Positions 1 to 64,000 of a stretch of DNA of 64,000 bases are shown piece after piece. The notes below the pieces were generated by a model. It was given only the letters and a program-made list of their open reading frames with translations. It made no database searches and had not been told where the DNA came from. Where the stretch lies: the NCBI RefSeq assembly GCF_900111575.1, contig NZ_FOIF01000002.1, positions 1 through 64,000 of the forward strand, in the 5' to 3' direction. Both the position numbers and the translations under genes were made by a program. The stretch's first letter is position 1, and the number at the start of each line of letters is the position of its first letter. This DNA comes from Anaerobranca gottschalkii DSM 13577. Its GTDB lineage: Bacteria > Bacillota > Proteinivoracia > Proteinivoracales > Proteinivoracaceae.

Positions 1-214
1 GTGTACCAGTTGTCATGCCAATGGCAGTGCTGGGTAGCCAAGTTTGGACGGGATAAGCGCTGAAAGCATCTAAGCGCGAAACCCACCTCAAGATAAGACT
101 TCCCATTCCGTTAAGGAAGTAAGACCCCAGGAAGAATACCTGGTAGATAGGCTAGGAGTGTAAGGGCAGTAATGTCTTAAGCGGACTAGTACTAATCGGT
201 CGAGGACTTGACCA
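1..214 (+). rRNA. 23S rRNA, 3' end (partial)
   Basis: The first 214 bases match the conserved 3' end of bacterial 23S rRNA, including the GGACTAGTACTAATCGGTCG stretch at 182-201 and the closing GAGGACTTGACC. The gene starts left of the window. It is followed by 5S rRNA and tRNA-Asn, so this is the tail of a ribosomal operon. The exact 3' end is accurate to a few bases. Confidence 0.95.
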
Positions 215-248
215 AAAGCTCACTTTTAAGTTTTGTGTGTTTTGTTAA

Positions 249-363
249 TCTAGTGACAATAGCGAGGAGGATACACCGGTTCCCATTCCGAACACCAGAG
301 TTAAGCTCCTCAGCGCCGATGGTACTTGGGGTTACCCCCTGGGAGAGTAGGTCGTCGCTAGGT
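249..363 (+). rRNA. rrf: 5S rRNA
   Basis: The stretch has the 5S landmarks TTCCCATTCCGAACAC near 280-295 and GGGAGAGTAGG near 341-351. Helix I closes by pairing CTAGTGAC (250-257) with GTCGCTAG (353-360). It sits about 35 bases after the 23S end, as usual in bacterial ribosomal operons. Confidence 0.95.
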
Positions 364-366
364 CAT

Positions 367-443
367 TCCTCAGTAGCTCAGTTGGTCAGAGCAACCGGCT
401 GTTAACCGGTAGGTCGTAGGTTCGAGTCCTACCTGGGGAGCCA
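367..443 (+). tRNA. tRNA-Asn (anticodon GTT)
   Basis: A full cloverleaf can be drawn. The acceptor stem pairs TCCTCAG (367-373) with CTGGGGA (433-439), the D-loop carries AGCTCAGTTGG, the anticodon stem ACCGG/CCGGT encloses CTGTTAA with anticodon GTT, and the T-arm is GTAGG-TTCGAGT-CCTAC. The CCA end (441-443) is encoded. It is the last gene of the ribosomal operon. Confidence 0.96.
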
Positions 444-456
444 TTTTAAAAAAATT

Positions 457-485
457 AACCGTTCGCAAGAACGGTTTTATTTTTT
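457..485. terminator. Bidirectional intrinsic terminator
   Basis: AACCGTTC (457-464) pairs with GAACGGTT (469-476) around a GCAA tetraloop, followed by a T-rich run. Read on the other strand the stem is followed by AATTTTTTTAAAA. It can therefore end both the ribosomal operon and the convergent ABC-transporter operon, whose last gene stops at 484. Confidence 0.85.
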
Positions 486-1317
486 AACTAAATCTATTCC
501 TTATTTTATTTTCAACAAAAACCAGTAGTTGATAAGATAAAGCTGAGCAGATTGCTAACAATATCACACTTGTTATAACTAAATTCATTTGATATGTTTG
601 CCCTCCATAAATAGCTAAATAACCTAGACCAGCCCTTCCAGTTAAAAATTCACCAACGATAACACCTACCCATGATAAGCCTAAATTTACCCTTAAGGCA
701 GAAGCAATAGTAGGGATACTTGCAGGTAACACAACTTTTATAAATGAAGTTAATTTACTGGCTCCAAAGGTTTTTACAAGTTTTAGGTAATTATTATCGA
801 CATTTAAAAATCCAGAATAAACAACAATTGTTGTTGTGATAACTGTGATGGATAAAGCCATGGCAATAATACTTTTAAAACCAAGACCAAAAACAATAAT
901 AAATAAAGGACCAAGGGCTACTTTAGGTAAACTGTTTAATACAATTAAATATGGATCTAATACTCTGCTTAAAAATTTCCACCACCATAAAAGTATAGCA
1001 ATAAAAGTACCAATGATTGTTCCTAATATGAAGCTTAATCCTGTTTCCACTCCAGTTACCCTTAAGTGATAAAAAAGCTGACCACTATGATAAAGTTGCA
1101 TGATAGTTTGGTATACCTTAGAAGGATGACTTGTCAAAAAAGTATTGATATATCCCCTTTGTGCTGCCAACTCCCATAAGAAAATGAAGGAGACTAATAA
1201 TACTAATTGGGCAAATAATACTAATAGAGCCTCTAATTTAATTTGAAACAAATACTCTCTATGAGCTTCACTTTCAGCTTTCCTTATAATTATTTTTTTA
1301 ATTTGTAGTAATTTCAT
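484..1317 (-). CDS. NitT/TauT-type ABC transporter permease
   Basis: This 277-residue inner-membrane protein has about six hydrophobic segments and the BPD-transporter EAA loop in the C-terminal half (GASKLTSF...VLPASIPTIASALRVNLG). It should form the channel of an importer with the ATPase and lipoprotein encoded upstream on the same strand. The family carries nitrate, sulfonates, taurine or thiamine-pyrimidine precursors, and the sequence does not decide which. The ATG at 1317 is preceded by GGGAGGT and overlaps the end of the ATPase gene by 20 bases, which suggests translational coupling. The residues before the first membrane segment form a charged cytoplasmic N-terminus. Confidence 0.85.
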   Translation of the reverse strand: MKLLQIKKIIIRKAESEAHREYLFQIKLEALLVLFAQLVLLVSFIFLWELAAQRGYINTFLTSHPSKVYQTIMQLYHSGQLFYHLRVTGVETGLSFILGTIIGTFIAILLWWWKFLSRVLDPYLIVLNSLPKVALGPLFIIVFGLGFKSIIAMALSITVITTTIVVYSGFLNVDNNYLKLVKTFGASKLTSFIKVVLPASIPTIASALRVNLGLSWVGVIVGEFLTGRAGLGYLAIYGGQTYQMNLVITSVILLAICSALSYQLLVFVENKIRNRFS

Positions 1318-2062
1318 GATTTAGTACCTCCCAGATGAGATTAAAATACTTACCAAAGCTAGGTGCTTTCCTACGGCTAAATGGATCTTTATCATCGGAT
1401 TCTAGTTGGAGAACTATATCTTTCAAGATTGTTCCTGGCCTTTTGGATAAAATAACAACCCTATCACTCATAGATATTGCCTCGGAAATATCGTGGGTAA
1501 CTAAAATAACCGTTTTATTTCTTTTTCTTAACGTTAAACTAATTTCTTGTTGGGTATTTAATCGAGTTTGATAATCTAAAGCAGAGAAAGGCTCATCTAG
1601 GAGTAAAACATCTGGCTCTAAAACTAAAGTTCTGGCTAAGGCAACCCTTTGTCTCATACCTCCTGATAATTGATTAGGGTAATAATTTAAGAAATCTTTT
1701 AAACCTAACCCTTCTAATAATTCTAATGCAAGTTCTACTTTTTCCTTAGTTTTTATATTCTTTACCTCAAGACCTAACAAAGCATTGGCTTTAATTGTTC
1801 TCCAAGGAAGGAGGAAGTCTTGTTGAAACATGTAACCAGCAGTTTGAAAATTTTTGATAAATGTTCCCGTTGTAGGAAGAATAAGGCCAGCAATGACGGA
1901 TAGGAGGGTAGATTTTCCACAACCAGATGGACCCACAATGGAAATAAACTCTCCTTCCTTAATCTCTAAATTAATATTTTTTATAGCATCTGTACCACCA
2001 GACTTAGTCATAAAAGTTACGGAAAGATCTCTAAGTTGGATAAGGGGTTTTTCTTTATTCAT
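1298..2062 (-). CDS. NitT/TauT-type ABC transporter ATP-binding protein
   Basis: This 254-residue ABC ATPase has a Walker A GPSGCGKST near residue 43, signature LSGGMRQRVALAR, Walker B VLLLDEPFSALD and a switch histidine in VTHD. It resembles SsuB/TauB/NrtD-type ATPases and should power the partner permease (484-1317). An AGGAGGG site precedes the ATG. It lies 173 bases after the substrate-binding protein gene, with a strong inverted repeat in between, so expression of the two parts may differ. Confidence 0.9.
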   Translation of the reverse strand: MNKEKPLIQLRDLSVTFMTKSGGTDAIKNINLEIKEGEFISIVGPSGCGKSTLLSVIAGLILPTTGTFIKNFQTAGYMFQQDFLLPWRTIKANALLGLEVKNIKTKEKVELALELLEGLGLKDFLNYYPNQLSGGMRQRVALARTLVLEPDVLLLDEPFSALDYQTRLNTQQEISLTLRKRNKTVILVTHDISEAISMSDRVVILSKRPGTILKDIVLQLESDDKDPFSRRKAPSFGKYFNLIWEVLNHEITTN

Positions 2063-2131
2063 ATTAAACCCTCCTTTTTTTCTATATAAATATTCTATGA
2101 TAAAAGTTTAATAGGGTGCATAAAAAGAAAT

Positions 2132-2163
2132 ACAGTATCTATTGTAAAGATAATAGATACTGT
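2132..2163. terminator. 12-bp inverted repeat, possible attenuator or operator
   Basis: ACAGTATCTATT (2132-2143) is the perfect reverse complement of AATAGATACTGT (2152-2163), with an 8-base loop. It lies between the binding-protein and ATPase genes of the minus-strand operon. On that strand the stem is followed by ATTTCTTTTTATG, a weak U-tract, so it may be a partial terminator that makes more binding protein than ATPase. A protein-binding site is the alternative. Confidence 0.5.
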
Positions 2164-2235
2164 GAAAAATGTTTATTTTAAAAAAATATGGAAGGTTCTT
2201 TAGTTTAATTTTTTAAAATATATGATATAATTTAC

Positions 2236-3237
2236 TTATCTAATGTTTTTAATAGCTTCATTGGCAAAATCAGTTCTTACAACTTTTTCATAGGGTATTT
2301 TTTCAGTTAATTGACCATTAAAAATGGCAATTTCTTGTAAGCGATCTAATGCTTCTGGCCTTAATAAAGGATCTTTACTCCAAGTATCTCCATTTTTATA
2401 ACGTTCTACTGCACTTACTAATAATTCAAAATCAGTTTCTTGAAAAGATGGACGGATAGCTTCCGCTATTTCCCTAGCACTATGCTTATCAACCCAAATT
2501 TGAGCTCGATAAATGGCGTTAGTAAATTTTTGAATTATTTCAGGATTTTCATTTATATATTTTTCAGTGGCGTGATAAACAGTATAGGGAATTTCTCCAC
2601 CAGCTTCTCCAAAGGATGCTACTACATAGCCTACACCTTGTTTTTCTAACATAGAAGCACCTGGTTCAAATACCTGTAAAAAGTCTCCAATACCATTACT
2701 GAAAGCTACAGCTGTAGCTGCTAAGTCGATGTTTTGAATAATTTCTACATCAACATGGGGAATTACACCATTGTGGTATAATACATACTCTTGTACCATT
2801 TGAGGAACTCCACCTGGTCTTCCACCAATTATTACTTTCCCCTTTACATCTTCCCATTTAAAGTCAGGCATTGGTTCTCTGGCGATAAAGAAAGAACCAT
2901 CCCTTTTAGTCAACTGGGCAAAGGCAATAAGTTTTGTATCTGACTGTTCCCTTGCGATGTATAAAGCCGCCTCTGGGCCAAATAAAGCAATATCAGCACT
3001 GTTAGATAATAAAGCAGCAGCACCTCTATCTGCTCCCCAGGCCACTGCCAGCTCAACATCTAAACCTTCTTCTTCAAAAAATCCTAAATGTAAAGCTACA
3101 TATTGTGGGGCATAGAAAATCGAGTGAATTACTTCTGAAACCCTTACCTTTGGTAAAGTTTCTTCTTTAGGTTTACAACCAACAAATAATAGGGATGATA
3201 TAATAATTATTATGAGAATGGACACAAATTTCTTCAT
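2236..3237 (-). CDS. ABC transporter substrate-binding lipoprotein (NMT1/THI5-like)
   Basis: This 333-residue secreted protein starts with a lipoprotein signal; the lipobox ends LLFVGC, so Cys21 would be the lipidated residue. The mature part has the NMT1/SsuA-like pattern: FYAPQYVALHLGFFEEEGLDVEL, then a GADRGAAALLSNSADIALFGPEA segment. It should capture the ligand outside the membrane for the permease/ATPase pair downstream. The ligand is unknown: sulfonates, nitrate-like anions and thiamine precursors are all used by this fold. No TPP riboswitch was seen in the 107 bases between it and the divergent dehydrogenase gene. An AGGAGG site precedes the ATG. Confidence 0.85.
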   Translation of the reverse strand: MKKFVSILIIIIISSLLFVGCKPKEETLPKVRVSEVIHSIFYAPQYVALHLGFFEEEGLDVELAVAWGADRGAAALLSNSADIALFGPEAALYIAREQSDTKLIAFAQLTKRDGSFFIAREPMPDFKWEDVKGKVIIGGRPGGVPQMVQEYVLYHNGVIPHVDVEIIQNIDLAATAVAFSNGIGDFLQVFEPGASMLEKQGVGYVVASFGEAGGEIPYTVYHATEKYINENPEIIQKFTNAIYRAQIWVDKHSAREIAEAIRPSFQETDFELLVSAVERYKNGDTWSKDPLLRPEALDRLQEIAIFNGQLTEKIPYEKVVRTDFANEAIKNIR

Positions 3238-3344
3238 AATCTTACCTCCTTATACTTTATTCTAGTCCATTATATTGCCTTGAATTTTTTTTGTGACATA
3301 TATCTTAACTAGAGGGTATTATTATTTATTGGAGGTGTTTTGTT

Positions 3345-4253
3345 TTGAAAATCTCAATTATAGGGTGTGGGAGAGTAGGTTCAACAACTGCATATGCTTT
3401 ATTGTTAAAGGGGTTAGCAAGGGAAATTGTTTTAGTTGATGTAGATAAGGATAGGGCAAAAGGAGAAGAATTAGACTTATTACACGGAAGTGCCGAAGTA
3501 GCTAATGTAAAAATTTCTTCAGGAGATTTTTCGTTGATTTCCCATTCAGATTTCGTTATTATCACTGCTGGAATTCCTCGGAAGCCAGGAGAAACTAGGC
3601 TACAATTGGCTGCAAAAAATATAGATATTATTAAGGAAATTGCTGAAAAGGTATTATATTACTCCCCAGAAGCGGTGATTTTGGTAGTTTCAAACCCTGT
3701 GGATATTATGACTTATGTAGTACAAAGGGTATTTGGAAATGAGAGGAGAGTAATTGGTTTAGGTAATGTACTGGATCAACTCCGTTTTAGGTCATTACTT
3801 GGTAAAGAACTAAATATCCATCCCCAAAATATTGATGCGATGATTATTGGGGAACATGGGGATTCTATGGTAATCTTAGAAAACAGTATTACTATCAATG
3901 GTTTACCATTATCTCAGTATAAAACATTAGATGAAGGGGTAATGAAAGATATTTTACATAATACTAGATACGGGGGAGCTCAGGTCATAGCTTTAAAGGG
4001 TGGAACTTATTATGCTGTTGCTATTGCGGTATGTCAGGTATTAGAAGCTATAATTTTTGATACCAATAAAATACTACCAGTTTCTTTAGTACAACAATTT
4101 GAAGGTAAAGAAGTTCCCTTCAGTCTCCCTACAGTAATCGGTAAAACAGGGGTTATTAGAACTATTGATTTGAATTTAACTCCTAAACAACAACAGGAAT
4201 TAGCCAATTCAGTATTTGCCATACATTCAATGATAAAGGAGTTAGGGATTTAA
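3345..4253 (+). CDS. mdh: Malate/L-lactate dehydrogenase family protein, probably malate dehydrogenase
   Basis: This 302-residue NAD-dependent 2-hydroxyacid dehydrogenase has an N-terminal Rossmann motif GCGRVGS, SNPVDIMTY and the catalytic GEHGDS (His) with LDQLRFR (Asp and Arg). The substrate-specificity loop reads AGIPRKPGETR. Lactate dehydrogenases have Gln just before KPGETR, whereas Arg there is the hallmark of malate dehydrogenases, so oxaloacetate/malate is the likelier substrate pair; this is inferred from one residue. The start is TTG at 3345, with GGAGGTG eight bases upstream. The stop codon overlaps a possible ATG of the next gene. With the aspartase at 32019 it could serve aspartate-fumarate-malate metabolism. 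Confidence 0.85.
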   Translation: MKISIIGCGRVGSTTAYALLLKGLAREIVLVDVDKDRAKGEELDLLHGSAEVANVKISSGDFSLISHSDFVIITAGIPRKPGETRLQLAAKNIDIIKEIAEKVLYYSPEAVILVVSNPVDIMTYVVQRVFGNERRVIGLGNVLDQLRFRSLLGKELNIHPQNIDAMIIGEHGDSMVILENSITINGLPLSQYKTLDEGVMKDILHNTRYGGAQVIALKGGTYYAVAIAVCQVLEAIIFDTNKILPVSLVQQFEGKEVPFSLPTVIGKTGVIRTIDLNLTPKQQQELANSVFAIHSMIKELGI

Positions 4254-4279
4254 TGGTAAAAAGTAAGGGAGTATTAAGT

Positions 4280-4963
4280 ATGAAGGTAACTAATTTTTTA
4301 CTAATTTTATTGATATTGTTAACCAGTGGTTGCACTTCTAATGTTAAATCTCAACAGCCAGAACAGTTAATAGATGGAACTATTGATTTCTTAAAAGGTA
4401 AGGAAAATATAGTGTTTTTGTTAAATAGTACAATTATTCTTAATGATAAAATTGCTACAGTAAATTTGAAAGGAGTTCAGTTTAATCCAGAGGGGCAAAC
4501 ATATTATCTCGGTAATACAGCGGGGTACCGCTTGGAATTATATGAAAATCAAGATAAAATATATATTAAAAATCAAGAGAATCAATGGGTTGACATTAAA
4601 GAAGCTGGGGTCCCAGAGCTAAAATCTTTTTTATCAACGCCATTAACCCTTTTAAACTATACTAAATATGGAGATTTTAGTTTTTTAGAGAACAAAGTTA
4701 GGGTTTCTAGAAAAAGGCAAATAATTTTATCTGGTACCCTTAAGGAAGAAGGGGTAATAGATTTTCTTAAAAACCTTCATCTAGAATCTTTAGAAGACAC
4801 TAATGAGTATTTGGTGGAAATGTCGTTATATATAAATGAAAAGAAAGGGACCTTAAGTAAAATTGATCTTTTTGTAACTGAGCTTTCCGGGCAATTTTCT
4901 TTAGTTACTGAAATAATAATAACTAATTACAATGTAGAAACAGACATTATACCGCCACAATAG
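4280..4963 (+). CDS. Putative lipoprotein, unknown function
   Basis: The encoded protein of 227 residues was not recognised. It begins with a lipoprotein signal: a short Lys-containing start, a hydrophobic run and the lipobox LTSGC at residues 14-18. A longer reading from 4253 exists, but the ATG at 4280 is preceded by AAGGGA at proper spacing and gives a cleaner signal peptide. The mature part is mostly beta-type sequence, loosely like LolA/LppX-style outer-surface lipoproteins, without an identifiable motif. It lies between the dehydrogenase and hprK, probably in one operon. Confidence 0.65.
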   Translation: MKVTNFLLILLILLTSGCTSNVKSQQPEQLIDGTIDFLKGKENIVFLLNSTIILNDKIATVNLKGVQFNPEGQTYYLGNTAGYRLELYENQDKIYIKNQENQWVDIKEAGVPELKSFLSTPLTLLNYTKYGDFSFLENKVRVSRKRQIILSGTLKEEGVIDFLKNLHLESLEDTNEYLVEMSLYINEKKGTLSKIDLFVTELSGQFSLVTEIIITNYNVETDIIPPQ

Positions 4964-4981
4964 GGAGAAGAGGTGTAATAA

Positions 4982-5911
4982 ATGAGGAAAATCACCGTCG
5001 CTGATATAGTAAAAGAGTTAGACTTAGTAATTTTTCATGGAGAAGAATATTTAGACCGGGTTATAGGAGTGAAAGATATTAGTCGACCTGGCCTTGTTTT
5101 AGCTGGTTATTTTGATTATTATCCTACAGAAAGGATCCAGGTATTAGGAAAAACTGAATTATCTTTTTATGATTCCCTAGATGAAAAAACTCAAGTTTAT
5201 AGAGCTAATAAGCTATTGGTTGATCCTATACCTTGTGTTATATTATCTAGAAGTTTTCCACCACCAAAGTCTTTACTAGAGGTGGCTAAGTCAAAAAAAA
5301 TTCCCATTTTAGGTGTTGATCGGGATACTACTCAGTTTATAAGTGTTTTAACAAATTTATTGGATAACTTACTTGCACCTACTAAAACAATCCATGGAGT
5401 ATTAGTTGATATCTATGGAGTAGGTGTGTTAATTCTAGGAGAAAGTGGTATAGGAAAGAGTGAAACAGCCCTAGAATTAGTCAAAAGGGGACATCGTTTG
5501 GTATCTGATGATGCCGTTGAGTTAAAGAAAGTTGCAAAAGATTCAATTATTGGCACAGCTCCAGAGATTTTAAAGCATTTATTGGAAATTAGAGGAGTAG
5601 GTTTAATTGATGTAGTTAAACTTTTTGGTATGGGTTCCGTAAGGGGACATAAGGAAATTGATATTGTTGTTAGGTTAGAAGCATGGCAACAAGATAAAGC
5701 TTATGAAAGACTAGGTCTAGATAACAAGTATTATGAAATTTTAGGTGTAGATATTCCCCTTATTGAAATACCTGTAGCACCTGGTAGGAATTTAGCTATT
5801 ATCATGGAAGTTGCTGCAATGAACCACCGATCACTCAAAATGGGTAACAATACACCAGAGGAATTTAATAAGAGATTATTAACCCATCTAAAAGGTAATG
5901 GAGAACTATAA
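4982..5911 (+). CDS. hprK: HPr kinase/phosphorylase
   Basis: This 309-residue cytoplasmic enzyme phosphorylates, and by phosphorolysis dephosphorylates, Ser46 of HPr, the signal for carbon catabolite control in Firmicutes. The N-terminal half matches the HprK regulatory domain. The C-terminal half has Walker A GESGIGKSE near residue 155, VSDDAVEL, and the family signature LEIRGVGLIDV with the RGHKEIDIVV stretch. Length fits the family. No HPr or PTS gene is in the window. The gene ends in a strong terminator at 5921, so it likely closes the operon that starts at 3345. Confidence 0.95.
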   Translation: MRKITVADIVKELDLVIFHGEEYLDRVIGVKDISRPGLVLAGYFDYYPTERIQVLGKTELSFYDSLDEKTQVYRANKLLVDPIPCVILSRSFPPPKSLLEVAKSKKIPILGVDRDTTQFISVLTNLLDNLLAPTKTIHGVLVDIYGVGVLILGESGIGKSETALELVKRGHRLVSDDAVELKKVAKDSIIGTAPEILKHLLEIRGVGLIDVVKLFGMGSVRGHKEIDIVVRLEAWQQDKAYERLGLDNKYYEILGVDIPLIEIPVAPGRNLAIIMEVAAMNHRSLKMGNNTPEEFNKRLLTHLKGNGEL

Positions 5912-5920
5912 AAAAGAAAC

Positions 5921-5962
5921 AAAAAATCTTCCTTTCATTTCTGAAAAGGAAGATTTTTTTTA
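5921..5962 (+). terminator. Intrinsic terminator after hprK
   Basis: AAAAAATCTTCCTTT (5921-5935) pairs with AAAGGAAGATTTTTT (5945-5959), running directly into a T-tract. Confidence 0.9.
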
Positions 5963-6065
5963 ATTTTTGCAGGAAATAAAAAATATTCATAGAAAATATA
6001 AACTATTCAATATAATTTTAATGATTGAAAAATTTCCCGGTTACTTTAATAGAAGGAGGGATTTT

Positions 6066-6368
6066 ATGAGGATCGAAAACCATCCCATAATAAATTTTCA
6101 AAGGAGGGGGAAAATTACTTTTTTCTACAATGGTTCCCTTATAGAGGCATATGAAGGAGAGACCATCATGGCAGCTTTACATGCAGCTGGAGTTAAAGCT
6201 TTAAATAAAAGTAAGAAACATAATAGGTTTAGAGGGCTTTTTTGCGCTATTGGTAAATGTTCATCATGTTTAATGACTGTAAATGGAATAGAAAATGTCC
6301 CCATCTGTGTTACAAAGGCTGAACAAGATATGGTGGTAGAAAGTACTTTAGGGAGTGAATTTAAATGA
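6066..6368 (+). CDS. [2Fe-2S] ferredoxin-like subunit of an amino/imino acid dehydrogenase complex
   Basis: This 100-residue protein resembles the N-terminal [2Fe-2S] part of sarcosine oxidase alpha and the HcnA/OoxA subunits. It has CAIGKCSSCLM near the middle and a downstream ICV cysteine, giving the plant-type cluster pattern C-x4-C-x2-C...C. The ATG at 6066 is chosen because AGGAGG lies just upstream; the upstream extension to 5967 overlaps the leader region. It is the first of five tightly packed genes (6066-9330). It likely passes electrons between flavin subunits. Confidence 0.8.
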   Translation: MRIENHPIINFQRRGKITFFYNGSLIEAYEGETIMAALHAAGVKALNKSKKHNRFRGLFCAIGKCSSCLMTVNGIENVPICVTKAEQDMVVESTLGSEFK

Positions 6369-7426
6369 AAGAGTTAGATGTTTTGGTAATTGGTGGAGGT
6401 CCTGCAGGGATTAATGCTGCTCAAACTTTGAGTGATAATGGATTTACAGTTCTATTGGTAGATGAAGGTCATAGGTTAGGGGGACAACTTTTAAAACAAA
6501 CCCACAAATTTTTTGGTTCTAAAGAACATTTTGCAGGATATAGAGGTATTGATATTCCGGGTAAATTTTCCCTTGAAAAAGTAGAAGTATTATTAAAAAG
6601 TACAGTAGTGGGCTTATATAATGATCAAGTTGCTACAATAGTTACAGAAGATAAATTTTATACAAAAGTTAAAGTAAAGGGAATAGTAGTAGCTACAGGG
6701 GCTCAAGAAAAGTTTTTACCATTTATAGGTAATGATTTACCTGGTGTTTACGGTGCAGGAGCAGTTCAAACATTAATGAACAGTGAAGGGATTTTACCTG
6801 GTAAAAAAGTATTGATGGTTGGGGCAGGTAATATAGGGTTAATTGTTTCTTATCAATTATTACAGGCTGGAGTAGAAGTAGTAGCGGTTTTAGATGCTGC
6901 TCCTCAAATAGGTGGTTATTTAGTTCATGCCTCAAAAATAGCAAGGGCAGGGGTGCCAATACTTACAAGTCATACTATAGTTGCTGCATATGGTTTGGAT
7001 AAAGTAGAGGAAGCTGAAATAGCTGAGCTTGATAAAAACTGGAATATAGTTAAAGGTTCTAATAGAAAAATTGAAGTTGATACCATTTGTCTTTCAGTAG
7101 GTTTATCTCCTGTCAATGACCTTCTTTGGCATAGGGGTTGTGAAATGGTATTGATACCTGAGTTAGGAGGATATGTACCAAAACGGAATAAATTTTTAGA
7201 AACAACGGTGGAAAACCTTTTTGTTGCCGGAGATGTTTGTGGAGTGGAAGAAGCTAGTTCTGCTATGGTAGAAGGCAAATTGGCTGGGTTAGCTTTATCT
7301 AGGAATTTAGGTTGTTTAGGGTTAGAACAAGAAATTGATAAAACCTTAAATAGTTTAGAAATTTTGAGGAAAGGGGAAGTTGGAGAAAAAATACGAAGGG
7401 GATTAAGGAAGTTAGGGGGGATTTAA
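6365..7426 (+). CDS. FAD/NAD(P)-binding oxidoreductase subunit (HcnB/OoxA-like)
   Basis: This 353-residue flavoprotein has an FAD-binding motif GGGPAGINAAQ at the start, a second nucleotide-binding motif GAGNIGL near residue 153, and the C-terminal FAD motif LFVAGDVCG...ASSAMVEG. The arrangement is that of the alpha subunits of dye-linked L-proline dehydrogenase, hydrogen cyanide synthase (HcnB) and opine or D-hydroxyproline dehydrogenases. It overlaps the [2Fe-2S] gene by 4 bases and is followed after 1 base by the ferredoxin gene, so the complex is made from one transcript. Confidence 0.8.
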   Translation: MKELDVLVIGGGPAGINAAQTLSDNGFTVLLVDEGHRLGGQLLKQTHKFFGSKEHFAGYRGIDIPGKFSLEKVEVLLKSTVVGLYNDQVATIVTEDKFYTKVKVKGIVVATGAQEKFLPFIGNDLPGVYGAGAVQTLMNSEGILPGKKVLMVGAGNIGLIVSYQLLQAGVEVVAVLDAAPQIGGYLVHASKIARAGVPILTSHTIVAAYGLDKVEEAEIAELDKNWNIVKGSNRKIEVDTICLSVGLSPVNDLLWHRGCEMVLIPELGGYVPKRNKFLETTVENLFVAGDVCGVEEASSAMVEGKLAGLALSRNLGCLGLEQEIDKTLNSLEILRKGEVGEKIRRGLRKLGGI

Positions 7427-7427
7427 A

Positions 7428-7910
7428 ATGTTGAAAAAAACTGGCATACCAACAGATGAAGAACTTAAAAAAGTTTTTCCTTCAGAAGAGCGAATAAAAC
7501 AAGGTCCAGTGGCGATATTTGAATGTTTTCAAGAAATTCCGTGTAATCCTTGTGAAAGCTCATGTCCCAAAGGAGCAGTGAAAATAGGGGAGGATATTAA
7601 TAAAATACCCGTTGTTAACCATGATATTTGTAATGGTTGTACTAATTGTGTAGGTGCTTGTCCTGGATTAGCAATTTTTGTTGTAGAACAAAAAGGGGAT
7701 AAAGGTAAAGTGACAATACCTTATGAATTTTTACCTTTACCTAAAGAGGGAGAGCTGGTTATAGGTTTAGATAGAAGGGGAGAACCTGTTACAAAATGTA
7801 AAGTTATAAAAATAAGAAATAATAGTAAATTAGATCGAACGGCAGTGATAACTTTAGAGGTGGAGAAAGGAAAAGAAAATATTATACGCTTTATTAAAGT
7901 AGAGGAGTGA
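7428..7910 (+). CDS. 4Fe-4S ferredoxin-type subunit
   Basis: This 160-residue protein has two four-cysteine clusters, CNPCESSCPKGA near residues 39-48 and CNGCTNCVGACPG near residues 68-78, followed by an all-beta tail. It would carry electrons for the surrounding flavin dehydrogenase. Three-component HcnABC systems usually lack a separate dicluster ferredoxin, so its presence ties this locus to the four/five-subunit anaerobic forms. Gene spacing on both sides is under 10 bases. Confidence 0.8.
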   Translation: MLKKTGIPTDEELKKVFPSEERIKQGPVAIFECFQEIPCNPCESSCPKGAVKIGEDINKIPVVNHDICNGCTNCVGACPGLAIFVVEQKGDKGKVTIPYEFLPLPKEGELVIGLDRRGEPVTKCKVIKIRNNSKLDRTAVITLEVEKGKENIIRFIKVEE

Positions 7911-7916
7911 TATTTT

Positions 7917-8192
7917 ATGGATGAAAATATCATTATTTGTAGATGTGAAGATGTCACTGTAGGAGAGATCAGAAATCTTTTGAAAATGGGAATCGATACA
8001 CCGGAAGAAATTAAAAGAATTACTAGATGTGGTATGGGTTCTTGTCAAGGCAGGACTTGTCAAGGGATTCTACAAAATTTGTTGAGTAAAGAGACTGGAA
8101 AAGAAATAGAAGAAATTAAGCAACATAAATTACGGCCACCTTGTAAACCGGTATTTTTAGGAGTTTTTGGAGGATTTAAAGATGAAAAATAA
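7917..8192 (+). CDS. BFD-like [2Fe-2S]-binding subunit
   Basis: This 91-residue protein has the BFD-like cluster pattern ICRCEDVTVGEI at residues 8-19 and CGMGSCQGRTC about 30 residues later. In related oxidases this domain is fused to the HcnB-type flavoprotein; here it is a separate gene. Its end overlaps the start of the next gene by about 10 bases, indicating translational coupling. Confidence 0.8.
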   Translation: MDENIIICRCEDVTVGEIRNLLKMGIDTPEEIKRITRCGMGSCQGRTCQGILQNLLSKETGKEIEEIKQHKLRPPCKPVFLGVFGGFKDEK

Positions 8193-9330
8193 GGCTAATG
8201 TGGTGATTATAGGCGGAGGGATAATAGGTTGTTCGATAGGTTATTACTTAGCTAAGTATGGAGTAGAAGATATAGTAATTATTGAAAAAGAATATCCGGC
8301 GGCAGGATCAACAGGACGTTGTGGAGCCGGTGTAAGACATCAATGGGGCCTTGAAATGAATTGCCTTTTAGCTAAAGATAGTATTAAAGAATTTGAAAGA
8401 TTACATGAAGAAATACCAACGGAATTTGATATCCAGTTTAAACAAAAAGGTTATTTAATGTTAGCCTATAGTGAAAAGGTAGTGGAGCAATATAAAAAAA
8501 ATATAGCTTTACAAAGGTCTTTAGGCATTGATGTTCAGTTACTATCTCCTCAAGAAGCTAAAGAAATCGTACCCCATTTAAATACAGATGGCTTATTAGC
8601 TGCTACATATTGTCCTAAGGATGGTCATATAAATCCTTTTCTCGCTAACTTAGTATATGCCATTGGAGCCGAAAGGTTGGGAGTTCAAATTTATAAGTAT
8701 ACAGAAGTAGTTGATGTTGAGGTAATAAATGGAAGAGTGACATCTGTGATTACTACAAAAGGAAAGATTAAAACTAATTACCTAATAAATGCTGCTGGCC
8801 CTTATGCCCAGTTTATAGCTAAAATGGTAGGTATTGAACTTCCTGTATATTCTGAAAGGCATCAAATTCTTGTAACTCAACCGGTAAAGCAAATACAAGA
8901 CCCCATGGTAATCTCTTTAGAATATGGTTTTTACTGTCAACAAGTCCCCCATGGCAGTTTTATAATGGGTTTTGGTGACCCTAATGAGTTGAAGGGAACT
9001 GATATATCTTCTACTGCTAATTTTTTAGAGGAAATGGCTGAAAAAATAATTCCAGTTCTCCCTGTTTTGAAAAATATTAAAGTGTTAAGACAATGGGCAG
9101 GATTATATAATATGACTCCAGATGCCCAACCAATCCTAGGGAATACTGAAGAAGTAGAAAATTTTTATTTAGCTAATGGATTTAGTGGTCATGGCTTTAT
9201 GATAGCACCAGCGGTAGGGAAGTTAACAGCTAAAATGATTACAGATCAACCATTAGATATCGATATTAAAGTATTAAATCTCAAACGGTTTAAAGAAGGT
9301 AAACTGATTAGAGAACCATCTGTAGTATAA
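8182..9330 (+). CDS. FAD-dependent amino/imino acid dehydrogenase (DAO family), catalytic subunit
   Basis: This 382-residue flavoprotein starts with the dinucleotide motif GGGIIGCSIGYYLA, then GSTGRCGAGVR, and ends with the DAO-family stretch WAGLYNMTPDAQPILG and NGFSGHGFMIAPA. It matches the beta subunits of L-proline, sarcosine, D-hydroxyproline and opine dehydrogenases, so it should oxidise an amino or imino acid and feed electrons to the other four subunits. The exact substrate cannot be read from sequence. The ATG at 8182 is preferred over TTG at 8167 because GGAGG (8169-8173) precedes it. It is the last gene of the five-gene operon. Confidence 0.8.
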   Translation: MKNKANVVIIGGGIIGCSIGYYLAKYGVEDIVIIEKEYPAAGSTGRCGAGVRHQWGLEMNCLLAKDSIKEFERLHEEIPTEFDIQFKQKGYLMLAYSEKVVEQYKKNIALQRSLGIDVQLLSPQEAKEIVPHLNTDGLLAATYCPKDGHINPFLANLVYAIGAERLGVQIYKYTEVVDVEVINGRVTSVITTKGKIKTNYLINAAGPYAQFIAKMVGIELPVYSERHQILVTQPVKQIQDPMVISLEYGFYCQQVPHGSFIMGFGDPNELKGTDISSTANFLEEMAEKIIPVLPVLKNIKVLRQWAGLYNMTPDAQPILGNTEEVENFYLANGFSGHGFMIAPAVGKLTAKMITDQPLDIDIKVLNLKRFKEGKLIREPSVV

Positions 9331-9357
9331 TTATTTAACACAATCTAGAGGGATAGA

Positions 9358-9386
9358 TTGACTTTTAATGTGATTTTAGGTATAAT
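9358..9386 (+). promoter_or_regulatory. SigA-type promoter for valS
   Basis: TTGACT (9358-9363) and TATAAT (9381-9386) are 17 bases apart. Transcription would start near 9393, just upstream of the T-box leader. Confidence 0.85.
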
Positions 9387-9411
9387 ACCTGGTAAAAAAT
9401 AAATATTTTAA

Positions 9412-9646
9412 AAGCTATGAGTAGGAGGAGTAAGTATTACTCTAGTCCAGAGAGGGAAAGGCTGGTGGAAATTTCCCCTAGAAAGGATACTGAAAGTCGC
9501 CTACAAGCTGCTTATCTGAATTATAGTAGGGTAAGCCGGTATGTCCGTTATAATATCGAGTGCCGAATTTATTTAATTCGGAATTTAGGTGGTACCGCGG
9601 AATTTTACCCTTTCGTCCTAACTGGATGGAAGGGTTTATTTATTTG
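9412..9646 (+). promoter_or_regulatory. T-box riboswitch (valine) upstream of valS
   Basis: The leader has the T-box sequence AATTTAGGTGGTACCGCGG (9582-9600), which binds the uncharged tRNA acceptor end. It also has stem I landmarks: base pairing of GTAGG (9421-9425) with CCTAC (9499-9503), and a GCTGGTGGAAATT apical region (9471-9483 area). The specifier loop reads GAAAGTCG at 9492-9499, with GTC (9496-9498), a valine codon, matching the downstream gene. Uncharged tRNA-Val should stabilise the antiterminator and allow valS transcription. A short reading frame across this leader is not a gene. Confidence 0.92.
9607..9646 (+). terminator. Regulated terminator of the valS T-box
   Basis: CCCTTTCGTCC (9608-9618) pairs with GGATGGAAGGG (9624-9634), with two G-U pairs, then TTTATTTATTT. 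The T-box sequence immediately upstream would compete with this hairpin when uncharged tRNA is bound. Confidence 0.88.
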
Positions 9647-9664
9647 ATTAAAGGAGGAATATTC

Positions 9665-12298
9665 ATGGAAAAAGTATATGACCCTAAATCTTTTGAAGAA
9701 AAATGGTATAATATTTGGTCAGAACAAGGGCTTTTTAAGCCATCTGGAGACAAAACTAAAGAAAGTTTCACTATCGTAATTCCACCACCAAATGTAACTG
9801 GTGCTCTACACATGGGTCATGCCCTAGATAATACATTACAAGATATCCTAATTCGTTGGAAAAGGATGCAAGGTTATGATACTTTATGGGTACCAGGTAC
9901 AGATCATGCAGGGATAGCTACACAAATTAAGGTAGAGGAACACCTAAAAAAGGAACAAGATAAAACAAGACATGATTTGGGTAGGGAAAAGTTTTTAGAT
10001 TTAGTGTGGAAATGGAAAGAAGAATATCATCAAAGGATTACTTCCCAACTAAAAAAACTAGGAGTCTCTTGTGATTGGTCAAGGGAGAGATTTACTCTAG
10101 ATGAAGGGTGTTCTGAAGCTGTTAAAACAGTGTTTGTTGAGCTATATAAGAGGGGATTAATCTATAGAGGTAAGTACATTATTAATTGGTGTCCCCGCTG
10201 TCAAACAGCTTTATCTGATATAGAAGTTGAACATATCGAAAAGCAAGGTAATTTATGGCATATAAAATATCCCGTTGAGAATAGTGATCAATACTTAGTA
10301 GTTGCAACAACTAGACCGGAAACCATGTTGGGTGATACTGCTGTGGCAGTAAATCCTAAAGATGAGAGATATAGGGATTTAATTGGAAAAAATGTAATTT
10401 TGCCAATTACTAATAGAATAGTACCAATAGTAGCCGATGAATATGTAGATGCTGAATTTGGTACTGGTGCTGTAAAGGTAACACCAGCCCATGACCCCAA
10501 TGATTATGAAATTGCTAAAAGACATGATTTGCCTTCAATTGTAGTAATTGATGAAAGAGGAATAATGACAGGAGAAGCTTTACATTATCAAGGTATGGAT
10601 CGTTTCCAATGCCGTAAGGAATTGATAAAAGAATTAGAGGATTTAGGATATTTAATAAAGGTAGAAGACCATCTTCATAGTGTTGGACATTGTGAACGTT
10701 GCTCTACTGTTATAGAACCCTATTATTCAGATCAGTGGTTTGTTAAAATGAAACCATTAGCTCAGCCTGCCATTGAAAAAGTTAAATCTGGGGAAATAAA
10801 ATTTATACCTGAAAGGTTTGCTAAAATATATTTAAATTGGGTAGAAAATGTCAGAGATTGGTGTATATCTAGACAAATCTGGTGGGGACATAGGATACCA
10901 GCTTGGTATTGTGAATGTGGAGAGGTAATTGTTGAGCGAGAAACTCTTACCCTTTGTGGTAAATGTGGTGGATCAAACTTAAAACAAGATGAAGATGTAT
11001 TAGATACATGGTTTAGCTCAGCCCTTTGGCCTTTCTCAACTTTAGGATGGCCGGAAAACACCCCTGATTTTCAACGTTATTTCCCTACATCTGTTTTAGT
11101 TACAGGTTATGATATCATATATTTTTGGGTTGCTCGAATGATATTTACTTCCTTAGAATTTACTAAACAAAGACCTTTTGAGTATGTCTATATCCATGGT
11201 TTAGTAAGGGATGCCCAAGGGCGAAAAATGAGTAAGTCTTTAGGAAATGGTGTTGATCCATTAGATATAATCGATAAATATGGTACAGATACCCTAAGGT
11301 TTACATTGATTACCGGGATAGCCCCAGGAAATGATATTCGCTTTAGTGAAGATAAAGTAGAAAATAGTAGAAACTTTGCAAATAAAATTTGGAATGCAGC
11401 TAGGTTTGTTTTGATGAATTTACAGGATTTTAATGTAGAAGATTTGGATATCCAATCAAATTTGGTTTTAGCTGATAAGTGGATTTTAAGTAGATTAAAT
11501 ACAACTATTCAAAATGTAAATAAAGAATTAGAAAGATTTGAGTTAGGTAATGGAGCTAAAGAAGTTTATGATTTTCTATGGAATGAGTTTTGTGATTGGT
11601 ATATAGAAATAACAAAACCTAGACTATATGGAAATAATATTAAAGATAAAAAAACAGCCCAATCTGTTTTGGTCTATGTTTTAACGGAAACTATGAAATT
11701 ATTACATCCTTTCATGCCCTTTATTTCAGAAGAAATATACAGCTTTTTACCTACAAAAAAAGGCTATTTAATAACAGAACAATGGCCGGAAGTTGATGAG
11801 AGATTAATTAACCCTGAAATAGAAAGGCAATTCTCTTATATTATGGAAATCATTAAAGCAATCAGGAATGTTAAGAGTGAAATGAATGTTGCTTCTAAGA
11901 AAGATGTAGAAGCTATAATTGTAACAAAGGATAAAGGGGTTTATAAGGAAATAGTAGATGGTGAAATCTATATTAAGCCTTTAGCTGGCCTTAAGACCCT
12001 TATTGTTAAGGAAAGACAAGAAGAAAAAATTCAAAAAGCTGTTACTCAGGTGGTATCAGCGGGAGAAATATTCTTACCATTATCAGGGTTAATAGATTTA
12101 GAGCAGGAAATTCAGCGTTTAAACAAAGAAATCAAAAATCTAGACTTTGAAGTAGAAAGAATTCAGAAAAAATTAGAGAATCCTGGTTTTGTCCAAAAAG
12201 CTCCCCAAGCTGTTATTGAAAAAGAAAAGGCAAAAATGGAAGAATATATGAGGAAAAGAAGTAAAATAATTGAAAGATTGCAGGAGTTAAAAGAATAA
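9665..12298 (+). CDS. valS: Valyl-tRNA synthetase
   Basis: This 877-residue class I synthetase charges tRNA-Val. It has HMGH within PPNVTGALHMGHALD near residue 45, KMSKS within GRKMSKSLGNGVDP, the editing domain with TTRPETMLGDTA, Zn-type cysteine pairs (CPRC, CERC, CGKC), and a C-terminal coiled coil from about residue 810 (LEQEIQRLNKEI). The ATG at 9665 follows AAAGGAGG. Expression is controlled by the valine T-box immediately upstream. Confidence 0.98.
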   Translation: MEKVYDPKSFEEKWYNIWSEQGLFKPSGDKTKESFTIVIPPPNVTGALHMGHALDNTLQDILIRWKRMQGYDTLWVPGTDHAGIATQIKVEEHLKKEQDKTRHDLGREKFLDLVWKWKEEYHQRITSQLKKLGVSCDWSRERFTLDEGCSEAVKTVFVELYKRGLIYRGKYIINWCPRCQTALSDIEVEHIEKQGNLWHIKYPVENSDQYLVVATTRPETMLGDTAVAVNPKDERYRDLIGKNVILPITNRIVPIVADEYVDAEFGTGAVKVTPAHDPNDYEIAKRHDLPSIVVIDERGIMTGEALHYQGMDRFQCRKELIKELEDLGYLIKVEDHLHSVGHCERCSTVIEPYYSDQWFVKMKPLAQPAIEKVKSGEIKFIPERFAKIYLNWVENVRDWCISRQIWWGHRIPAWYCECGEVIVERETLTLCGKCGGSNLKQDEDVLDTWFSSALWPFSTLGWPENTPDFQRYFPTSVLVTGYDIIYFWVARMIFTSLEFTKQRPFEYVYIHGLVRDAQGRKMSKSLGNGVDPLDIIDKYGTDTLRFTLITGIAPGNDIRFSEDKVENSRNFANKIWNAARFVLMNLQDFNVEDLDIQSNLVLADKWILSRLNTTIQNVNKELERFELGNGAKEVYDFLWNEFCDWYIEITKPRLYGNNIKDKKTAQSVLVYVLTETMKLLHPFMPFISEEIYSFLPTKKGYLITEQWPEVDERLINPEIERQFSYIMEIIKAIRNVKSEMNVASKKDVEAIIVTKDKGVYKEIVDGEIYIKPLAGLKTLIVKERQEEKIQKAVTQVVSAGEIFLPLSGLIDLEQEIQRLNKEIKNLDFEVERIQKKLENPGFVQKAPQAVIEKEKAKMEEYMRKRSKIIERLQELKE

Positions 12299-12300
12299 GT

Positions 12301-13578
12301 ATGAAAATGTTAAACTTAATTCAATCCTTAGGAAAATTTGGGATGAATAGTGAAGGCTGTAAGAGGATGCAGCTTTTATGTGAGATGTTAGGAAATCCAC
12401 AAAGTAATCTTAAGTTTATTCATGTTGGTGGAACCAACGGTAAAGGTTCAACTTGCCACATGTTAGCATCAATATTACAAAAACAAGGTTATAAGGTGGG
12501 GGTCTATATTTCCCCTGCCTTATACAAATTTAATGAGAGAATTACTATCAATGGTCAGGAAATAAGTGATGAGGACTTAAACAAATACTATCCTCTGTTT
12601 AAAGAAACCCTTAAACATTTCCACAACCATCCATTAGGGTATCCTACGGAATTTGAAGTAGTTACAGCTTTAGCTTTTCTGTATTTTAAAGAGCAGAAAG
12701 TGGATTATGTAGTATTAGAAGTAGGTTTAGGGGGAAGGTTTGATGCAACTAATGTAGTTATTCCAATCCTTTCCATTATTACAAATATTGATTTAGATCA
12801 TACTGAAATTTTAGGGGATACTGTGGAACAAATAGCCTTTGAAAAGGCAGGAATAATTAAAGAAGGTATTCCTTTATGCCTTGGTATTATGGATGAGAAA
12901 GCTAAAAATGTCATAGCAGCTATAGCAAAGGGAAAAAATGCACAGATAAACTTAGCTGAAGAAGTTGAAATTCAACTGCTGGATGATACAGTAGAAGGAC
13001 AAGTTTTTCTGTTTGAAGGGGAAAAGTTTATTTTATCTTTACTAGGTAAACACCAAATAAATAATCTTAAAATAGTATTAAAGGCCATTCAAATCCTAAG
13101 GGAATTAAATATTCCTATCTATACCAATTCAGTAAAAGAAGGATTAAGGAATACCAAGTGGCCAGGTAGGTTTGAAATAATAACATTAGAAGGTAAAAAG
13201 ATTATTTTAGATGTTGCCCATAACCCTAATAGTATGGAAGCTTTAAAAGACAATCTGCTAAATTACTTTCCAAAGGATCATATAACTATGGTTTTAGGTA
13301 TTTTCAAAGATAAAGATATATCTTCAATGTTAAGACACTTAAAGTCATTAAAGGTTAAATTATACCTTACTAAACCTATTGGTGATAGGGGAATGGATGC
13401 AACTGAGTTAGAAAAAATAGTAAAAAAATTTGATTTAGAGATAATAGGTAAAAATAATGATTTATTAGTAGCGTTTAATGAGGCTTTTAAAGTTACTAAT
13501 AAAATAATCTGTGTATGTGGTTCCTTTAACACAGTAGGGCCAATAAGAAATTACTTATTTAGAAAAGAGTTAGATTAA
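12301..13578 (+). CDS. folC: Folylpolyglutamate synthase/dihydrofolate synthase
   Basis: This 425-residue Mur-ligase-family enzyme adds glutamate to folates. It has the P-loop GGTNGKGST near residue 44, the LEVGLGGRFDATN motif and DHTEILG, and DVAHNPNS in the C-terminal domain. It begins 2 bases after valS stops and so is co-transcribed with it, a pairing common in Firmicutes. That places folate polyglutamylation under the valine T-box. Confidence 0.95.
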   Translation: MKMLNLIQSLGKFGMNSEGCKRMQLLCEMLGNPQSNLKFIHVGGTNGKGSTCHMLASILQKQGYKVGVYISPALYKFNERITINGQEISDEDLNKYYPLFKETLKHFHNHPLGYPTEFEVVTALAFLYFKEQKVDYVVLEVGLGGRFDATNVVIPILSIITNIDLDHTEILGDTVEQIAFEKAGIIKEGIPLCLGIMDEKAKNVIAAIAKGKNAQINLAEEVEIQLLDDTVEGQVFLFEGEKFILSLLGKHQINNLKIVLKAIQILRELNIPIYTNSVKEGLRNTKWPGRFEIITLEGKKIILDVAHNPNSMEALKDNLLNYFPKDHITMVLGIFKDKDISSMLRHLKSLKVKLYLTKPIGDRGMDATELEKIVKKFDLEIIGKNNDLLVAFNEAFKVTNKIICVCGSFNTVGPIRNYLFRKELD

Positions 13579-13583
13579 AACAG

Positions 13584-13846
13584 AGATAAAGTCTTTTTAA
13601 AGGCTGTGGTAATTAAACATTCTAACAAAGTCTCCGTCGAGATTTAAGGCTTCTATCTAAAAGGAAGAAGGGTACCGCTCTAATTCGCCGTCCATGGCTC
13701 AATAGAGCTTTCGGAACGTCTTGTTCCTCACCCCTTCTTCCTTTTATCTAATCAGCTCTTAAATCTATCTCCTCGACTTAATCGTATCTTTGTTTAATTA
13801 CCACAGCTGATGATGACTTTGTCTATAGTTTGTCTTCAGTCTGAGA
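13584..13846. repeat. Palindromic intergenic repeat, copy 1
   Basis: This stretch is nearly identical to 20091-20357, with only about ten differences by eye, and contains no credible gene. It folds into one very long hairpin. GGCTGTGGTAATTAAAC (13602-13618) pairs with GTTTAATTACCACAGCT (13791-13807), GTCGAG with CTCGAC, AGATTTAAG with CTTAAATCT, and AAAGGAAGAAGGG with its complement near 13731-13745. Two small hairpins sit at the tip: GCTCTA/TAGAGC and GGAAC-GTCTT-GTTCC. The outer ends are inverted copies of AGACAAAGTC. This could be a non-autonomous mobile element (MITE-like) or a structured RNA; the transposase, if any, is not in the window. Confidence 0.8.
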
Positions 13847-13879
13847 CAAAGTTCTATGATGACTTTGTCTGTTTTTTTT
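13844..13879 (+). terminator. Intrinsic terminator after folC and repeat copy 1
   Basis: AGACAAAGT (13844-13852) pairs with ACTTTGTCT (13862-13870), followed by G and eight T. The stem repeats the terminal sequence of the adjacent palindromic element, so the element and terminator overlap slightly. Confidence 0.8.
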
Positions 13880-13888
13880 AGAAAACCC

Positions 13889-13918
13889 TTGCCTATAAAA
13901 AACAAAGGATGATATAAT
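13889..13918 (+). promoter_or_regulatory. Probable SigA-type promoter for the TPR gene
   Basis: TTGCCT (13889-13894) and TATAAT (13913-13918) are 18 bases apart, located after the terminator and 81 bases before the chosen ATG at 13999. Confidence 0.6.
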
Positions 13919-13998
13919 TATTTCTTGTTATAATCTACTTTTTTTTGTACAATATACTTAATTGTAAGCTTAAAGGAAGCTTTAAAGGTGGTGGCAAA

Positions 13999-15654
13999 AT
14001 GTCTAAGAAAACATCTAATGTTATTTCTATTTCAAAAGGAGCAGATCTTTATTTTGCTAAAGCGAATAAATATTATTTAAAAAATGACATAGATAAAGCC
14101 TTAGAATATTATAAAAGGGCAATGGTTATAGAGCCAGATAATAGTATTAACTATTTCAATGTAGCTTCATTATTAGGGGAAATAGGGGAATTTCATGAAT
14201 CAAATAAAATATTTCGTCAAACTTTAAAAATGAACCCTGAGTTTGCTGAGTGTTGGTTTTATATGGGGATTAACTATGGTCAACTGCAAAAGTACCAAAA
14301 ATCTAAAATGTGTCTTGAAAAATATTTACAATTGTGTCCTGAAGGTGAACATTCCCAACAAGCAAGGGATATATTAGGTGCCTTTAAAAGCGCTGATTTT
14401 ACCTTGGATTTCATAGATAAAAGAGATTTACAAAAAATAGAAGAGCTATGTTCAAAGGGTATCGAGTTAGTAGAAAGAGGGGAATATGATAAAGGGGAGA
14501 AGTTATTTGAAGAAGCAAAGAAAATAAATTCTAAAGTAACAGCACCTATCAATAATTTAGCATTAACATATTATTATCAAGGTAGTTTACAAAAGGCAAT
14601 TGCTGAATCTAAATTAGCTTTATCTATTGATCCTACTAACATTTATTCTTTATGTAATATAATTGCTTTTTATAAAGAAGCAAATGATGAAGTAAATCTC
14701 AGAGCCATGGTAAAACAATTAGCAACTATAGATATAGAAAATTTAAATACTGAAGAACTAATTAAATTAGCGGTAACTTATGGAAATTTAGGAAAAGACT
14801 CAATAGCAGCTTCCTATTTACATTTAATCCTCCAAGAAGAACCTTATAATTTTAAAGCATTATATTACGGAGCTATAGCTGATTTTAATAGGAAAAAATT
14901 TAAACTATCTAAAGGAAAATGGATTAGATTAAAGGAAATTGAACCTGGTAATCCTTTTACATCTTATTATACTAACTTAATTGATAAGATTATTGCAAAA
15001 GAAAAAGAATTTAGTAGACTTTCTTATCAAATAAAAGTTCCTTATAACTCCCTTCTTGAAATAGTAAAGATACTTTCTTCTTCTGATTTAAAGGAAGAAG
15101 TAAATCAATATCGGGAAGATTATTCATTATTGGATTCTATGATTTGGGTTTTAAATAAAGGTGATAATTGTTTAAAAGAACCTTTGATTAACTTAATGCT
15201 AAGTTTAAAAGATGGTAAATACTTAGCTGCAGTAGTTGATTTTTGTTATGACATTCAACAAAACTATCATCTAAGAAATTACGCTTTTCAAAAAATACTT
15301 AATTTAACTTACAGTTTCTCTTCTTGTGAGTTTTGGAGAAAGGATATTTATGAAAATCAAAGGGAATGGACAGAACCTCAAAGATTAGTATTACAAAAAG
15401 CTATAAAACAAATAGAAGTAAAAAATGAATTAGTGTTTATTTATTCAGTTCAAGCTATTTGGAATGATTATATTTTAAAAGAGAAACCGATAATAAGAAA
15501 TATTGATACTTGGGTAAAGGCTTTAGTAGCATTGGTAGTATCTGAGGTTGGTTGCATAAAAGGAGATCAGGAAATTATCCAAAATATTAACCTTAAAGAA
15601 AGAAGTATAAAGGAAAAAATGTTAAAAATTAAAAAAATATTATATGAAATTTAA
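13999..15654 (+). CDS. TPR-repeat protein, unknown function
   Basis: This 551-residue protein, probably cytoplasmic, has several tetratricopeptide repeats in its N-terminal half. Examples are the segments around KYYLKNDIDKALEYYKRAM, FHESNKIFRQTLKMNPEFAECW and YYQGSLQKAIAESKLALSIDPTN. The C-terminal half is alpha-helical without a recognised motif. No signal peptide is visible. The ATG at 13999 follows AAAGGTGGTGG; a longer TTG reading from 13945 runs into leader sequence. It is a single-gene unit between a promoter and a strong terminator. The TPRs suggest a protein-interaction role; nothing more specific is supported. Confidence 0.8.
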   Translation: MSKKTSNVISISKGADLYFAKANKYYLKNDIDKALEYYKRAMVIEPDNSINYFNVASLLGEIGEFHESNKIFRQTLKMNPEFAECWFYMGINYGQLQKYQKSKMCLEKYLQLCPEGEHSQQARDILGAFKSADFTLDFIDKRDLQKIEELCSKGIELVERGEYDKGEKLFEEAKKINSKVTAPINNLALTYYYQGSLQKAIAESKLALSIDPTNIYSLCNIIAFYKEANDEVNLRAMVKQLATIDIENLNTEELIKLAVTYGNLGKDSIAASYLHLILQEEPYNFKALYYGAIADFNRKKFKLSKGKWIRLKEIEPGNPFTSYYTNLIDKIIAKEKEFSRLSYQIKVPYNSLLEIVKILSSSDLKEEVNQYREDYSLLDSMIWVLNKGDNCLKEPLINLMLSLKDGKYLAAVVDFCYDIQQNYHLRNYAFQKILNLTYSFSSCEFWRKDIYENQREWTEPQRLVLQKAIKQIEVKNELVFIYSVQAIWNDYILKEKPIIRNIDTWVKALVALVVSEVGCIKGDQEIIQNINLKERSIKEKMLKIKKILYEI

Positions 15655-15685
15655 CCTAATTCTATATTAGGTTAAATTTTTTTTT
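15649..15685 (+). terminator. Intrinsic terminator after the TPR gene
   Basis: ATTTAACCTAAT (15649-15660) pairs with ATTAGGTTAAAT (15666-15677) and is followed by an uninterrupted T-run. The stem includes the TAA stop codon of the TPR gene. Confidence 0.92.
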
Positions 15686-15694
15686 AAAACAACT

Positions 15695-15723
15695 ATTTCG
15701 TATTACGAAATTTATGTTATAAT
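15695..15723 (+). promoter_or_regulatory. Palindromic operator overlapping the MFS promoter
   Basis: ATTTCGTA (15695-15702) and TACGAAAT (15704-15711) form a perfect 8-bp inverted repeat around one base. A TATAAT -10 lies at 15718-15723, so the palindrome covers the -35 position. A dimeric repressor of MarR or TetR type would block this promoter. No such regulator gene is adjacent. Confidence 0.6.
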
Positions 15724-15760
15724 TAATATTGAGAATATTAGAGGAGTTGATTAATCTATC

Positions 15761-17041
15761 ATGGGAAATTATTCTCTTACTGAACAGGATATAAAGCATA
15801 ATATAAGGTGCAATACATTAAATGGTATTTATTCTGTATTAGCACTAAATTTAGTAACTCCCTTTATAGGTATCTTAGCGAAAAATTTAGGAGCAGAGAC
15901 TTATGAAATAGCTATGTTAAGTTCTTTTCCAGCATTGATATCTGTATTCTCTATGATTCCAGGGGGAATTTTAGTAGATATATTTAAAGAAAAAAAGAAA
16001 ATTACTGGATTGTTTATCTTTATAACTAGATTTTTCTTTCTACTTTTAGCATTAACCCCTCAATTACCTACTCCTTATAGGGTTAGTGCTCTAATTGTAA
16101 TTTATGGTATTATGAATTTCCCGGGAAGTATATCAGGAGTTGCCTGGCAGTCCTTTATTGCCACTGCTATCCCAGCAGAAAGAAGGGCTCAAGCCTTTGC
16201 TACTAGAAATAAAATTACTTCTATTTGTGGAATGATTATTACCCTTTTAGCTGGGCAAATATTAAGGATATACAAAGGGAGTTCTGAGATTAAAATATAT
16301 CAATTGTTTTTTATTATTGCCTTTTGTTTTGCCCTTTTAGAAGTTTATTACCATTTAAAAATGAAAGAACCGACCTTTCAAGAAAATTATGTATCTACTG
16401 ATAAGAATTCTGAAACCTTTATCAATAAGGGGAAACAAGTTTTAACATACAAGCCATTTATTTTATTTAGTCTTTGTTCACTACTGTTTCATTTTGGTTG
16501 GCAAATGGGATGGCCTTTATTTACTATTTATCAGATAGATTATTTAGGGGCAGATGGTACATGGATTAGTTATTTATCAGTAGGTAATGGATTAGCAGGT
16601 TTTGTTACATATCCTTTATGGAGTAAACTTGTAAATAAAAAAGGAAATAACTATACTGTAATTTTAGCAACATTTGCTATTGCCATGTCTCCATTTCTCT
16701 TTGCTATATCTTGGAATCTTTATGTCCTATTAATAGTTAACTTTTTTATGGGTACAGCTGTTGCTGGCATAAGTCTGGTCTTATTTAACCTATTATTAGA
16801 GGTAGTACCCAATGAAAACAGAACCCTTTATATTGCATTGTATAATACCATGATAAGTTTATCAGCTATCGCTTCACCAATGGTAGGTGCTTTCGTTTAT
16901 GAAACCTTTAGTAGTATTTATTTAGCTTTAATTACAGCAGGTACTTTTAGAATGTTAGGTTCATTTACATTTTTTCTGAGATATAAACTTTTAACAAAAA
17001 AAGAACAAAAAACAGTTTATAGTAATAATTTTAGTAATTAA
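15761..17041 (+). CDS. MFS transporter
   Basis: This 426-residue integral membrane protein has about 12 hydrophobic segments in two halves separated by a polar loop near residues 205-225. The N-terminal half has the loop GGILVDIFKEKKK after the second segment, in the position of the conserved MFS loop. It belongs to the major facilitator superfamily, most likely a drug or small-molecule exporter, but the substrate cannot be told. It stands alone behind a promoter with a palindromic operator, which fits an inducible efflux pump. The ATG at 15761 is preceded by an AGAGGAG site. Confidence 0.8.
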   Translation: MGNYSLTEQDIKHNIRCNTLNGIYSVLALNLVTPFIGILAKNLGAETYEIAMLSSFPALISVFSMIPGGILVDIFKEKKKITGLFIFITRFFFLLLALTPQLPTPYRVSALIVIYGIMNFPGSISGVAWQSFIATAIPAERRAQAFATRNKITSICGMIITLLAGQILRIYKGSSEIKIYQLFFIIAFCFALLEVYYHLKMKEPTFQENYVSTDKNSETFINKGKQVLTYKPFILFSLCSLLFHFGWQMGWPLFTIYQIDYLGADGTWISYLSVGNGLAGFVTYPLWSKLVNKKGNNYTVILATFAIAMSPFLFAISWNLYVLLIVNFFMGTAVAGISLVLFNLLLEVVPNENRTLYIALYNTMISLSAIASPMVGAFVYETFSSIYLALITAGTFRMLGSFTFFLRYKLLTKKEQKTVYSNNFSN

Positions 17042-17116
17042 ATCTATTATAACAGTTTTAATTTTCTAATTTTAGTGTTATTATGTAATTAAGGGAATTG
17101 GAGAGGAGGTCATAAT

Positions 17117-17590
17117 GTGTTAAAAAGTAAAGATGTTATAGGGTTACCTGTTATTAACTTAAATGAGGGGAATCAAATCGGCAAGGTCTCAGATTTAATA
17201 ATTAACCCCACTGAAAAGAAAGTCGTTATATTAGAGTTAAATGAAAAGGTTGGTCTCTTTAAAAAAAGTCAAAGTTCTTTAACACTAGATAAAATAAGTA
17301 GCATAGGCTCAGATGCTGTAACGGTAGAAAATTTAGAATTTGATAAAGATATACCTAAAGAATTAGAAAGTTATCGATTTACAAATTTAGTTGGTAGAAA
17401 TATCATGCTAGAAAATGGTTCTATATTAGGGAAGTTAGGTGAAATTACTTTTTCTTTTCCCAGTGGAGAAATAACTACATTAACAATAAAAGACAATAAA
17501 ACTAACCTTTTTGGTGAAGAAAAGGGAGAAGTTGAGATGTCTAAAATAAGAACAATTGGAAAAGATGCAATTATTGTCTTTAATCGTTAA
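17117..17590 (+). CDS. PRC-barrel domain protein (two domains)
   Basis: This 157-residue protein contains two PRC-barrel domains: residues 1-75 (KDVIGLPVINLNEGNQIGKV...) and about 85-157 (LVGRNIMLENGSILGKLGEI...). PRC barrels occur in RimM and in small RNA- or metabolism-related proteins of sporeformers; this one resembles the YlmC/YrrD type. The specific role is unknown. The start is GTG at 17117, seven bases after GAGGAGGT; the overlapping ATG at 17115 meets a stop at once. Confidence 0.8.
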   Translation: MLKSKDVIGLPVINLNEGNQIGKVSDLIINPTEKKVVILELNEKVGLFKKSQSSLTLDKISSIGSDAVTVENLEFDKDIPKELESYRFTNLVGRNIMLENGSILGKLGEITFSFPSGEITTLTIKDNKTNLFGEEKGEVEMSKIRTIGKDAIIVFNR

Positions 17591-17594
17591 TTGT

Positions 17595-17624
17595 GCAAGA
17601 TTATAATAATCTTGCTATTTTTTT
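17595..17624 (+). terminator. Intrinsic terminator after the PRC-barrel gene
   Basis: GCAAGATTA (17595-17603) pairs with TAATCTTGC (17607-17615), followed by TATTTTTTT. Confidence 0.9.
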
Positions 17625-17726
17625 CAAAATCTATAAACCTTATAGTAAAGTCGTTAAATTAGGTTATAATATTCGTAAATATTGTAAAAGTAATATTTAA
17701 ATTTTATAATGTATTTATCCTCATTT

Positions 17727-17747
17727 TTGTTTTAAAACAAGTATAAT
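17727..17747 (+). promoter_or_regulatory. 14-bp palindrome next to a -10 box upstream of cbiM
   Basis: TTGTTTTAAAACAA (17727-17740) is a perfect palindrome lying directly before a TATAAT at 17742-17747. The -35 region is poor. The placement suits a metal-responsive or other repressor controlling the cobalt/nickel importer. No cobalamin riboswitch was seen in the 160-base gap. Confidence 0.45.
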
Positions 17748-17784
17748 TGAATAAATATTAGTAAATAGAAAAAGGAGTGATTTG

Positions 17785-18468
17785 ATGAGTCATTTACATA
17801 TAACTGATGATTTACTTCAATGGCAATTAGCTTTATTGGGATATTTAATAACTTTACTTGTTATAGGATATATATTAGTTACTACTAAAAAGGAAGAGTT
17901 ATTTAACAATATTGCTAAATTAGGTATTATGGCTGCATTGATGTTAATTGTTATGTCAATTCCTTTGGGGATTCCCTTTCATCTTAATTTATCTATCCTT
18001 ACAGCTTTGATTATAGGTCCTAAACTTGGATTTATTTCAATATTATTGGTTAATATAATTTTAGCTACCTTTGGTCATGGAGGAATAACAGTAGTTGGTT
18101 TAAATACCCTGATTATGGGTTCAGAGGTTTTTGTAGGCTATTATTTATTCTCTTTCCTATTAACGAAAGGGATCAAATGGCAATATGCACTTTTCACCAC
18201 TGTTTTGATAGCATTAATTATTTCTGCCAGTTTAATGGTAACTATAGTAAGGATTGGAGGTATAGAGCCTGCTATAGTTTACCATTCTTGTGATCATGAT
18301 CATGGGGAACATGTTACAACAGGTGAAGATCTGACTTATAGTAGGTTTGCTATGTTAGTATTAGGTATTGTATTATTTGGATCTATTATTGAAGCTTTAA
18401 TTATATTGGTTATTGTAAATTACTTTAGAAAAATCAGACCAGATTACTTATTAAAGGGTGGTTTTTAA
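17785..18468 (+). CDS. cbiM: Cobalt/nickel ECF transporter substrate-binding component CbiM/NikM
   Basis: This 227-residue membrane protein begins MSHLHITDD. A histidine close to the N-terminus is the metal ligand in CbiM/NikM, usually at position 2 or 3. About six to seven hydrophobic segments follow, including GIPFHLNLSILTALIIGPKLG and FGHGGITVVGLNTLIMG. A His/Asp-rich stretch HSCDHDHGEH lies near residues 167-176, outside the usual CbiM pattern. The ATG at 17785 follows AAAGGAG. With CbiQ and CbiO directly downstream it forms an energy-coupling-factor importer for Co or Ni. No separate cbiN is present. Confidence 0.85.
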   Translation: MSHLHITDDLLQWQLALLGYLITLLVIGYILVTTKKEELFNNIAKLGIMAALMLIVMSIPLGIPFHLNLSILTALIIGPKLGFISILLVNIILATFGHGGITVVGLNTLIMGSEVFVGYYLFSFLLTKGIKWQYALFTTVLIALIISASLMVTIVRIGGIEPAIVYHSCDHDHGEHVTTGEDLTYSRFAMLVLGIVLFGSIIEALIILVIVNYFRKIRPDYLLKGGF

Positions 18469-19167
18469 ATGGGATTAGAAGTTATAGATTATTTAGCTAC
18501 AACAGGAAAAAGTCCTATCCATACAGCCAATACTAGCTATAAAGTCCTTTTTACAATTATTAATATAACATTATTAATTATAACTAAATCCCCCTATTTC
18601 CCTTATTTAATATTACTATTATTGTTGATTATCATGTTAATAAACAGGGTTCCTCTTTTTAAGATTATACCTTTTCTTTTTTATCCCATATTTTTTTCGG
18701 GATTATTTGTTTTAGGATTAGGACACAATTTTCAAACTGCCTTTTGGGTAATAATTAAGACAGTTGCTATTGCTACATCAATGTTATTATTAGTAGCGAC
18801 TACACCAATTTATAATTTATTTTCTATATTAAGCAAATTTTTGCCAAAGTTTATTACAGATTCCTTATTTTTCACTTACCGATCCTTTTTTATTTTTCAT
18901 AAACTAATAAGTAATTTGTTATTAACAATAAAATTAAAGGGTGGTACAGGAAGGTTTTCTGTCTTTAAAAATTTAAAAAATGCCGGTGGTGCTATTGCTA
19001 TAACATTTATAAAGGCTTTAGATGCCGCTGAAAGGATGAAAGAAGTTTTTTATATTAGAGGTTATCAAATTGGCAATATTAAACTAGAAAAAGAAAAAAA
19101 GACAATATGGAATTTATACCCTGTTTTTTTAAGCATTTTTTCTATTGCTTTGTATTTTTTGGTATAA
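18469..19167 (+). CDS. cbiQ: Cobalt/nickel ECF transporter transmembrane component CbiQ
   Basis: This 232-residue membrane protein has five to six hydrophobic segments and the T-component coupling helix signature AADAAERMKEVFYIRGYQ-like stretch near residue 185 (DAAERMKEVFYIRG), which contacts the ATPases. It starts immediately after the cbiM stop codon and is followed after 14 bases by cbiO, as in cbiMQO operons. Confidence 0.88.
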   Translation: MGLEVIDYLATTGKSPIHTANTSYKVLFTIINITLLIITKSPYFPYLILLLLLIIMLINRVPLFKIIPFLFYPIFFSGLFVLGLGHNFQTAFWVIIKTVAIATSMLLLVATTPIYNLFSILSKFLPKFITDSLFFTYRSFFIFHKLISNLLLTIKLKGGTGRFSVFKNLKNAGGAIAITFIKALDAAERMKEVFYIRGYQIGNIKLEKEKKTIWNLYPVFLSIFSIALYFLV

Positions 19168-19181
19168 GGGAGGGAGTATAT

Positions 19182-20051
19182 TTGAAATCAATCATTAAAG
19201 CAAAGGACACAGTTTTTATTTATCCAGATAAAACTAAAGTAGAATTAAAGGGGGAATTTATAGTAACTAAAGGGGAAAGGACAACAATATTAGGTTGTAA
19301 TGGTTCTGGTAAAACCACTTTATATAAAGGGATTTTGGGGTTAATGGAAAATGTTGAAGGAGAACTTTTGGTGTTAGGTATAAAACCATATAAAAAGTTT
19401 CATACCATCCGTAATAGGATTGGAGTGGTATTGCAAAATACAGATGAACAAATTATCGCACCTACGGTTTATGATGATATTGCTTTAACTTTACGTAATA
19501 ATAGTATCCCAGAAAATGAAATCAAAGATAGAGTTGATTGGATCTTAACAGAATTAAAGTTAACAGGTTTAGCAAAAAAAGTACCCCATTATTTAAGTGG
19601 TGGGGAAAAGAAAAAAGTAATTTTAGCGGGAGCTTTAGTAACTAATCCAGAAGTATTACTTTTAGATGAGCCTTTTACTGGGTTAGATCCCCGTTCCAAA
19701 TTAAGTATTGTAGATATGATAAACCACTTTTGTTTTGCCCATGGTACCACAATTGTAACTACTACCCATGATATGGAGTTGGTACCTGATATTACTGATG
19801 TTACCTATGTTTTTAGTAAAGGAGAAATACTTGCCAAAAGCAAAGGGGTAGAAGTATTCCAAAACTTTCAACTGTTAGATAAAGCTAACTTAGTTCAACC
19901 TCAGCTTTACCAATTGTTTACTAGATTAATTGACATGGGATTACCTATTAATTATCCAGATAATGTTGAAGATGGAGCTGAAAAAATTTATACAGCCTAT
20001 GAAACTAAACCTTCTTATATAAAAAACAAAAATAAAATAGACTATGCTTAA
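19182..20051 (+). CDS. cbiO: Cobalt/nickel ECF transporter ATPase CbiO
   Basis: This 289-residue ATPase has Walker A GCNGSGKTT near residue 34, the Q-loop VLQNTDEQIIAPTVYDDI typical of ECF ATPases, signature LSGGEKKKVILAGAL, Walker B VLLLDEPFTGLDP and a switch histidine TTHD. The TTG at 19182 is chosen because GGGAGGGAG precedes it; the longer frame from 19107 overlaps cbiQ. It powers the CbiMQ importer. Confidence 0.9.
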   Translation: MKSIIKAKDTVFIYPDKTKVELKGEFIVTKGERTTILGCNGSGKTTLYKGILGLMENVEGELLVLGIKPYKKFHTIRNRIGVVLQNTDEQIIAPTVYDDIALTLRNNSIPENEIKDRVDWILTELKLTGLAKKVPHYLSGGEKKKVILAGALVTNPEVLLLDEPFTGLDPRSKLSIVDMINHFCFAHGTTIVTTTHDMELVPDITDVTYVFSKGEILAKSKGVEVFQNFQLLDKANLVQPQLYQLFTRLIDMGLPINYPDNVEDGAEKIYTAYETKPSYIKNKNKIDYA

Positions 20052-20054
20052 ACT

Positions 20055-20083
20055 AGATTTATCCTTTTATTTAGGATAAATCT
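20055..20083 (+). terminator. Terminator-like hairpin after cbiO, left copy lacking its T-run
   Basis: AGATTTATCCT (20055-20065) pairs with AGGATAAATCT (20073-20083), but CAGTTTG follows instead of a T-tract. The same 29 bases recur at 20355-20383 with two differences, there followed by six T. The palindromic repeat sits between the two copies. Confidence 0.75.
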
Positions 20084-20090
20084 CAGTTTG

Positions 20091-20357
20091 TAGACAAAGT
20101 CATTTTTTAAAGGCTGTGGTAATTAAACATTCTAACAAAGTTTTGCGTCGAGATTTAAGGCTTCTATCTAAAAGGAAGAAGGGTACCGCTCTAATTCGCC
20201 ATCCATGGCTCAATAGAGCTTTCGGAACGTCCTGTTCCTCCCCCCTTCTTCCTTTTATCTAATCAGCTCTTAAATCTATCTCCTCAACTTAATCGTATCT
20301 TTGTTTAATTACCACAGCTGATGATGACTTTGTCTATAGTTTGTCTTCAGTCTGAGA
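20091..20357. repeat. Palindromic intergenic repeat, copy 2
   Basis: This is the second copy of the element at 13584-13846, with the same long-hairpin design. Its outer ends are cleaner: AGACAAAGTCAT (20092-20103) is inverted as ATGACTTTGTCT (20324-20335). A 22-base tail that also occurs in copy 1 follows (to CTGAGA at 20357). It contains no plausible reading frame. It lies between two copies of the cbiO terminator hairpin. A mobile, non-autonomous element is the simplest reading; a structured RNA is the alternative. Confidence 0.8.
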
Positions 20358-20388
20358 TTTATCCTTTTAATTAGGGTAAATCTTTTTT
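20355..20388 (+). terminator. Intrinsic terminator, right copy
   Basis: AGATTTATCCT (20355-20365) pairs with AGGGTAAATCT (20373-20383), with one G-U pair, followed by TTTTTT. It is the functional-looking copy of the cbiO terminator. Confidence 0.85.
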
Positions 20389-20465
20389 CTTTTATTATGT
20401 ATATTTTTTAATTTACAAAATAAATATTAGATAAGTATTGGAAATGTTTCAATGGAGGAGTCTTA

Positions 20466-21194
20466 ATGAAAAAGTATTTCCTTATATTTGTAGTAATGCT
20501 GATGATTTTAGGTTTAACCTATACTCTTGGGGAAAAAATAATCCTTACATTAGTTGGGGGGGATATGTATGTCCCAATAATGCGGGTAAATACTGAAGAA
20601 AATAAATTAGCCTTTACCTTTAATGTTACCCATGAAGGAGATATAAGTGAATTACTAAAATTGTTAAAACAATATAATATTAAGAGCACTATTTTCGTAA
20701 CAGAAAATATGATTTTAGATGATACTCTTGTTGAAAAGATTCTATTAGAAGGACACCAAATTGGTTTATTAGCTTTTACTGATAAGAATATTGAAACTCT
20801 AACTATAAATCAGATCGTTGAAGAATTAAAAGATATAACAGAGACATTTCAAAGGATAGGGGGAGAGGAGCTAGAAATTTTACGAACTTTTGAGTACAAT
20901 TCAACAGTATCTGCAGCTTGTAAAAGTTTAGGAATAAAATATGTTTTGTGGGATGTGGATTCAAATGATGTTAAAGAGATAGGTGTTAATGATATAGTCC
21001 AAAGAATAAATTATAATGTTAAGGGTGGTTCAATAGTAGTATTCAATACTAGTTGTAAATATACATTTTCGGCCATTAGAATTCTTTTAGAAAGTCAATT
21101 GATAGATGAGTATCAAATAGTTTCACTAAAAGAACTCCTTTATCATGATAACTATTATATTAATGCCTTTGGAGAACAAATTAGAAAGAGGTGA
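20466..21194 (+). CDS. Degenerate polysaccharide deacetylase-like membrane/secreted protein
   Basis: This 242-residue protein has an N-terminal hydrophobic segment (signal anchor, residues 5-31) and then a fold pattern like NodB deacetylases: KLAFTFNVTHEGD at residues 47-59, STIFVTENM, LLEGHQIGLLAFTD and YVLWDVDSND. Active enzymes have TFDDG and an H-x3-H zinc motif after GH. Here the catalytic Asp is replaced by TFN-V and the second His pair is missing, so catalysis is unlikely, as in YlxY-type relatives. It is followed at once by a SPOR-like protein. ATG 20466 follows GGAGGAG. Confidence 0.7.
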   Translation: MKKYFLIFVVMLMILGLTYTLGEKIILTLVGGDMYVPIMRVNTEENKLAFTFNVTHEGDISELLKLLKQYNIKSTIFVTENMILDDTLVEKILLEGHQIGLLAFTDKNIETLTINQIVEELKDITETFQRIGGEELEILRTFEYNSTVSAACKSLGIKYVLWDVDSNDVKEIGVNDIVQRINYNVKGGSIVVFNTSCKYTFSAIRILLESQLIDEYQIVSLKELLYHDNYYINAFGEQIRKR

Positions 21195-21199
21195 ATATA

Positions 21200-21871
21200 G
21201 TGAGAAGGAAAAAGAAAAGACCTTTTGGAAAGATTTTTATCCTTATAGTTGTTACTATTTTACTTACATACGGGATGGGAAGATACTTTGAAGAATTAGT
21301 TTTAAAATTTGGTGGTAATAATTCAGAACCAGTTGATACTAATAATAAATTTGAAGTAATCCGGGAAGTTGCTGAAGTCTATATTATTCAAAACGGTGTT
21401 TTTACTGTTTCTGAAGGAGCCCAAAACCAATTTGCTAAATTAAAGGCTGCTGGTTTTCACCCGGTTATCGTTGAAGAAGGGAATTATAGATTAATAACAG
21501 GTATCTATTTGGATAAGAATTGGGCTTTGTCAGAAGTACAGTTACAAAAAGACTTGGGGTTTGAAAACTATCTTGTCAATATTACCCTACCGGTATTTTC
21601 CCTAGAAGTATCCACAGCTAGTGAAAAGAAAGATATAGAAGCAATTTTTACTAGTTTTAATACTATTTTAGATAATACTCAACAATACTTTATTAACAAT
21701 TTAGTTGTTCCTTTAGAAGATTTAGATTTAAGTTATCAAGGAGATAAAGAAGAAGTACAAAAAATGGTAGAGTTATTAGAATTATATAAAGCTTGGCAAA
21801 GGAACCCTAATGACTCTGCCGAAAAAGAATATTTACAATCACTAGTAAAATATTTACGTCAATATAAATAA
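21200..21871 (+). CDS. Membrane-anchored SPOR-like domain protein
   Basis: This 223-residue protein has a basic N-terminus (RRKKKRPFGK), one membrane segment near residues 12-27, then an extracytoplasmic SPOR-like domain. The landmark residues are VYIIQNGVFTVSEGAQNQF and AAGFHPVIVEEGNYRLITGIY. SPOR domains bind denuded peptidoglycan. A helical C-terminal part of about 90 residues follows. GTG at 21200 is preferred, with AGAGGTG seven bases upstream; a GTG at 21191 overlaps the previous gene. It is probably in an operon with the degenerate deacetylase and has a role in the cell wall or spore cortex, by inference only. Confidence 0.65.
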   Translation: MRRKKKRPFGKIFILIVVTILLTYGMGRYFEELVLKFGGNNSEPVDTNNKFEVIREVAEVYIIQNGVFTVSEGAQNQFAKLKAAGFHPVIVEEGNYRLITGIYLDKNWALSEVQLQKDLGFENYLVNITLPVFSLEVSTASEKKDIEAIFTSFNTILDNTQQYFINNLVVPLEDLDLSYQGDKEEVQKMVELLELYKAWQRNPNDSAEKEYLQSLVKYLRQYK

Positions 21872-21910
21872 CCCTCTTGCTAAACTACCCTCAGCAAGAG
21901 GGTTATTTAT
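21864..21910 (+). terminator. Terminator after the SPOR-like gene
   Basis: An 18-bp perfect stem joins 21864-21881 and 21893-21910, with AACCCTCTTGCT at its core. The stop codon is inside the stem. Only a short T-rich end follows, so it may act mainly as a stabilising or bidirectional hairpin. Confidence 0.75.
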
Positions 21911-21938
21911 GTGAAAATTTAATAAACTCTCAAAGGTA

Positions 21939-21992
21939 TTGATATTGAATATAATCAATGTTATACTTTAGTTAAAAAGTGAAAGAAATCAC
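21939..21992 (+). promoter_or_regulatory. Promoter and palindromic operator of the formate dehydrogenase operon
   Basis: TTGATA (21939-21944) and TATACT (21962-21967) are 17 bases apart. Just after the expected start lies GTGA-N6-TCAC (21979-21992), a dyad resembling CRP/FNR-family sites. At this position it would act as a repressor roadblock. The first gene starts at 22017. Confidence 0.55.
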
Positions 21993-22016
21993 ATTAAAAT
22001 AAAGTGGGGTAATATA

Positions 22017-22382
22017 ATGAAATTATCGCAAATTATTTCTTTATTAGAAGGAGAAGTTATATTTGGAGAAGAATTATTAAATAAAGAAATTTCTCAAGCA
22101 TATGGTGCTGATTTATTGAGTGATGTTTTAGCTTATGCTAAAAGTGGTATTCTACTATTAACAGGTTTAGTTAATATTCAAGTTGTCAGAACCGCTGAAA
22201 TGTTAGATTTAGGTGGAATTGTAGTAGTTAGAGGAAAAAAAGTTGATGAAGGTACAATTGAACTAGCTAAGGAGTGTCAAATTCCCCTTATTAGGACTAA
22301 CAAAACCATGTTTGAAAGTTGTGGAATATTATACAAAAATGGAATTTTGCCCGTTGAATTGACAAAATCTAATAAGGAGTGA
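22017..22382 (+). CDS. DRTGG domain protein (first copy)
   Basis: This 121-residue soluble protein is made of a single DRTGG-like domain (GADLLSDVLAYAKSGILLLTGLVNIQVVRTAEMLDLGGIVVVRGKK). Such domains are found next to CBS domains in pyrophosphatases and in clostridial hydrogenase operons; their ligand is probably a nucleotide or small metabolite. It opens a ten-gene operon running to 31087. A second, related copy lies at 24048. Role in sensing is inferred from context. Confidence 0.75.
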   Translation: MKLSQIISLLEGEVIFGEELLNKEISQAYGADLLSDVLAYAKSGILLLTGLVNIQVVRTAEMLDLGGIVVVRGKKVDEGTIELAKECQIPLIRTNKTMFESCGILYKNGILPVELTKSNKE

Positions 22383-22386
22383 TTCC

Positions 22387-22815
22387 ATGGAGAATCATGT
22401 GGTATCAGCTAAGGTTTATCCCATGGATTTTAATCGGGCTGGTGAAGGATCCAGTGCAATAAAAAAGGCGTTACAAGTTATAGGGGTTGCTCCAGATATC
22501 TTACGTAGAATCTCTATAATTAGTTATGAAGCTGAAATGAACCTTGTTATTCATAGTAATGGAGGAGAAATTTCTTGTATTATTTACCCCGATAAAGTTG
22601 AAATTAAAACTACGGACCAAGGTCCTGGTATTGAAAATATAGAATTAGCCATGGAGGAAGGATATTCTACTGCCAGTGATGAAGTAAGGGAAATGGGTTT
22701 TGGAGCGGGTTTAGGACTTCCTAATATTAAGCGCTGCTCTGATGAATTACATATTAAATCCCAAGTAGGATTAGGAACTACCTTAACCGCTGTAGTTTAT
22801 TTGAGGAGGGATTAA
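22387..22815 (+). CDS. RsbW/SpoIIAB-like ATP-binding protein
   Basis: This 142-residue protein has the GHKL ATPase boxes: N box YEAEMNLVIHS near residues 46-57, G1 box TDQGPGIEN near 76-84, and G2 FGAGLGLPNIKR near 106-117. It lacks a dimerisation/phosphoacceptor domain, so it resembles anti-sigma serine kinases rather than a full histidine kinase. It lies directly upstream of the sensory hydrogenase-like gene (1 base gap) and probably relays its signal. The target is not in view. Confidence 0.8.
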   Translation: MENHVVSAKVYPMDFNRAGEGSSAIKKALQVIGVAPDILRRISIISYEAEMNLVIHSNGGEISCIIYPDKVEIKTTDQGPGIENIELAMEEGYSTASDEVREMGFGAGLGLPNIKRCSDELHIKSQVGLGTTLTAVVYLRRD

Positions 22816-22816
22816 A

Positions 22817-24058
22817 GTGGAGTACTTTCACTCTGTTAGGTTACGGGATACATTATGCAATGGATGTACCCGATGCGTAAAGGTTTGCCCCACTGAAGCT
22901 ATTAGGGTTAAGGGAAAAGCTGAAATTATAGATGTAAGATGTATTGATTGTGGAGAATGTATTAGGATTTGCCCACAACATGCTAAAACAGGAAAAGTCG
23001 ATAGTTTAAAGGATTTAGAAAAATATAAATACAATATTGCCTTACCAGACCCAGCTATTTTTGGTCAATTTTCTCACAATATACAGCCACAAAAAATTTT
23101 AGGAGCATTTATTGCTATGGGTTTTGATTCAGTTTTCGATGTGGCTATAGCTTGTGATTATGTATCATTGGCAATCAGAAATGTTTTAAAAAATCACAGT
23201 GGACCACCTTTTATTTCAGCTTCCTGTCCAGCTGTAATTAGATTAGTCCAAGCACTACACCCTGATTTAATTCCTCATCTAATCCCGGTAGAAGCTCCCT
23301 TGGAAATCGCAGGGGGATTGGCATTAGAAGAAGGATTAAAAAAAGGATATAAAAAAGAAGAAATTGGAGTATTTTATATATCTCCGTGCCCTGCCAAAGT
23401 TACTGCAGTGAAACAACCAGTAGCACGGGAAAAATCTAATGTTAATGAAGTGTTGTCTATAGTGGATTTATATGGCAATATATTAAAATACATTTCCAGT
23501 GACAAAACTAAAGCATTAGAATTAAAAGCTACAGGTTTAGGATATGGTTGGGCCAGAGCAGGGGGAGAAAGTCTAGCAATAAAATGTTCTGATAATGTGG
23601 TAATAGATGGTATTGAACAAGTAAATAAAGTATTAAATGAAATAGAAATTGGAAAACTTACAGATGTAGAATATATAGAATGTTGGGCCTGTATTGGAGG
23701 ATGTGTAGGTGGGCCTATGTTGGTGGAAAACCCCTTTATCGCTAGGGTAAGGGTGAGAAAACTAGCTGAATCTATAGGGGGAGATTTATCCATAGAAAAA
23801 CTAAAGGAATTTCCACCAGAATATTTTAATTGGCAAATGTCAATGAAGCCAAGGCAGATAATGAAGTATGATGAAGATATTTCTTCTGCTATTGCAAAGG
23901 CTAATAAAATACAAAATCTATTAAAATCCTTACCTGGTTTTGATTGTGGTATTTGTGGAGCACCTACTTGCCATGCCCATGTTGAAGATTTTATCCAAGG
24001 TAAAATAAGTGGACTATCATGTTTGCTAAATAAAAGGGGGGATAGTAGTGATTCTTAA
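22817..24058 (+). CDS. Sensory-type [FeFe]-hydrogenase-like protein (HydS-like)
   Basis: This 413-residue protein has two [4Fe-4S] motifs at residues 14-24 (CNGCTRCVKVC) and 42-52 (CIDCGECIRIC), then an H-cluster domain, then a C-terminal four-cysteine motif (CGICGAPTCHAH...SC, about residues 378-402). H-cluster loops are SASCPAV, SPCPAK and CWACIGGCVGG, so all four cluster-binding cysteines are kept. The proton-relay Cys of TSCCP is Ser, and the Glu after the Lys of the second loop is absent. These changes are expected in slow sensory enzymes such as Thermotoga HydS, not in fast hydrogenases. Start GTG 22817 after GAGGAGGG. Maturation genes are not in the window. Confidence 0.8.
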   Translation: MEYFHSVRLRDTLCNGCTRCVKVCPTEAIRVKGKAEIIDVRCIDCGECIRICPQHAKTGKVDSLKDLEKYKYNIALPDPAIFGQFSHNIQPQKILGAFIAMGFDSVFDVAIACDYVSLAIRNVLKNHSGPPFISASCPAVIRLVQALHPDLIPHLIPVEAPLEIAGGLALEEGLKKGYKKEEIGVFYISPCPAKVTAVKQPVAREKSNVNEVLSIVDLYGNILKYISSDKTKALELKATGLGYGWARAGGESLAIKCSDNVVIDGIEQVNKVLNEIEIGKLTDVEYIECWACIGGCVGGPMLVENPFIARVRVRKLAESIGGDLSIEKLKEFPPEYFNWQMSMKPRQIMKYDEDISSAIAKANKIQNLLKSLPGFDCGICGAPTCHAHVEDFIQGKISGLSCLLNKRGDSSDS

Positions 24059-24392
24059 AGAGGTAATGGAAAAACTAAATTTACAACCAGTTAATATAAA
24101 GGATCTCCAATTGGAAGTAGAGACTGGTCTTTGTACCGACCTTTTAAGTTTAGTAATTGGAAATAGTGAAAAGGGTTCTATATGGATAACCCATCAAGGA
24201 CATATAAATATAGTGGCTGTTGCCCTGTTAGCAGAGCTTTCAGGGGTGATTGTAGTGGGAGAAGTAGAAGAGGGGGCTCAAAGGGCAGCTGTTGAAAAAG
24301 GTCTTAACCTCTTTACCACTAATGAAACAGCCTTTGAAGTTGTAGGGAAACTCTACAGCCTAGGAATAAGGGGTAAAAATGTTAAACCTTAA
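24048..24392 (+). CDS. DRTGG domain protein (second copy)
   Basis: This 114-residue protein is a diverged copy of the gene at 22017. The shared pattern is TDLLSLVIGNSEKGSIWITHQGHINIVAVALLAELSGVIVVGE and a similar C-terminal ETAFEVVGKLYSLGI. GTG start at 24048 overlaps the sensory hydrogenase-like gene by 11 bases, and its end overlaps the PHP gene by 14 bases. Such tight overlap points to coupled translation of a regulatory set. Confidence 0.75.
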   Translation: MILKEVMEKLNLQPVNIKDLQLEVETGLCTDLLSLVIGNSEKGSIWITHQGHINIVAVALLAELSGVIVVGEVEEGAQRAAVEKGLNLFTTNETAFEVVGKLYSLGIRGKNVKP

Positions 24393-25113
24393 AGGACAAT
24401 TGCATATTCATTCTGTACTTTCCCCTTGTGCTTCTTTAGAAATGGGACCACAATTGATAGTACAAAAGGCTAAGGAACTAGGTCTAGATTTTATTGGAAT
24501 AACAGACCATAATAGTACTAAAAATTTAAAAGCTTTTCAAGATGTATGTCGAGCTAATAATATGTATTTTTTGCCAGGAATAGAAGTAGAGACTAAAGAA
24601 GAGGTCCATGTACTTTGTTATTTTAATGAACTAGAAAAAGCGGAAGAATTAGGTTTAATAGTTTATCAAAGTCTTCTACCTATACCCAATGATTATGAAC
24701 TTTTTGGATATCAAGTGATAGTAAATGAAAAAGAAGATATTTTAGGTTATGAAGAAAGATTACTGTTACAAAGGTGTTCATTAAGTATAACAGAATTGGC
24801 TAAGATAGTGGAGAAATTACAAGGGGTATGTATTCCAGCCCATATAGACAGGGATAAAAACGGTCTTTTAAAAACACTAGGTTTTATCCCAGAAGAACCC
24901 CTTTTCTCGATATTAGAGGTTTCTAAAAACTGTGATATCACAGTTTTTAAAGATAAATATTCTTTGACAAACAAAAATCTATTTAAAGGATGTGATGCAC
25001 ACAATCTGGAAGATCTAGTATTTGAACCAATTAATTTGGTAGTAAAAGGCTTTTCTTTAGAAGAACTTCTACTGGCTTTACAAAACAGAGAAGGTAGAAG
25101 TTATTTTCAGTAA
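24379..25113 (+). CDS. PHP domain phosphoesterase-like protein
   Basis: This 244-residue protein has the PHP metal motifs HIHSVLSPCASLEMGP at residues 7-22, GITDHNSTKN near 39-48, GIEVETKEEVHVLCYF, and CIPAHIDR plus GCDAHNLED toward the C-terminus. All suggest an intact metal site for hydrolysing a phosphoester. A PHP gene in this position is typical of clostridial and Thermotoga hydrogenase operons; its substrate is unknown. The ATG at 24379 overlaps the previous gene. Confidence 0.85.
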   Translation: MLNLKGQLHIHSVLSPCASLEMGPQLIVQKAKELGLDFIGITDHNSTKNLKAFQDVCRANNMYFLPGIEVETKEEVHVLCYFNELEKAEELGLIVYQSLLPIPNDYELFGYQVIVNEKEDILGYEERLLLQRCSLSITELAKIVEKLQGVCIPAHIDRDKNGLLKTLGFIPEEPLFSILEVSKNCDITVFKDKYSLTNKNLFKGCDAHNLEDLVFEPINLVVKGFSLEELLLALQNREGRSYFQ

Positions 25114-25138
25114 AGGAAATGAGAAAGGAGTTGAGATT

Positions 25139-25636
25139 ATGCAACAAATTAACTGTTGTTGTGGTGGAAATCAAAAAGATGAAAAATGGATTAAATTAGA
25201 AGAGTTAATTGATGGGTACAAAGGGAAAAAAGGTGCCCTTATCCCTGTTTTACAAAAAGCACAAGATATTTTTGGTTATTTACCTGAAGAAGTTATGGCT
25301 GCTATTGCAGATGGATTAGGTATACCTTTAAGTCAAGTATACGGTGTAGCAACTTTTTATGCTCAATTCCACTTAAAACCAAGGGGTAAAAATATCATTA
25401 GGGTTTGTTTAGGTACAGCTTGTCACGTTAGAGGTGGACAAAAGATATTTGAAAGGATTCAAAAAGAACTGAATGTAGAAAAAAATGGTACTACAGAAGA
25501 CTTATTATTTACATTAGAAGGTGTTGCTTGTATTGGTGCCTGTGGCTTAGCCCCAGTAATCATGATCAATGACGATACCCATGGTAGGTTAACCCCAGAT
25601 GATATTCCTGCAATCTTAGACAAGTACAGAGAGTAA
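25139..25636 (+). CDS. NuoE/HydC-like [2Fe-2S] subunit of NAD-linked formate dehydrogenase
   Basis: This 165-residue thioredoxin-fold protein has the NuoE pattern VYGVATFYAQFHLKP and cluster cysteines CLGTACHVRG and CIGACGLAP (C-x4-C...C-x3-C). In complexes such as HydABC and FDH-HylABC this subunit binds one [2Fe-2S] and helps NAD and ferredoxin exchange electrons. An unusual Cys-rich start (INCCCGG) precedes the domain. It is followed after 1 base by an ATPase gene. Confidence 0.9.
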   Translation: MQQINCCCGGNQKDEKWIKLEELIDGYKGKKGALIPVLQKAQDIFGYLPEEVMAAIADGLGIPLSQVYGVATFYAQFHLKPRGKNIIRVCLGTACHVRGGQKIFERIQKELNVEKNGTTEDLLFTLEGVACIGACGLAPVIMINDDTHGRLTPDDIPAILDKYRE

Positions 25637-25637
25637 A

Positions 25638-26201
25638 ATGGAAGATTTATCTCAAATTATTTTAGATCTAGCACAGAATTCATTAGGAGCAAATGCTAAT
25701 AAAATCGAAATTTATATAGCAATAGAATATGCCAATGATTTATTGACAGTAATGATTAAAGATGATGGTCATGGAATGGATGAAGAAATAGTTAAAAAAT
25801 GTACAGATCCCTTTTATACTACGAGAAAAACTAGAAGTGTCGGGTTAGGTCTATCCCTAACAAAAATGCTATGTGAACAATCTGGTGGTTCTTTTGAAAT
25901 CAGATCAATAAAAGGACAAGGTACTACTTTAAACTTTAGTTTTAAAATAAGTCATTGGGACAGACCACCGGTTGGAAAACTAGAAGACACCTATTTAGCT
26001 TTAATAATTTTAAATCCCTATTGTGAAATAATCTTCTCTCTCAATTCAGATATAAATCCTAATACCTTTATGATTGACTCAAAAGAAATAAAAGAAAATA
26101 TCGGAGAAGATGGGAATTTTTCTGACCCTTGGGTAGTTAGTTGGTTAAAGGAATACCTTCAAGAAAATATCTACCATCATATAAAGGAGGAATTGCAGTG
26201 A
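25638..26201 (+). CDS. Histidine-kinase-type ATPase domain protein without phosphoacceptor
   Basis: This 187-residue protein has GHKL boxes: N box ILDLAQNSLGANANKI, G1 DDGHGMDEE near residues 46-54, F box DPFYTTRKTRSVGLGLSL, and G2 GQGTTLNF. There is no His-containing dimerisation domain and no receiver. A C-terminal tail of about 80 residues has no recognised fold. It sits inside the NuoE-[2Fe-2S]-NuoF run, a conserved position in clostridial hydrogenase operons. Start ATG 25638 directly follows the NuoE-like stop. Confidence 0.8.
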   Translation: MEDLSQIILDLAQNSLGANANKIEIYIAIEYANDLLTVMIKDDGHGMDEEIVKKCTDPFYTTRKTRSVGLGLSLTKMLCEQSGGSFEIRSIKGQGTTLNFSFKISHWDRPPVGKLEDTYLALIILNPYCEIIFSLNSDINPNTFMIDSKEIKENIGEDGNFSDPWVVSWLKEYLQENIYHHIKEELQ

Positions 26202-26572
26202 GTAAAATTAAAAGTTTAGAAGATCTTCGTAAACTTAGGGAAGAGCAATCTAAGCTATCAACAGCTCGGGAAAGTGATCACCCTACCGTAATAGTTGGGA
26301 TGGGTACATGTGGTATAGCTGCTGGAGCTAGGGATGTAATGTTAACAATTTTAGAAGAAATTAATAAAAGAAATTTAAAAGTAAATATAACACAAACTGG
26401 CTGTATAGGAATGTGTCAACATGAACCCTTAGTTGATGTTGTAATTCCTGGACAAGACCGAATTACCTATGGAAGGGTTACTAAAGATTTAGCTAAAAAA
26501 ATCGTTGTTGAACACCTGGCCAATGGTAATATCTTAAAAGATGCAGTAATAGGTAAAATTGAAAAACAGTAA
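26198..26572 (+). CDS. Thioredoxin-like [2Fe-2S] ferredoxin
   Basis: This 124-residue protein has the pattern VGMGTCGIAAGAR and TGCIGMCQHEP (C-x(n)-C-x3-C) of thioredoxin-fold [2Fe-2S] ferredoxins. A similar domain starts the NuoF-like subunit that follows; here an extra free-standing copy exists. GTG 26198 is preceded by AAAGGAGG and overlaps the ATPase stop codon. It is likely an electron-transfer subunit of the formate dehydrogenase complex. Confidence 0.85.
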   Translation: MSKIKSLEDLRKLREEQSKLSTARESDHPTVIVGMGTCGIAAGARDVMLTILEEINKRNLKVNITQTGCIGMCQHEPLVDVVIPGQDRITYGRVTKDLAKKIVVEHLANGNILKDAVIGKIEKQ

Positions 26573-26585
26573 AGGGGGTTTTTAA

Positions 26586-28376
26586 ATGATACAACGTGGA
26601 CACATACTGGTTTGTTCTGGTACAGGTTGTGTATCGTCAGGTTGCCTTAAAGTTGTGGAATCACTAACGGAAAATATGGAAAAACATAACATACAAGATG
26701 AGTTTAAAGTAATTAAAACTGGTTGTCATGGGTTCTGTGAAATGGGACCAATTGTAATTATATATCCTGAAGGAACTTTTTACTGTAGAGTAACACCAGA
26801 AGATACTGCTAAAATTGTAGAAGAACATTTATTAAAAGGAAGAATAGTTAAAGAACTACTTTACACACCACCACAAGGGGAACATAAGATTCCAAGTTAT
26901 AAAGAAATTGATTTCTATAAAAAGCAGCAAAGGATTGCTTTAAGAAACTGTGGTTATATCAACCCTGAAGATATTAAAGAATATATCGGTAAAGGTGGAT
27001 ATGAAGCCTTAGGTAAAGTTTTAACCCAAATGACACCCCAAGAAGTTATTGATGAAATGAAAAAATCAGGTTTAAGGGGTAGAGGTGGCGGTGGATTCCC
27101 TACAGGATTAAAATGGGAATTTGCCAGCAAAAGTCAAAGTGATAAAAAATATGTAATCTGTAATGCCGACGAAGGTGACCCAGGTGCTTTTATGGATAGA
27201 AGTATCCTTGAAGGTGACCCCCATAGCTTGATTGAAGGTATGATTATCGCCGGATATGCCATTGGTGCCGATGAAGGTTATGTTTACGTAAGGGCAGAGT
27301 ACCCATTAGCTATTAAAAGATTGAAAATAGCTATCCAACAGGCAGAAGAGTACGGATTATTAGGTGAAGATATTTTAGGAACAGGGTTTAATTTCACTTT
27401 ACACATTAAAGAAGGAGCCGGTGCCTTCGTTTGTGGTGAAGAAACAGCTTTAATGGCCTCTATTGAAGGTAAAAGGGGTATGCCAAGACCAAGGCCTCCA
27501 TTCCCTGCAGTTAAAGGTTTGTGGGATAAGCCTTCTAATATCAACAACGTGGAAACCTTTGCTAATGTTCCTGTAATCTATGAAAAAGGTGCTGAGTGGT
27601 TTGCCTCTATCGGTACAGAAAAAAGTAAAGGAACAAAAGTATTTGCTTTAACAGGTAAAATCAATAACACAGGTCTTGCTGAAGTACCTATGGGAATTAC
27701 TATCAGAGAAATTATATATGATATCGGTGGCGGAATTACTAATAACAGGAAATTCAAAGCTGTTCAAATCGGAGGACCATCTGGTGGTTGTATTCCAGAA
27801 GAGTTATTAGATCTACCAATTGACTATGATTCACTACTTGATGCCGGTGCTATGATGGGATCTGGTGGTCTTGTAGTAATGGATGATACAACTTGTATGG
27901 TGGATTTAGCTAAATTCTTCTTAAATTTCACCCAAGCTGAATCCTGTGGTAAATGTACACCTTGTAGAGAAGGTACTAAGAGGATGTTAGAAATCCTTGA
28001 AAGAATTACCGAAGGTAATGGAAAAGAAGGAGATATTGAATTATTAGAAGAAATTGGTGAAACAGTAAAATTAACTTCCCTTTGTGGTTTAGGTCAAACT
28101 GCTCCAAACCCAATTTTAAGTACAATAAAGTACTTTAGAGATGAATATGAAGCCCATATTAACCAAAAACGTTGTCCAGCAGGGTTATGTGCAGCTTTAA
28201 CGACTTATAAAATTGAAGCAGAAAAATGTATAGGATGTACAGCCTGTGGTAGAGTTTGCCCTGTAAATGCTATCAAAGGTGAAGTTAAAAAACTTCATGA
28301 AATTGATCCAGAAGTTTGTATCAAATGTGGTGCTTGTGTAGAAAAATGTAAATTTAATGCCATTTATAAAGGATAA
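26586..28376 (+). CDS. NuoF/HydB-like NAD- and FMN-binding subunit
   Basis: This 596-residue subunit has four parts in order: an N-terminal thioredoxin-like [2Fe-2S] domain (CSGTGCVSSGC...TGCHGFCEMGP, residues 10-60); the NuoF core with RGRGGGGFPTG and CNADEGDPGAFMDR; the cluster motif CGKCTPCREG near residue 457; and two C-terminal [4Fe-4S] motifs (CIGCTACGRVCP, CIKCGACVEKC). This is the HydB architecture of electron-bifurcating hydrogenases and formate dehydrogenases, where NAD reduction occurs on FMN. It precedes the catalytic formate dehydrogenase gene by 26 bases. Confidence 0.93.
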   Translation: MIQRGHILVCSGTGCVSSGCLKVVESLTENMEKHNIQDEFKVIKTGCHGFCEMGPIVIIYPEGTFYCRVTPEDTAKIVEEHLLKGRIVKELLYTPPQGEHKIPSYKEIDFYKKQQRIALRNCGYINPEDIKEYIGKGGYEALGKVLTQMTPQEVIDEMKKSGLRGRGGGGFPTGLKWEFASKSQSDKKYVICNADEGDPGAFMDRSILEGDPHSLIEGMIIAGYAIGADEGYVYVRAEYPLAIKRLKIAIQQAEEYGLLGEDILGTGFNFTLHIKEGAGAFVCGEETALMASIEGKRGMPRPRPPFPAVKGLWDKPSNINNVETFANVPVIYEKGAEWFASIGTEKSKGTKVFALTGKINNTGLAEVPMGITIREIIYDIGGGITNNRKFKAVQIGGPSGGCIPEELLDLPIDYDSLLDAGAMMGSGGLVVMDDTTCMVDLAKFFLNFTQAESCGKCTPCREGTKRMLEILERITEGNGKEGDIELLEEIGETVKLTSLCGLGQTAPNPILSTIKYFRDEYEAHINQKRCPAGLCAALTTYKIEAEKCIGCTACGRVCPVNAIKGEVKKLHEIDPEVCIKCGACVEKCKFNAIYKG

Positions 28377-28402
28377 TACAGTGGATGAAAGGAAGTGATG
28401 AA

Positions 28403-31087
28403 ATGGAACATGTATCAATCATAATAGATGGTAAGAAAGTATCTGTTCCTAAAAACAGTACTGTATTGGAAGCTGCTAAATTTGCAGGGATTGAAATTCC
28501 AACCCTTTGTCACCACCCTGCAATAAGTAATACCGGTTCTTGTAGAATCTGTGTTGTGGAAATCGAAGGTCATAAGAACTTACCTGCTTCCTGTGTTTAT
28601 CCAGTACAAGAAGGTATGGTGATAAATACAAAAACCGATAAAGTAGTAAAGGCCCGTCAACATATTTTAGAATTACTTCTTGCTAACCATCCGAAGGATT
28701 GTATGACTTGCGAAGCTGCCGGTAATTGTAAGTTAATGGATTACTGCTATGATTATGGTGTTGAAGACTCCAGATTTGAAGGGGCAGTAAGTGAAAGACA
28801 TGTAGATGACAACAACCCCTTCATCCAAAGGGATTATGAAAAGTGTATCCTATGTGGTGCTTGTGTAAAAATCTGTGATGAAGTTCAAGGAAACAATGTT
28901 ATAGATTTTGCAAATCGTGGATTTGATACTACAATTTCAGCACCTTTTAATAAAGAACTAGAGGTAGGTAACTGCGTATTCTGTGGTCAATGTATGTCAG
29001 TTTGTCCAACCGGTGCCTTAACTTCTAAAATTTCTAAAGGTAAGGCTAGGGCTTGGGAAACTAAAAAAGTACTAACAACATGTTCTTATTGTGGTGTTGG
29101 TTGTAACTTCTACTTAGAAGTAAAAAATGATGAAATCGTCGGTGTTAGCTCCCATTTTGATAGCCCAGTTAATGGTGGACACCTTTGTGTAAAAGGCCGT
29201 TTTGGTTGGGATTTTGTCAACAGTCCAGATCGTTTAAAAACACCTTTAATTAAGAAAGATGGTAAATTCCAAGAAGCTACTTGGGAAGAAGCAATAGAGT
29301 TAATTAGCACTAAGTTTAAAGAAATTAAAGAAAATTACGGATCTGACGCTTTTGCAGGTCTAGCTTCTGCTAGGGTAACCAATGAAGATAATTTCGCATT
29401 CCAAAAATTATTTAGAGCCGTTTTAGGTACTAACAATATTGACCACTGTGCCCGCCTCTGACACGCCCCAACTGTGGCTGGTCTAGCCACTTCATTAGGT
29501 AGCGGTGCAATGACAAATACCATTGCAGAAATTGAAAATACCAAAGGATTATTAGTAATCGGTTCAAATACTACTGAGACCCATCCTATCACAGCTTTGA
29601 GAATTAAAAAAGCAGTGAAAAAAGGTGCTAAACTGGTTGTGATTGATCCAAGAAGGATAGAACTGACAAAATATGCCGATGTATTCCTTCAAATCAGACC
29701 AGGTACTAACCTTGCTATTTTAAACGGATTATTACACGTAATCATCAGAGATGGTTTAGTGGATAAAGACTTTATTGAAAGAAGAACTGAAAACTTCGAA
29801 GCAGTAAAAGAAGCAGTGAAAGATTATACTCCAGAAAGAGTAGCAAAAATTTGTGGTGTTAAACCAGAAGATATTGAAAAAGCTGCAAGAATTTACGGAG
29901 AAGCAGATGGTGCAGGTATCCTATACTGTATGGGTATAACCCAACACACCACTGGTGTTGATACTGTATTTGCTATCTCTAACTTAGCTTTAGCTACTGG
30001 TAATGTAGGTAGAGAAAATGCAGGGGTTAACCCATTAAGGGGACAAAACAACGTTCAAGGTGCTTGTGATATGGGTGCATTACCTAATGTATACCCTGGA
30101 TATCAAGCTGTTACTAACCCTGATTTTAAAGCTAAATTTGAACAGGCTTGGGGAGTTACATTGTCAGATAAACCTGGGTTAACTATCTCTGGAATGCTCC
30201 ATGGAGCAATGGAAAAAACCATTAGAGCCATGTACATTATGGGAGAAAACCCAGTATTAACAGACCCAGACTCCAATCATGTAATAGAAGCACTAAATAA
30301 CTTAGACTTCTTAGTTGTACAAGATATATTCTTAACAGAAACAGCTAAATTAGCAGATGTAGTACTTCCAGCAGCTACCTTTGCTGAAAAAGATGGAACC
30401 TTTACTAATACTGAAAGAAGGGTTCAAAGGGTTCGTCAAGCCATTAACCCAAGGGGAGAATCTAAACCAGATTGGATGATTATTACTAAAATTGCCAACT
30501 CTTTAGGAGCTAACTGGAACTACCAAAAACCAGAAGATATTATGGCTGAAATTTCTAAAGTAACCCCAGCTTATGGTGGAATCAATTATGAAAGAATCGA
30601 TAAAGTTGGTTTACATTGGCCATGTCCAACATTAGATCATCCAGGTACTCCAACCCTTCATAGAGATACATTCCCAATAGGTAAAGGTAAATTCATTCCA
30701 GTAGAACACAGAGACTCCCAAGAATTACCTGATGAAGAATACCCATTAATCCTTACTACTGGACGTAACTTATACCACTACCATTCTGGTTCAATGACAA
30801 GAAGGGCAAAAGGATTAAAAGCTTTTAGAGATGAAGAATTATTAGAAATTAACCCAATTACAGCAAAAGAACTAGGAATAGAAGATGGAGAAACTGTTAA
30901 GGTTATATCTAGAAGGGGAGAAATAACTACTAAAGTTCAGCTTACTGAAAAGGTAGGGCCTGGAGTAGTATTTATGACCTTCCACTTCGCTGAATCAGCG
31001 GTAAATGTTTTAACAAACCCAGCATTAGATCCTGTCTCAAAAACTCCTGAATTTAAATCCTGTGCTGTGCGAATTGAAAAACTCTAA
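28403..31087 (+). CDS. fdhA: Selenocysteine-containing formate dehydrogenase, catalytic subunit
   Basis: This 894-residue enzyme is read through an in-frame UGA at 29459-29461 (Sec353). The N-terminal 220 residues are NuoG-like: a [2Fe-2S] (CHHPAISNTGSCRIC), a His-Cys cluster region (HPKDCMTCEAAGNC), and two [4Fe-4S] motifs (CILCGACVKICDE, CVFCGQCMSVCP). The molybdopterin domain starts with CSYCGVGCNF. The Sec context DHCARL-U-HAPTVAGL is that of formate dehydrogenases. Mo or W is the metal. It would oxidise formate or reduce CO2 while exchanging electrons with NAD and perhaps ferredoxin through the NuoE/NuoF-like partners. ATG 28403 follows AAAGGAAGTG. Confidence 0.95.
29459..29490 (+). promoter_or_regulatory. 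Selenocysteine UGA codon and bacterial SECIS hairpin
   Basis: TGA at 29459-29461 is followed 12 bases later by a perfect 6-bp stem, GTGGCT (29474-29479) and AGCCAC (29485-29490), enclosing a GGTCT loop. GGU in the loop is the SelB contact in E. coli fdhF, and spacing from the UGA to the loop (18 bases) fits. selA, selB and selC are not in the window. Confidence 0.93.
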
Positions 31088-31116
31088 AAAAGAGGCCTAC
31101 GGGCCTCTTTTGTTTG
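31088..31116 (+). terminator. Intrinsic terminator after fdhA
   Basis: AAAAGAGGCC (31088-31097) pairs with GGCCTCTTTT (31102-31111) around TACG, followed by a short T-rich end. It closes the operon that begins at 22017. Confidence 0.9.
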
Positions 31117-31292
31117 TTATAAAGTATTTATATTGCAATACAAAAAACAAATGATATTTTTTTCACAATCATTATTTATTTCATGGTAAAATATTTACAA
31201 TATCGAGGGAAATATGGTAGTATTTAATCAATAAGATTCTTCTATAATCTAAATAATTAATAAATTTAATAATGATTTAAGGGGGAAGTTAG

Positions 31293-31913
31293 ATGACAAA
31301 ATTTCATAAAATACCAGATGTGGTAATAAAAAGATTACCTATTTATTTACGGTATTTGCAGCAACTAATGGAGAGGGATATCGATACAGTATCTTCTCAA
31401 CAAATGGGTGAAGATTTAAATTTAAATCCTGCTCAAATTAGGAAGGACTTATCTATTTTTGGTGATTTTGGAGTAAAAGGAATGGGTTATAGGGTTACTG
31501 ACCTTGCTGAAAAATTAATATCTATTTTAGGTCTTGATAAGCAAATTAACATAGCTTTGGTGGGAGTTGGTAATTTAGGTGCTGCCCTTTGTCAATATAA
31601 CAGGTATCAAAATACTAGTACCAAAATTGTAGCCCTTTTTGATGGACATCCAGCAAAGGTAGGTCAAAAAATTGGTAACTTAGTTGTTTATCCGATGGAA
31701 GATTTACCCAAAGTTGTTAAAGAGCTAAATATAAAAATGGCAATAATTACTGTTCCCGCTCAAGCAGCTCAAGGGGTAGCTGATCAATTAATCGATAGTG
31801 GAATCAAAGTTATATTAAACTTTGCTCCTGCTTTAATTCAAGCTCCACCAGGAGTTAAAGTACAAAATGCCGATGTTACTACAGAACTTCAATCTTTGGC
31901 ATATTATTTATAA
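31293..31913 (+). CDS. rex: Redox-sensing transcriptional repressor Rex
   Basis: This 206-residue repressor has an N-terminal winged helix (LYLRYLQQLMERDIDTVSSQQMGEDLNLNPAQIRKDLSIFGDFG) and a C-terminal Rossmann domain with GVGNLGAAL near residue 91 that senses NADH/NAD. Rex usually represses fermentation and hydrogen/formate genes when NADH is low. It lies next to the formate dehydrogenase and upstream of aspartase and Rnf, all NADH-linked, so these are likely targets. No clear TTGTTAA-N4-TTAACAA operator was found by eye near any of them. ATG 31293 follows GGGGGAAG. Confidence 0.95.
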   Translation: MTKFHKIPDVVIKRLPIYLRYLQQLMERDIDTVSSQQMGEDLNLNPAQIRKDLSIFGDFGVKGMGYRVTDLAEKLISILGLDKQINIALVGVGNLGAALCQYNRYQNTSTKIVALFDGHPAKVGQKIGNLVVYPMEDLPKVVKELNIKMAIITVPAQAAQGVADQLIDSGIKVILNFAPALIQAPPGVKVQNADVTTELQSLAYYL

Positions 31914-32018
31914 TTGTAGTTATTATATAAATAATTTAGACTATATTATGATAGGCAGGATTTTTAAATAATAGGGAGAATATAGTAAAGGATAAAATAT
32001 TTTAAGGAGGCAAAAAAG

Positions 32019-33434
32019 GTGGCATCCTACAGAATTGAGAAAGATTTACTAGGGGAAAGGGAAATAAGGGAAGATGTGTATTATGGGATACAAACCCAGA
32101 GGGCTTTGGAAAACTTTCCAATAACAGGTTATAAGCCCCACAAAAGCTTAATCATTGCCTTAGCCCACATTAAAAAGGCTGCAGCTCAAGCTAATTTTGA
32201 AGTTGGACGTTTAAATAAAAAAATAGCAGATGCTATTGTAGCTGCTGCCGATGAAATTTTAGCTGGGAAGCTCCATGATCAATTTGTAGTGGATGTAATT
32301 CAAGGGGGAGCAGGAACATCCTTTAATATGAATGCTAATGAAGTAATAGCAAATCGGGCTATTGAGCTATTAGGAGGAAAAAAAGGAGATTACTTGATTG
32401 TTTCACCTAATACCCATGTAAATATGGCTCAGTCAACCAATGATGTTTTTCCTACCGCTATTAGGTTATCTGCTTTGTCACTAGCAGACGGTGTAATTCA
32501 AGCTTTAACTGATTTAGTAAATGCTTTAAAATCAAAAGAAGAAGAGTTTAATGGTATTCTAAAAATGGGCAGAACCCATTTGCAAGATGCAGTGCCTATA
32601 AGACTTGGACAAGAGTTTGGAGCTTATGCCCGACTAATTTCTAGAGATGTAAAAAGGATAAAGAATACTTTAGATGAATTGAAGGAAATTAATATGGGGG
32701 CAACTGCCGTTGGAACAGGCTTAAATGCAGATCCCCAATATATAGAGTTAGTAGTAGAAAAATTAAAGGAAAACACTGGTTTTGACTTGGTTGGAGCAGA
32801 AAATTTAGTAGATGCAACTCAAAATACCGATGCCTATGTTAATGTTTCCTCTGCTTTAAAAATTTGTGCAGTAAACCTATCTAAAATAGCTAATGACTTA
32901 AGGCTTTTAGCTTCAGGTCCTAAATGTGGATTTAATGAAATAAATCTACCACCGGTTCAACCGGGTTCATCAATAATGCCAGGAAAAGTTAACCCTGTAA
33001 TGGCAGAAGTTGTAAATCAAGTGGCATTCCAAATTATTGGTAATGATCATACCATAACCTTAGCTTCAGAAGCTGGGCAATTAGAACTAAATGTTATGGA
33101 ACCAGTATTGACTTTTAATTTATTACAATCTCTAGAGATTTTAAGGAATGTTGTAATAGTATTTACAGAAAAATGTATAAAAGGTATTACTGCTAATATA
33201 GATAGATGTCAAGAGTTGGTACAAAAAAGTATAGGTATTGTTACAGCTATCAATCCCCATGTCGGATATGAAACAGCTTCCCAAGTGGCTAAAGAAGCTT
33301 TAGTTACCGGCCGTTCTGTAAGGGAAATAGTCTTAGAAAGGGGTATATTAACTGAAGAAGAGTTAGAAATAATTCTTAACCCCTACGAAATGACAAAACC
33401 AGGAATAGCAGGGAAAGAACTATTGGATAGATAG
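32019..33434 (+). CDS. aspA: Aspartate ammonia-lyase (aspartase)
   Basis: This 471-residue enzyme of the fumarase/aspartase superfamily splits aspartate into fumarate and ammonia. The signature GSSIMPGKVNP near residue 318 holds the catalytic Ser; other family regions are GRTHLQDAVPIRLGQEF and SPNTHVNMAQSTNDVFPTA. The length and VYYGIQTQRALENFPI start favour aspartase over fumarase C, though the two are related closely. GTG 32019 is preceded by AAGGAGG. With the malate dehydrogenase at 3345 it may feed C4 acids. Confidence 0.88.
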   Translation: MASYRIEKDLLGEREIREDVYYGIQTQRALENFPITGYKPHKSLIIALAHIKKAAAQANFEVGRLNKKIADAIVAAADEILAGKLHDQFVVDVIQGGAGTSFNMNANEVIANRAIELLGGKKGDYLIVSPNTHVNMAQSTNDVFPTAIRLSALSLADGVIQALTDLVNALKSKEEEFNGILKMGRTHLQDAVPIRLGQEFGAYARLISRDVKRIKNTLDELKEINMGATAVGTGLNADPQYIELVVEKLKENTGFDLVGAENLVDATQNTDAYVNVSSALKICAVNLSKIANDLRLLASGPKCGFNEINLPPVQPGSSIMPGKVNPVMAEVVNQVAFQIIGNDHTITLASEAGQLELNVMEPVLTFNLLQSLEILRNVVIVFTEKCIKGITANIDRCQELVQKSIGIVTAINPHVGYETASQVAKEALVTGRSVREIVLERGILTEEELEIILNPYEMTKPGIAGKELLDR

Positions 33435-33550
33435 TAATATTTTCTAATAAAGGCTAATTTAAAAGAATATGGTTGAATTTCAAAGTAGAAAGTATTATTA
33501 TAAAAGAAAAGCTTTTTCTACTTAGTAGATATATTTAGTAAAATATTATA

Positions 33551-33574
33551 GGCGGTTAATTCCGTCCCTTTTTT
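33551..33574 (+). terminator. Probable terminator after aspA
   Basis: GGCGG (33551-33555) pairs with CCGTC (33562-33566), with one G-U pair, followed by CC and six T. It lies 117 bases after aspA and upstream of the rnf leader. Confidence 0.6.
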
Positions 33575-33620
33575 GTGTTATTAGTTGTGTAAGTTAATTC
33601 ATTCACTGATTTGATTGAAA

Positions 33621-33679
33621 AAATTTGTATTTAATAGATACAAATTTTTAATAAATAAAGTCTTCTTAATAAAGACTTT
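33621..33679 (+). promoter_or_regulatory. Tandem hairpins in the rnfC leader
   Basis: AAATTTGTAT (33621-33630) pairs with ATACAAATTT (33638-33647). It is followed at once by AAAGTCTT (33657-33664) pairing with AAGACTTT (33672-33679). The pair ends about 15 bases before the AAAGGGG ribosome site of rnfC. It could be an attenuator, an mRNA-stability element or a translational control site. Confidence 0.5.
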
Positions 33680-33707
33680 AAAAAGATTTAATAAAGGGGT
33701 GATATAC

Positions 33708-34997
33708 TTGAAAAGGAAAAGTTTTCCGGGTGGGATCCATCCTTTATACAACAAAGAGCTATCAAAGGATAAAGCTATTGAAAGAATGGATACACCCAAA
33801 AGAGTGAAGATTTTACTACAACAACACATTGGAGCACCATGTCAGCCTTTAGTAGAAAAGGGACAAGATGTGGTGATAGGTCAAAAGATAGGAGATACAG
33901 AAAAGTTTGTTTCTGCACCAATTCATTCAAGTATTTCAGGGAAAGTGGTGGAAATCACTGACAAGTATGTTGTCATTGAAGGAGAAGATAGGGAAGAGTT
34001 TGTTTTTGGCGAAAAGAGAGATATCGATTCTTTAACTGCCGATGAAATTAAAGGGATAGTTAGAGAAGCGGGAATAGTCGGTATGGGTGGTGCCGCATTT
34101 CCAACCCATGTAAAACTTACTCCACCTGAAGGGAAAAAGTTTGAAGCTATTATTTTAAACGGTGCTGAGTGTGAGCCTTATTTAACAATCGATGATAGAA
34201 TTATGACTGAACAAGCTGAAAAAGTAGTTTATGGTTTAAGGGCTTTACTTAAGGCTACAGGGGCTGAAAAAGGCTACATCGGTATCGAGGTCAATAAACC
34301 CCAGGCTATTCAAGCTATATCAGAGGCTATTAAAAACTATAATAATATTGAACTAGTGCCCCTTGAAGTTAAATATCCACAAGGGGGAGAAAAACAGCTT
34401 ATAAAAGCGGTTCTTAATAAAGAAGTTCCAATAGGAGGACTTCCAGTAGATATTGGTGCACTAGTTAATAATGTGTATACAGCGGCAGCTGTAGCTGATG
34501 CAATAAGGGAAGGTAAACCTCTTTATGAAAGGGGTATAACTGTTACTGGTAAAGGTGTTAAAGAACCTAAAAATATTATAGTAAAAATTGGAACTACCTT
34601 TAGGGAAGTTATTGACCAATGTGGTGGTCTAACAGAAGATGCTGCAAAAATCATAGCTGGTGGTCCTATGATGGGTAGGGCAGTTGCAGATTTAGATGAA
34701 GTTGTGACTAAAGGTACTTCTGGAATATTAGTATTGACTGAATCAGAAGTTGAATTAGTTGAAGAAAAAACTTGTATTAAATGTGCCCGTTGTGTTGATG
34801 CATGTCCAATGTATTTAATGCCCAATTATTTAGCAACTTATGCTAGAAAAGGTATGTTAGAAGAAGCCCAAAAATTACATTTGTTTAACTGTATAGAATG
34901 TGGATGCTGTTCTTATGTATGTCCATCAAGGATACCTTTGATCCATCTAATCAGACAAGGTAAATGGCAAGTAAACTCCAAAAAAGGGAGTAAATAA
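33708..34997 (+). CDS. rnfC: Rnf complex subunit RnfC
   Basis: This 429-residue peripheral subunit holds FMN and NADH sites, seen in GIVGMGGAAFPTHVK and NGAECEPYLTIDDR, an SLBB-like segment, and two [4Fe-4S] motifs near the end (CIKCARCVDACP and CIECGCCSYVCP). TTG at 33708 is preferred: AAAGGGGTG lies upstream and GGIHPLYNKE is the usual N-terminus; an upstream extension runs into the hairpin leader. It begins the rnfCDGEAB operon, the ferredoxin:NAD oxidoreductase that pumps Na+ or H+. Confidence 0.93.
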   Translation: MKRKSFPGGIHPLYNKELSKDKAIERMDTPKRVKILLQQHIGAPCQPLVEKGQDVVIGQKIGDTEKFVSAPIHSSISGKVVEITDKYVVIEGEDREEFVFGEKRDIDSLTADEIKGIVREAGIVGMGGAAFPTHVKLTPPEGKKFEAIILNGAECEPYLTIDDRIMTEQAEKVVYGLRALLKATGAEKGYIGIEVNKPQAIQAISEAIKNYNNIELVPLEVKYPQGGEKQLIKAVLNKEVPIGGLPVDIGALVNNVYTAAAVADAIREGKPLYERGITVTGKGVKEPKNIIVKIGTTFREVIDQCGGLTEDAAKIIAGGPMMGRAVADLDEVVTKGTSGILVLTESEVELVEEKTCIKCARCVDACPMYLMPNYLATYARKGMLEEAQKLHLFNCIECGCCSYVCPSRIPLIHLIRQGKWQVNSKKGSK

Positions 34998-35015
34998 CGA
35001 GGAGGGAATCGACAG

Positions 35016-35993
35016 ATGAAGGATAAATTTGTAGTTGGTCCATCTCCCCATATTAGAAGTCCTAGAGATATTAACTATATTATGTGGGATGTAGTAGTTG
35101 CCCTTATCCCTGTAATGTTAGCTTCTATAATTTTTTACGGGATGGCCGCTGTTTATATATTATTTGTAAGTACTTTTACTGCATTATTTTTTGAAGCTAT
35201 TGTATTGCATAAAAAAATAAGTATTAGAAAATTCTTCGGCGATGGTTCCGCTGCTATTACTGGTATTTTACTTGGTTTAAGTTTACCACCAGTTATCGGG
35301 AGAGAACTTGAATATTTATGGCTTGCTGCTTTAGGTTCAGCAGTAGCAATTTTAATAGGAAAACATGTCTTTGGTGGTTTAGGTAAAAACCCCTTTAATC
35401 CTGCTTTAGTTGGTAGAGCTTTCTTAGTAGCTTCTTTCTCAGAAGTAATGGCAGCTAAATGGATTACTCCTGGAGTGGATGCAGTAACTGCTGCAACAGC
35501 CTTAGCTCCTGGCGCCCCCGATTATAGTTTATTTGATATGTTTATCGGGAATATTCCTGGGAGTTTAGGTGAAACATCGGCTTTAGCTATACTAATTGGT
35601 GGTTTTTATTTACTAGCTAAAGGTCATATTGATTGGAGAATTCCAGGTGGCTTTTTAGGAGCAATGGGAGTTTATTCTATTTTCTATGTAGCTATTTCCC
35701 AAGGATTTACTCCTAATTTTATCCAATTAGCAGTTAATGAGGTTTTATTCCAATGGTTTTCTGGTACAGCCCTTTTAGCTGCAATCTATATGGCAACTTG
35801 TTATGTTACTTCTCCAACTACTAAAAAAGGTAGGTTGTATTATGGAATTGGTTGTGGTCTTATCTTAATATTAATTAGATACCATGGACAACTACCTGAA
35901 GGTGCAACCTTTGCCATCTTATTTATGAATGCTTTAACTCCTTTATTGGATAAATATACAATACCTCAAACTTTTGGGGAGGTGAAGAAATAA
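35016..35993 (+). CDS. rnfD: Rnf complex subunit RnfD
   Basis: This 325-residue membrane protein has about eight to nine hydrophobic segments and the start VGPSPHIRSPRDINYIMWDV. The flavin site is DAVTAATALAPG near residue 153, where the second Thr of TAAT would carry covalent FMN. GKNPFNPALVGRAFL is also characteristic. RnfD moves electrons between FMN and riboflavin coupled to ion movement. It overlaps rnfG by 1 base. Confidence 0.93.
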   Translation: MKDKFVVGPSPHIRSPRDINYIMWDVVVALIPVMLASIIFYGMAAVYILFVSTFTALFFEAIVLHKKISIRKFFGDGSAAITGILLGLSLPPVIGRELEYLWLAALGSAVAILIGKHVFGGLGKNPFNPALVGRAFLVASFSEVMAAKWITPGVDAVTAATALAPGAPDYSLFDMFIGNIPGSLGETSALAILIGGFYLLAKGHIDWRIPGGFLGAMGVYSIFYVAISQGFTPNFIQLAVNEVLFQWFSGTALLAAIYMATCYVTSPTTKKGRLYYGIGCGLILILIRYHGQLPEGATFAILFMNALTPLLDKYTIPQTFGEVKK

Positions 35994-37384
35994 TGAACAA
36001 CATTTTTCGTCTAATAATAACCCTTACCTTAATTGCCGCAATAGCTACAGGATTACTAGCTGTAGTAAATAATATTACTTCACCTATTATTGAAGAAGGA
36101 GCAAGACAAAGGTTAGCCCAAGCATTGGGAAGGGTTATCGATGCCGATGATTTTGAAGAAATTGATGAAAATGGAATAAAATATTTTAAAGGGTATAAAA
36201 ATGGAGAACATGTTGGTTATGTTATTAGGGTGGAGTCAAAGGGTTATGGTTCTTCCCCTATAGTAATGATTGTTGGTTTAACAACCGATGTGGTAGTAAC
36301 AGGTGTAGAAGTGTTAAGTCATAGTGAAACACCTGGACTTGGTGACAGACCTTTTGCTCCTAATAAACTTGCAGAGTTTATCGGTCAAGGACTAGAAAGT
36401 GGTATTAATTTTGATGTGGTTTCAGGTGCTACTTCTTCTAGTTTAGGGGCATTAGCAGGTGTTAATGAAGCTGTTACTATTTTAGGAAGATTATTAGGAT
36501 TAATTGCAGAAATTGACTTTGCATTGGTACCTGATGGTACTTATAAAGGTGCAGGTAGAGGTTTCGGTGGAGATATTGAAGTAGAAGTTACAATAAAGGA
36601 TGGGAAACTGGTAGATATCAAGATTTTATCCCATAACGAAACACCGGGAATTTCTGATCCAGCTTTTGAAAAAACCCCTAAAAATATTATTGAACAACAA
36701 ACATTAGAAGTTGATACTGTATCTGGAGCTACTGCTACATGTAATGGTATTAAAGCTGCTGTAAGAAATGCTTTAGCACAATTCTTCGGTGGTGATCAAG
36801 AAGAACCTGAAGATCCAATTATCTTAAGTGAAGTTGCTAATGGTAAATATGTTGGAGTTGGTCAAGGGTTATTTGGTGAAGTTAAAGTAGAAGTAGTTGT
36901 AAATAATGGTAAAATAGTTAGCTTGACAGTTGAAGCATCAGAAGATACAGCTGATTATGTAGCTATAGCTGTAGAAAAAATGACAGAAAGATTGCTAGAA
37001 GCTACTGACCTCGAACAAGTAGATGTAAAAACCGGTGCTACCAAAACTTCAGAAGGTATCCTAGAAGCAGTTAAAAATGCCTTAAGGGGTGAACCGGTAA
37101 TAGACTTAAAAGAAATTCCTAATGGAACTTACCGAGGTGAAGCTGAAGGATTCTTTGGACCGGTAAAGGTTGAAGTAACTATTAAAAATGGTGTTATTGT
37201 TGAAATCAACTATATTTCTACAGCAGATGAGACAAAAGAATATGCTGATATAGCAAGGAAAGCTATGAAGGAAAGATTAGAGGGGTCCGATACTTTAGAT
37301 GTAGATGTAAAGACTGGAGCAACCGGTACTTCTAAGGGAATCTTGAATGCCGTTAAAAATGCCCTAACCAGTGGGCTACAGTAG
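35993..37384 (+). CDS. rnfG: Rnf complex subunit RnfG with four FMN-binding repeats
   Basis: This 463-residue protein is more than twice the usual RnfG length of about 200. An N-terminal membrane anchor is followed by a standard FMN-binding domain (SETPGLGD; SGATS with Thr147). Three further, shorter FMN_bind repeats follow, each opening with a G-x-Y-x-G motif (DGTYKGAGRG, NGKYVGVGQG, NGTYRGEAEG). Flavinylation-like motifs are SGATA (Thr247), TGATK (Thr350) and TGATG (Thr444), about 95-103 residues apart. If all carry FMN through ApbE, this would be a multi-flavin wire outside the membrane. The gene order is the normal place for rnfG. Confidence 0.9.
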   Translation: MNNIFRLIITLTLIAAIATGLLAVVNNITSPIIEEGARQRLAQALGRVIDADDFEEIDENGIKYFKGYKNGEHVGYVIRVESKGYGSSPIVMIVGLTTDVVVTGVEVLSHSETPGLGDRPFAPNKLAEFIGQGLESGINFDVVSGATSSSLGALAGVNEAVTILGRLLGLIAEIDFALVPDGTYKGAGRGFGGDIEVEVTIKDGKLVDIKILSHNETPGISDPAFEKTPKNIIEQQTLEVDTVSGATATCNGIKAAVRNALAQFFGGDQEEPEDPIILSEVANGKYVGVGQGLFGEVKVEVVVNNGKIVSLTVEASEDTADYVAIAVEKMTERLLEATDLEQVDVKTGATKTSEGILEAVKNALRGEPVIDLKEIPNGTYRGEAEGFFGPVKVEVTIKNGVIVEINYISTADETKEYADIARKAMKERLEGSDTLDVDVKTGATGTSKGILNAVKNALTSGLQ

Positions 37385-37394
37385 GAGGTGCAAC

Positions 37395-37949
37395 ATGTTA
37401 GGAGAACTAACTAAAGGTTTATATAAAGAAAATCCTGTTTTTAGACTTTTACTAGGTCTATGCCCTACCCTTGCTGTAACCACCAGTGCCATAAATGGTT
37501 TTGGTATGGGTATGGCAACAACCTTTGTATTGATTTGTTCAAATATAATAGTTTCTTTAGTAAAAAAATTAATCCCAAGTGCAGTAAGGATTCCCAGTTT
37601 TATAGTAATAATTGCTACTTTTGTTACCATAGTAGATATGTTTATGGAAGCTTTTGCATATCCTTTATATGAAAATTTAGGGATTTTTATCCCCCTTATT
37701 GTTGTTAACTGTTTAATTTTAGGTAGAGCTGAAGCCTTTGCCTCTAAAGAATCAGTTTTACCATCTTTATTAGATGCCGTTGGAATGGGATTAGGTTTTA
37801 CATTGAGTTTAACAGTTCTTGGAGGTATCAGAGAAATATTAAGCGGATCTATCGGTATTTTTGGTATGCCTCCAGGTGCTTTTCTAACTTTAGGTTTATT
37901 ATTAGGTTTAATTAACTTCATTACTTTAACAAAACTTAAGAGAAGCTAG
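37395..37949 (+). CDS. rnfE: Rnf complex subunit RnfE
   Basis: This 184-residue membrane protein has six hydrophobic segments, with ENPVFRLLLGLCPTLAVTTSAING near the start and the paralogous pattern LGIFIPLIVVNCLILGRAEAFA. RnfE and RnfA are inverted paralogues that together bind a [2Fe-2S] at a pair of Cys inside the membrane; LCPT and NCLIL fit. The ATG at 37395 follows AGGAGGTG. Confidence 0.93.
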   Translation: MLGELTKGLYKENPVFRLLLGLCPTLAVTTSAINGFGMGMATTFVLICSNIIVSLVKKLIPSAVRIPSFIVIIATFVTIVDMFMEAFAYPLYENLGIFIPLIVVNCLILGRAEAFASKESVLPSLLDAVGMGLGFTLSLTVLGGIREILSGSIGIFGMPPGAFLTLGLLLGLINFITLTKLKRS

Positions 37950-37964
37950 AAAGGGGGATAATTA

Positions 37965-38540
37965 ATGAATATATCTAATCTCTTAACAATACTTTTCACT
38001 GCCATTTTTGTAAACAATTTTGTATTAAGGCAGTTCCTTGGTATCTGCCCTTTCCTAGGTGTATCGAAAAAAGTTGAAACTTCTGTTGGTATGGGTATGG
38101 CAGTAACTTTTGTTATGACTTTATCTTCAATAATAACTTGGTTTATTCAAAATACCCTTTTAAAACCTTTAAAGATTGAGTACCTTCAAACTCTAGCCTT
38201 TATTTTAGTAATAGCTTCTTTAGTACAGTTTGTTGAATTAGCAATCAAGAAAACTAGTCCGACCCTTTACAAAGCATTGGGGATTTTCTTGCCTCTAATT
38301 ACTACTAACTGTGCTGTATTAGGTTTAGCTATTCTAAATATCTCTAAAGGTTATACTTTAATTGAAACTATTTTTCATGCCATCGGTGCAGCATTAGGTT
38401 TTACTTTAGCATTAGTTTTATTAGCTAGTGTCAGAGAAAGATTAGAACTTTCTGGAGGAAATAAGTTTTTTGAAGGAGTTCCAGCTGCCCTTGTTGCTGC
38501 AGCAATTTTAGCACTAACTTTCTCAGGATTCGTATTTTAG
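37965..38540 (+). CDS. rnfA: Rnf complex subunit RnfA
   Basis: This 191-residue membrane protein has six hydrophobic segments. NNFVLRQFLGICPFLGVSKKVETSVGMG and ALGIFLPLITTNCAVLGLAILN match RnfA. Its cysteines, CP and NC, pair with those of RnfE for the intramembrane [2Fe-2S]. It sits between rnfE and rnfB as in clostridial operons. Confidence 0.94.
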   Translation: MNISNLLTILFTAIFVNNFVLRQFLGICPFLGVSKKVETSVGMGMAVTFVMTLSSIITWFIQNTLLKPLKIEYLQTLAFILVIASLVQFVELAIKKTSPTLYKALGIFLPLITTNCAVLGLAILNISKGYTLIETIFHAIGAALGFTLALVLLASVRERLELSGGNKFFEGVPAALVAAAILALTFSGFVF

Positions 38541-38563
38541 TGGAAAATAGGGGGTGTATTTAA

Positions 38564-39358
38564 ATGATAATACCGATTCTGGTAATTGGTGGTATAGGTG
38601 TTGTTTTTGGTACTATGCTAGCCATTGCCTCAGTAATATTTGCTGTAGAAGTAGATCCTAGGGTAGATGCAATAAATGAAATTTTACCTGGAGCTAACTG
38701 TGGTGCTTGTGGTTACCCTGGATGTGGAGGTTTTGCTGAAGCTGTTGTAGGAGGTAAAGCCCCTATTACTGGCTGTCCTGTAGGGAGACAGAAAACTGCA
38801 GATAAAATTGCAGAGATTATGGGAATAGAAGCTAAAAGTTCTACTCAAGATACCAAAATGGTCGCAAGAGTAATTTGTAATGGTACTAGTGAAGTAGCTA
38901 AAGAGAAATTTATTTATGATGGAGTTAAAGACTGTGTATCTGCAATGCTAATTGATGGTGGTTCAAAAGCATGTAAGTACGGTTGTTTAGGTTTAGCTAC
39001 TTGTGTAAGGGAGTGCCCCTTTGATGCAATAACAATGGGAGAAAATGGTATCCCTGTTATTGACGAAGAAATTTGTACTAGTTGTCAAAAATGTGTTATT
39101 GCTTGTCCAAAGGATGTAATCCGTATGGTTCCCCAAGGAAGTCAGGTTCATGTGTTATGTAACTCAATAGACAAAGGTGCTAGTACTATGAAAGTGTGTA
39201 AAGTGGGCTGTATTGGTTGTAGGAAATGTGCAAAGGTTTGCCCAGAACAATGCATAACTGTAGAAAACAACCTTGCAGTTATCGATAATTTCAAATGTAC
39301 TGCCTGTGAGAAGTGTATAGGGGAGTGCCCAACTAACGCTATTAAGAAAGTACAATAG
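38564..39358 (+). CDS. rnfB: Rnf complex subunit RnfB
   Basis: This 264-residue protein has one N-terminal membrane anchor, a CGACGYPGCGGFAEA four-Cys motif near residue 46, then ferredoxin-type motifs: CLGLATCVRECP, CTSCQKCVIACP, CIGCRKCAKVCP and CTACEKCIGECP. It is the entry point for reduced ferredoxin. The C-terminal pair seen here is the usual clostridial form. It is the last rnf gene and is followed by a strong terminator. Confidence 0.95.
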   Translation: MIIPILVIGGIGVVFGTMLAIASVIFAVEVDPRVDAINEILPGANCGACGYPGCGGFAEAVVGGKAPITGCPVGRQKTADKIAEIMGIEAKSSTQDTKMVARVICNGTSEVAKEKFIYDGVKDCVSAMLIDGGSKACKYGCLGLATCVRECPFDAITMGENGIPVIDEEICTSCQKCVIACPKDVIRMVPQGSQVHVLCNSIDKGASTMKVCKVGCIGCRKCAKVCPEQCITVENNLAVIDNFKCTACEKCIGECPTNAIKKVQ

Positions 39359-39363
39359 TTTTA

Positions 39364-39394
39364 AAAGCGCCTGTTAATCCTATACAGGCGCTTT
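39364..39394 (+). terminator. Intrinsic terminator after rnfB
   Basis: AAAGCGCCTGT (39364-39374) pairs with ACAGGCGCTTT (39384-39394). The T-run is short, but the 11-bp GC-rich stem is strong. Confidence 0.85.
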
Positions 39395-39424
39395 AAACTG
39401 AATGGATTTTGGAAAATTTTGAAA

Positions 39425-39454
39425 CTGACATTTACTATTATTCAGTTGTATAAT
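39425..39454 (+). promoter_or_regulatory. Probable promoter of the Mrp cluster
   Basis: CTGACA (39425-39430) and TATAAT (39449-39454) are 18 bases apart, just upstream of mrpE and after the rnfB terminator. This suggests Rnf and Mrp are transcribed separately although adjacent. Confidence 0.65.
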
Positions 39455-39488
39455 GGAGTTACATTCCAGATATAAAGGAGGAGTTTTT

Positions 39489-39995
39489 TTGACTAGATTA
39501 AAAGGTAAAACTCCATTGATTTTATTTTTAATTTTGTTTGCTTTTTGGATTATAGTAGCTGAGACTGTGGAAATACAACATTTATTAGTAGGGATAGTGG
39601 TAGCTTATTTAGTAGAGATATTTAATAGGGATTTTTTAAAGGATTTTCATTTTTACGGTAAAAAAAATTTTATAATACAAATTATAACTCTAATCCATAT
39701 TACAATAATTCTTATTAAGGACATGATTATTGCTAATATTCAAGTTGCAAAGATCGTCCTTTCTCCCAAAATGCCAATAAGTCCCGGAATTGTAACTTTT
39801 AAAACAAAATTAAAATCACCATTAGCAAGGACTTTGCTAGCAAATTCTATTACTTTAACCCCTGGAACATTAACCATTGATGTGGATGAAGATATTTTTG
39901 TCGTTCATTATCTAACTGAACAAAACGCTGTAGATGTTCAAAACTGGGCAGTAAAATCAAAAATGCTTTATCTGGATGGTGAAAAGGATGGATAA
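39489..39995 (+). CDS. mrpE: Na+/H+ antiporter subunit MrpE
   Basis: This 168-residue protein has two or three hydrophobic segments and the MrpE landmarks PGIVTFKTKLKSPLARTLLANSITLTPGTLTIDV. TTG at 39489 is preferred, with AAAGGAGGAG six to seven bases upstream; a longer frame from 39453 starts in the promoter region. It opens the Mrp cluster. Confidence 0.9.
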   Translation: MTRLKGKTPLILFLILFAFWIIVAETVEIQHLLVGIVVAYLVEIFNRDFLKDFHFYGKKNFIIQIITLIHITIILIKDMIIANIQVAKIVLSPKMPISPGIVTFKTKLKSPLARTLLANSITLTPGTLTIDVDEDIFVVHYLTEQNAVDVQNWAVKSKMLYLDGEKDG

Positions 39996-40251
39996 TTTAT
40001 TTATAGGGACAGCCATCGCTTTGATGATTTTAGTTTTTCTTTGCTTGTATCGGGCGATTATAGGACCAAGGACAATAGACAGAGTTGTATCCATAAATAT
40101 TATAGGAACAAAGGCTTTAATTGTTCTTTCCCTTATTTCCTTTGTTTTTAATGAGACCTTTTATTTAGATGTAGCTGTTGTTTATGCTTTAATTAGTTTT
40201 ATCATGACAATAGGTGTATCAAAGTATATTGATACTGAAAATATAGATTAG
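39976..40251 (+). CDS. mrpF: Na+/H+ antiporter subunit MrpF
   Basis: This protein of up to 91 residues has three hydrophobic segments and the MrpF pattern YRAIIGPRTIDRVVSINIIGTKAL. It overlaps mrpE. Two starts are possible: ATG at 39976, or ATG at 39988 giving MDNLFIG; the sequence does not settle which. Confidence 0.88.
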   Translation: MVKRMDNLFIGTAIALMILVFLCLYRAIIGPRTIDRVVSINIIGTKALIVLSLISFVFNETFYLDVAVVYALISFIMTIGVSKYIDTENID

Positions 40252-40263
40252 GGGGTGCCAAAA

Positions 40264-40578
40264 TTGTCCTTTATGTCGATAATTATTGCTGTATTATTAT
40301 TTTTCAGTGTTTTTTTCTTTTCCGTTGGCACCATCGGGTTATTGCGATTGCCCGATACTTATACTAGGATGCATGCCACAACTAAAGGTGATACTTTAGG
40401 GGCAGGTTTAGCATTGTTAGCTCTAGCTTTATATAATCTCGATAAACCATTTGTTGCTGCTAAACTTTTAATTATCATAGTATTTGTCTGGATAACTAAT
40501 CCTACCGCTGCCCATATAATTGCCAGGGCTCAATACAAAAAAGACTTTCTCGAAAAAACCCAAGGGAAGGGGGATTAG
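40264..40578 (+). CDS. mrpG: Na+/H+ antiporter subunit MrpG
   Basis: This protein of about 104 residues has three hydrophobic segments and the MrpG motif GLLRLPDTYTRMHATTKGDTLG. TTG at 40264 is preferred because GGGGGTG lies seven bases before it; a GTG at 40255 would fall inside the ribosome site. It follows mrpF by a few bases. Confidence 0.88.
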   Translation: MSFMSIIIAVLLFFSVFFFSVGTIGLLRLPDTYTRMHATTKGDTLGAGLALLALALYNLDKPFVAAKLLIIIVFVWITNPTAAHIIARAQYKKDFLEKTQGKGD

Positions 40579-40580
40579 TT

Positions 40581-40823
40581 ATGGAGGTATTACACTTTTT
40601 GTTATTAACTTTTCTTGTAGTTTGTGCTATAGCTGTATCTAGAATTAAGGATTTGCTTGGTGCAGTTATAATTTTTGCTGCCTACAGCTTAATAATGGCT
40701 ATTATTTGGCAACAATTAAATGCTCCGGATATCGCCCTTACAGAAGCTGCGATGGGAGCAGGTGTTACCACCTTGTTGATGATGGTTGTTATCAGTAAAA
40801 CTAGGAGGAGAGAAGAAAAATGA
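40581..40823 (+). CDS. Small Mrp/Mbh-type subunit (DUF4040, MbhD-like; MrpA tail part 1)
   Basis: This 80-residue membrane protein matches a segment normally found near the C-terminus of MrpA (KDLLGAVIIFAAYSLIMAIIWQQLNAPDIALTEAAMGAGVTTLL). In Mbh hydrogenases and in archaeal or thermophile Mrp clusters it is a separate gene, MbhD. The conserved acidic residues APDIALTEA are present. It overlaps the next gene by 4 bases. Confidence 0.85.
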   Translation: MEVLHFLLLTFLVVCAIAVSRIKDLLGAVIIFAAYSLIMAIIWQQLNAPDIALTEAAMGAGVTTLLMMVVISKTRRREEK

Positions 40824-41128
40824 GAGTTATAATTTCTACTATCTCCCTTTTAGTTATAGGTATAATTTTATTGATGATGGTGGCTGAAATGCCGGAATTT
40901 GGTTCTCCTTCAAATCCGTCAAATAACATAGTAAGCCAAAGGTTTACTGAAGAAGTTGTTGAAGATACTAATGTCAAAAATATCGTATCGGCAATAATAA
41001 CTGATTATAGGGCTTATGATACTATAGGTGAAACAACTGTCCTTTTTACCGGAATTGCCGCCGTCCTTACAGTTTTAGGTGCCCACATAAAAGCTGGGCA
41101 AAACAAAGGAAGTGAAGAAAATGAATAA
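40820..41128 (+). CDS. Small Mrp/Mbh-type subunit (MbhE-like; MrpA tail part 2)
   Basis: This 102-residue protein has a hydrophobic N-terminus and a second hydrophobic stretch near residues 78-95. The ITDYRAYDTIGETTVLFTGIAAVLTVLG pattern corresponds to the extreme C-terminus of MrpA or the MbhE subunit. Together with the previous gene it replaces the MrpA tail as separate polypeptides. Confidence 0.82.
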   Translation: MRVIISTISLLVIGIILLMMVAEMPEFGSPSNPSNNIVSQRFTEEVVEDTNVKNIVSAIITDYRAYDTIGETTVLFTGIAAVLTVLGAHIKAGQNKGSEENE

Positions 41129-41552
41129 AAATAGTGTTGTTTTACAGACCGTTGTTAAAATAATTATACCCTTTATTCAAGTTTACGGAATATTTATCAT
41201 TCTCAATGGTCACCTATCCCCTGGTGGCGGGTTTGCTGGAGGGACAATTTTAGGTAGTAGTTTAATCTTATATTCTTTAGCTTATGGTGTTAAAAAAGGG
41301 ATTGAACGTTTCCCGAGAAATAATGCAAAAATTTTAGAAAGTACCGGTGGTTTAATTTTTATCTTAATTGGTTTACTAGGAATTGTTAAAGGAGGCAATT
41401 TTTTATCTAATAATTTATTCTCTTCTTTAGGTAGCTTTGGTAAACTATTTAGTGGAGGCATTATTCCTGTAGTAACTTTAGCCATCGGTATTAAAGTTGC
41501 AAGTACAATTGTAACACTTTTCTATCACCTGTTAGAGGAGAAGAAAATATGA
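41121..41552 (+). CDS. mrpB: Na+/H+ antiporter subunit MrpB
   Basis: This 143-residue membrane protein has four hydrophobic segments and the MnhB motif IQVYGIFIILNGHLSPGGGFAGG. ATG 41121 is preferred with AAAGGAAGTG upstream; GTG at 41112 would lie within that site. Its stop overlaps the mrpC start. Confidence 0.92.
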   Translation: MNKNSVVLQTVVKIIIPFIQVYGIFIILNGHLSPGGGFAGGTILGSSLILYSLAYGVKKGIERFPRNNAKILESTGGLIFILIGLLGIVKGGNFLSNNLFSSLGSFGKLFSGGIIPVVTLAIGIKVASTIVTLFYHLLEEKKI

Positions 41553-41920
41553 TGGAATTTATTAGGGCTTTAATTACCAATTATTACTATTTTGTTTCGA
41601 TATTGTTATTCCTTATTGGATTTCATACTATGCTTACCCATTCAAATCTTATCAAAAAAGTTATTGGAATGAATATTATGGAAACATCAATTTTCCTGTT
41701 TTTTGTTGCAATAGGTTATGTTGATGGAAAAAATGCGCCAATTTTAAATGAAAAGGCAGTAGGCTATATTAACCCTTTGCCATCGGCACTAATTTTGACT
41801 GGTTTAGTGGTAGGAGTAAGTTTAACAGCTTTTTCATTAAGTTTAATTGTTAAACTCTATAAATATTATGGTACTTTAGATGCCGATGAGATTATGAGGA
41901 TAAGGAGTCAAGAAGAATGA
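41549..41920 (+). CDS. mrpC: Na+/H+ antiporter subunit MrpC (NuoK-like)
   Basis: This 123-residue protein has three hydrophobic segments typical of NuoK/MrpC. Landmarks are TMLTHSNLIKKVIGMNIMETSIFLFFVA and NPLPSALILTGLVVGVSLTAFSLSL, including the acidic residue METS in the middle segment. It overlaps its neighbours by 4 bases on both sides. Confidence 0.92.
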   Translation: MMEFIRALITNYYYFVSILLFLIGFHTMLTHSNLIKKVIGMNIMETSIFLFFVAIGYVDGKNAPILNEKAVGYINPLPSALILTGLVVGVSLTAFSLSLIVKLYKYYGTLDADEIMRIRSQEE

Positions 41921-43398
41921 TACACATACCTATTATAATGATTGTATTATGCTTGTTATCTGCCTTTTTAATACCTTTAATCAGTAAGTTTAAACCTGGA
42001 ATAATCAGTCCGATGATTAGACTAACCCTTTTATTTAATACTATAGGTACATTTTTACTTTTTAAATATATAAATGATCATGGCCCCTTTGAATATTACT
42101 TAGGGGGGTGGCAACCTCCATGGGGGATTGCTATAACAATTGATTATTTATCATTATTTATGGTACTTGTAATAAACATAATCTCTTTTTTAATTGTAAT
42201 CTATGCCGATGCTGATATATGCCATGAAATTGGAAATGATAATTGTCCGTGGTTTTACACTCTATTTATACTATTAGTGGGAGCAATGATTGCTTTAGCA
42301 TTATCTAATGATATATTTAATATTTTTGTCTTCACTGAAATAACAACTATTACAGCATGTGGTATAATAGTAGTAAAACCCCACAAAATGTGTGTTGAAG
42401 CAGCTTTTAAATATTTAATATTGAGCACCTTAGGCTCTGGGCTAATTTTGTTAGGTATCGCCCTTTTATATATGGTAACTGGCCATTTTAACTTAAACTT
42501 TATAGCAGGGGAATTGACTTATGCAATCAATTTATATCCATTAAATATTATAGTATCTTTGGCCCTGTTTATTGTTGGTTTTGGAATAAAATCAGCTTTA
42601 TTTCCCTTACATGTCTGGTTACCTGATGCCCATTCATCAGCTCCATCACCCTCTAGTGCTATTTTATCGGGGGTTGTAGTTAAAATCTATGCAATAGTTT
42701 TATTGCGAATAATCTACAAAGTTTACGGTATCGGAATCTTTACCCAAATTCCTATTCCGGAGATAATTTTAGCAATGGCTACTTTAGCAATTTTTGCTGG
42801 CTCATTATTTGCTATAGCCCAAGAAGATATAAAAAGGATGTTAGCTTTTTCCTCAGTAGCACAAATTGGTTATATATTTTTAGGAATTGCATTGTTAAAC
42901 TTAAATAGTGTATCTGGAGGGATTCTTCATATCGCTAACCATGCAATGATGAAATCACTATTGTTTTTATCAGCAGGGGCAATTATCTATAAAACTGGGG
43001 TAAGGAAAATTAGTCAATTAGAGGGTATGGGTTTTAAAATGCCGATAACGATGATGTTATTTAGTATAGGGGCATTATCTATGGTAGGTATTCCTGGTTT
43101 CAATGGTTTTATTAGTAAATATTACCTGGTAATTGGAGCACTAGATGCCCATAAACCCTTTTACGCTTTAGTGATAATTATCAGTAGCTTATTAAATGCA
43201 GTTTATTACTTACCTATTGTATTAAAGGCTTTCTTTGGGCAAAAAGGGGATGTTTCTTTAGGTAATGATGGTTTACCAAAAAGGATGTTAGTGCCTATGC
43301 TTGTTCTAGGAGCTGCATGTATTATATTTGGACTAATACCAGGCAATTTATTTAACCTTGTTCAAAGGGCAGCAGAGATTTTATTATCAGTAAATTAA
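41917..43398 (+). CDS. mrpD: Antiporter subunit MrpD-like (NuoN/M/L family), first of three
   Basis: This 493-residue protein of about 14 membrane segments has the family's ion-path residues: Glu in IFVFTEITTIT near residue 140, Lys in FGIKSALFPLHVWLPDAH near 223, and a second Lys in LSGVVVKIYAI. GFISKYYLVIGALDAHK follows in the C-terminal half. Its closest pattern is MrpD. The three paralogues at 41917, 43415 and 44905 are consecutive. Confidence 0.9.
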   Translation: MIHIPIIMIVLCLLSAFLIPLISKFKPGIISPMIRLTLLFNTIGTFLLFKYINDHGPFEYYLGGWQPPWGIAITIDYLSLFMVLVINIISFLIVIYADADICHEIGNDNCPWFYTLFILLVGAMIALALSNDIFNIFVFTEITTITACGIIVVKPHKMCVEAAFKYLILSTLGSGLILLGIALLYMVTGHFNLNFIAGELTYAINLYPLNIIVSLALFIVGFGIKSALFPLHVWLPDAHSSAPSPSSAILSGVVVKIYAIVLLRIIYKVYGIGIFTQIPIPEIILAMATLAIFAGSLFAIAQEDIKRMLAFSSVAQIGYIFLGIALLNLNSVSGGILHIANHAMMKSLLFLSAGAIIYKTGVRKISQLEGMGFKMPITMMLFSIGALSMVGIPGFNGFISKYYLVIGALDAHKPFYALVIIISSLLNAVYYLPIVLKAFFGQKGDVSLGNDGLPKRMLVPMLVLGAACIIFGLIPGNLFNLVQRAAEILLSVN

Positions 43399-43414
43399 AT
43401 ACGGGGGGCTTAAT

Positions 43415-44902
43415 ATGAGGGATCAAATCATTAACTTTTTACCTGTTTGGGCGGTTTTATTACCAATATTATCAACAATACCCTTATTTATAATAGAGCA
43501 AAAGTCTCCTAAACTAAGGGATTTGTTTGCTGTAGTAATTTCTACCTTGACCTTTTTACTAGTGTTAGCGATGTATCCTGCAATTAATAGTGGACAAGTT
43601 ATCTATTTAGAATATCCTAGGATTTTCCCGCCCTTTGGAATATCCTTTAGGGTTGACTTTTTAGGCTATGTTTTAGCGCTAATTTCATCTTTTGTTTGGC
43701 TCCTATGTGTAATCTATTCTAAAGAATATATGTGCAAGGAACATAGCTGTAATAGATTCTATCCCTTTTTACTTTTAAGTCTCGGTGGATGTTTAGGGGT
43801 AGTCCTAACCGGTGATTTATTTAGTCTATTCTTGTTTTTTGAACTAATGTCTTTAGCATCATATGTCCTAGTAGTTCATGAGGAATCCCCTGCAGCGATG
43901 AGGGCAGGCTATAAATATTTAATGTTAACATTAGTGGGAGGCTTATCGTTATTTTTCGGTATTGTTATAACTTTTGAGGTGTTAGGAACTGTAAGTTTCA
44001 ATGATACTGTGATGTTTGAGGTTGCTAATGGATTAGCCTTTACTGCATTTTTGTCATATTTAATAGGGTTTGGTATGAAAATGGGAATTTTTCCCCTACA
44101 TGTTTGGCTGCCAGATGCCCATCCAGTAGCACCGTCTCCAGCTAGTGCTTTACTTTCGGGAATTATGTTAAAGACAGGGGCCTATGGTTTATTAAGGGTT
44201 ATTTACCAAATATTTGGTCCTAATTTATTGATGGAAGCAAATTGGCATAAAATTCTACTAGTCCTAGCCGGTCTAACAATATTTTTAGGTTCAGCAGTAG
44301 CCATTGCTCAAACAGATTTAAAAAGAAGGTTAGCCTATTCAAGTATTGGGCAGATGGGCTATATACTTCTAGGCATGTCTTTACTGACTGAAAATGCTTT
44401 AATCGGCGATATTTTCCACATTCTTTCCCATGCTATGATGAAAGCCACACTATTTTTAGCGGCAGGAATTATAATTTTTAAAACTGGGAAAAAGAAAATT
44501 GCTGATTTAAAGGGTATAGGTTATGAAATGCCAATTACGATGATTTGTTTTACTATAGCTGCTTTAGCAATGATAGGAATACCGCCTTTTAATGGCTATG
44601 TAAGTAAATTATTACTTTCTATCGGTGCTTTAGATGCAGGGTATTCTTTTTATGTATTATTATTAATAATTAGTAGCTTGATGAACGGGGTATATTACCT
44701 ACCTATAATTATAGCTGCATTTTTCGGTAAAGAAATTGATGGTGCTAAAATTAAGGTGCCCCTTTTTAAAGAAGCTGCCCCTGCTATGCTGTTTCCGATA
44801 GTAATATTAGCAGCTTTTTGTTTGATTTTTGGTCTGTTTCCTAAAAATTTAGCTTTAGAACTTTCTGAATTAGCAGCAAAACTATTATTAGGAAGGGGAT
44901 AG
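43415..44902 (+). CDS. Antiporter subunit MrpD-like, second of three
   Basis: This 495-residue polytopic membrane protein has the same design as its neighbour: FLFFELMSLASYVLVVHEES with the key Glu, FGMKMGIFPLHVWLPDAHPVAPSPASALLSGIMLKTG with both Lys, and LAYSSIGQMGYILLG. It is clearly paralogous to the genes on both sides and probably arose by duplication. Its separate role (another proton or sodium path) is inferred. Confidence 0.88.
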   Translation: MRDQIINFLPVWAVLLPILSTIPLFIIEQKSPKLRDLFAVVISTLTFLLVLAMYPAINSGQVIYLEYPRIFPPFGISFRVDFLGYVLALISSFVWLLCVIYSKEYMCKEHSCNRFYPFLLLSLGGCLGVVLTGDLFSLFLFFELMSLASYVLVVHEESPAAMRAGYKYLMLTLVGGLSLFFGIVITFEVLGTVSFNDTVMFEVANGLAFTAFLSYLIGFGMKMGIFPLHVWLPDAHPVAPSPASALLSGIMLKTGAYGLLRVIYQIFGPNLLMEANWHKILLVLAGLTIFLGSAVAIAQTDLKRRLAYSSIGQMGYILLGMSLLTENALIGDIFHILSHAMMKATLFLAAGIIIFKTGKKKIADLKGIGYEMPITMICFTIAALAMIGIPPFNGYVSKLLLSIGALDAGYSFYVLLLIISSLMNGVYYLPIIIAAFFGKEIDGAKIKVPLFKEAAPAMLFPIVILAAFCLIFGLFPKNLALELSELAAKLLLGRG

Positions 44903-44904
44903 AA

Positions 44905-46965
44905 ATGGAACTATTCTCAAAGGGTATGGGGGCTGAACTCATACCGTTTCTAATCGTGATTTTACCAATACTTGGGGCTTTTTTAACTTTTATCTTTAGG
45001 AAAAATTCTATAATGAGAGATCTAATGGCTGTTTCTATAACAGTGGTAATTTGGTTATTATCTTTAATGTTAATACCAGCTTTGAAAAATGGTGCAATCC
45101 GATTAATTTTAAATGATTTTTTAGTAATTGGTTTAACTTTTAAAATTGATTACTTTAGTTTAGTATTTCTTAACCTTTTTACCCTTGTTTGGATGTTAGC
45201 TACCATTTATGCAACTAATTATATGGCATTTGAACACCGTCAAACCCGTTTTTTTGTATTTTTGTTATTGACATATACTGGCTCTTTAGGGGTAGTTGCA
45301 GCTGGTGATTTCTTTACTTTGTTTCTATTTTTTGAGTTAATGGCTTTTTGTTCCTATGTACTAGTAATTCATGAAGAAAGCGAAAAAGCGATGAAAGCTG
45401 GTCACTTATATCTTTTCTTAGGGGTAATAGGCGGGTTGGCTTTGTTATTAGCGATAATATTCCAGTATAACCATACAGGAAGTATGGCTTTCAATAGCTT
45501 GTTACCTTTATTTGAAGGGGATAGTGGAAAATTATTTACAATTCTTTTATTGTATACATTGGGATTTGGTTTAAAAGCTGGGATGGCACCCCTTCACATT
45601 TGGCTGCCTCAAGCCCATCCTATTGCCCCATCACCAGCTAGTGCCCTATTATCAGGTATTATGATAAAAACTGGTGCTTACGGATTAATTAGGGTATTTG
45701 CATCAACCTTTAGTTATACATCTGAAATATCTACCTTTTATAGTGAAACAATTGGACAATATGGATATTGGTTGATTTGGGCTGGAATAATTACTATGTT
45801 TATAGGTGCTTTTTTAGCCTTATTTCAACAAGGTGCTAAAAATATCTTGGCATATTCAAGTGTTAGCCAAATAGGCTATATAATTATGGGGATAGGTTGT
45901 GCCGCTTACCTTGGCAGTTATGGTGCCATGGCTATGTCTGGGGTTATTTATCACACTATCAACCACGCTTTGTTTAAAGGGGCATTATTTTTAACAGTAG
46001 GAGCAATATATATTTATACCCATGACTTAGATATAACAAGGGTTAGGGGGTTAGCCAGTAAATATCCCTTTTTAATGATAGTATTCTTGGTATCAGCCTT
46101 TGGTATAGCTGGGGTTCCTGGTTTTAATGGATATCCTAGCAAGTCTATTCTTCACCATGCTATAGTAGAAGCCTATGAATATAATGGTTTAATAAGTTTA
46201 TGGTGGGCAGAAAAGATTTTTACCTTAACCAGTGCTCTCACAATATGTTATTTTATTAAATTGTTCCGGGGTCTGTTTTTGGGAGAGATGCCAAAGAAAT
46301 TTAAAGAACTACCGGATACACCACTAGTGATGAAATCAGTATTAACGGTTTTCGCCACATTAATGTTGTTTATTGGGATTTTTCCCCATGTACCATTAAA
46401 AGGTATTGTACTAAAAGGAGTAAGTGTATTTTCATATCAACCTTATTCTGTTGCTTATGTAGAAAAGCTTAATGTCTTTAACAGCCATGATTTGTTGGCA
46501 ATAGGGATTACCTTTTTTATAGCTGGTGTTATTTATTTCACCTTTGAAAAGTTTAATCTATATAATCTACAATTTCCTCAGTGGTTAAGTGTTGAAAAGA
46601 TGTTCTATATGCCAATAGCAAAAGGTTTTATGTTTATTTGTCTAGGGCCTTCAGTAGTATTAGATCAAACTGTGAATAAAATGTACCATGGAACAGGACA
46701 AGCATCTATGGATGTATTTAAGCATATAGGTGAGATTGAAAACTCAATAGATAAAGCCTATTCTAAAGCTGGAACTATTTCGACATCTATCTCTGAAGAT
46801 GCTCCAGATAAAAAATGCGTTAATAATCAACGGACTTTTTGGGAGAAATTATCTGTTAATCCTGAGTGGAATTTAAAAAATCTTAACTTTGATAGTATTA
46901 TAGTAGTTTGTTTATTTACAATTCTCTTAGTAATTCTTGTATTTTTTAGCAAAGGACTATTATAA
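44905..46965 (+). CDS. Antiporter subunit NuoL/MrpA-like, third of three
   Basis: This 686-residue membrane protein, the longest of the three, has FLFFELMAFCSYVLVIHEES, FGLKAGMAPLHIWLPQAHPIAPSPASALLSGIMIKTG and LAYSSVSQIGYIIMG. The extended C-terminus has extra membrane segments, which makes it the likely MrpA-type or NuoL-type member, but it lacks the MrpA tail, which is encoded by the small genes at 40581-41128. It ends the cluster. The C-terminal residues include a soluble stretch of about 60 residues before a last membrane helix. Confidence 0.87.
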   Translation: MELFSKGMGAELIPFLIVILPILGAFLTFIFRKNSIMRDLMAVSITVVIWLLSLMLIPALKNGAIRLILNDFLVIGLTFKIDYFSLVFLNLFTLVWMLATIYATNYMAFEHRQTRFFVFLLLTYTGSLGVVAAGDFFTLFLFFELMAFCSYVLVIHEESEKAMKAGHLYLFLGVIGGLALLLAIIFQYNHTGSMAFNSLLPLFEGDSGKLFTILLLYTLGFGLKAGMAPLHIWLPQAHPIAPSPASALLSGIMIKTGAYGLIRVFASTFSYTSEISTFYSETIGQYGYWLIWAGIITMFIGAFLALFQQGAKNILAYSSVSQIGYIIMGIGCAAYLGSYGAMAMSGVIYHTINHALFKGALFLTVGAIYIYTHDLDITRVRGLASKYPFLMIVFLVSAFGIAGVPGFNGYPSKSILHHAIVEAYEYNGLISLWWAEKIFTLTSALTICYFIKLFRGLFLGEMPKKFKELPDTPLVMKSVLTVFATLMLFIGIFPHVPLKGIVLKGVSVFSYQPYSVAYVEKLNVFNSHDLLAIGITFFIAGVIYFTFEKFNLYNLQFPQWLSVEKMFYMPIAKGFMFICLGPSVVLDQTVNKMYHGTGQASMDVFKHIGEIENSIDKAYSKAGTISTSISEDAPDKKCVNNQRTFWEKLSVNPEWNLKNLNFDSIIVVCLFTILLVILVFFSKGLL

Positions 46966-46966
46966 T
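46937..46966 (+). promoter_or_regulatory. Possible promoter for the MOSC-MogA/ApbE genes
   Basis: TTGTAT (46937-46942) and TATAAT (46961-46966) are 18 bases apart and lie at the 3' end of the preceding antiporter gene. A short hairpin, GGGATGGC/GCCATCTC (46981-46999), follows in the leader. Confidence 0.45.
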
Positions 46967-47040
46967 ATGATATAATTTAAGGGATGGCTTTTGCCATCTC
47001 AAAATTTTATCCAAAACTATCTTTAAAGGAGGATATCCCC

Positions 47041-47958
47041 ATGCAAGTAGTTTCTGTTTCAATAAGTGAAAAAAAAGGTATGAAAAAGACGCCGATAAAT
47101 AAAGCTAAACTAATAGAAGGATTTGGTATAGAAGGAGATGCCCATGGAGGAAAATGGCATAGACAAGTAAGTCTATTAGCTGAAGAAAGCATTAATAAAA
47201 TGAAAGACTTAGGGTTAGATGTCGATTATGGAAGTTTTGCAGAAAATATAACTACTAGTGGAATAGAGTTAAATTCCTTGCCGATAGGTACCCTTTTAAA
47301 AATTGGAGAAGAAGCTTTGCTATCTGTAAGTCAAATCGGTAAAGAATGTCATACCAGATGTGCTATCTATCATCAAGCAGGGGATTGCGTAATGCCTAGA
47401 GAAGGAATTTTCGCTTATGTTTTAAAGGGTGGAGAAATTAAAGCTGGTGATAAAATAGAAATACTCGAAAATTATACTGCAGCTGTTCTTACAATAAGTG
47501 ACAAAGGCTCTAAGGGTGAAAGGGTTGATACTGCCGGACCTAAAATTCAAACTTTACTAGCAGGTTTAGGAATAACGACAATAGAGTCCGCTATTGTACC
47601 TGATGATTACAAAGATATTCAAAGTATTTTAAGAGACTGGATAGAAGTTGAAATAAATTTAATCATTACAACTGGAGGAACAGGTATTTCCCCAAGGGAT
47701 ATAACACCAGAAGCAACACAACCTTTAATTGAAAAACCCATTCCAGGTATAATGGAAGCTATAAGGTATAAAAGTGGGAAAATTACCAGTAGAGCTTATT
47801 TAACCCGGGGAATAGCAGGAGTTGCTAAAAAATCACTAATAATTAACTTGCCGGGAAGTGAAAAGGCAGTTACAGAAAGTTTAGAAGTAATTTCTGAGTT
47901 TTTAATCCATGGTTTAGAAACTCTCACTGGAAAGAGTAAAGATTGTGGTAGAAAATAA
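47041..47958 (+). CDS. MOSC domain-MogA/MoaB fusion protein
   Basis: This 305-residue fusion has an N-terminal MOSC domain (about 1-145; EGFGIEGDAHGGKWHRQVSLLAEESI and the conserved Cys of GKECHTRCAIYH). The C-terminal part is a MogA/MoaB molybdopterin adenylyltransferase-like domain (VLTISDKGSKGERVDTAGP, TTGGTGISPRDITPEA). Both parts serve molybdenum/tungsten cofactor handling, which the formate dehydrogenase at 28403 requires. ATG 47041 follows AAAGGAGG; an upstream frame lacks a site. Confidence 0.9.
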   Translation: MQVVSVSISEKKGMKKTPINKAKLIEGFGIEGDAHGGKWHRQVSLLAEESINKMKDLGLDVDYGSFAENITTSGIELNSLPIGTLLKIGEEALLSVSQIGKECHTRCAIYHQAGDCVMPREGIFAYVLKGGEIKAGDKIEILENYTAAVLTISDKGSKGERVDTAGPKIQTLLAGLGITTIESAIVPDDYKDIQSILRDWIEVEINLIITTGGTGISPRDITPEATQPLIEKPIPGIMEAIRYKSGKITSRAYLTRGIAGVAKKSLIINLPGSEKAVTESLEVISEFLIHGLETLTGKSKDCGRK

Positions 47959-47998
47959 CTAGCTTAGATTTTTAAATTGATTTAAGAAGGTGTTTAAT

Positions 47999-49021
47999 AT
48001 GAGAAAAAATTTAATAATACTACTTATAATAATTTCAACTGTTATAACAGGGTGTAACTTTGGAAAAAGGGAAAATCTTACTGAGTATCAAACCATTCGA
48101 AGAAGTTTTTTCACTATGGACACTATTTTAGATATAGTTGTTCAGGTAGAGGATGAAAACCAGGGAAAGGATGCAATAGAAAAGGCTTATGCTGAAATAC
48201 AAAGGCTGGAAAATATATTAAGTGCTACAATCCCTACCAGTGAAATAACTGCTATAAATAAAAATGCTGGTATAGGACCAGTTAAAGTAAGTCCTGAAAC
48301 CTTTTATCTTCTAGAGAAAGGGATTGAATTTGGAGAATTAACGGAGGGGAAGTTTGATATAACTATTGCTCCATTACTTAAATTATATGATTGGAAAGAA
48401 GGAAGAAAACATAGGGAGCTACCCCCTTCTGAAAAAATTGCCCAGGCTATGGAACTAGTAAACTATCAGGCTATTCAGTTAGATAAGGAAAATATGAAGG
48501 TTTATTTACCTATAAAGGGAATGGAAATAGATCTAGGAGGAATAGCTAAAGGTTATATAGTTGATAGGGCAGTGGAAACCTTAAAAGAACATGGAATAAA
48601 ATACGGGTATGTCAATGGCGGAGGAGATATTCGCTTTTTAGGTACTAAATATGATGGCACTCCGTGGAGGATAGGAGTAACAAATCCAAGGGGTCAAGGT
48701 AATATTGCCGTTGTGGAAATCAAAGATGGTGCTATCGTTACCTCTGGTGATTATGAACGGTACTACTTTACAAAAGATGGACAAAGGGTTCACCATATTA
48801 TTGATCCCGACACAGGGGTTTCTGCAACCTATGCACAAAGTGTAACAGTTTACGCTTCTAATGCCACATTAGCTGATATATTATCAACTGCCCTTTTTAT
48901 GTTTCCAGCCGATGAAGGGTTAGAAATAGCTAAAAAATTAAATGTAGAGGTCTTAATAATTTCTTCCGATGGAGAAATCTACATGACCCCTATAATAAAG
49001 GAGATGACAAAAATTAATTAA
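47999..49021 (+). CDS. apbE: FAD:protein FMN transferase ApbE (lipoprotein)
   Basis: This 340-residue surface lipoprotein (lipobox VITGC, Cys18) attaches FMN covalently to Thr of RnfG and RnfD-type motifs. Family regions are FTMDTILDI, EIDLGGIAKGYIVDRA near residue 175, YVNGGGDIRFLG, and HHIIDPDTG near the C-terminal third. ATG 47999 follows AAGAAGGTG. It likely flavinylates the RnfG and RnfD encoded 9-12 kb upstream. Confidence 0.95.
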   Translation: MRKNLIILLIIISTVITGCNFGKRENLTEYQTIRRSFFTMDTILDIVVQVEDENQGKDAIEKAYAEIQRLENILSATIPTSEITAINKNAGIGPVKVSPETFYLLEKGIEFGELTEGKFDITIAPLLKLYDWKEGRKHRELPPSEKIAQAMELVNYQAIQLDKENMKVYLPIKGMEIDLGGIAKGYIVDRAVETLKEHGIKYGYVNGGGDIRFLGTKYDGTPWRIGVTNPRGQGNIAVVEIKDGAIVTSGDYERYYFTKDGQRVHHIIDPDTGVSATYAQSVTVYASNATLADILSTALFMFPADEGLEIAKKLNVEVLIISSDGEIYMTPIIKEMTKIN

Positions 49022-49034
49022 GGAGTAAGGTGTA

Positions 49035-49412
49035 ATGAAAAAGTGGGACTTTATTATAATTGTTGTGGTAGCAGTCTTAGCATTAACAATAGGGACAATT
49101 TACTATCTTAATAGAGATTCTTCTACAGAAAATGCAATGATAATTATTGAAGTAAATGGAGTAGAAGTGGGAAGAGAACCTTTATACTCTCCTGGTAGAG
49201 ATAAAGTAGTTATATACAAAGGGCCAGTAGGTGAAACGAAAGTTCAATTTTTTGAAGTTGGGGCAAGGGTGTTGACTTCAGATTGTCCTGATAAAATTTG
49301 TATTTTATTTGGTATAATGAATAGGTCTGGTCAAAGCAATGCTTGTTTACCTAATAGGGTGGTTTTTCGGATTGAAGGAGGTAATAAAGACACCGATATT
49401 AATATACGTTAG
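49035..49412 (+). CDS. NusG domain II-like membrane-anchored protein
   Basis: This 125-residue protein has an N-terminal membrane segment (residues 6-25) and a NusG_II-type domain (IIIEVNGVEVGREPLYSPGRDKVVIYKGPVGETKVQFFEVGARVLTSDCPDKIC). The SDCPDKIC-x(n)-ACLP pair of cysteine sites is family-typical. The family sits beside ApbE and Gx transporters in flavin-based electron-transfer loci. It follows apbE by 13 bases. The biochemical role is unknown. Confidence 0.85.
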   Translation: MKKWDFIIIVVVAVLALTIGTIYYLNRDSSTENAMIIIEVNGVEVGREPLYSPGRDKVVIYKGPVGETKVQFFEVGARVLTSDCPDKICILFGIMNRSGQSNACLPNRVVFRIEGGNKDTDINIR

Positions 49413-49423
49413 GGTGGGGAGTA

Positions 49424-49957
49424 ATGCGTAGATCTAATATTTTAAAATTAGTTTATAAAATGGTATATATAGGTATTTTAATTTCCATGGCAACAGTAGT
49501 TCATGCTGTGGAACGACTTTTACCTTTATTGCCAAGTCCTGTCCCTGGTGCAAAACTTGGATTAGCAAATATTTTTACTCTAGTTACTTTAAATCTTTTT
49601 GGATTTATTGAGGGTTTTTACGTAGCTGTGCTTAGGACTTTTTTAGCAGCTTTAATTACAGGGAATTTTGGCATAACTTTTATCCTCAGTTTATCTGGAG
49701 CTGTTTTAAGTACAATAATTATGGGATTGATGGTTAAATTTTTGAAGAAATATATCAGTAATATGGGGATAAGTATAGTAGGCGCGATTTTCCATAATAT
49801 TGGACAATTATTAGCAGCTAGTTTATTTTTAGATAGTTTTTTTGTTTTTTCTTATTTACCTTATCTTTTGCTATTTGCTATTCCTACAGGGATTTTTGTA
49901 GGACTTTGTACTAATTTTATTTTGAGGGTTTTAAACAAAAATATCCAAATCAACTAA
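49424..49957 (+). CDS. Gx transporter family membrane protein
   Basis: This 177-residue polytopic protein has about five hydrophobic segments and the family start VHAVERLLPLLPSPVPGAKLGLANI. The family is related to energy-coupling-type substrate components and is often mislabelled heptaprenyl diphosphate synthase component I. With ApbE and NusG-II it forms a conserved trio linked to covalent flavin and quinone-like electron transfer. The transported compound is unknown. Confidence 0.85.
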   Translation: MRRSNILKLVYKMVYIGILISMATVVHAVERLLPLLPSPVPGAKLGLANIFTLVTLNLFGFIEGFYVAVLRTFLAALITGNFGITFILSLSGAVLSTIIMGLMVKFLKKYISNMGISIVGAIFHNIGQLLAASLFLDSFFVFSYLPYLLLFAIPTGIFVGLCTNFILRVLNKNIQIN

Positions 49958-50022
49958 GTACGGGGCAGGAATTTTAAAAAATAAGTGGAATACTAATAAT
50001 ATACCTAAGGTAGGTGGATATA

Positions 50023-50268
50023 ATGAAGAAAACTTTAGATCCATGGATACTGATAATTTTTATTGTCATTGGAGCTTTATTAGGTAATGTAATAGGTAAT
50101 ATCTTTGACTTGGAAATCTTTAAAATTTCAAAAAATGTAGGATTATATCCAACAACTTTAGATTTAGCTGTTTTAACTATCAATTTTGGTTTTCTTGTTA
50201 GTTTAAATTTAGCTAGTGTAATAGGAATATTTTTATCAATTATTTTTTATAAGAAATTTGTCCAATAG
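50023..50268 (+). CDS. DUF4321 membrane protein
   Basis: This 81-residue protein has two hydrophobic segments, LIIFIVIGALLGNVIGNI and VLTINFGFLVSLNLASVIGIFLSIIF, with a short loop between them. It matches the small membrane protein commonly encoded upstream of maf in clostridia. The ATG at 50023 follows AAGGTAGGTGG. The function is unknown. Confidence 0.75.
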   Translation: MKKTLDPWILIIFIVIGALLGNVIGNIFDLEIFKISKNVGLYPTTLDLAVLTINFGFLVSLNLASVIGIFLSIIFYKKFVQ

Positions 50269-50278
50269 GTGATATATA

Positions 50279-50851
50279 ATGTTAATTTTGGCTTCTAAAT
50301 CTCCAAGAAGACAAGAACTATTGAATTTAATAGGTGTAGAGTTTACAGTTAAAGCTAGTAATATTAATGAAGAAGGAGTTTTAGCAACTACTTCTTCTGA
50401 ATTAGCTGTAAGCTTAGCAACATTGAAGGGATTAGAAGTTTCGAGAAAATATCCTAATCCCGTCCTTGCAGCGGATACAGTGGTAGAAATTGAAGGAGAA
50501 TTTTTAGGTAAGCCCCAAGATGAAAACCAAGCTATAGAAATGTTAAGAAAACTATCTGGCAGATATCACAATGTAGTAACTGGAGTAGTAATTTGTCAAA
50601 GGGGGCAAATTTTAGATTCCTTTTCAGAGTTAACAAAGGTTTATTTCAAAAAGTTAACAGAGGAAGAAATTAACTGGTACGTAAAGACCAAAGATCCCTT
50701 TGATAAAGCAGGAGGGTATGGTATCCAAACTCAAGGTGGTATTTTTGTTGAAAAAATTGAAGGTTGTTATTTTAACGTAGTTGGACTTCCCCTTGCAAAG
50801 ACTGCAAATTCATTGAGGAAATTAGGTTTATACAAGTTGAAAGTTAACTAG
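50279..50851 (+). CDS. maf: Maf nucleotide pyrophosphatase
   Basis: This 190-residue protein has the Maf core: LASKSPRRQELL near residues 3-14, AADTVVEIEGEFLGKPQD near 66-83, and DPFDKAGGYGIQ near 140. It hydrolyses non-canonical or dTTP/UTP nucleotides and is tied to septum formation. It precedes radC and the mre genes in the usual Firmicute order. Confidence 0.94.
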   Translation: MLILASKSPRRQELLNLIGVEFTVKASNINEEGVLATTSSELAVSLATLKGLEVSRKYPNPVLAADTVVEIEGEFLGKPQDENQAIEMLRKLSGRYHNVVTGVVICQRGQILDSFSELTKVYFKKLTEEEINWYVKTKDPFDKAGGYGIQTQGGIFVEKIEGCYFNVVGLPLAKTANSLRKLGLYKLKVN

Positions 50852-50860
50852 GAGGTAAAT

Positions 50861-51541
50861 ATGAAAAAATTTAGGGACTTACCTATAACAGAAAAACCTA
50901 GGGAAAAACTTGTAAGATTCGGAACGGAAAATTTATCAGATTCCGAATTACTAGCCATTTTACTTAGAACTGGGACAAAAGATAAAACTGTTTTACAATT
51001 AGCCCAGGATATAATTAGGGAATATGGCTTAAAAGGCCTAGCTCAAATGGATATAGCAGACATTAGGAAAATACCTGGAATTGGTTTAGCCAAGGCCACT
51101 GAAATAAAAGCAGTTTTTGAAATAGCGGCCAGAATTCAAGGGAAAAGTATAAGTAGTAAGAAACAAATTTCATGCCCTAAAGATATTGTAGAGATAATGA
51201 TCAATAAATTACAATATTTAAAACAAGAACATTTTTATATAGTTTTATTAAATACCAAAAATGTTATTATTTCTTATGAAGAAGTATCTAAAGGTGGTTT
51301 GAATATAGCTAGTATTTATCCTAGGGAAGTATTTAATAAGGCTATTAAAAACAGTGCTGCAAGGATAATTCTTGTCCACAATCATCCAAGTGGTGATCCC
51401 ACCCCAAGCTTGGAAGATATCAATCTTACGAAACGCCTTATAGATGCAGGGAAATTGATGGGAATAAAAGTTTTAGATCATATTATAGTAGGACAAGAAG
51501 ATTATATTAGTTTAAAAGAAGAAGGGTATTTTGATGATTAA
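50861..51541 (+). CDS. radC: RadC/JAB domain protein
   Basis: This 226-residue protein has an N-terminal helix-hairpin-helix part (IRKIPGIGLAKATEIKAVFEIAARI) and a JAB/MPN metal domain with LVHNHPSGDPTPSLEDINLTKRL, the RadC signature. The DNA-repair role once assigned is doubtful. Its position between maf and mreB is conserved. Confidence 0.94.
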   Translation: MKKFRDLPITEKPREKLVRFGTENLSDSELLAILLRTGTKDKTVLQLAQDIIREYGLKGLAQMDIADIRKIPGIGLAKATEIKAVFEIAARIQGKSISSKKQISCPKDIVEIMINKLQYLKQEHFYIVLLNTKNVIISYEEVSKGGLNIASIYPREVFNKAIKNSAARIILVHNHPSGDPTPSLEDINLTKRLIDAGKLMGIKVLDHIIVGQEDYISLKEEGYFDD

Positions 51542-51641
51542 GGGGTGATGAGTGGTAAATACAAAAAATTCCTCTTTAAATTTTGATAAATAGTAGTAAA
51601 ATATATAGATAGACTAGAGATTGAAAGGAGAAAAAAACGGG

Positions 51642-52682
51642 ATGAAAATTGCAGATTATTTTTCTAGTGATATTGGAATAGATTTAGGAACAGCTAATAC
51701 TAATGTATTTGTTAAGGGTAAAGGTATAGTACTTAGAGAACCTTCGGTGGTTGCTATCCAAAAAGGTCGAGATAAAGAAAAAGTTTTAGCAGTTGGTTCA
51801 GCAGCTAAGAAAATGATAGGAAGGACACCGGGTAATATCGTAGCAATTAGGCCAATGAAAGATGGGGTAATTGCAGATTTCGATGTGACCCAGGAAATGT
51901 TAAGATATTTTATCAGTCAAGCATATAAAAGAAATATTTTTAAAAGAAAACCAAGGGTTGTTGTTTGTGTACCTTCTGGTGTCACTGCTGTAGAGGAGAG
52001 GGCAGTAAGGGAAGCTACTTTGTCTGCAGGGGCAAGGGAAGCCCATATTGTAGAGGAACCTATGGCTGCTGCTATTGGTGCCGGTCTACCGGTAGAAGAA
52101 CCTACAGGCAGTATGGTTGTGGATATTGGTGGTGGAACTACAGATGTAGCTATCATATCTCTAGGGGGAATAGTAACCCATAGATCAATTAGAATAGGTG
52201 GAGACGAGCTAGATGAAGCTATTATCCACTATATAAAGAGAAATTATAACTTAATGATTGGGGACAGAACCGCTGAAGAAATTAAAATTTCTATTGGTTC
52301 TGCATATTTAGATGATGATAATACTGTAATGGAAATTAAAGGTAGGGATTTGGTAACAGGTTTACCTAAAGTACAGGCAATAACTACAAAAGAAATTAAT
52401 CATGCAATGAAAGAACCTATTAATGCTATTATTGAAGCTATAAAAATAACTTTAGAGAAAACTCCACCTGAATTGGCAGCAGATATTATGGATAGAGGTA
52501 TAATGATGACAGGGGGAGGAGCTCTATTAAGGGGATTAGATAGATTAATCGCTGAAGAGACAGGAATGCCTGTGGTGGTAGCGGAAAATGCTTTAGATAG
52601 TGTAGTATTAGGGGCAGGAAAAGTATTAGATAATTTAGATCTACTCAATCGAATTGCCTTAGCAAATAAGTCTGGGAAGTAA
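51642..52682 (+). CDS. mreB: Rod-shape determining protein MreB
   Basis: This 346-residue bacterial actin has the ATP-binding motifs [18 protein letters not shown] near the N-terminus, [36 protein letters not shown], and [16 protein letters not shown]. It forms filaments that guide wall synthesis in rod-shaped cells. The ATG at 51642 is preceded by AAAGGAG with somewhat long spacing. It starts mreBCD-mrdA. Confidence 0.97.
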
Positions 52683-52706
52683 GCTTTTTGGGAAAGGGGG
52701 AGGACA

Positions 52707-53564
52707 ATGCTAAATATTCAAACACATTTTAAAAAAATCTTTAACCTAGTGATAATTTTTATAGTTTTAAGTTTACTGATGAGTTGGACAACTAATGATA
52801 GACAAAAAGTTTCTATTATTGAAAGAGCCGTCCATCAGCTAGTTCTTCCCTTCCAAAAAGCTTTTACTATATCCACAAATTTTTTGAGGGACACATACAA
52901 GTCAGTGGTAGATGTTCGTAATGTCTATCTTGAAAACAAGAGATTAAAAGAAGAATTGGCCTATTATCAAGGGATTGAGCATCAACTCAATGAAGCCCGC
53001 TTAGCTAACAGAAGATTAACTCAACTCCTTGAATTTAAAGAAAGTACAGATATGACATTACTTCCAGCTATGGTTATAGGTCGAAGTCCTAATACTTGGT
53101 ATTCATCTATAACTATTTCTAAAGGGGAAAAACACAATGTAGAAGTTGGTATGCCTGTGGTTACGAATAAAGGTTTAGTAGGGCGGATTATTGAAGTAGG
53201 ACCTACAACTTCAAAAGTTAAATTAATAATTAGTCCTGATAATGCCGTAACTTCCTTTGTTCAAAGGACAAGGGATATAGGATTGGTAAGGGTTAGTCAA
53301 GAAAATCCTCAGCTTTTGGAAATCTCAAGGTTGGCGTATAATGTGGATATACAAGTTGGTGACACTATTATGACTTCAGGCTTGACAGGGAACTATCCTA
53401 ATGGCATAGTAGTTGGAGAAGTTATTAAAATATATAACATTAATGATCAAACAACTGCTTTAATAAAACCTAGTGTTGATTTTGAAAGATTAGAAGAAGT
53501 TTTTATCATAACTAAATATGATAGAATTGAAATTGATGAGGAGTTATTAGAAGGAGAGGAGTAA
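52707..53564 (+). CDS. mreC: Rod-shape determining protein MreC
   Basis: This 285-residue protein has one N-terminal membrane segment (NLVIIFIVLSLLMSW), a coiled coil near residues 70-112 (VYLENKRLKEELAYYQGIEHQLNEA), and the MreC beta domain with VVTNKGLVGRIIEVGP. It links MreB to wall enzymes in the cell envelope. The position between mreB and mreD is standard. Confidence 0.95.
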   Translation: MLNIQTHFKKIFNLVIIFIVLSLLMSWTTNDRQKVSIIERAVHQLVLPFQKAFTISTNFLRDTYKSVVDVRNVYLENKRLKEELAYYQGIEHQLNEARLANRRLTQLLEFKESTDMTLLPAMVIGRSPNTWYSSITISKGEKHNVEVGMPVVTNKGLVGRIIEVGPTTSKVKLIISPDNAVTSFVQRTRDIGLVRVSQENPQLLEISRLAYNVDIQVGDTIMTSGLTGNYPNGIVVGEVIKIYNINDQTTALIKPSVDFERLEEVFIITKYDRIEIDEELLEGEE

Positions 53565-53565
53565 A

Positions 53566-54057
53566 ATGGGCGGTATCATTTCAGTTATTTTAATACTTAT
53601 AATGGTTACTGCCCAAAGTAGCTTTTTTCCAGTAATATCTTTAGATGGAGCAGTACCAGATTTAGCTTTAATTTTTCTGGTACTTTTATCTTTAAAGAAA
53701 CCTAAATTTTCCACTTATTTATTAGCTGCTTGGGCAGGACTTTTACAAGATGTTATATTTTATCCTGTGTTAGGGGTGTCAATAGGAGCGAAACTATTTG
53801 TATGTTTTGTATTGATTAATTTTGTTAAACCCCAGTTTAAAGATAGTATTTATCATGTAATAGCATTGAGTATATTAGCCTTTTTTGTCCATGAGATAAC
53901 AATTTATACTTTTTTTTCAATGCTCAATATTTCTCAAAATAATTTGTTTTGGTACTTAAGTAATATGGCACCTTATCTAATTTATAACTTAATTATGGTT
54001 ATTTTATTATATAAACCCTTAAATAAGTTTATAGAAAACAATAATTTTTGGGGCTAA
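53566..54057 (+). CDS. mreD: Rod-shape determining protein MreD
   Basis: This 163-residue protein has five hydrophobic segments and the MreD features QSSFFPVISLDGAVPDLALIFLVLL and WAGLLQDVIFYPVLGV. It starts 1 base after mreC. It completes the MreBCD complex. Confidence 0.92.
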   Translation: MGGIISVILILIMVTAQSSFFPVISLDGAVPDLALIFLVLLSLKKPKFSTYLLAAWAGLLQDVIFYPVLGVSIGAKLFVCFVLINFVKPQFKDSIYHVIALSILAFFVHEITIYTFFSMLNISQNNLFWYLSNMAPYLIYNLIMVILLYKPLNKFIENNNFWG

Positions 54058-54073
54058 AGGGAGGAGGAGTAAT

Positions 54074-55936
54074 ATGGCAAAACCAAATGAAACTAGAATT
54101 AATAGTATTATGTATCTTTCGGTACTCATTGTTGCCATCTTAGTTCTCCGTTTAGTATTGCTTCAGGTCTTTCTATGGGAAAATCATTTGGCAATGGCGC
54201 AAAGGAATATGAGCCGTTTAGTTCCTATTCCTGCTCCTAGGGGGATGATACTAGATCGAAATGGGGAGATTATTGCTAGAAATCGCTATAGATATGAATT
54301 AGCCCTTAGAACTGATCCTAAAAAAAATTGGGAAGAGACTTATAATAATTTAGTAGAATATTTTCTTTCAAAAGATATTTGGGATGAGGAACAGGTTGAA
54401 AAAAATTATGACATCCTTGCAAGGAATAGAAGATATCAAGATCCTGTCGTTATAGAAAGGGATTTAGATCCCAAAATAATGTTTGAATTAGAAGAAAATA
54501 GGTGGTTATACCCCCATATGGAAATAATTCAAAGGCCTATCCGTTATTATGAAGAAAGTACTTTTTTCCCACAACTCATGTTAGGAATGTTAGAAGGGGG
54601 AGCGCCTAGGGAAAATTCATTAGAGGCCAGATGGGATGAATTTTTAAGGGGTAGAGATGGCTATGAGTTATGGACTGTTAATGTCAATAATGTTCCTATT
54701 GGAAATGAGCCAATTTATATAGAACCAGCGACACCTGGTAACAATGTAGTTTTAACTATTGATGCAGATCTTCAAAGATATGTTCAAAAGGTACTAACAG
54801 AAGCCATTGAAGAAAATAAGAGGAGGCAGTTATCAAGGGGACAAAACCCAGCAAGACATGGGGCAGCTTTAGTAGTTGATGTCCGTACAGGGGATATTTT
54901 AGCAGTTGCCAGTTATCCAGAAGTTGATATAAATGATTTACACAGTACTAAATTGAGGGATTATTTTCAGGAACTAGATAATAACTATAATAAAAAGTTC
55001 CCTGTATCTGCCCATCAAAGTACAAGATATTTTGAATTTCCACCTTTTAGGGCATCTTTTGGTATTGGCTCTACTGCTAAAATCCTCAGTAGTATAATTG
55101 CATTAGAAGAAGGTATTATTACCCCAAATCAGAGATATAATGATACAGGTAGGTATTCACCTAAAGATTCGCCAGAAACGGTAGTTTCAAATCATCGCAA
55201 CAGTGTTCATGGTATGGTCAATTTAAAAGAGTCTTTTCAAGTATCATTAAACACTTATTTTGTTTGGATGCTGGATCAGTTACCTGGAAATATTCGGGAA
55301 AGGGAAAGGTTAATTAGAACATACACCGACGCCTTTGGACTTACTTTAGAAACTGGTCTAACAGATGTAAACGATTCTATTGCTAATCAAATAGGGAGAC
55401 TATTTGATGAAAGGGATAGAGGGGGAGGAGGTCCTGGAAATCTCGACCCTAGCAGATTTCCTTTAGGTGCCCAGGCCCACATCAATGTTTCCCCATTACA
55501 CATGGCTAACCTAGTGTCTATAGTAGCTAATAAAGGATATCACTATAAACCAAGGTTAGTTAAACAAATAGAAGATCAACAAGGCAACATTATAAAAAAG
55601 TTCGAACCTGAAATCTATAGGACTGTTCCTAAGGATTTAGTTTCAGATAAAACTTATGAAATAATGCATGAAATAATGAATGCTGTAACTAAGTATGGTC
55701 CAAGAACAGGTACCAGTGCCTCGGCATTTAGTGGCTTTCCTATTGAAGTAGCAGCTAAAACAGGAACATCCCATGTTCAAAGTAAAGGAGACCATTCTTG
55801 GTGGGTTGGCTTTGCTCCTTTAGATAAACCAGAAATAGCAGTGGTTGTCTTTATTGAACATGCAGACATGCATGGTATTGTAGGCCCAACAGCCAGGAAG
55901 ATAATGGATAAATATTTTGGGTTAATTAAAGAGTAA
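54074..55936 (+). CDS. mrdA: Penicillin-binding protein 2 (class B transpeptidase)
   Basis: This 620-residue protein has an N-terminal membrane anchor, the PBP dimerisation domain (APRGMILDRNGEIIARN near residue 55), and a transpeptidase domain with the three motifs S-T-A-K (GIGSTAKILSS), S-L-N (VSLNTYF) and K-T-G (AAKTGTSH). It cross-links peptidoglycan for side-wall growth together with RodA (57771). It is the last gene before a strong terminator. Confidence 0.95.
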   Translation: MAKPNETRINSIMYLSVLIVAILVLRLVLLQVFLWENHLAMAQRNMSRLVPIPAPRGMILDRNGEIIARNRYRYELALRTDPKKNWEETYNNLVEYFLSKDIWDEEQVEKNYDILARNRRYQDPVVIERDLDPKIMFELEENRWLYPHMEIIQRPIRYYEESTFFPQLMLGMLEGGAPRENSLEARWDEFLRGRDGYELWTVNVNNVPIGNEPIYIEPATPGNNVVLTIDADLQRYVQKVLTEAIEENKRRQLSRGQNPARHGAALVVDVRTGDILAVASYPEVDINDLHSTKLRDYFQELDNNYNKKFPVSAHQSTRYFEFPPFRASFGIGSTAKILSSIIALEEGIITPNQRYNDTGRYSPKDSPETVVSNHRNSVHGMVNLKESFQVSLNTYFVWMLDQLPGNIRERERLIRTYTDAFGLTLETGLTDVNDSIANQIGRLFDERDRGGGGPGNLDPSRFPLGAQAHINVSPLHMANLVSIVANKGYHYKPRLVKQIEDQQGNIIKKFEPEIYRTVPKDLVSDKTYEIMHEIMNAVTKYGPRTGTSASAFSGFPIEVAAKTGTSHVQSKGDHSWWVGFAPLDKPEIAVVVFIEHADMHGIVGPTARKIMDKYFGLIKE

Positions 55937-55948
55937 TATAAAATTCTT

Positions 55949-55978
55949 AAAAAAGTCCCTTTTTTTAGGGACTTTTTT
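55949..55978 (+). terminator. Intrinsic terminator after mrdA
   Basis: AAAAAAGTCCCT (55949-55960) pairs with AGGGACTTTTTT (55967-55978), ending in a T-run. Confidence 0.92.
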
Positions 55979-56051
55979 CCTGTCTTGCAGGAATTAGATT
56001 ATTTATGCCGAATAATTTCATGTAAACTTTTTTCAGAAGGTGATAAAATAG

Positions 56052-56669
56052 ATGAAGAATAAAACATTCCATGTGAGAGGGACTAGAAAATGTATAGAGA
56101 TTTATGTAAAAGCCGAGAATTTAGAGTTATTTTTATCTGAATTCCAAAACTATATTGAGGAAAATAAAGCTTTCTTTAAAAGTGGTAATTTTCAAATCAT
56201 AGGGATCGATGAAGGTAGTAATCATCATATAATTAACCAATTAAAGGAATTAGAAATCAAATATAGTATTAATATTTCAGTTGTATCCCAGCAAAAACTT
56301 GACCCTAATATGCTGTGGTCAAGGAACTTAACCAATTATCACCTCAAGACAATTAGATCAGGTCAAAGTATTACTTATGACGGTGATGTGGTGATTATTG
56401 GTGATGTTAACAGTGGTGGAGAAATAATAGCTACTGGTAATATTACTATTACAGGTACCCTTAGAGGAAAAGCCCATTGTGGCTTTCCCGATAATCAAAA
56501 TTGTTTTATAATAGCTAATAAAATGATCAATACACAAATAAGAATTGGTGAAAAAATCGGATCTGTAGGAAATCCATCCCTTTTCCAAAGGGATGGTAAA
56601 ATAGCTTTTATAAAAGATGGTGAAATCAAAATTGTAAATATTAGTGAATGGCAAAGGAGAGGAGAATAG
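56052..56669 (+). CDS. minC: Septum site-determining protein MinC
   Basis: This 205-residue division inhibitor has a C-terminal beta-helix domain with the family pattern IRSGQSITYDGDVVIIGDVNSGGEIIATGNITITGTLRGKAHCG, plus QIRIGE. The N-terminal FtsZ-antagonising domain is present. It is followed by minD and minE. Confidence 0.93.
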   Translation: MKNKTFHVRGTRKCIEIYVKAENLELFLSEFQNYIEENKAFFKSGNFQIIGIDEGSNHHIINQLKELEIKYSINISVVSQQKLDPNMLWSRNLTNYHLKTIRSGQSITYDGDVVIIGDVNSGGEIIATGNITITGTLRGKAHCGFPDNQNCFIIANKMINTQIRIGEKIGSVGNPSLFQRDGKIAFIKDGEIKIVNISEWQRRGE

Positions 56670-56671
56670 TC

Positions 56672-57469
56672 ATGGGAAAAACTATTGTAATTACTTCAGG
56701 TAAAGGTGGAGTAGGTAAAACTACTACAACAGCTAATATTGGTGCAGCTTTAGCTATGCTAAATAAAAGGGTTGTTTTGATCGATGCAGATATTGGTTTG
56801 AGAAATTTAGATATGATTTTAGGTTTAGAAAACAGGATAGTGTATGACATAGTAGAAGTAGCTGAAGGGAAAGCAGACTTAAAAAAAGCTTTAATTAAAG
56901 ATAAAAAGTTTAATGATAACTTATATTTACTTCCTGCTTCACAAACTAGGGACAAATCTGCCCTATCACCCCAACAAATGGTAGATATATGCAGCCAGTT
57001 AAAAGAAGAATTTGATTATGTATTAATAGACTGCCCAGCAGGAATTGAACAAGGTTTTATTAATGCTATAGCTGCAGCAGAACAGGCAATAATTGTAACT
57101 AATCCTGAACTGTCTTCTGTAAGGGATGCTGATAGGGTTGTTGGTTTATTGGAAAGCCAAGGGTTTGATAAACCATTGTTAATAGTTAATCGTGTAAGAC
57201 CTAATATGGTTAAAAAAGGGGATATGCTTGATATTGTTGATGTTGTCGAGGTTTTAGCCATTGAATTACTAGGTTTTGTTCCTGAAGAAGATAAAATAAT
57301 TTCTTCTACTAATAGGGGAGTTCCAGTTGTACTAGATCATACATCTAGGGCAGCTACGGCATTTAAAAATATTGCCCAAAGAATAAATGGTGTTAAGGTA
57401 CCTTTAATGCCCTTTGAAGATGATGGGTTAATAAAAAAGATGTTCAAAAAAATAGGGATGTTTAAATAA
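56672..57469 (+). CDS. minD: Septum site-determining ATPase MinD
   Basis: This 265-residue membrane-associated ATPase has the deviant Walker A GKGGVGKTTTTANIG near residues 10-24, DADIGLRNLDMILGLE, and a C-terminal amphipathic membrane-targeting helix (GLIKKMFKKIGMF). It recruits MinC to the poles. The ATG at 56672 follows AGGAGAGGAG. Confidence 0.97.
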   Translation: MGKTIVITSGKGGVGKTTTTANIGAALAMLNKRVVLIDADIGLRNLDMILGLENRIVYDIVEVAEGKADLKKALIKDKKFNDNLYLLPASQTRDKSALSPQQMVDICSQLKEEFDYVLIDCPAGIEQGFINAIAAAEQAIIVTNPELSSVRDADRVVGLLESQGFDKPLLIVNRVRPNMVKKGDMLDIVDVVEVLAIELLGFVPEEDKIISSTNRGVPVVLDHTSRAATAFKNIAQRINGVKVPLMPFEDDGLIKKMFKKIGMFK

Positions 57470-57480
57470 GGGGGTATATC

Positions 57481-57729
57481 ATGGTTTTTTTTAACAGGGA
57501 ATCTATTAATAGCCAGTCAAAGGAAATAGCAAAGGATAGGTTAAAGTTTGTTTTGATTCATGATAGGTCAAGGATTAACCCAGAAATAATTAGTAAGATT
57601 AAAGAAGAAATGCTACAAGTAATAAGTAAGTATTTAGATGTTGATATGGAAAGTTGTGAAATTAACCTAAAAAATGAAAAAAGGGAAACTATTTTAGAAG
57701 CAAATATACCCATTTCAAAAAAGAATTAA
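57481..57729 (+). CDS. minE: Cell division topological specificity factor MinE
   Basis: This 82-residue protein has the MinE pattern AKDRLKFVLIHDRSRINPEIISKIKEEMLQVISKYLDVD, which includes the MinD-contact helix. Its presence means an oscillating Min system rather than the DivIVA-only form of Bacillus. ATG 57481, 11 bases after minD. Confidence 0.93.
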   Translation: MVFFNRESINSQSKEIAKDRLKFVLIHDRSRINPEIISKIKEEMLQVISKYLDVDMESCEINLKNEKRETILEANIPISKKN

Positions 57730-57770
57730 ATGTAATATAATATATAAATGTGAGAAAGGAGGGAGAAGCT

Positions 57771-58889
57771 TTGATTGATAAGAAAAATTTTGCCAATTTT
57801 GATTTTCCGTTGTTGATTGTTACTATATTCCTTTCTATTATTGGAATTTTTGCAGTATATCAAGCTTCAAACTCCCATTACCTCAAAATGCAAAGCCTTT
57901 GGTTTATAATTGGTTTAGGCGTTATGGCTGTAGTAATTTACTTTGACTATAAAGATTTCAAAAGTATAATTTATTTAATTTACGGTGCTAACATTTTGTT
58001 ATTATTATCAGTTATGTTTTTTGGTAAAGCAAGTTTAGGAGCACAGCGTTGGATACAAATAGGAGCCTTTAGATTACAGCCATCAGAATTTGCTAAAGTA
58101 GCAATTATTATTACCTTAAGTTATTTAATGTCTAGAGAAGAGTTGCAGATCAATTCTTTATTAGATTTGATAAGACCTGGAATTCACGTAGCAGTACCAA
58201 TGGTGTTAATTTTTCTTCAGCCAGACTTAGGTACTTCATTGGTTTTTATAGCAATAATGGCAGGCATGTTGTTTGTAGCGGGATTAAAGTGGAGGCATAT
58301 TGTATTATTAGGGATACTTGGGGTATTAACTTCAATTTTCGCTTATTATAAAGTATTAGAAGAATATCAAATTAATAGATTAATTGCCTTTACTGATCCA
58401 TTTAAATATTATCACACCATTGGTTTTCAAATCGTTCAATCTTTAATAGCCATTGGTTCAGGGGGGATTTGGGGTAACTGGTTTACTGGTAGTAACCCCC
58501 GATATGACAGAATTATCCCCTATGACATAACTGACCATGGTTTTGTTCCTGAACCCCATACAGATTTCATTTTCTCCGTGATAGGGGAAAAGTTTGGTTT
58601 AATAGGAACGACTATAGTACTAATGTTATTTTTATTTATGATTTATCGAATTCTTCAAATTGCATTGACGGCTTCCGATGAATTTGGTACTTTTATTTGT
58701 GTAGGTGTAGCTTCAATGTTAGCATTTCAAATTTTGGTTAATGTGGGAATGACCTTGTCTATTATGCCTGTTACCGGATTACCATTACCTTTTATATCTT
58801 ATGGAGGTAGTAACTTTTTATCTAACTGTATTGCCATTGGTTTAGTATTAAATGTAGCCCTTCGCAGGGAAAGAGATACAATCTTTTAA
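57771..58889 (+). CDS. rodA: Peptidoglycan glycosyltransferase RodA
   Basis: This 372-residue membrane protein of the SEDS family has about ten segments. Landmarks are ASLGAQRWIQIGAFRLQPSEFAKVA, FLQPDLGTSLVFIAI, EPHTDFIFSVIGEKFGLIGT and the end GLPLPFISYGGSN. It polymerises glycan chains with its PBP2 partner (54074). TTG at 57771 is preferred because AAGGAGGG lies seven bases upstream; a GTG at 57750 overlaps that site. Confidence 0.92.
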   Translation: MIDKKNFANFDFPLLIVTIFLSIIGIFAVYQASNSHYLKMQSLWFIIGLGVMAVVIYFDYKDFKSIIYLIYGANILLLLSVMFFGKASLGAQRWIQIGAFRLQPSEFAKVAIIITLSYLMSREELQINSLLDLIRPGIHVAVPMVLIFLQPDLGTSLVFIAIMAGMLFVAGLKWRHIVLLGILGVLTSIFAYYKVLEEYQINRLIAFTDPFKYYHTIGFQIVQSLIAIGSGGIWGNWFTGSNPRYDRIIPYDITDHGFVPEPHTDFIFSVIGEKFGLIGTTIVLMLFLFMIYRILQIALTASDEFGTFICVGVASMLAFQILVNVGMTLSIMPVTGLPLPFISYGGSNFLSNCIAIGLVLNVALRRERDTIF

Positions 58890-58893
58890 CACT

Positions 58894-58935
58894 AAAAGCA
58901 GTAGCTAAACAAAGCTACTGCTTTTGGTATTTTTT
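58894..58935 (+). terminator. Intrinsic terminator after rodA
   Basis: AAAAGCAGTAGCT (58894-58906) pairs with AGCTACTGCTTTT (58913-58925), followed by GGTATTTTTTT. Confidence 0.92.
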
Positions 58936-58979
58936 TATTATTTTTTAATATAAATTATTAGAGAAGGAGGGGGAGGAAA

Positions 58980-59267
58980 ATGGAATCTCAATTAAAAAGA
59001 AAATTAGAGATGAGATTAAGGGAAAGAAGTTTAAAATATAATTTTGAAAAAGATGAAGAGGACGGGATGTTTACTAGTATTTTAGGTTCTAGTTTTTGTT
59101 GGTTACTATGTATAGCTATAGGATTATTTATTTATATGAATAGCTTTTTATATAATGATTTTTCACAGTGGCTTATTTCTAAAATTACAGTTTACATAGA
59201 TGGCAGTAAAGATATAAATTTATATGATAGTATTGTCAGTTGGTTAAGTAATTTTAAAAATAATTGA
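58980..59267 (+). CDS. Short SpoIVFA-like membrane protein
   Basis: This 95-residue protein has a charged N-terminus (KRKLEMRLRERSLKYNF), one membrane segment near residues 37-50 and a short outer tail. Its place directly before spoIVFB suggests it is the partner SpoIVFA, but SpoIVFA usually has a further M23-like domain of about 150 residues, which is absent. No frameshifted remainder is visible, since spoIVFB begins at once. The homology call rests mainly on position. It may be a minimal anchor or inhibitor of the protease. Confidence 0.5.
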   Translation: MESQLKRKLEMRLRERSLKYNFEKDEEDGMFTSILGSSFCWLLCIAIGLFIYMNSFLYNDFSQWLISKITVYIDGSKDINLYDSIVSWLSNFKNN

Positions 59268-59290
59268 TATTAAGGACGGAATTGATTAAA

Positions 59291-60139
59291 ATGTATATCG
59301 GTAGATTAGCAGGTATCAATCTTAAACTGAATAATTTATTTTTAGTGATGATAATTTGTATGGGTTTATTAGGAATGTTAGTAGATAGTTTATTAATCTT
59401 CTTAGTAGTAATTGTACATGAAATCGGCCACGTAATAGTAGCTAAAAAACTTAATTATGATGTAGAAAGTATTGAACTGTTACCCATTGGGGGTGTAGCT
59501 AAAATTTATGAGGGGGATTATAATAAAAGCTCAGATGAATGGTTTATAGCCTTATCAGGGCCTATAAATAACATTTTATTTGTTATAGTTTTGTTATTTA
59601 TCCCCGGAAGTGATAGGTTAATTAAATATAACTTGACATTGTTTATGTTTAATCTCTTACCTGCTTTTCCCCTTGATGGTGGTAGATTGTTAAAAGCTAA
59701 ATTAGCAAAAAAACGCTCAATGGTAGAAGCTAAAAAACTTGCATCAATAGTAGGGATTATAATTGGTTTAACTATTTTGTCTATGGCTTATTTTTACTAT
59801 TATATCAAGGCTGATTTTTTGTATTTATCTATCCTTGGCTTTTTTTTGATTATATCTGCTATAAAAGAGTATAAATCAGCGAAATTTTTACCTATACGTA
59901 TGGGTATTGGGAAAGAAGAAAAGATTATTGATATTGTAGAAGGAAAGATTTTGATTTGTTCTTTGAGGGTAAAAATTAACGAAATAATAAAGCATCTCGA
60001 AACCGATAGGGGGATATTAATCTGTATAATTGATGAAAAAGGTGAAGTTGTAGATTTAATAACAGATAAAAAAGTCTTACAAGTTTATAATAAAGGTTTA
60101 GGTAACCTAACATTAAAACAGCTACTCTTAGAGTATTAG
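59291..60139 (+). CDS. spoIVFB: SpoIVFB-like site-2 protease (M50)
   Basis: This 282-residue intramembrane metalloprotease has the zinc motif VHEIGHVIVA near residue 50 and the third ligand in FPLDGGRL (residue about 130), within four to six hydrophobic segments. A CBS-like C-terminal part follows (residues about 205-282). In sporeformers SpoIVFB activates pro-SigK in the mother cell. The ATG at 59291 is chosen with AAGGACGGA upstream; TTG at 59264 overlaps the previous stop. It supports a sporulation background. Confidence 0.88.
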   Translation: MYIGRLAGINLKLNNLFLVMIICMGLLGMLVDSLLIFLVVIVHEIGHVIVAKKLNYDVESIELLPIGGVAKIYEGDYNKSSDEWFIALSGPINNILFVIVLLFIPGSDRLIKYNLTLFMFNLLPAFPLDGGRLLKAKLAKKRSMVEAKKLASIVGIIIGLTILSMAYFYYYIKADFLYLSILGFFLIISAIKEYKSAKFLPIRMGIGKEEKIIDIVEGKILICSLRVKINEIIKHLETDRGILICIIDEKGEVVDLITDKKVLQVYNKGLGNLTLKQLLLEY

Positions 60140-60151
60140 CTGTATTTTTTT
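60118..60151 (+). terminator. Intrinsic terminator after spoIVFB
   Basis: ACAGCT (60118-60123) pairs with AGCTGT (60138-60143), with an inner ACTCT/AGAGT helix separated by a bulge, followed by ATTTTTTT. Confidence 0.8.
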
Positions 60152-60173
60152 GTAATACTAAAAGAGATGATAT

Positions 60174-60201
60174 TTGCATTATTATGTAAATATGGTAATA
60201 T
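60174..60201 (+). promoter_or_regulatory. Probable SigA-type promoter
   Basis: TTGCAT (60174-60179) and TAATAT (60196-60201) are 16 bases apart, 30 bases before the start of the radical SAM gene. Confidence 0.45.
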
Positions 60202-60231
60202 GATAAGGAAGAAATTTTGGGAGGAACTGAA

Positions 60232-62091
60232 ATGCAGCACAACCTTTATAAAGAAATATTACATAAAGTAGAAAAACCATCAAGATACACAGGTAATGAG
60301 TGGAATATTATCAAAAAAGATCTGGATAAAGTTGATGTCTCTATGTTATTAGCCTTTCCAGATGTATATGAAGTTGCTATGTCCCACTTAGGTTTTAAAA
60401 TTTTATACCACATTGTAAATTCCAGGGAAGAATTTGCTGCAGAAAGGGTAAATGCCCCTTGGTTAGACTTTGAGGAACAATTAAGGGAAAATGATCTACC
60501 CTTATGTTCTTTAGAAAGTCAGCAACCAATAAATAAATTTGATGTTATAGGATTTACCTTACAATATGAAATGAGTTATACTAATATTTTAAATATCCTT
60601 GATTTAGGGAAAATCCCAGTATTAGCTGACGAAAGAACTGATAAAGACCCTATTATTGTAGCAGGAGGTCCTTGTGCCTTTAACCCTGAACCATTATATA
60701 ACATTATTGATGTATTTATTATTGGAGAAGGAGAAGAAGTAATACTTGAATTTTTAGATGCAGTTAGAAAGTGGAAGAAAAGAGGGGGCAGTAAAGAAGA
60801 ACTTTTTCAGGAGTTAGTCCAGATACCTGGAATATATATTCCTAAATTTTATGAAGTGAAGTACGATGAATCAGGGAAGTATCTAGGGACTTTTCCTATT
60901 TCAGAGAAGTACCCTAAAGTAATTACTAAACGATACATTAAAGATATATCTATGGCTGATTTTCCTAAAAGCATGCTAGTTCCATTTATGGAAATAGTAC
61001 ACGACAGGATTATGCTGGAAATATGTAGAGGTTGTAGTAGAGGTTGTAGATTTTGTCAGGCAGGAATGTTATATAGACCTGTACGGGAAAAAAATTTACA
61101 ATCACTAATTGAACAAGCAGAACATTTAGTAAAAAGTACAGGATATGGAGAAATATCTTTAAGTTCTTTAAGTAGTGCAGATTATTCTGAAATTCAAAGG
61201 TTGACTAAAGAATTATTAGATAAGTATAAAGACCAAAGTATTAGTGTATCTTTACCTTCTTTAAGGGTAGATTCATTTTCTATTGAATTAGCTCAAATGG
61301 TTCAACAGGTCCGAAAAACTGGATTAACCTTTGCGCCGGAAGCTGGGACCCAAAGATTAAGGGATGTAATCAATAAAAATGTGACAGAAGAAAATCTCAT
61401 TAAAGCTGTGGAAGATGCTTTTAAAGCTGGATGGAATAGAGTAAAGTTGTATTTTATGATTGGGTTACCTACAGAAACATATGAAGATTTAGATGGAATT
61501 GTAGACTTAGCAAATAAAGTAGTAAAAGCTTATAAACAACACGGAAAAAATCTTAGTCGTTTTTCAGTAACTGTAAGTACATCTTCCTTTGTACCTAAGC
61601 CCCATACTCCTTTTCAATGGTTTCCTCAATTAAGTAAAGAGGAGTTAATTAATAGACAAAACTATTTAAAAGAGAAACTGCGTTCTAAATATATAAATTA
61701 TAATTGGCATGAAGTAGATATCAGTTATCTGGAAGGAGTTTTTGCTAAAGGGGATAGACAATTAAGTCATGTTTTATATAGAGCTTGGCAAAAGGGATGT
61801 AAAATGGATGGCTGGAATGATCATTTTAAACTTGAAAAGTGGATGGAAGCATTTGAAGAATCAGGGATAAATCCAGATAACTATGTTTATGGAGAAATTA
61901 ATTTAGATTCTCCTTTACCATGGGACCATATATCTTCAGGTGTAAATAAAAAATATTTGGCAATGGAATATAAAAAGGCATTGGAAGGTAAGTTGACTGA
62001 AGATTGTTCTTTTAGTGCCTGTGGTGGTTGTGGAGTATGCCATAATTTACACTATGATATACAAAAAGTAAGGAGAGGTTCTAATGTATAA
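60232..62091 (+). CDS. B12-binding-type radical SAM protein (TIGR03960-like)
   Basis: This 619-residue protein has a cobalamin-binding-like N-terminal part (VSMLLAFPDVYEVAMSHLGFKILYHIVN; IIVAGGPCAFNPEPL), then a radical SAM motif C-R-G-C-S-R-G-C-R-F-C near residue 264-274. A Cys-rich tail (CSFSACGGCGVCH) ends the protein. It matches the family that sits beside DUF2344 and RNase G, and whose substrate is unknown. The ATG at 60232 follows GGGAGG. Confidence 0.9.
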   Translation: MQHNLYKEILHKVEKPSRYTGNEWNIIKKDLDKVDVSMLLAFPDVYEVAMSHLGFKILYHIVNSREEFAAERVNAPWLDFEEQLRENDLPLCSLESQQPINKFDVIGFTLQYEMSYTNILNILDLGKIPVLADERTDKDPIIVAGGPCAFNPEPLYNIIDVFIIGEGEEVILEFLDAVRKWKKRGGSKEELFQELVQIPGIYIPKFYEVKYDESGKYLGTFPISEKYPKVITKRYIKDISMADFPKSMLVPFMEIVHDRIMLEICRGCSRGCRFCQAGMLYRPVREKNLQSLIEQAEHLVKSTGYGEISLSSLSSADYSEIQRLTKELLDKYKDQSISVSLPSLRVDSFSIELAQMVQQVRKTGLTFAPEAGTQRLRDVINKNVTEENLIKAVEDAFKAGWNRVKLYFMIGLPTETYEDLDGIVDLANKVVKAYKQHGKNLSRFSVTVSTSSFVPKPHTPFQWFPQLSKEELINRQNYLKEKLRSKYINYNWHEVDISYLEGVFAKGDRQLSHVLYRAWQKGCKMDGWNDHFKLEKWMEAFEESGINPDNYVYGEINLDSPLPWDHISSGVNKKYLAMEYKKALEGKLTEDCSFSACGGCGVCHNLHYDIQKVRRGSNV

Positions 62092-62731
62092 ATACTGGAT
62101 TAAATATCAAAAAGGTGAAGAAGTTCGCTTTATATCCCATTTAGACCTTTTACGGGCTTTTGAAAGAACCTCTAGAAGAGCTGGCGTACCAATAGCTTAT
62201 TCTCAGGGATATAATCCCCATCCTAAATTAAGTTTTGCTACTCCCTTATCTGTAGGAATAGTATCCTACGGGGATTATTTGGAAATAGAGTTGACAAAAG
62301 ACCTAGAAACAGATGAGATAATTAATAAAATGAATGCTAATCTTCCTCAAGGAATCAAGCTTTTAGATGGGAAAAAACTAACTAAAAAGGTTCCAACATT
62401 AGGGGCATTGGTAGAAGCGGCAGAGTATAAAGTAAAGGTTAAATCATTAGAATTAGAAGGGAAAATCAAAGAACTTTTAAATAGTGAAAATATCTATATC
62501 CAAAGAACTAGTAAAAAAGGAATTAAAATGGTAGATATATTGCCATTAATTTTAAAACTAGAATATAAAGATGATGTACTTTCTATGTTATTGACTACAA
62601 GTAGCACCGCTAACGTAAAACCTAAGGAAGTTTTATCAATCTTAAATATAGATAATCCTAATATTGATAAAATAGAGACATATTGTTCTAAGGGGGATAA
62701 ATTAGTTACACCTTTACAATGGTTAAATTAG
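62084..62731 (+). CDS. DUF2344 (TIGR03936) protein
   Basis: This 215-residue cytoplasmic protein opens YWIKYQKGEEVRFISHLDLLRAFERTSRRAGVPIAYSQGYNPHPKLSFATPLSVG, the DUF2344 signature. In some genomes this domain is fused to the preceding radical SAM protein, which argues for a shared function. It overlaps that gene by 8 bases. Confidence 0.9.
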   Translation: MYKYWIKYQKGEEVRFISHLDLLRAFERTSRRAGVPIAYSQGYNPHPKLSFATPLSVGIVSYGDYLEIELTKDLETDEIINKMNANLPQGIKLLDGKKLTKKVPTLGALVEAAEYKVKVKSLELEGKIKELLNSENIYIQRTSKKGIKMVDILPLILKLEYKDDVLSMLLTTSSTANVKPKEVLSILNIDNPNIDKIETYCSKGDKLVTPLQWLN

Positions 62732-62758
62732 GGAAAACAGCAAAGGGGAAGTGACATC

Positions 62759-64000
62759 TTGAAAAAGGAAATTATTATTAGCTACAAAACTAATAATACT
62801 AGGGTGGCGTTATTAGAAGAAGGTCAACTGGTAGAATTTTATACAGAGGGAGAAACCAATACTAGAAGTGTAGGGAACATATATAAAGGAATAGTCCAGG
62901 ATATATTGCCGGGAATGCAAGCGGCTTTTGTAAACATCGGTTTTAGTAAAAATGCATTTTTATATGTTGGTGATTTGGTTACTAATGGAGAAGAACATCA
63001 ACAACCTATAGAAAAACTCCTTAAAAAAGGCCAAGAAATAATGGTACAAATCTCCAAAGAAGGAGTGGGTGGTAAAGGTCCTAGGGTAACTTGTCAACTG
63101 ACAATACCGGGAAGATATTTAGTCCTCATGCCCTTTAACAATTATATAGGTATTTCTAGAAGAATTGAGGATGAAGGGGAGCGAGAACGGCTAAAGGAAG
63201 TAGCTGAAGAAATTAAAGATCCCAATATGGGTTTAATTGTCCGTACAGTAGCTCAATATATCGATAAAGAGGAATTAGAGAACGATTTAAATTATCTATT
63301 TGGTCTTTGGAATAATACTTTAGAAAACTATCAAAACTATCCAAGTCCAGCCTTAATTTATAATGATGTGGATTTAGTTGAAAGGGCTTTGAGGGACCTT
63401 TTTGATAATCAGGTTGATGGTTTATATATAGATGATCATGAGCAATATCGTAAAATAGTTAATATATTAAAGAGAAAAGCTGGGCATAGTCATTTATTAA
63501 ATAAAGTTAGATTATATCAATCAAAGAGTCCGATATTTCATGCCTTCGGGATAGAAAAAGATTTAGAAAAAGCCTTTCAACGGAAAATTTGGTTAAAAAA
63601 TGGTTCATATCTTATAATTGATCAATTAGAAGCATTAACTGTCATAGATGTTAATACTGGAAAATTTGTTGGCACTAATAATTTAGCTGATACGGTACTA
63701 CAAACTAATTTAGAAGCAGTAAAAGAAATTTGCAGGCAAATTAGATTAAGGGATGTTAGTGGAATTATAATTATTGATTTTATTGATATGTTTAGGGAAG
63801 AAGATAAAGAATTAGTTTTAAAATATTTAGAAGCTGAAATGAAAAAAGATCAAACAAAGGGGCAAATCTTAGGAATAACAAAATTAGGTTTAGTAGAAAT
63901 AACCAGGAAAAAAGTAAGGAAGGGAATATATAATTCTCTACAGCAAGTTTGCCCAACATGTCATGGTATAGGTAAAACTATGACTAAATCAGCTTTAAAG
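62759..64000 (+). CDS. rng: Ribonuclease G/E (5' part; runs off the window)
   Basis: The window ends inside this gene after 414 codons. The frame is open from TTG at 62759 (AAAGGGGA upstream) to the last base. It has an S1 region (VGNIYKGIVQDILPGMQAAFVNIGFSKNAFLYVGD), the catalytic stretch ALTVIDVNTGKFVG and IIIIDFIDM, and the Zn-link motif CPTCHGIGKT, all as in RNase G. It processes rRNA and mRNA. The missing part should be short, as RNase G is about 490 residues. Confidence 0.93.
   Translation, partial: MKKEIIISYKTNNTRVALLEEGQLVEFYTEGETNTRSVGNIYKGIVQDILPGMQAAFVNIGFSKNAFLYVGDLVTNGEEHQQPIEKLLKKGQEIMVQISKEGVGGKGPRVTCQLTIPGRYLVLMPFNNYIGISRRIEDEGERERLKEVAEEIKDPNMGLIVRTVAQYIDKEELENDLNYLFGLWNNTLENYQNYPSPALIYNDVDLVERALRDLFDNQVDGLYIDDHEQYRKIVNILKRKAGHSHLLNKVRLYQSKSPIFHAFGIEKDLEKAFQRKIWLKNGSYLIIDQLEALTVIDVNTGKFVGTNNLADTVLQTNLEAVKEICRQIRLRDVSGIIIIDFIDMFREEDKELVLKYLEAEMKKDQTKGQILGITKLGLVEITRKKVRKGIYNSLQQVCPTCHGIGKTMTKSALK

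Follow-up and report, generated by a model that had tools for sequence, protein, structure and literature searches.

What could an Rnf complex do with an RnfG that carries four predicted FMN sites instead of one? RnfG has been proposed to move between the [2Fe-2S] cluster of RnfA/E and the FMN of RnfD (PMC12174285), and ordinary RnfGs, such as those of C. tetanomorphum (7zc6_G) and A. woodii (9eri_G), have about 190-207 aa and one FMN. The RnfG encoded in the window, the 64,000-nucleotide stretch of Anaerobranca gottschalkii DSM 13577 DNA analysed here, shares with them the N-terminal helix, the first FMN domain (D1) and the place of its gene between rnfD and rnfE, but has 463 aa and four predicted FMN sites. 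All window features described below lie on the + strand.

Four predicted FMN domains on one RnfG

The rnfG gene (35993..37384), defined from the ORF list, Pfam and NCBIfam, starts with ATG and overlaps rnfD by 1 base. Pfam recognizes FMN_bind four times along its product, at 56.6 bits for D1, 82.5 for D2, 45.5 for D3 and 53.3 for D4 against a cut-off of 22 bits, and the whole 463-aa protein scores 206.6 bits. The TIGR01947 rnfG model matches in two stretches and scores 111 bits, above its cut-off of 102, while the D1 stretch alone gives 73.8 bits and falls under that cut-off. A helix of aa 2-48 in the AlphaFold2 model (35996..36136) contains the membrane anchor, read from the sequence as hydrophobic aa 7-25, and is followed by the fold of D1 (aa 81-164; 36233..36484), a canonical RnfG FMN domain with HSETPGLG; a membrane helix and then an FMN domain is the arrangement that defines an RnfG. 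Behind it lie D2 (aa 183-265; 36539..36787; HNETPGIS), which is present in every class member examined, D3 (aa 285-368; 36845..37096), and D4 (aa 379-461; 37127..37375), which is missing in the congener G001.

The predicted FMN sites are Thr147 in D1 (codon 36431..36433, DVVSGAT), Thr247 in D2 (36731..36733, DTVSGAT), Thr350 in D3 (37040..37042, DVKTGAT) and Thr444 in D4 (37322..37324, DVKTGAT), spaced by 100, 103 and 94 residues. After shuffling, the RnfG sequence contains a mean of 0.0035 flavinylation motifs by chance, against the four present. More than one FMN_bind domain with an [S/T]GA[S/T] motif defines a multi-flavinylated protein; this RnfG has four. The sequence-only reading had placed four FMN-binding units on RnfG, with motifs at these threonines, and the four matches above cut-off in an intact rnf operon bear out the units, while the motifs end exactly at the positions given. 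It had also described a full domain followed by three shorter repeats. There is indeed one D1 and three more units, but D2-D4 are complete FMN_bind domains of ~83 aa, and D1 seems longer because the membrane helix and an RnfG-specific N-terminal part and loop belong to it. We conclude that the prediction of four flavinylation-competent domains on one RnfG is well supported.

Genomic context of rnfG

The rnfC-D-G-E-A-B operon is complete and in order, with rnfG as its third gene and every subunit recognized by its own NCBIfam model. It comprises rnfC (33714..34997; start set by match, the mechanical ORF beginning at 33615), rnfD (35016..35993), rnfG, rnfE (37407..37949; start put at an in-frame GTG/TTG-type position in ORF 37371-37949), rnfA (37965..38540) and rnfB (38564..39358). 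RnfD has its own flavinylation-like site, DAVTAATAL. We considered an RnfD without a flavin site and rejected it, this motif being within the variation among other RnfDs.

The 11 ORFs that separate rnfB from apbE (39453..47958) include Mrp-type Na+/H+ antiporter genes and encode a MOSC/MoCF protein. They are followed by apbE (47990..49021; PF02424), encoding a flavin transferase with a lipoprotein-like N terminus, then by a NusG_II gene (49035..49412) and by a gene (Gx; 49424..49957) for a PF07456 protein, the family of the FAD-exporter S subunit EetB. An ApbE-NusG-II-Gx trio about 10 kb downstream had been noted before, and apbE does begin 10.6 kb downstream. The trio is flavinylation and FAD-export machinery; on gene context alone, the NusG-II protein could be called EetA. 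ApbE and an EetB-family FAD exporter subunit, two components by which FLEET systems are recognized, thus both occur in the window (PF02424, PF07456). We considered the trio as support for an RnfG wire and rejected it as such evidence: ApbE and FAD export are equally required by an ordinary RnfG and by RnfD, and a locus with a one-domain RnfG (L094) likewise has ApbE nearby.

The gene order from rnf to apbE is the same in another class member, G002 (L116). 'Ca. Contubernalis alkaliaceticus', with Rnf at HUE98_01685-01710, FmnB at 01770 and the next pair at 01775-01780 (PMC10608574), probably has it as well, with 11 genes between if its tags step by five. A second apbE of this genome, on contig C4 (L110:3864-6091; G000 C4:70363-72590), is preceded by a gene for a lipoprotein of two near-identical halves that matches no Pfam family and may represent a novel ApbE-associated protein.

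Upstream of the rnf operon, the window contains HydC/HydB (NuoE/NuoF)-like genes (25139-28376, by reading) directly before a formate dehydrogenase-like gene (28385-31087). The latter is split by an in-frame TGA (29459-29461, context HCARL-U-HAPT) that is most likely a selenocysteine codon; ORFs 28385-29461 and 29474-31087 would therefore be one selenoprotein gene. Together with the HydC/HydB-like genes, it suggests an NAD-linked, possibly electron-bifurcating complex.

Flavin pockets and predicted structure

D1 is similar to the C. tetanomorphum RnfG chain 7zc6_G (1.7e-14). The other domains match 8p2b, the single-domain crystal structure of CbFMN4-D1 in which the FMN-Thr bond is visible (PMC10339131), with 7.9e-13 for D2, 2.9e-7 for D3 alone and 2.1e-9 for D4 alone. 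In CbFMN4-D1 the flavin lies between Tyr11 and Leu40, Thr37 touches N5, Thr67 carries the FMN and Ser69 touches N3 (PMC10339131). Read off the alignments, the equivalents of residues 11/37/40/67/69 are Y/T/L/T/S in D1, F/T/I/T/T in D2, L/T/Y/T/T in D3 and F/T/Y/T/T in D4. All four domains have the covalent Thr, the N5-contacting Thr and a hydroxyl residue (S/T) at position 69, and the stacking residues vary. CbFMN4 and SaFMN3, verified multi-FMN proteins and hence a precedent (PMC10339131), are likewise built of tandem FMN_bind domains; they have not been described as Rnf subunits, and their domains are >80% identical to one another (PMC10339131), whereas D1-D4 are only 24-52% identical and are fused to RnfG. 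Because of this lower likeness, the redox potentials of D1-D4 could possibly differ.

These pockets bear on a reading in which flavinylated D2-D4 work only within the complex: they would buffer electrons, or serve as extra shuttles that raise throughput from RnfA/E to RnfD, with no outside acceptor. D2, constant in the class, retains the ETPG pocket of D1, as this reading would have it, but ETPG is gone from D3 and D4. Moreover, if the potentials resemble that of SaFMN3, -184 mV (PMC10339131), electrons on the arm would not readily return to NAD+. We regard such a buffer as a rather unlikely role for D2-D4, though one to be taken seriously.

An AlphaFold2 model (26 sequences; mean pLDDT 91.7, pTM 0.54) has four well-formed domains and a long N-terminal helix; the linker at aa 267-272 is of low confidence and the mutual placement of the domains is uncertain. 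A Foldseek search with the model returned solved RnfG chains first and CbFMN4-D1 next. The model is compatible with the 'beads-on-a-string' form of multi-flavin proteins (PMC11334425). Because a SaFMN3 domain is 26 x 26 x 44 A in size (PMC10339131), three extra beads and their linkers would reach the near-membrane space and are unlikely to bridge a Gram-positive wall by themselves. The sequence-only reading had proposed a multi-flavin extracellular wire that extends Rnf electrons beyond NAD and ferredoxin. A path beyond these partners is plausible with four flavinylation-competent domains, and is a published idea (PMC8238504); 'wire' overstates it, since the modelled domains are separate and uncertainly placed and a few small domains are unlikely to span the wall.

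Multi-domain RnfG across the class

Our class sample comprised 13 genomes from 7 genera and 4 families, including this genome (G000, a draft of 110 contigs, 99.2% complete). Multi-domain RnfG occurs in 13/13 and one-domain RnfG in 0/13, with open frames of 277-587 aa (the G012 protein includes a masked stretch). In the fetched operons, where multi-domain rnfG stands between rnfD and rnfE without exception, RnfG most often has 4 domains; G004 has 2, the congener G001 has 3, and G007, G008 and G009 have 5 each. D1 and D2 are constant in the class and the tail varies. Outside the class, two-domain RnfGs occur in the rnf operons of L025, L036, L037 and L062. RnfG-like proteins with 3-4 FMN_bind domains were also seen at L019, L029 and L030, with no rnf genes in the fetched stretch. 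A MAG of candidate division NPL-UPA2 encodes, at L032:4762-12830, an RnfG-like protein of two domains without Rnf genes, flanked by a CcdA/DsbD-like membrane protein gene and an Mrp antiporter operon (both by reading).

In a tree of domains, the D1s separate from the others. The D2s of class members form a modestly supported cluster (69), and a further cluster, with support 97, unites the D3 and D4 domains of this genus with those of G002. Because of this grouping, we consider that the tail probably arose lineage by lineage. In G001, the body of the last domain is that of D3, and at a shared AAAAATGCC repeat it joins the closing 27 bases of D4, which are the same as in the window. Since G002 has four domains and these 27 bases are the end of the window's D4, G001 appears to have lost D4 in frame, through recombination of one repeat end with another, and a collapse during assembly is unlikely to account for its shorter protein.

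Such ease of change invites the view that D2-D4 have no redox activity in vivo and are passive repeats propagated by recombination, either unflavinylated or partnerless. Domain number changes easily, the loss in G001 is clean and in frame, and the D3 motif of G002 is degenerate, with its glycine lost (TTAT). However, dN/dS between the window and G001 is ~0.09 for D1, ~0.12 for D2 and ~0.14 for D3 (Nei-Gojobori; approximate, as dS is 0.7-1.0), and D2 and D3 are thus under purifying selection close to the D1 level; D4 can be compared with G002 only, where dS is near saturation. The pocket residues are also kept, and no class member has a one-domain RnfG. A passive tail is therefore improbable. 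The degenerate motif in G002 does imply that not every site is indispensable, and a domain number of 2 to 5 that no fixed geometry is required; both count against the flavin arm favoured below.

Quinones and candidate electron acceptors

A UbiA-type (UbiA-superfamily) prenyltransferase, the marker of quinone synthesis in FLEET systems, was found in 0/13 class genomes, while a control search was positive in 14/14 well-known genomes. The class is therefore probably quinone-less, and any outside acceptor would need a non-quinone exit. As in the flavin-based EET of Listeria (PplA, FmnB/ApbE, EetB; PMC9973259), ApbE here adjoins a PF07456 (EetB-family) gene; in contrast to Listeria, with no UbiA-type enzyme found, the demethylmenaquinone route is probably absent and Rnf would supply the electrons. 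We also considered a general tie between multi-domain RnfG and quinone loss. It is unsupported: in the wider phylum outside the class, among the matches listed, the trend is opposite, long RnfG frames being rarer in UbiA-less genomes, a comparison in which frame length is a rough proxy for domain number and related genomes are not independent.

Candidate partners exist in this genome. The only other FMN_bind proteins found in it are two lipoproteins, one of 114 aa close to the end of contig C84, with one domain 53% identical to D2 over the domain, and one of 247 aa on contig C7, with two motifs, which we take to be reminiscent of PplA. As possible outside partners, these lipoproteins speak against a mere buffer. 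The genome also encodes two NrfA-type cytochromes (PF02335; 362 and 329 bits), which could be acceptors; ResB-like and cytochrome-assembly genes adjoin each locus (L139:7032-10475, G000 C11; L140:71-3347, G000 C20), and an NrfH-like gene was noticed next to neither. Their occurrence in 4/13 class genomes does not track domain number, and we rejected NrfA as a universal partner. An NrfA homologue in G002 (G002:C1:604678-605814, L142) has three TAA stops within the match, which may mean that the gene has decayed or that the match is frame-broken. No single acceptor gene follows the trait among the 13 class genomes, a result that counts against an outward exit and agrees with a buffer. The opposite trend of frame length outside the class also counts against such an exit.

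Electrons might instead run inward, from extracellular donors through Rnf to reduce NAD+ or ferredoxin. Rnf is reversible (PMC12174285) and the anatomy of this RnfG leaves the direction free. SaFMN3-like potentials would, however, be too high for NAD+ or ferredoxin reduction without energy input, and no outside oxidase was identified here. We consider an inward arm very improbable.

A proposed flavin arm on the Rnf complex

We lean modestly towards a reading in which D1 performs normal Rnf chemistry while D2-D4 form a flavin arm that feeds nearby extracytosolic acceptors. We favour it because all four domains exceed the cut-off with a full motif and D2-D4 match a crystal domain with an FMN-Thr bond, because D2 and D3 are under purifying selection and RnfG is multi-domain throughout the class, and because ApbE and the EetB family occur in the same neighbourhood. 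An exit is preferred over a buffer since electrons at SaFMN3-like potentials would not readily go back to NAD+. D1 would most likely be the ordinary electron shuttle from RnfA/E to RnfD, and ApbE, supplied with FAD via EetB, would most likely load all four threonines. D2-D4 would then be a tethered, flexible arm, reduced by D1 or directly by RnfA/E, that passes electrons to carriers or reductases near the outer membrane face; the candidate recipients here would be the one-domain and two-motif FMN_bind lipoproteins and the two NrfA-type cytochromes. That every one of the four threonines is flavinylated, the route of the electrons and the identity of their acceptors are all inferred.

The idea of such an RnfG as a multi-flavin second path was already published in 2021. 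Meheust et al. 2021 (PMC8238504) describe multi-flavinylated RnfGs in several RNF clusters and regard them as a likely second route by which electrons reach alternative acceptors outside the cytosol. The present protein likewise combines more than one FMN_bind domain with a place in an RNF cluster and the same proposed path, and does not differ in kind from those described there, except that the multi-heme fusion of Christensenellales is not present here. The same paper refers to Methanosarcina acetivorans, where an Rnf-linked exit uses a multiheme cytochrome instead of flavins, a functional precedent (cited in PMC8238504). We found in the accessible portion of PMC8238504 no description of class-wide presence or of variation in the tail. 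New here are the occurrence throughout the sampled class, the D1-D2 core that stays constant while the tail varies, and the loss of a domain between congeners; our reading of the trio and the probable lack of quinones are also new. The finding is mainly a well-supported instance of a published idea, with a class-wide distribution added.

Should D2-D4 carry flavin and take part in electron flow, Rnf would gain a side exit to extracellular acceptors that alters the energetics of the pump, and this would explain how quinone-less anaerobes could respire outside the cell. The relatives with two, three and four domains, where cultured, would be natural comparisons. More speculatively, and as a tentative extension, a quinone-less class of Bacillota may use Rnf, via a retained multi-flavin RnfG, as an outward electron exit. 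Such a respiratory branch would need no quinone: electrons would pass from ferredoxin or NADH through covalent flavins and, in some members, perhaps on to NrfA-type cytochromes and FMN lipoproteins.
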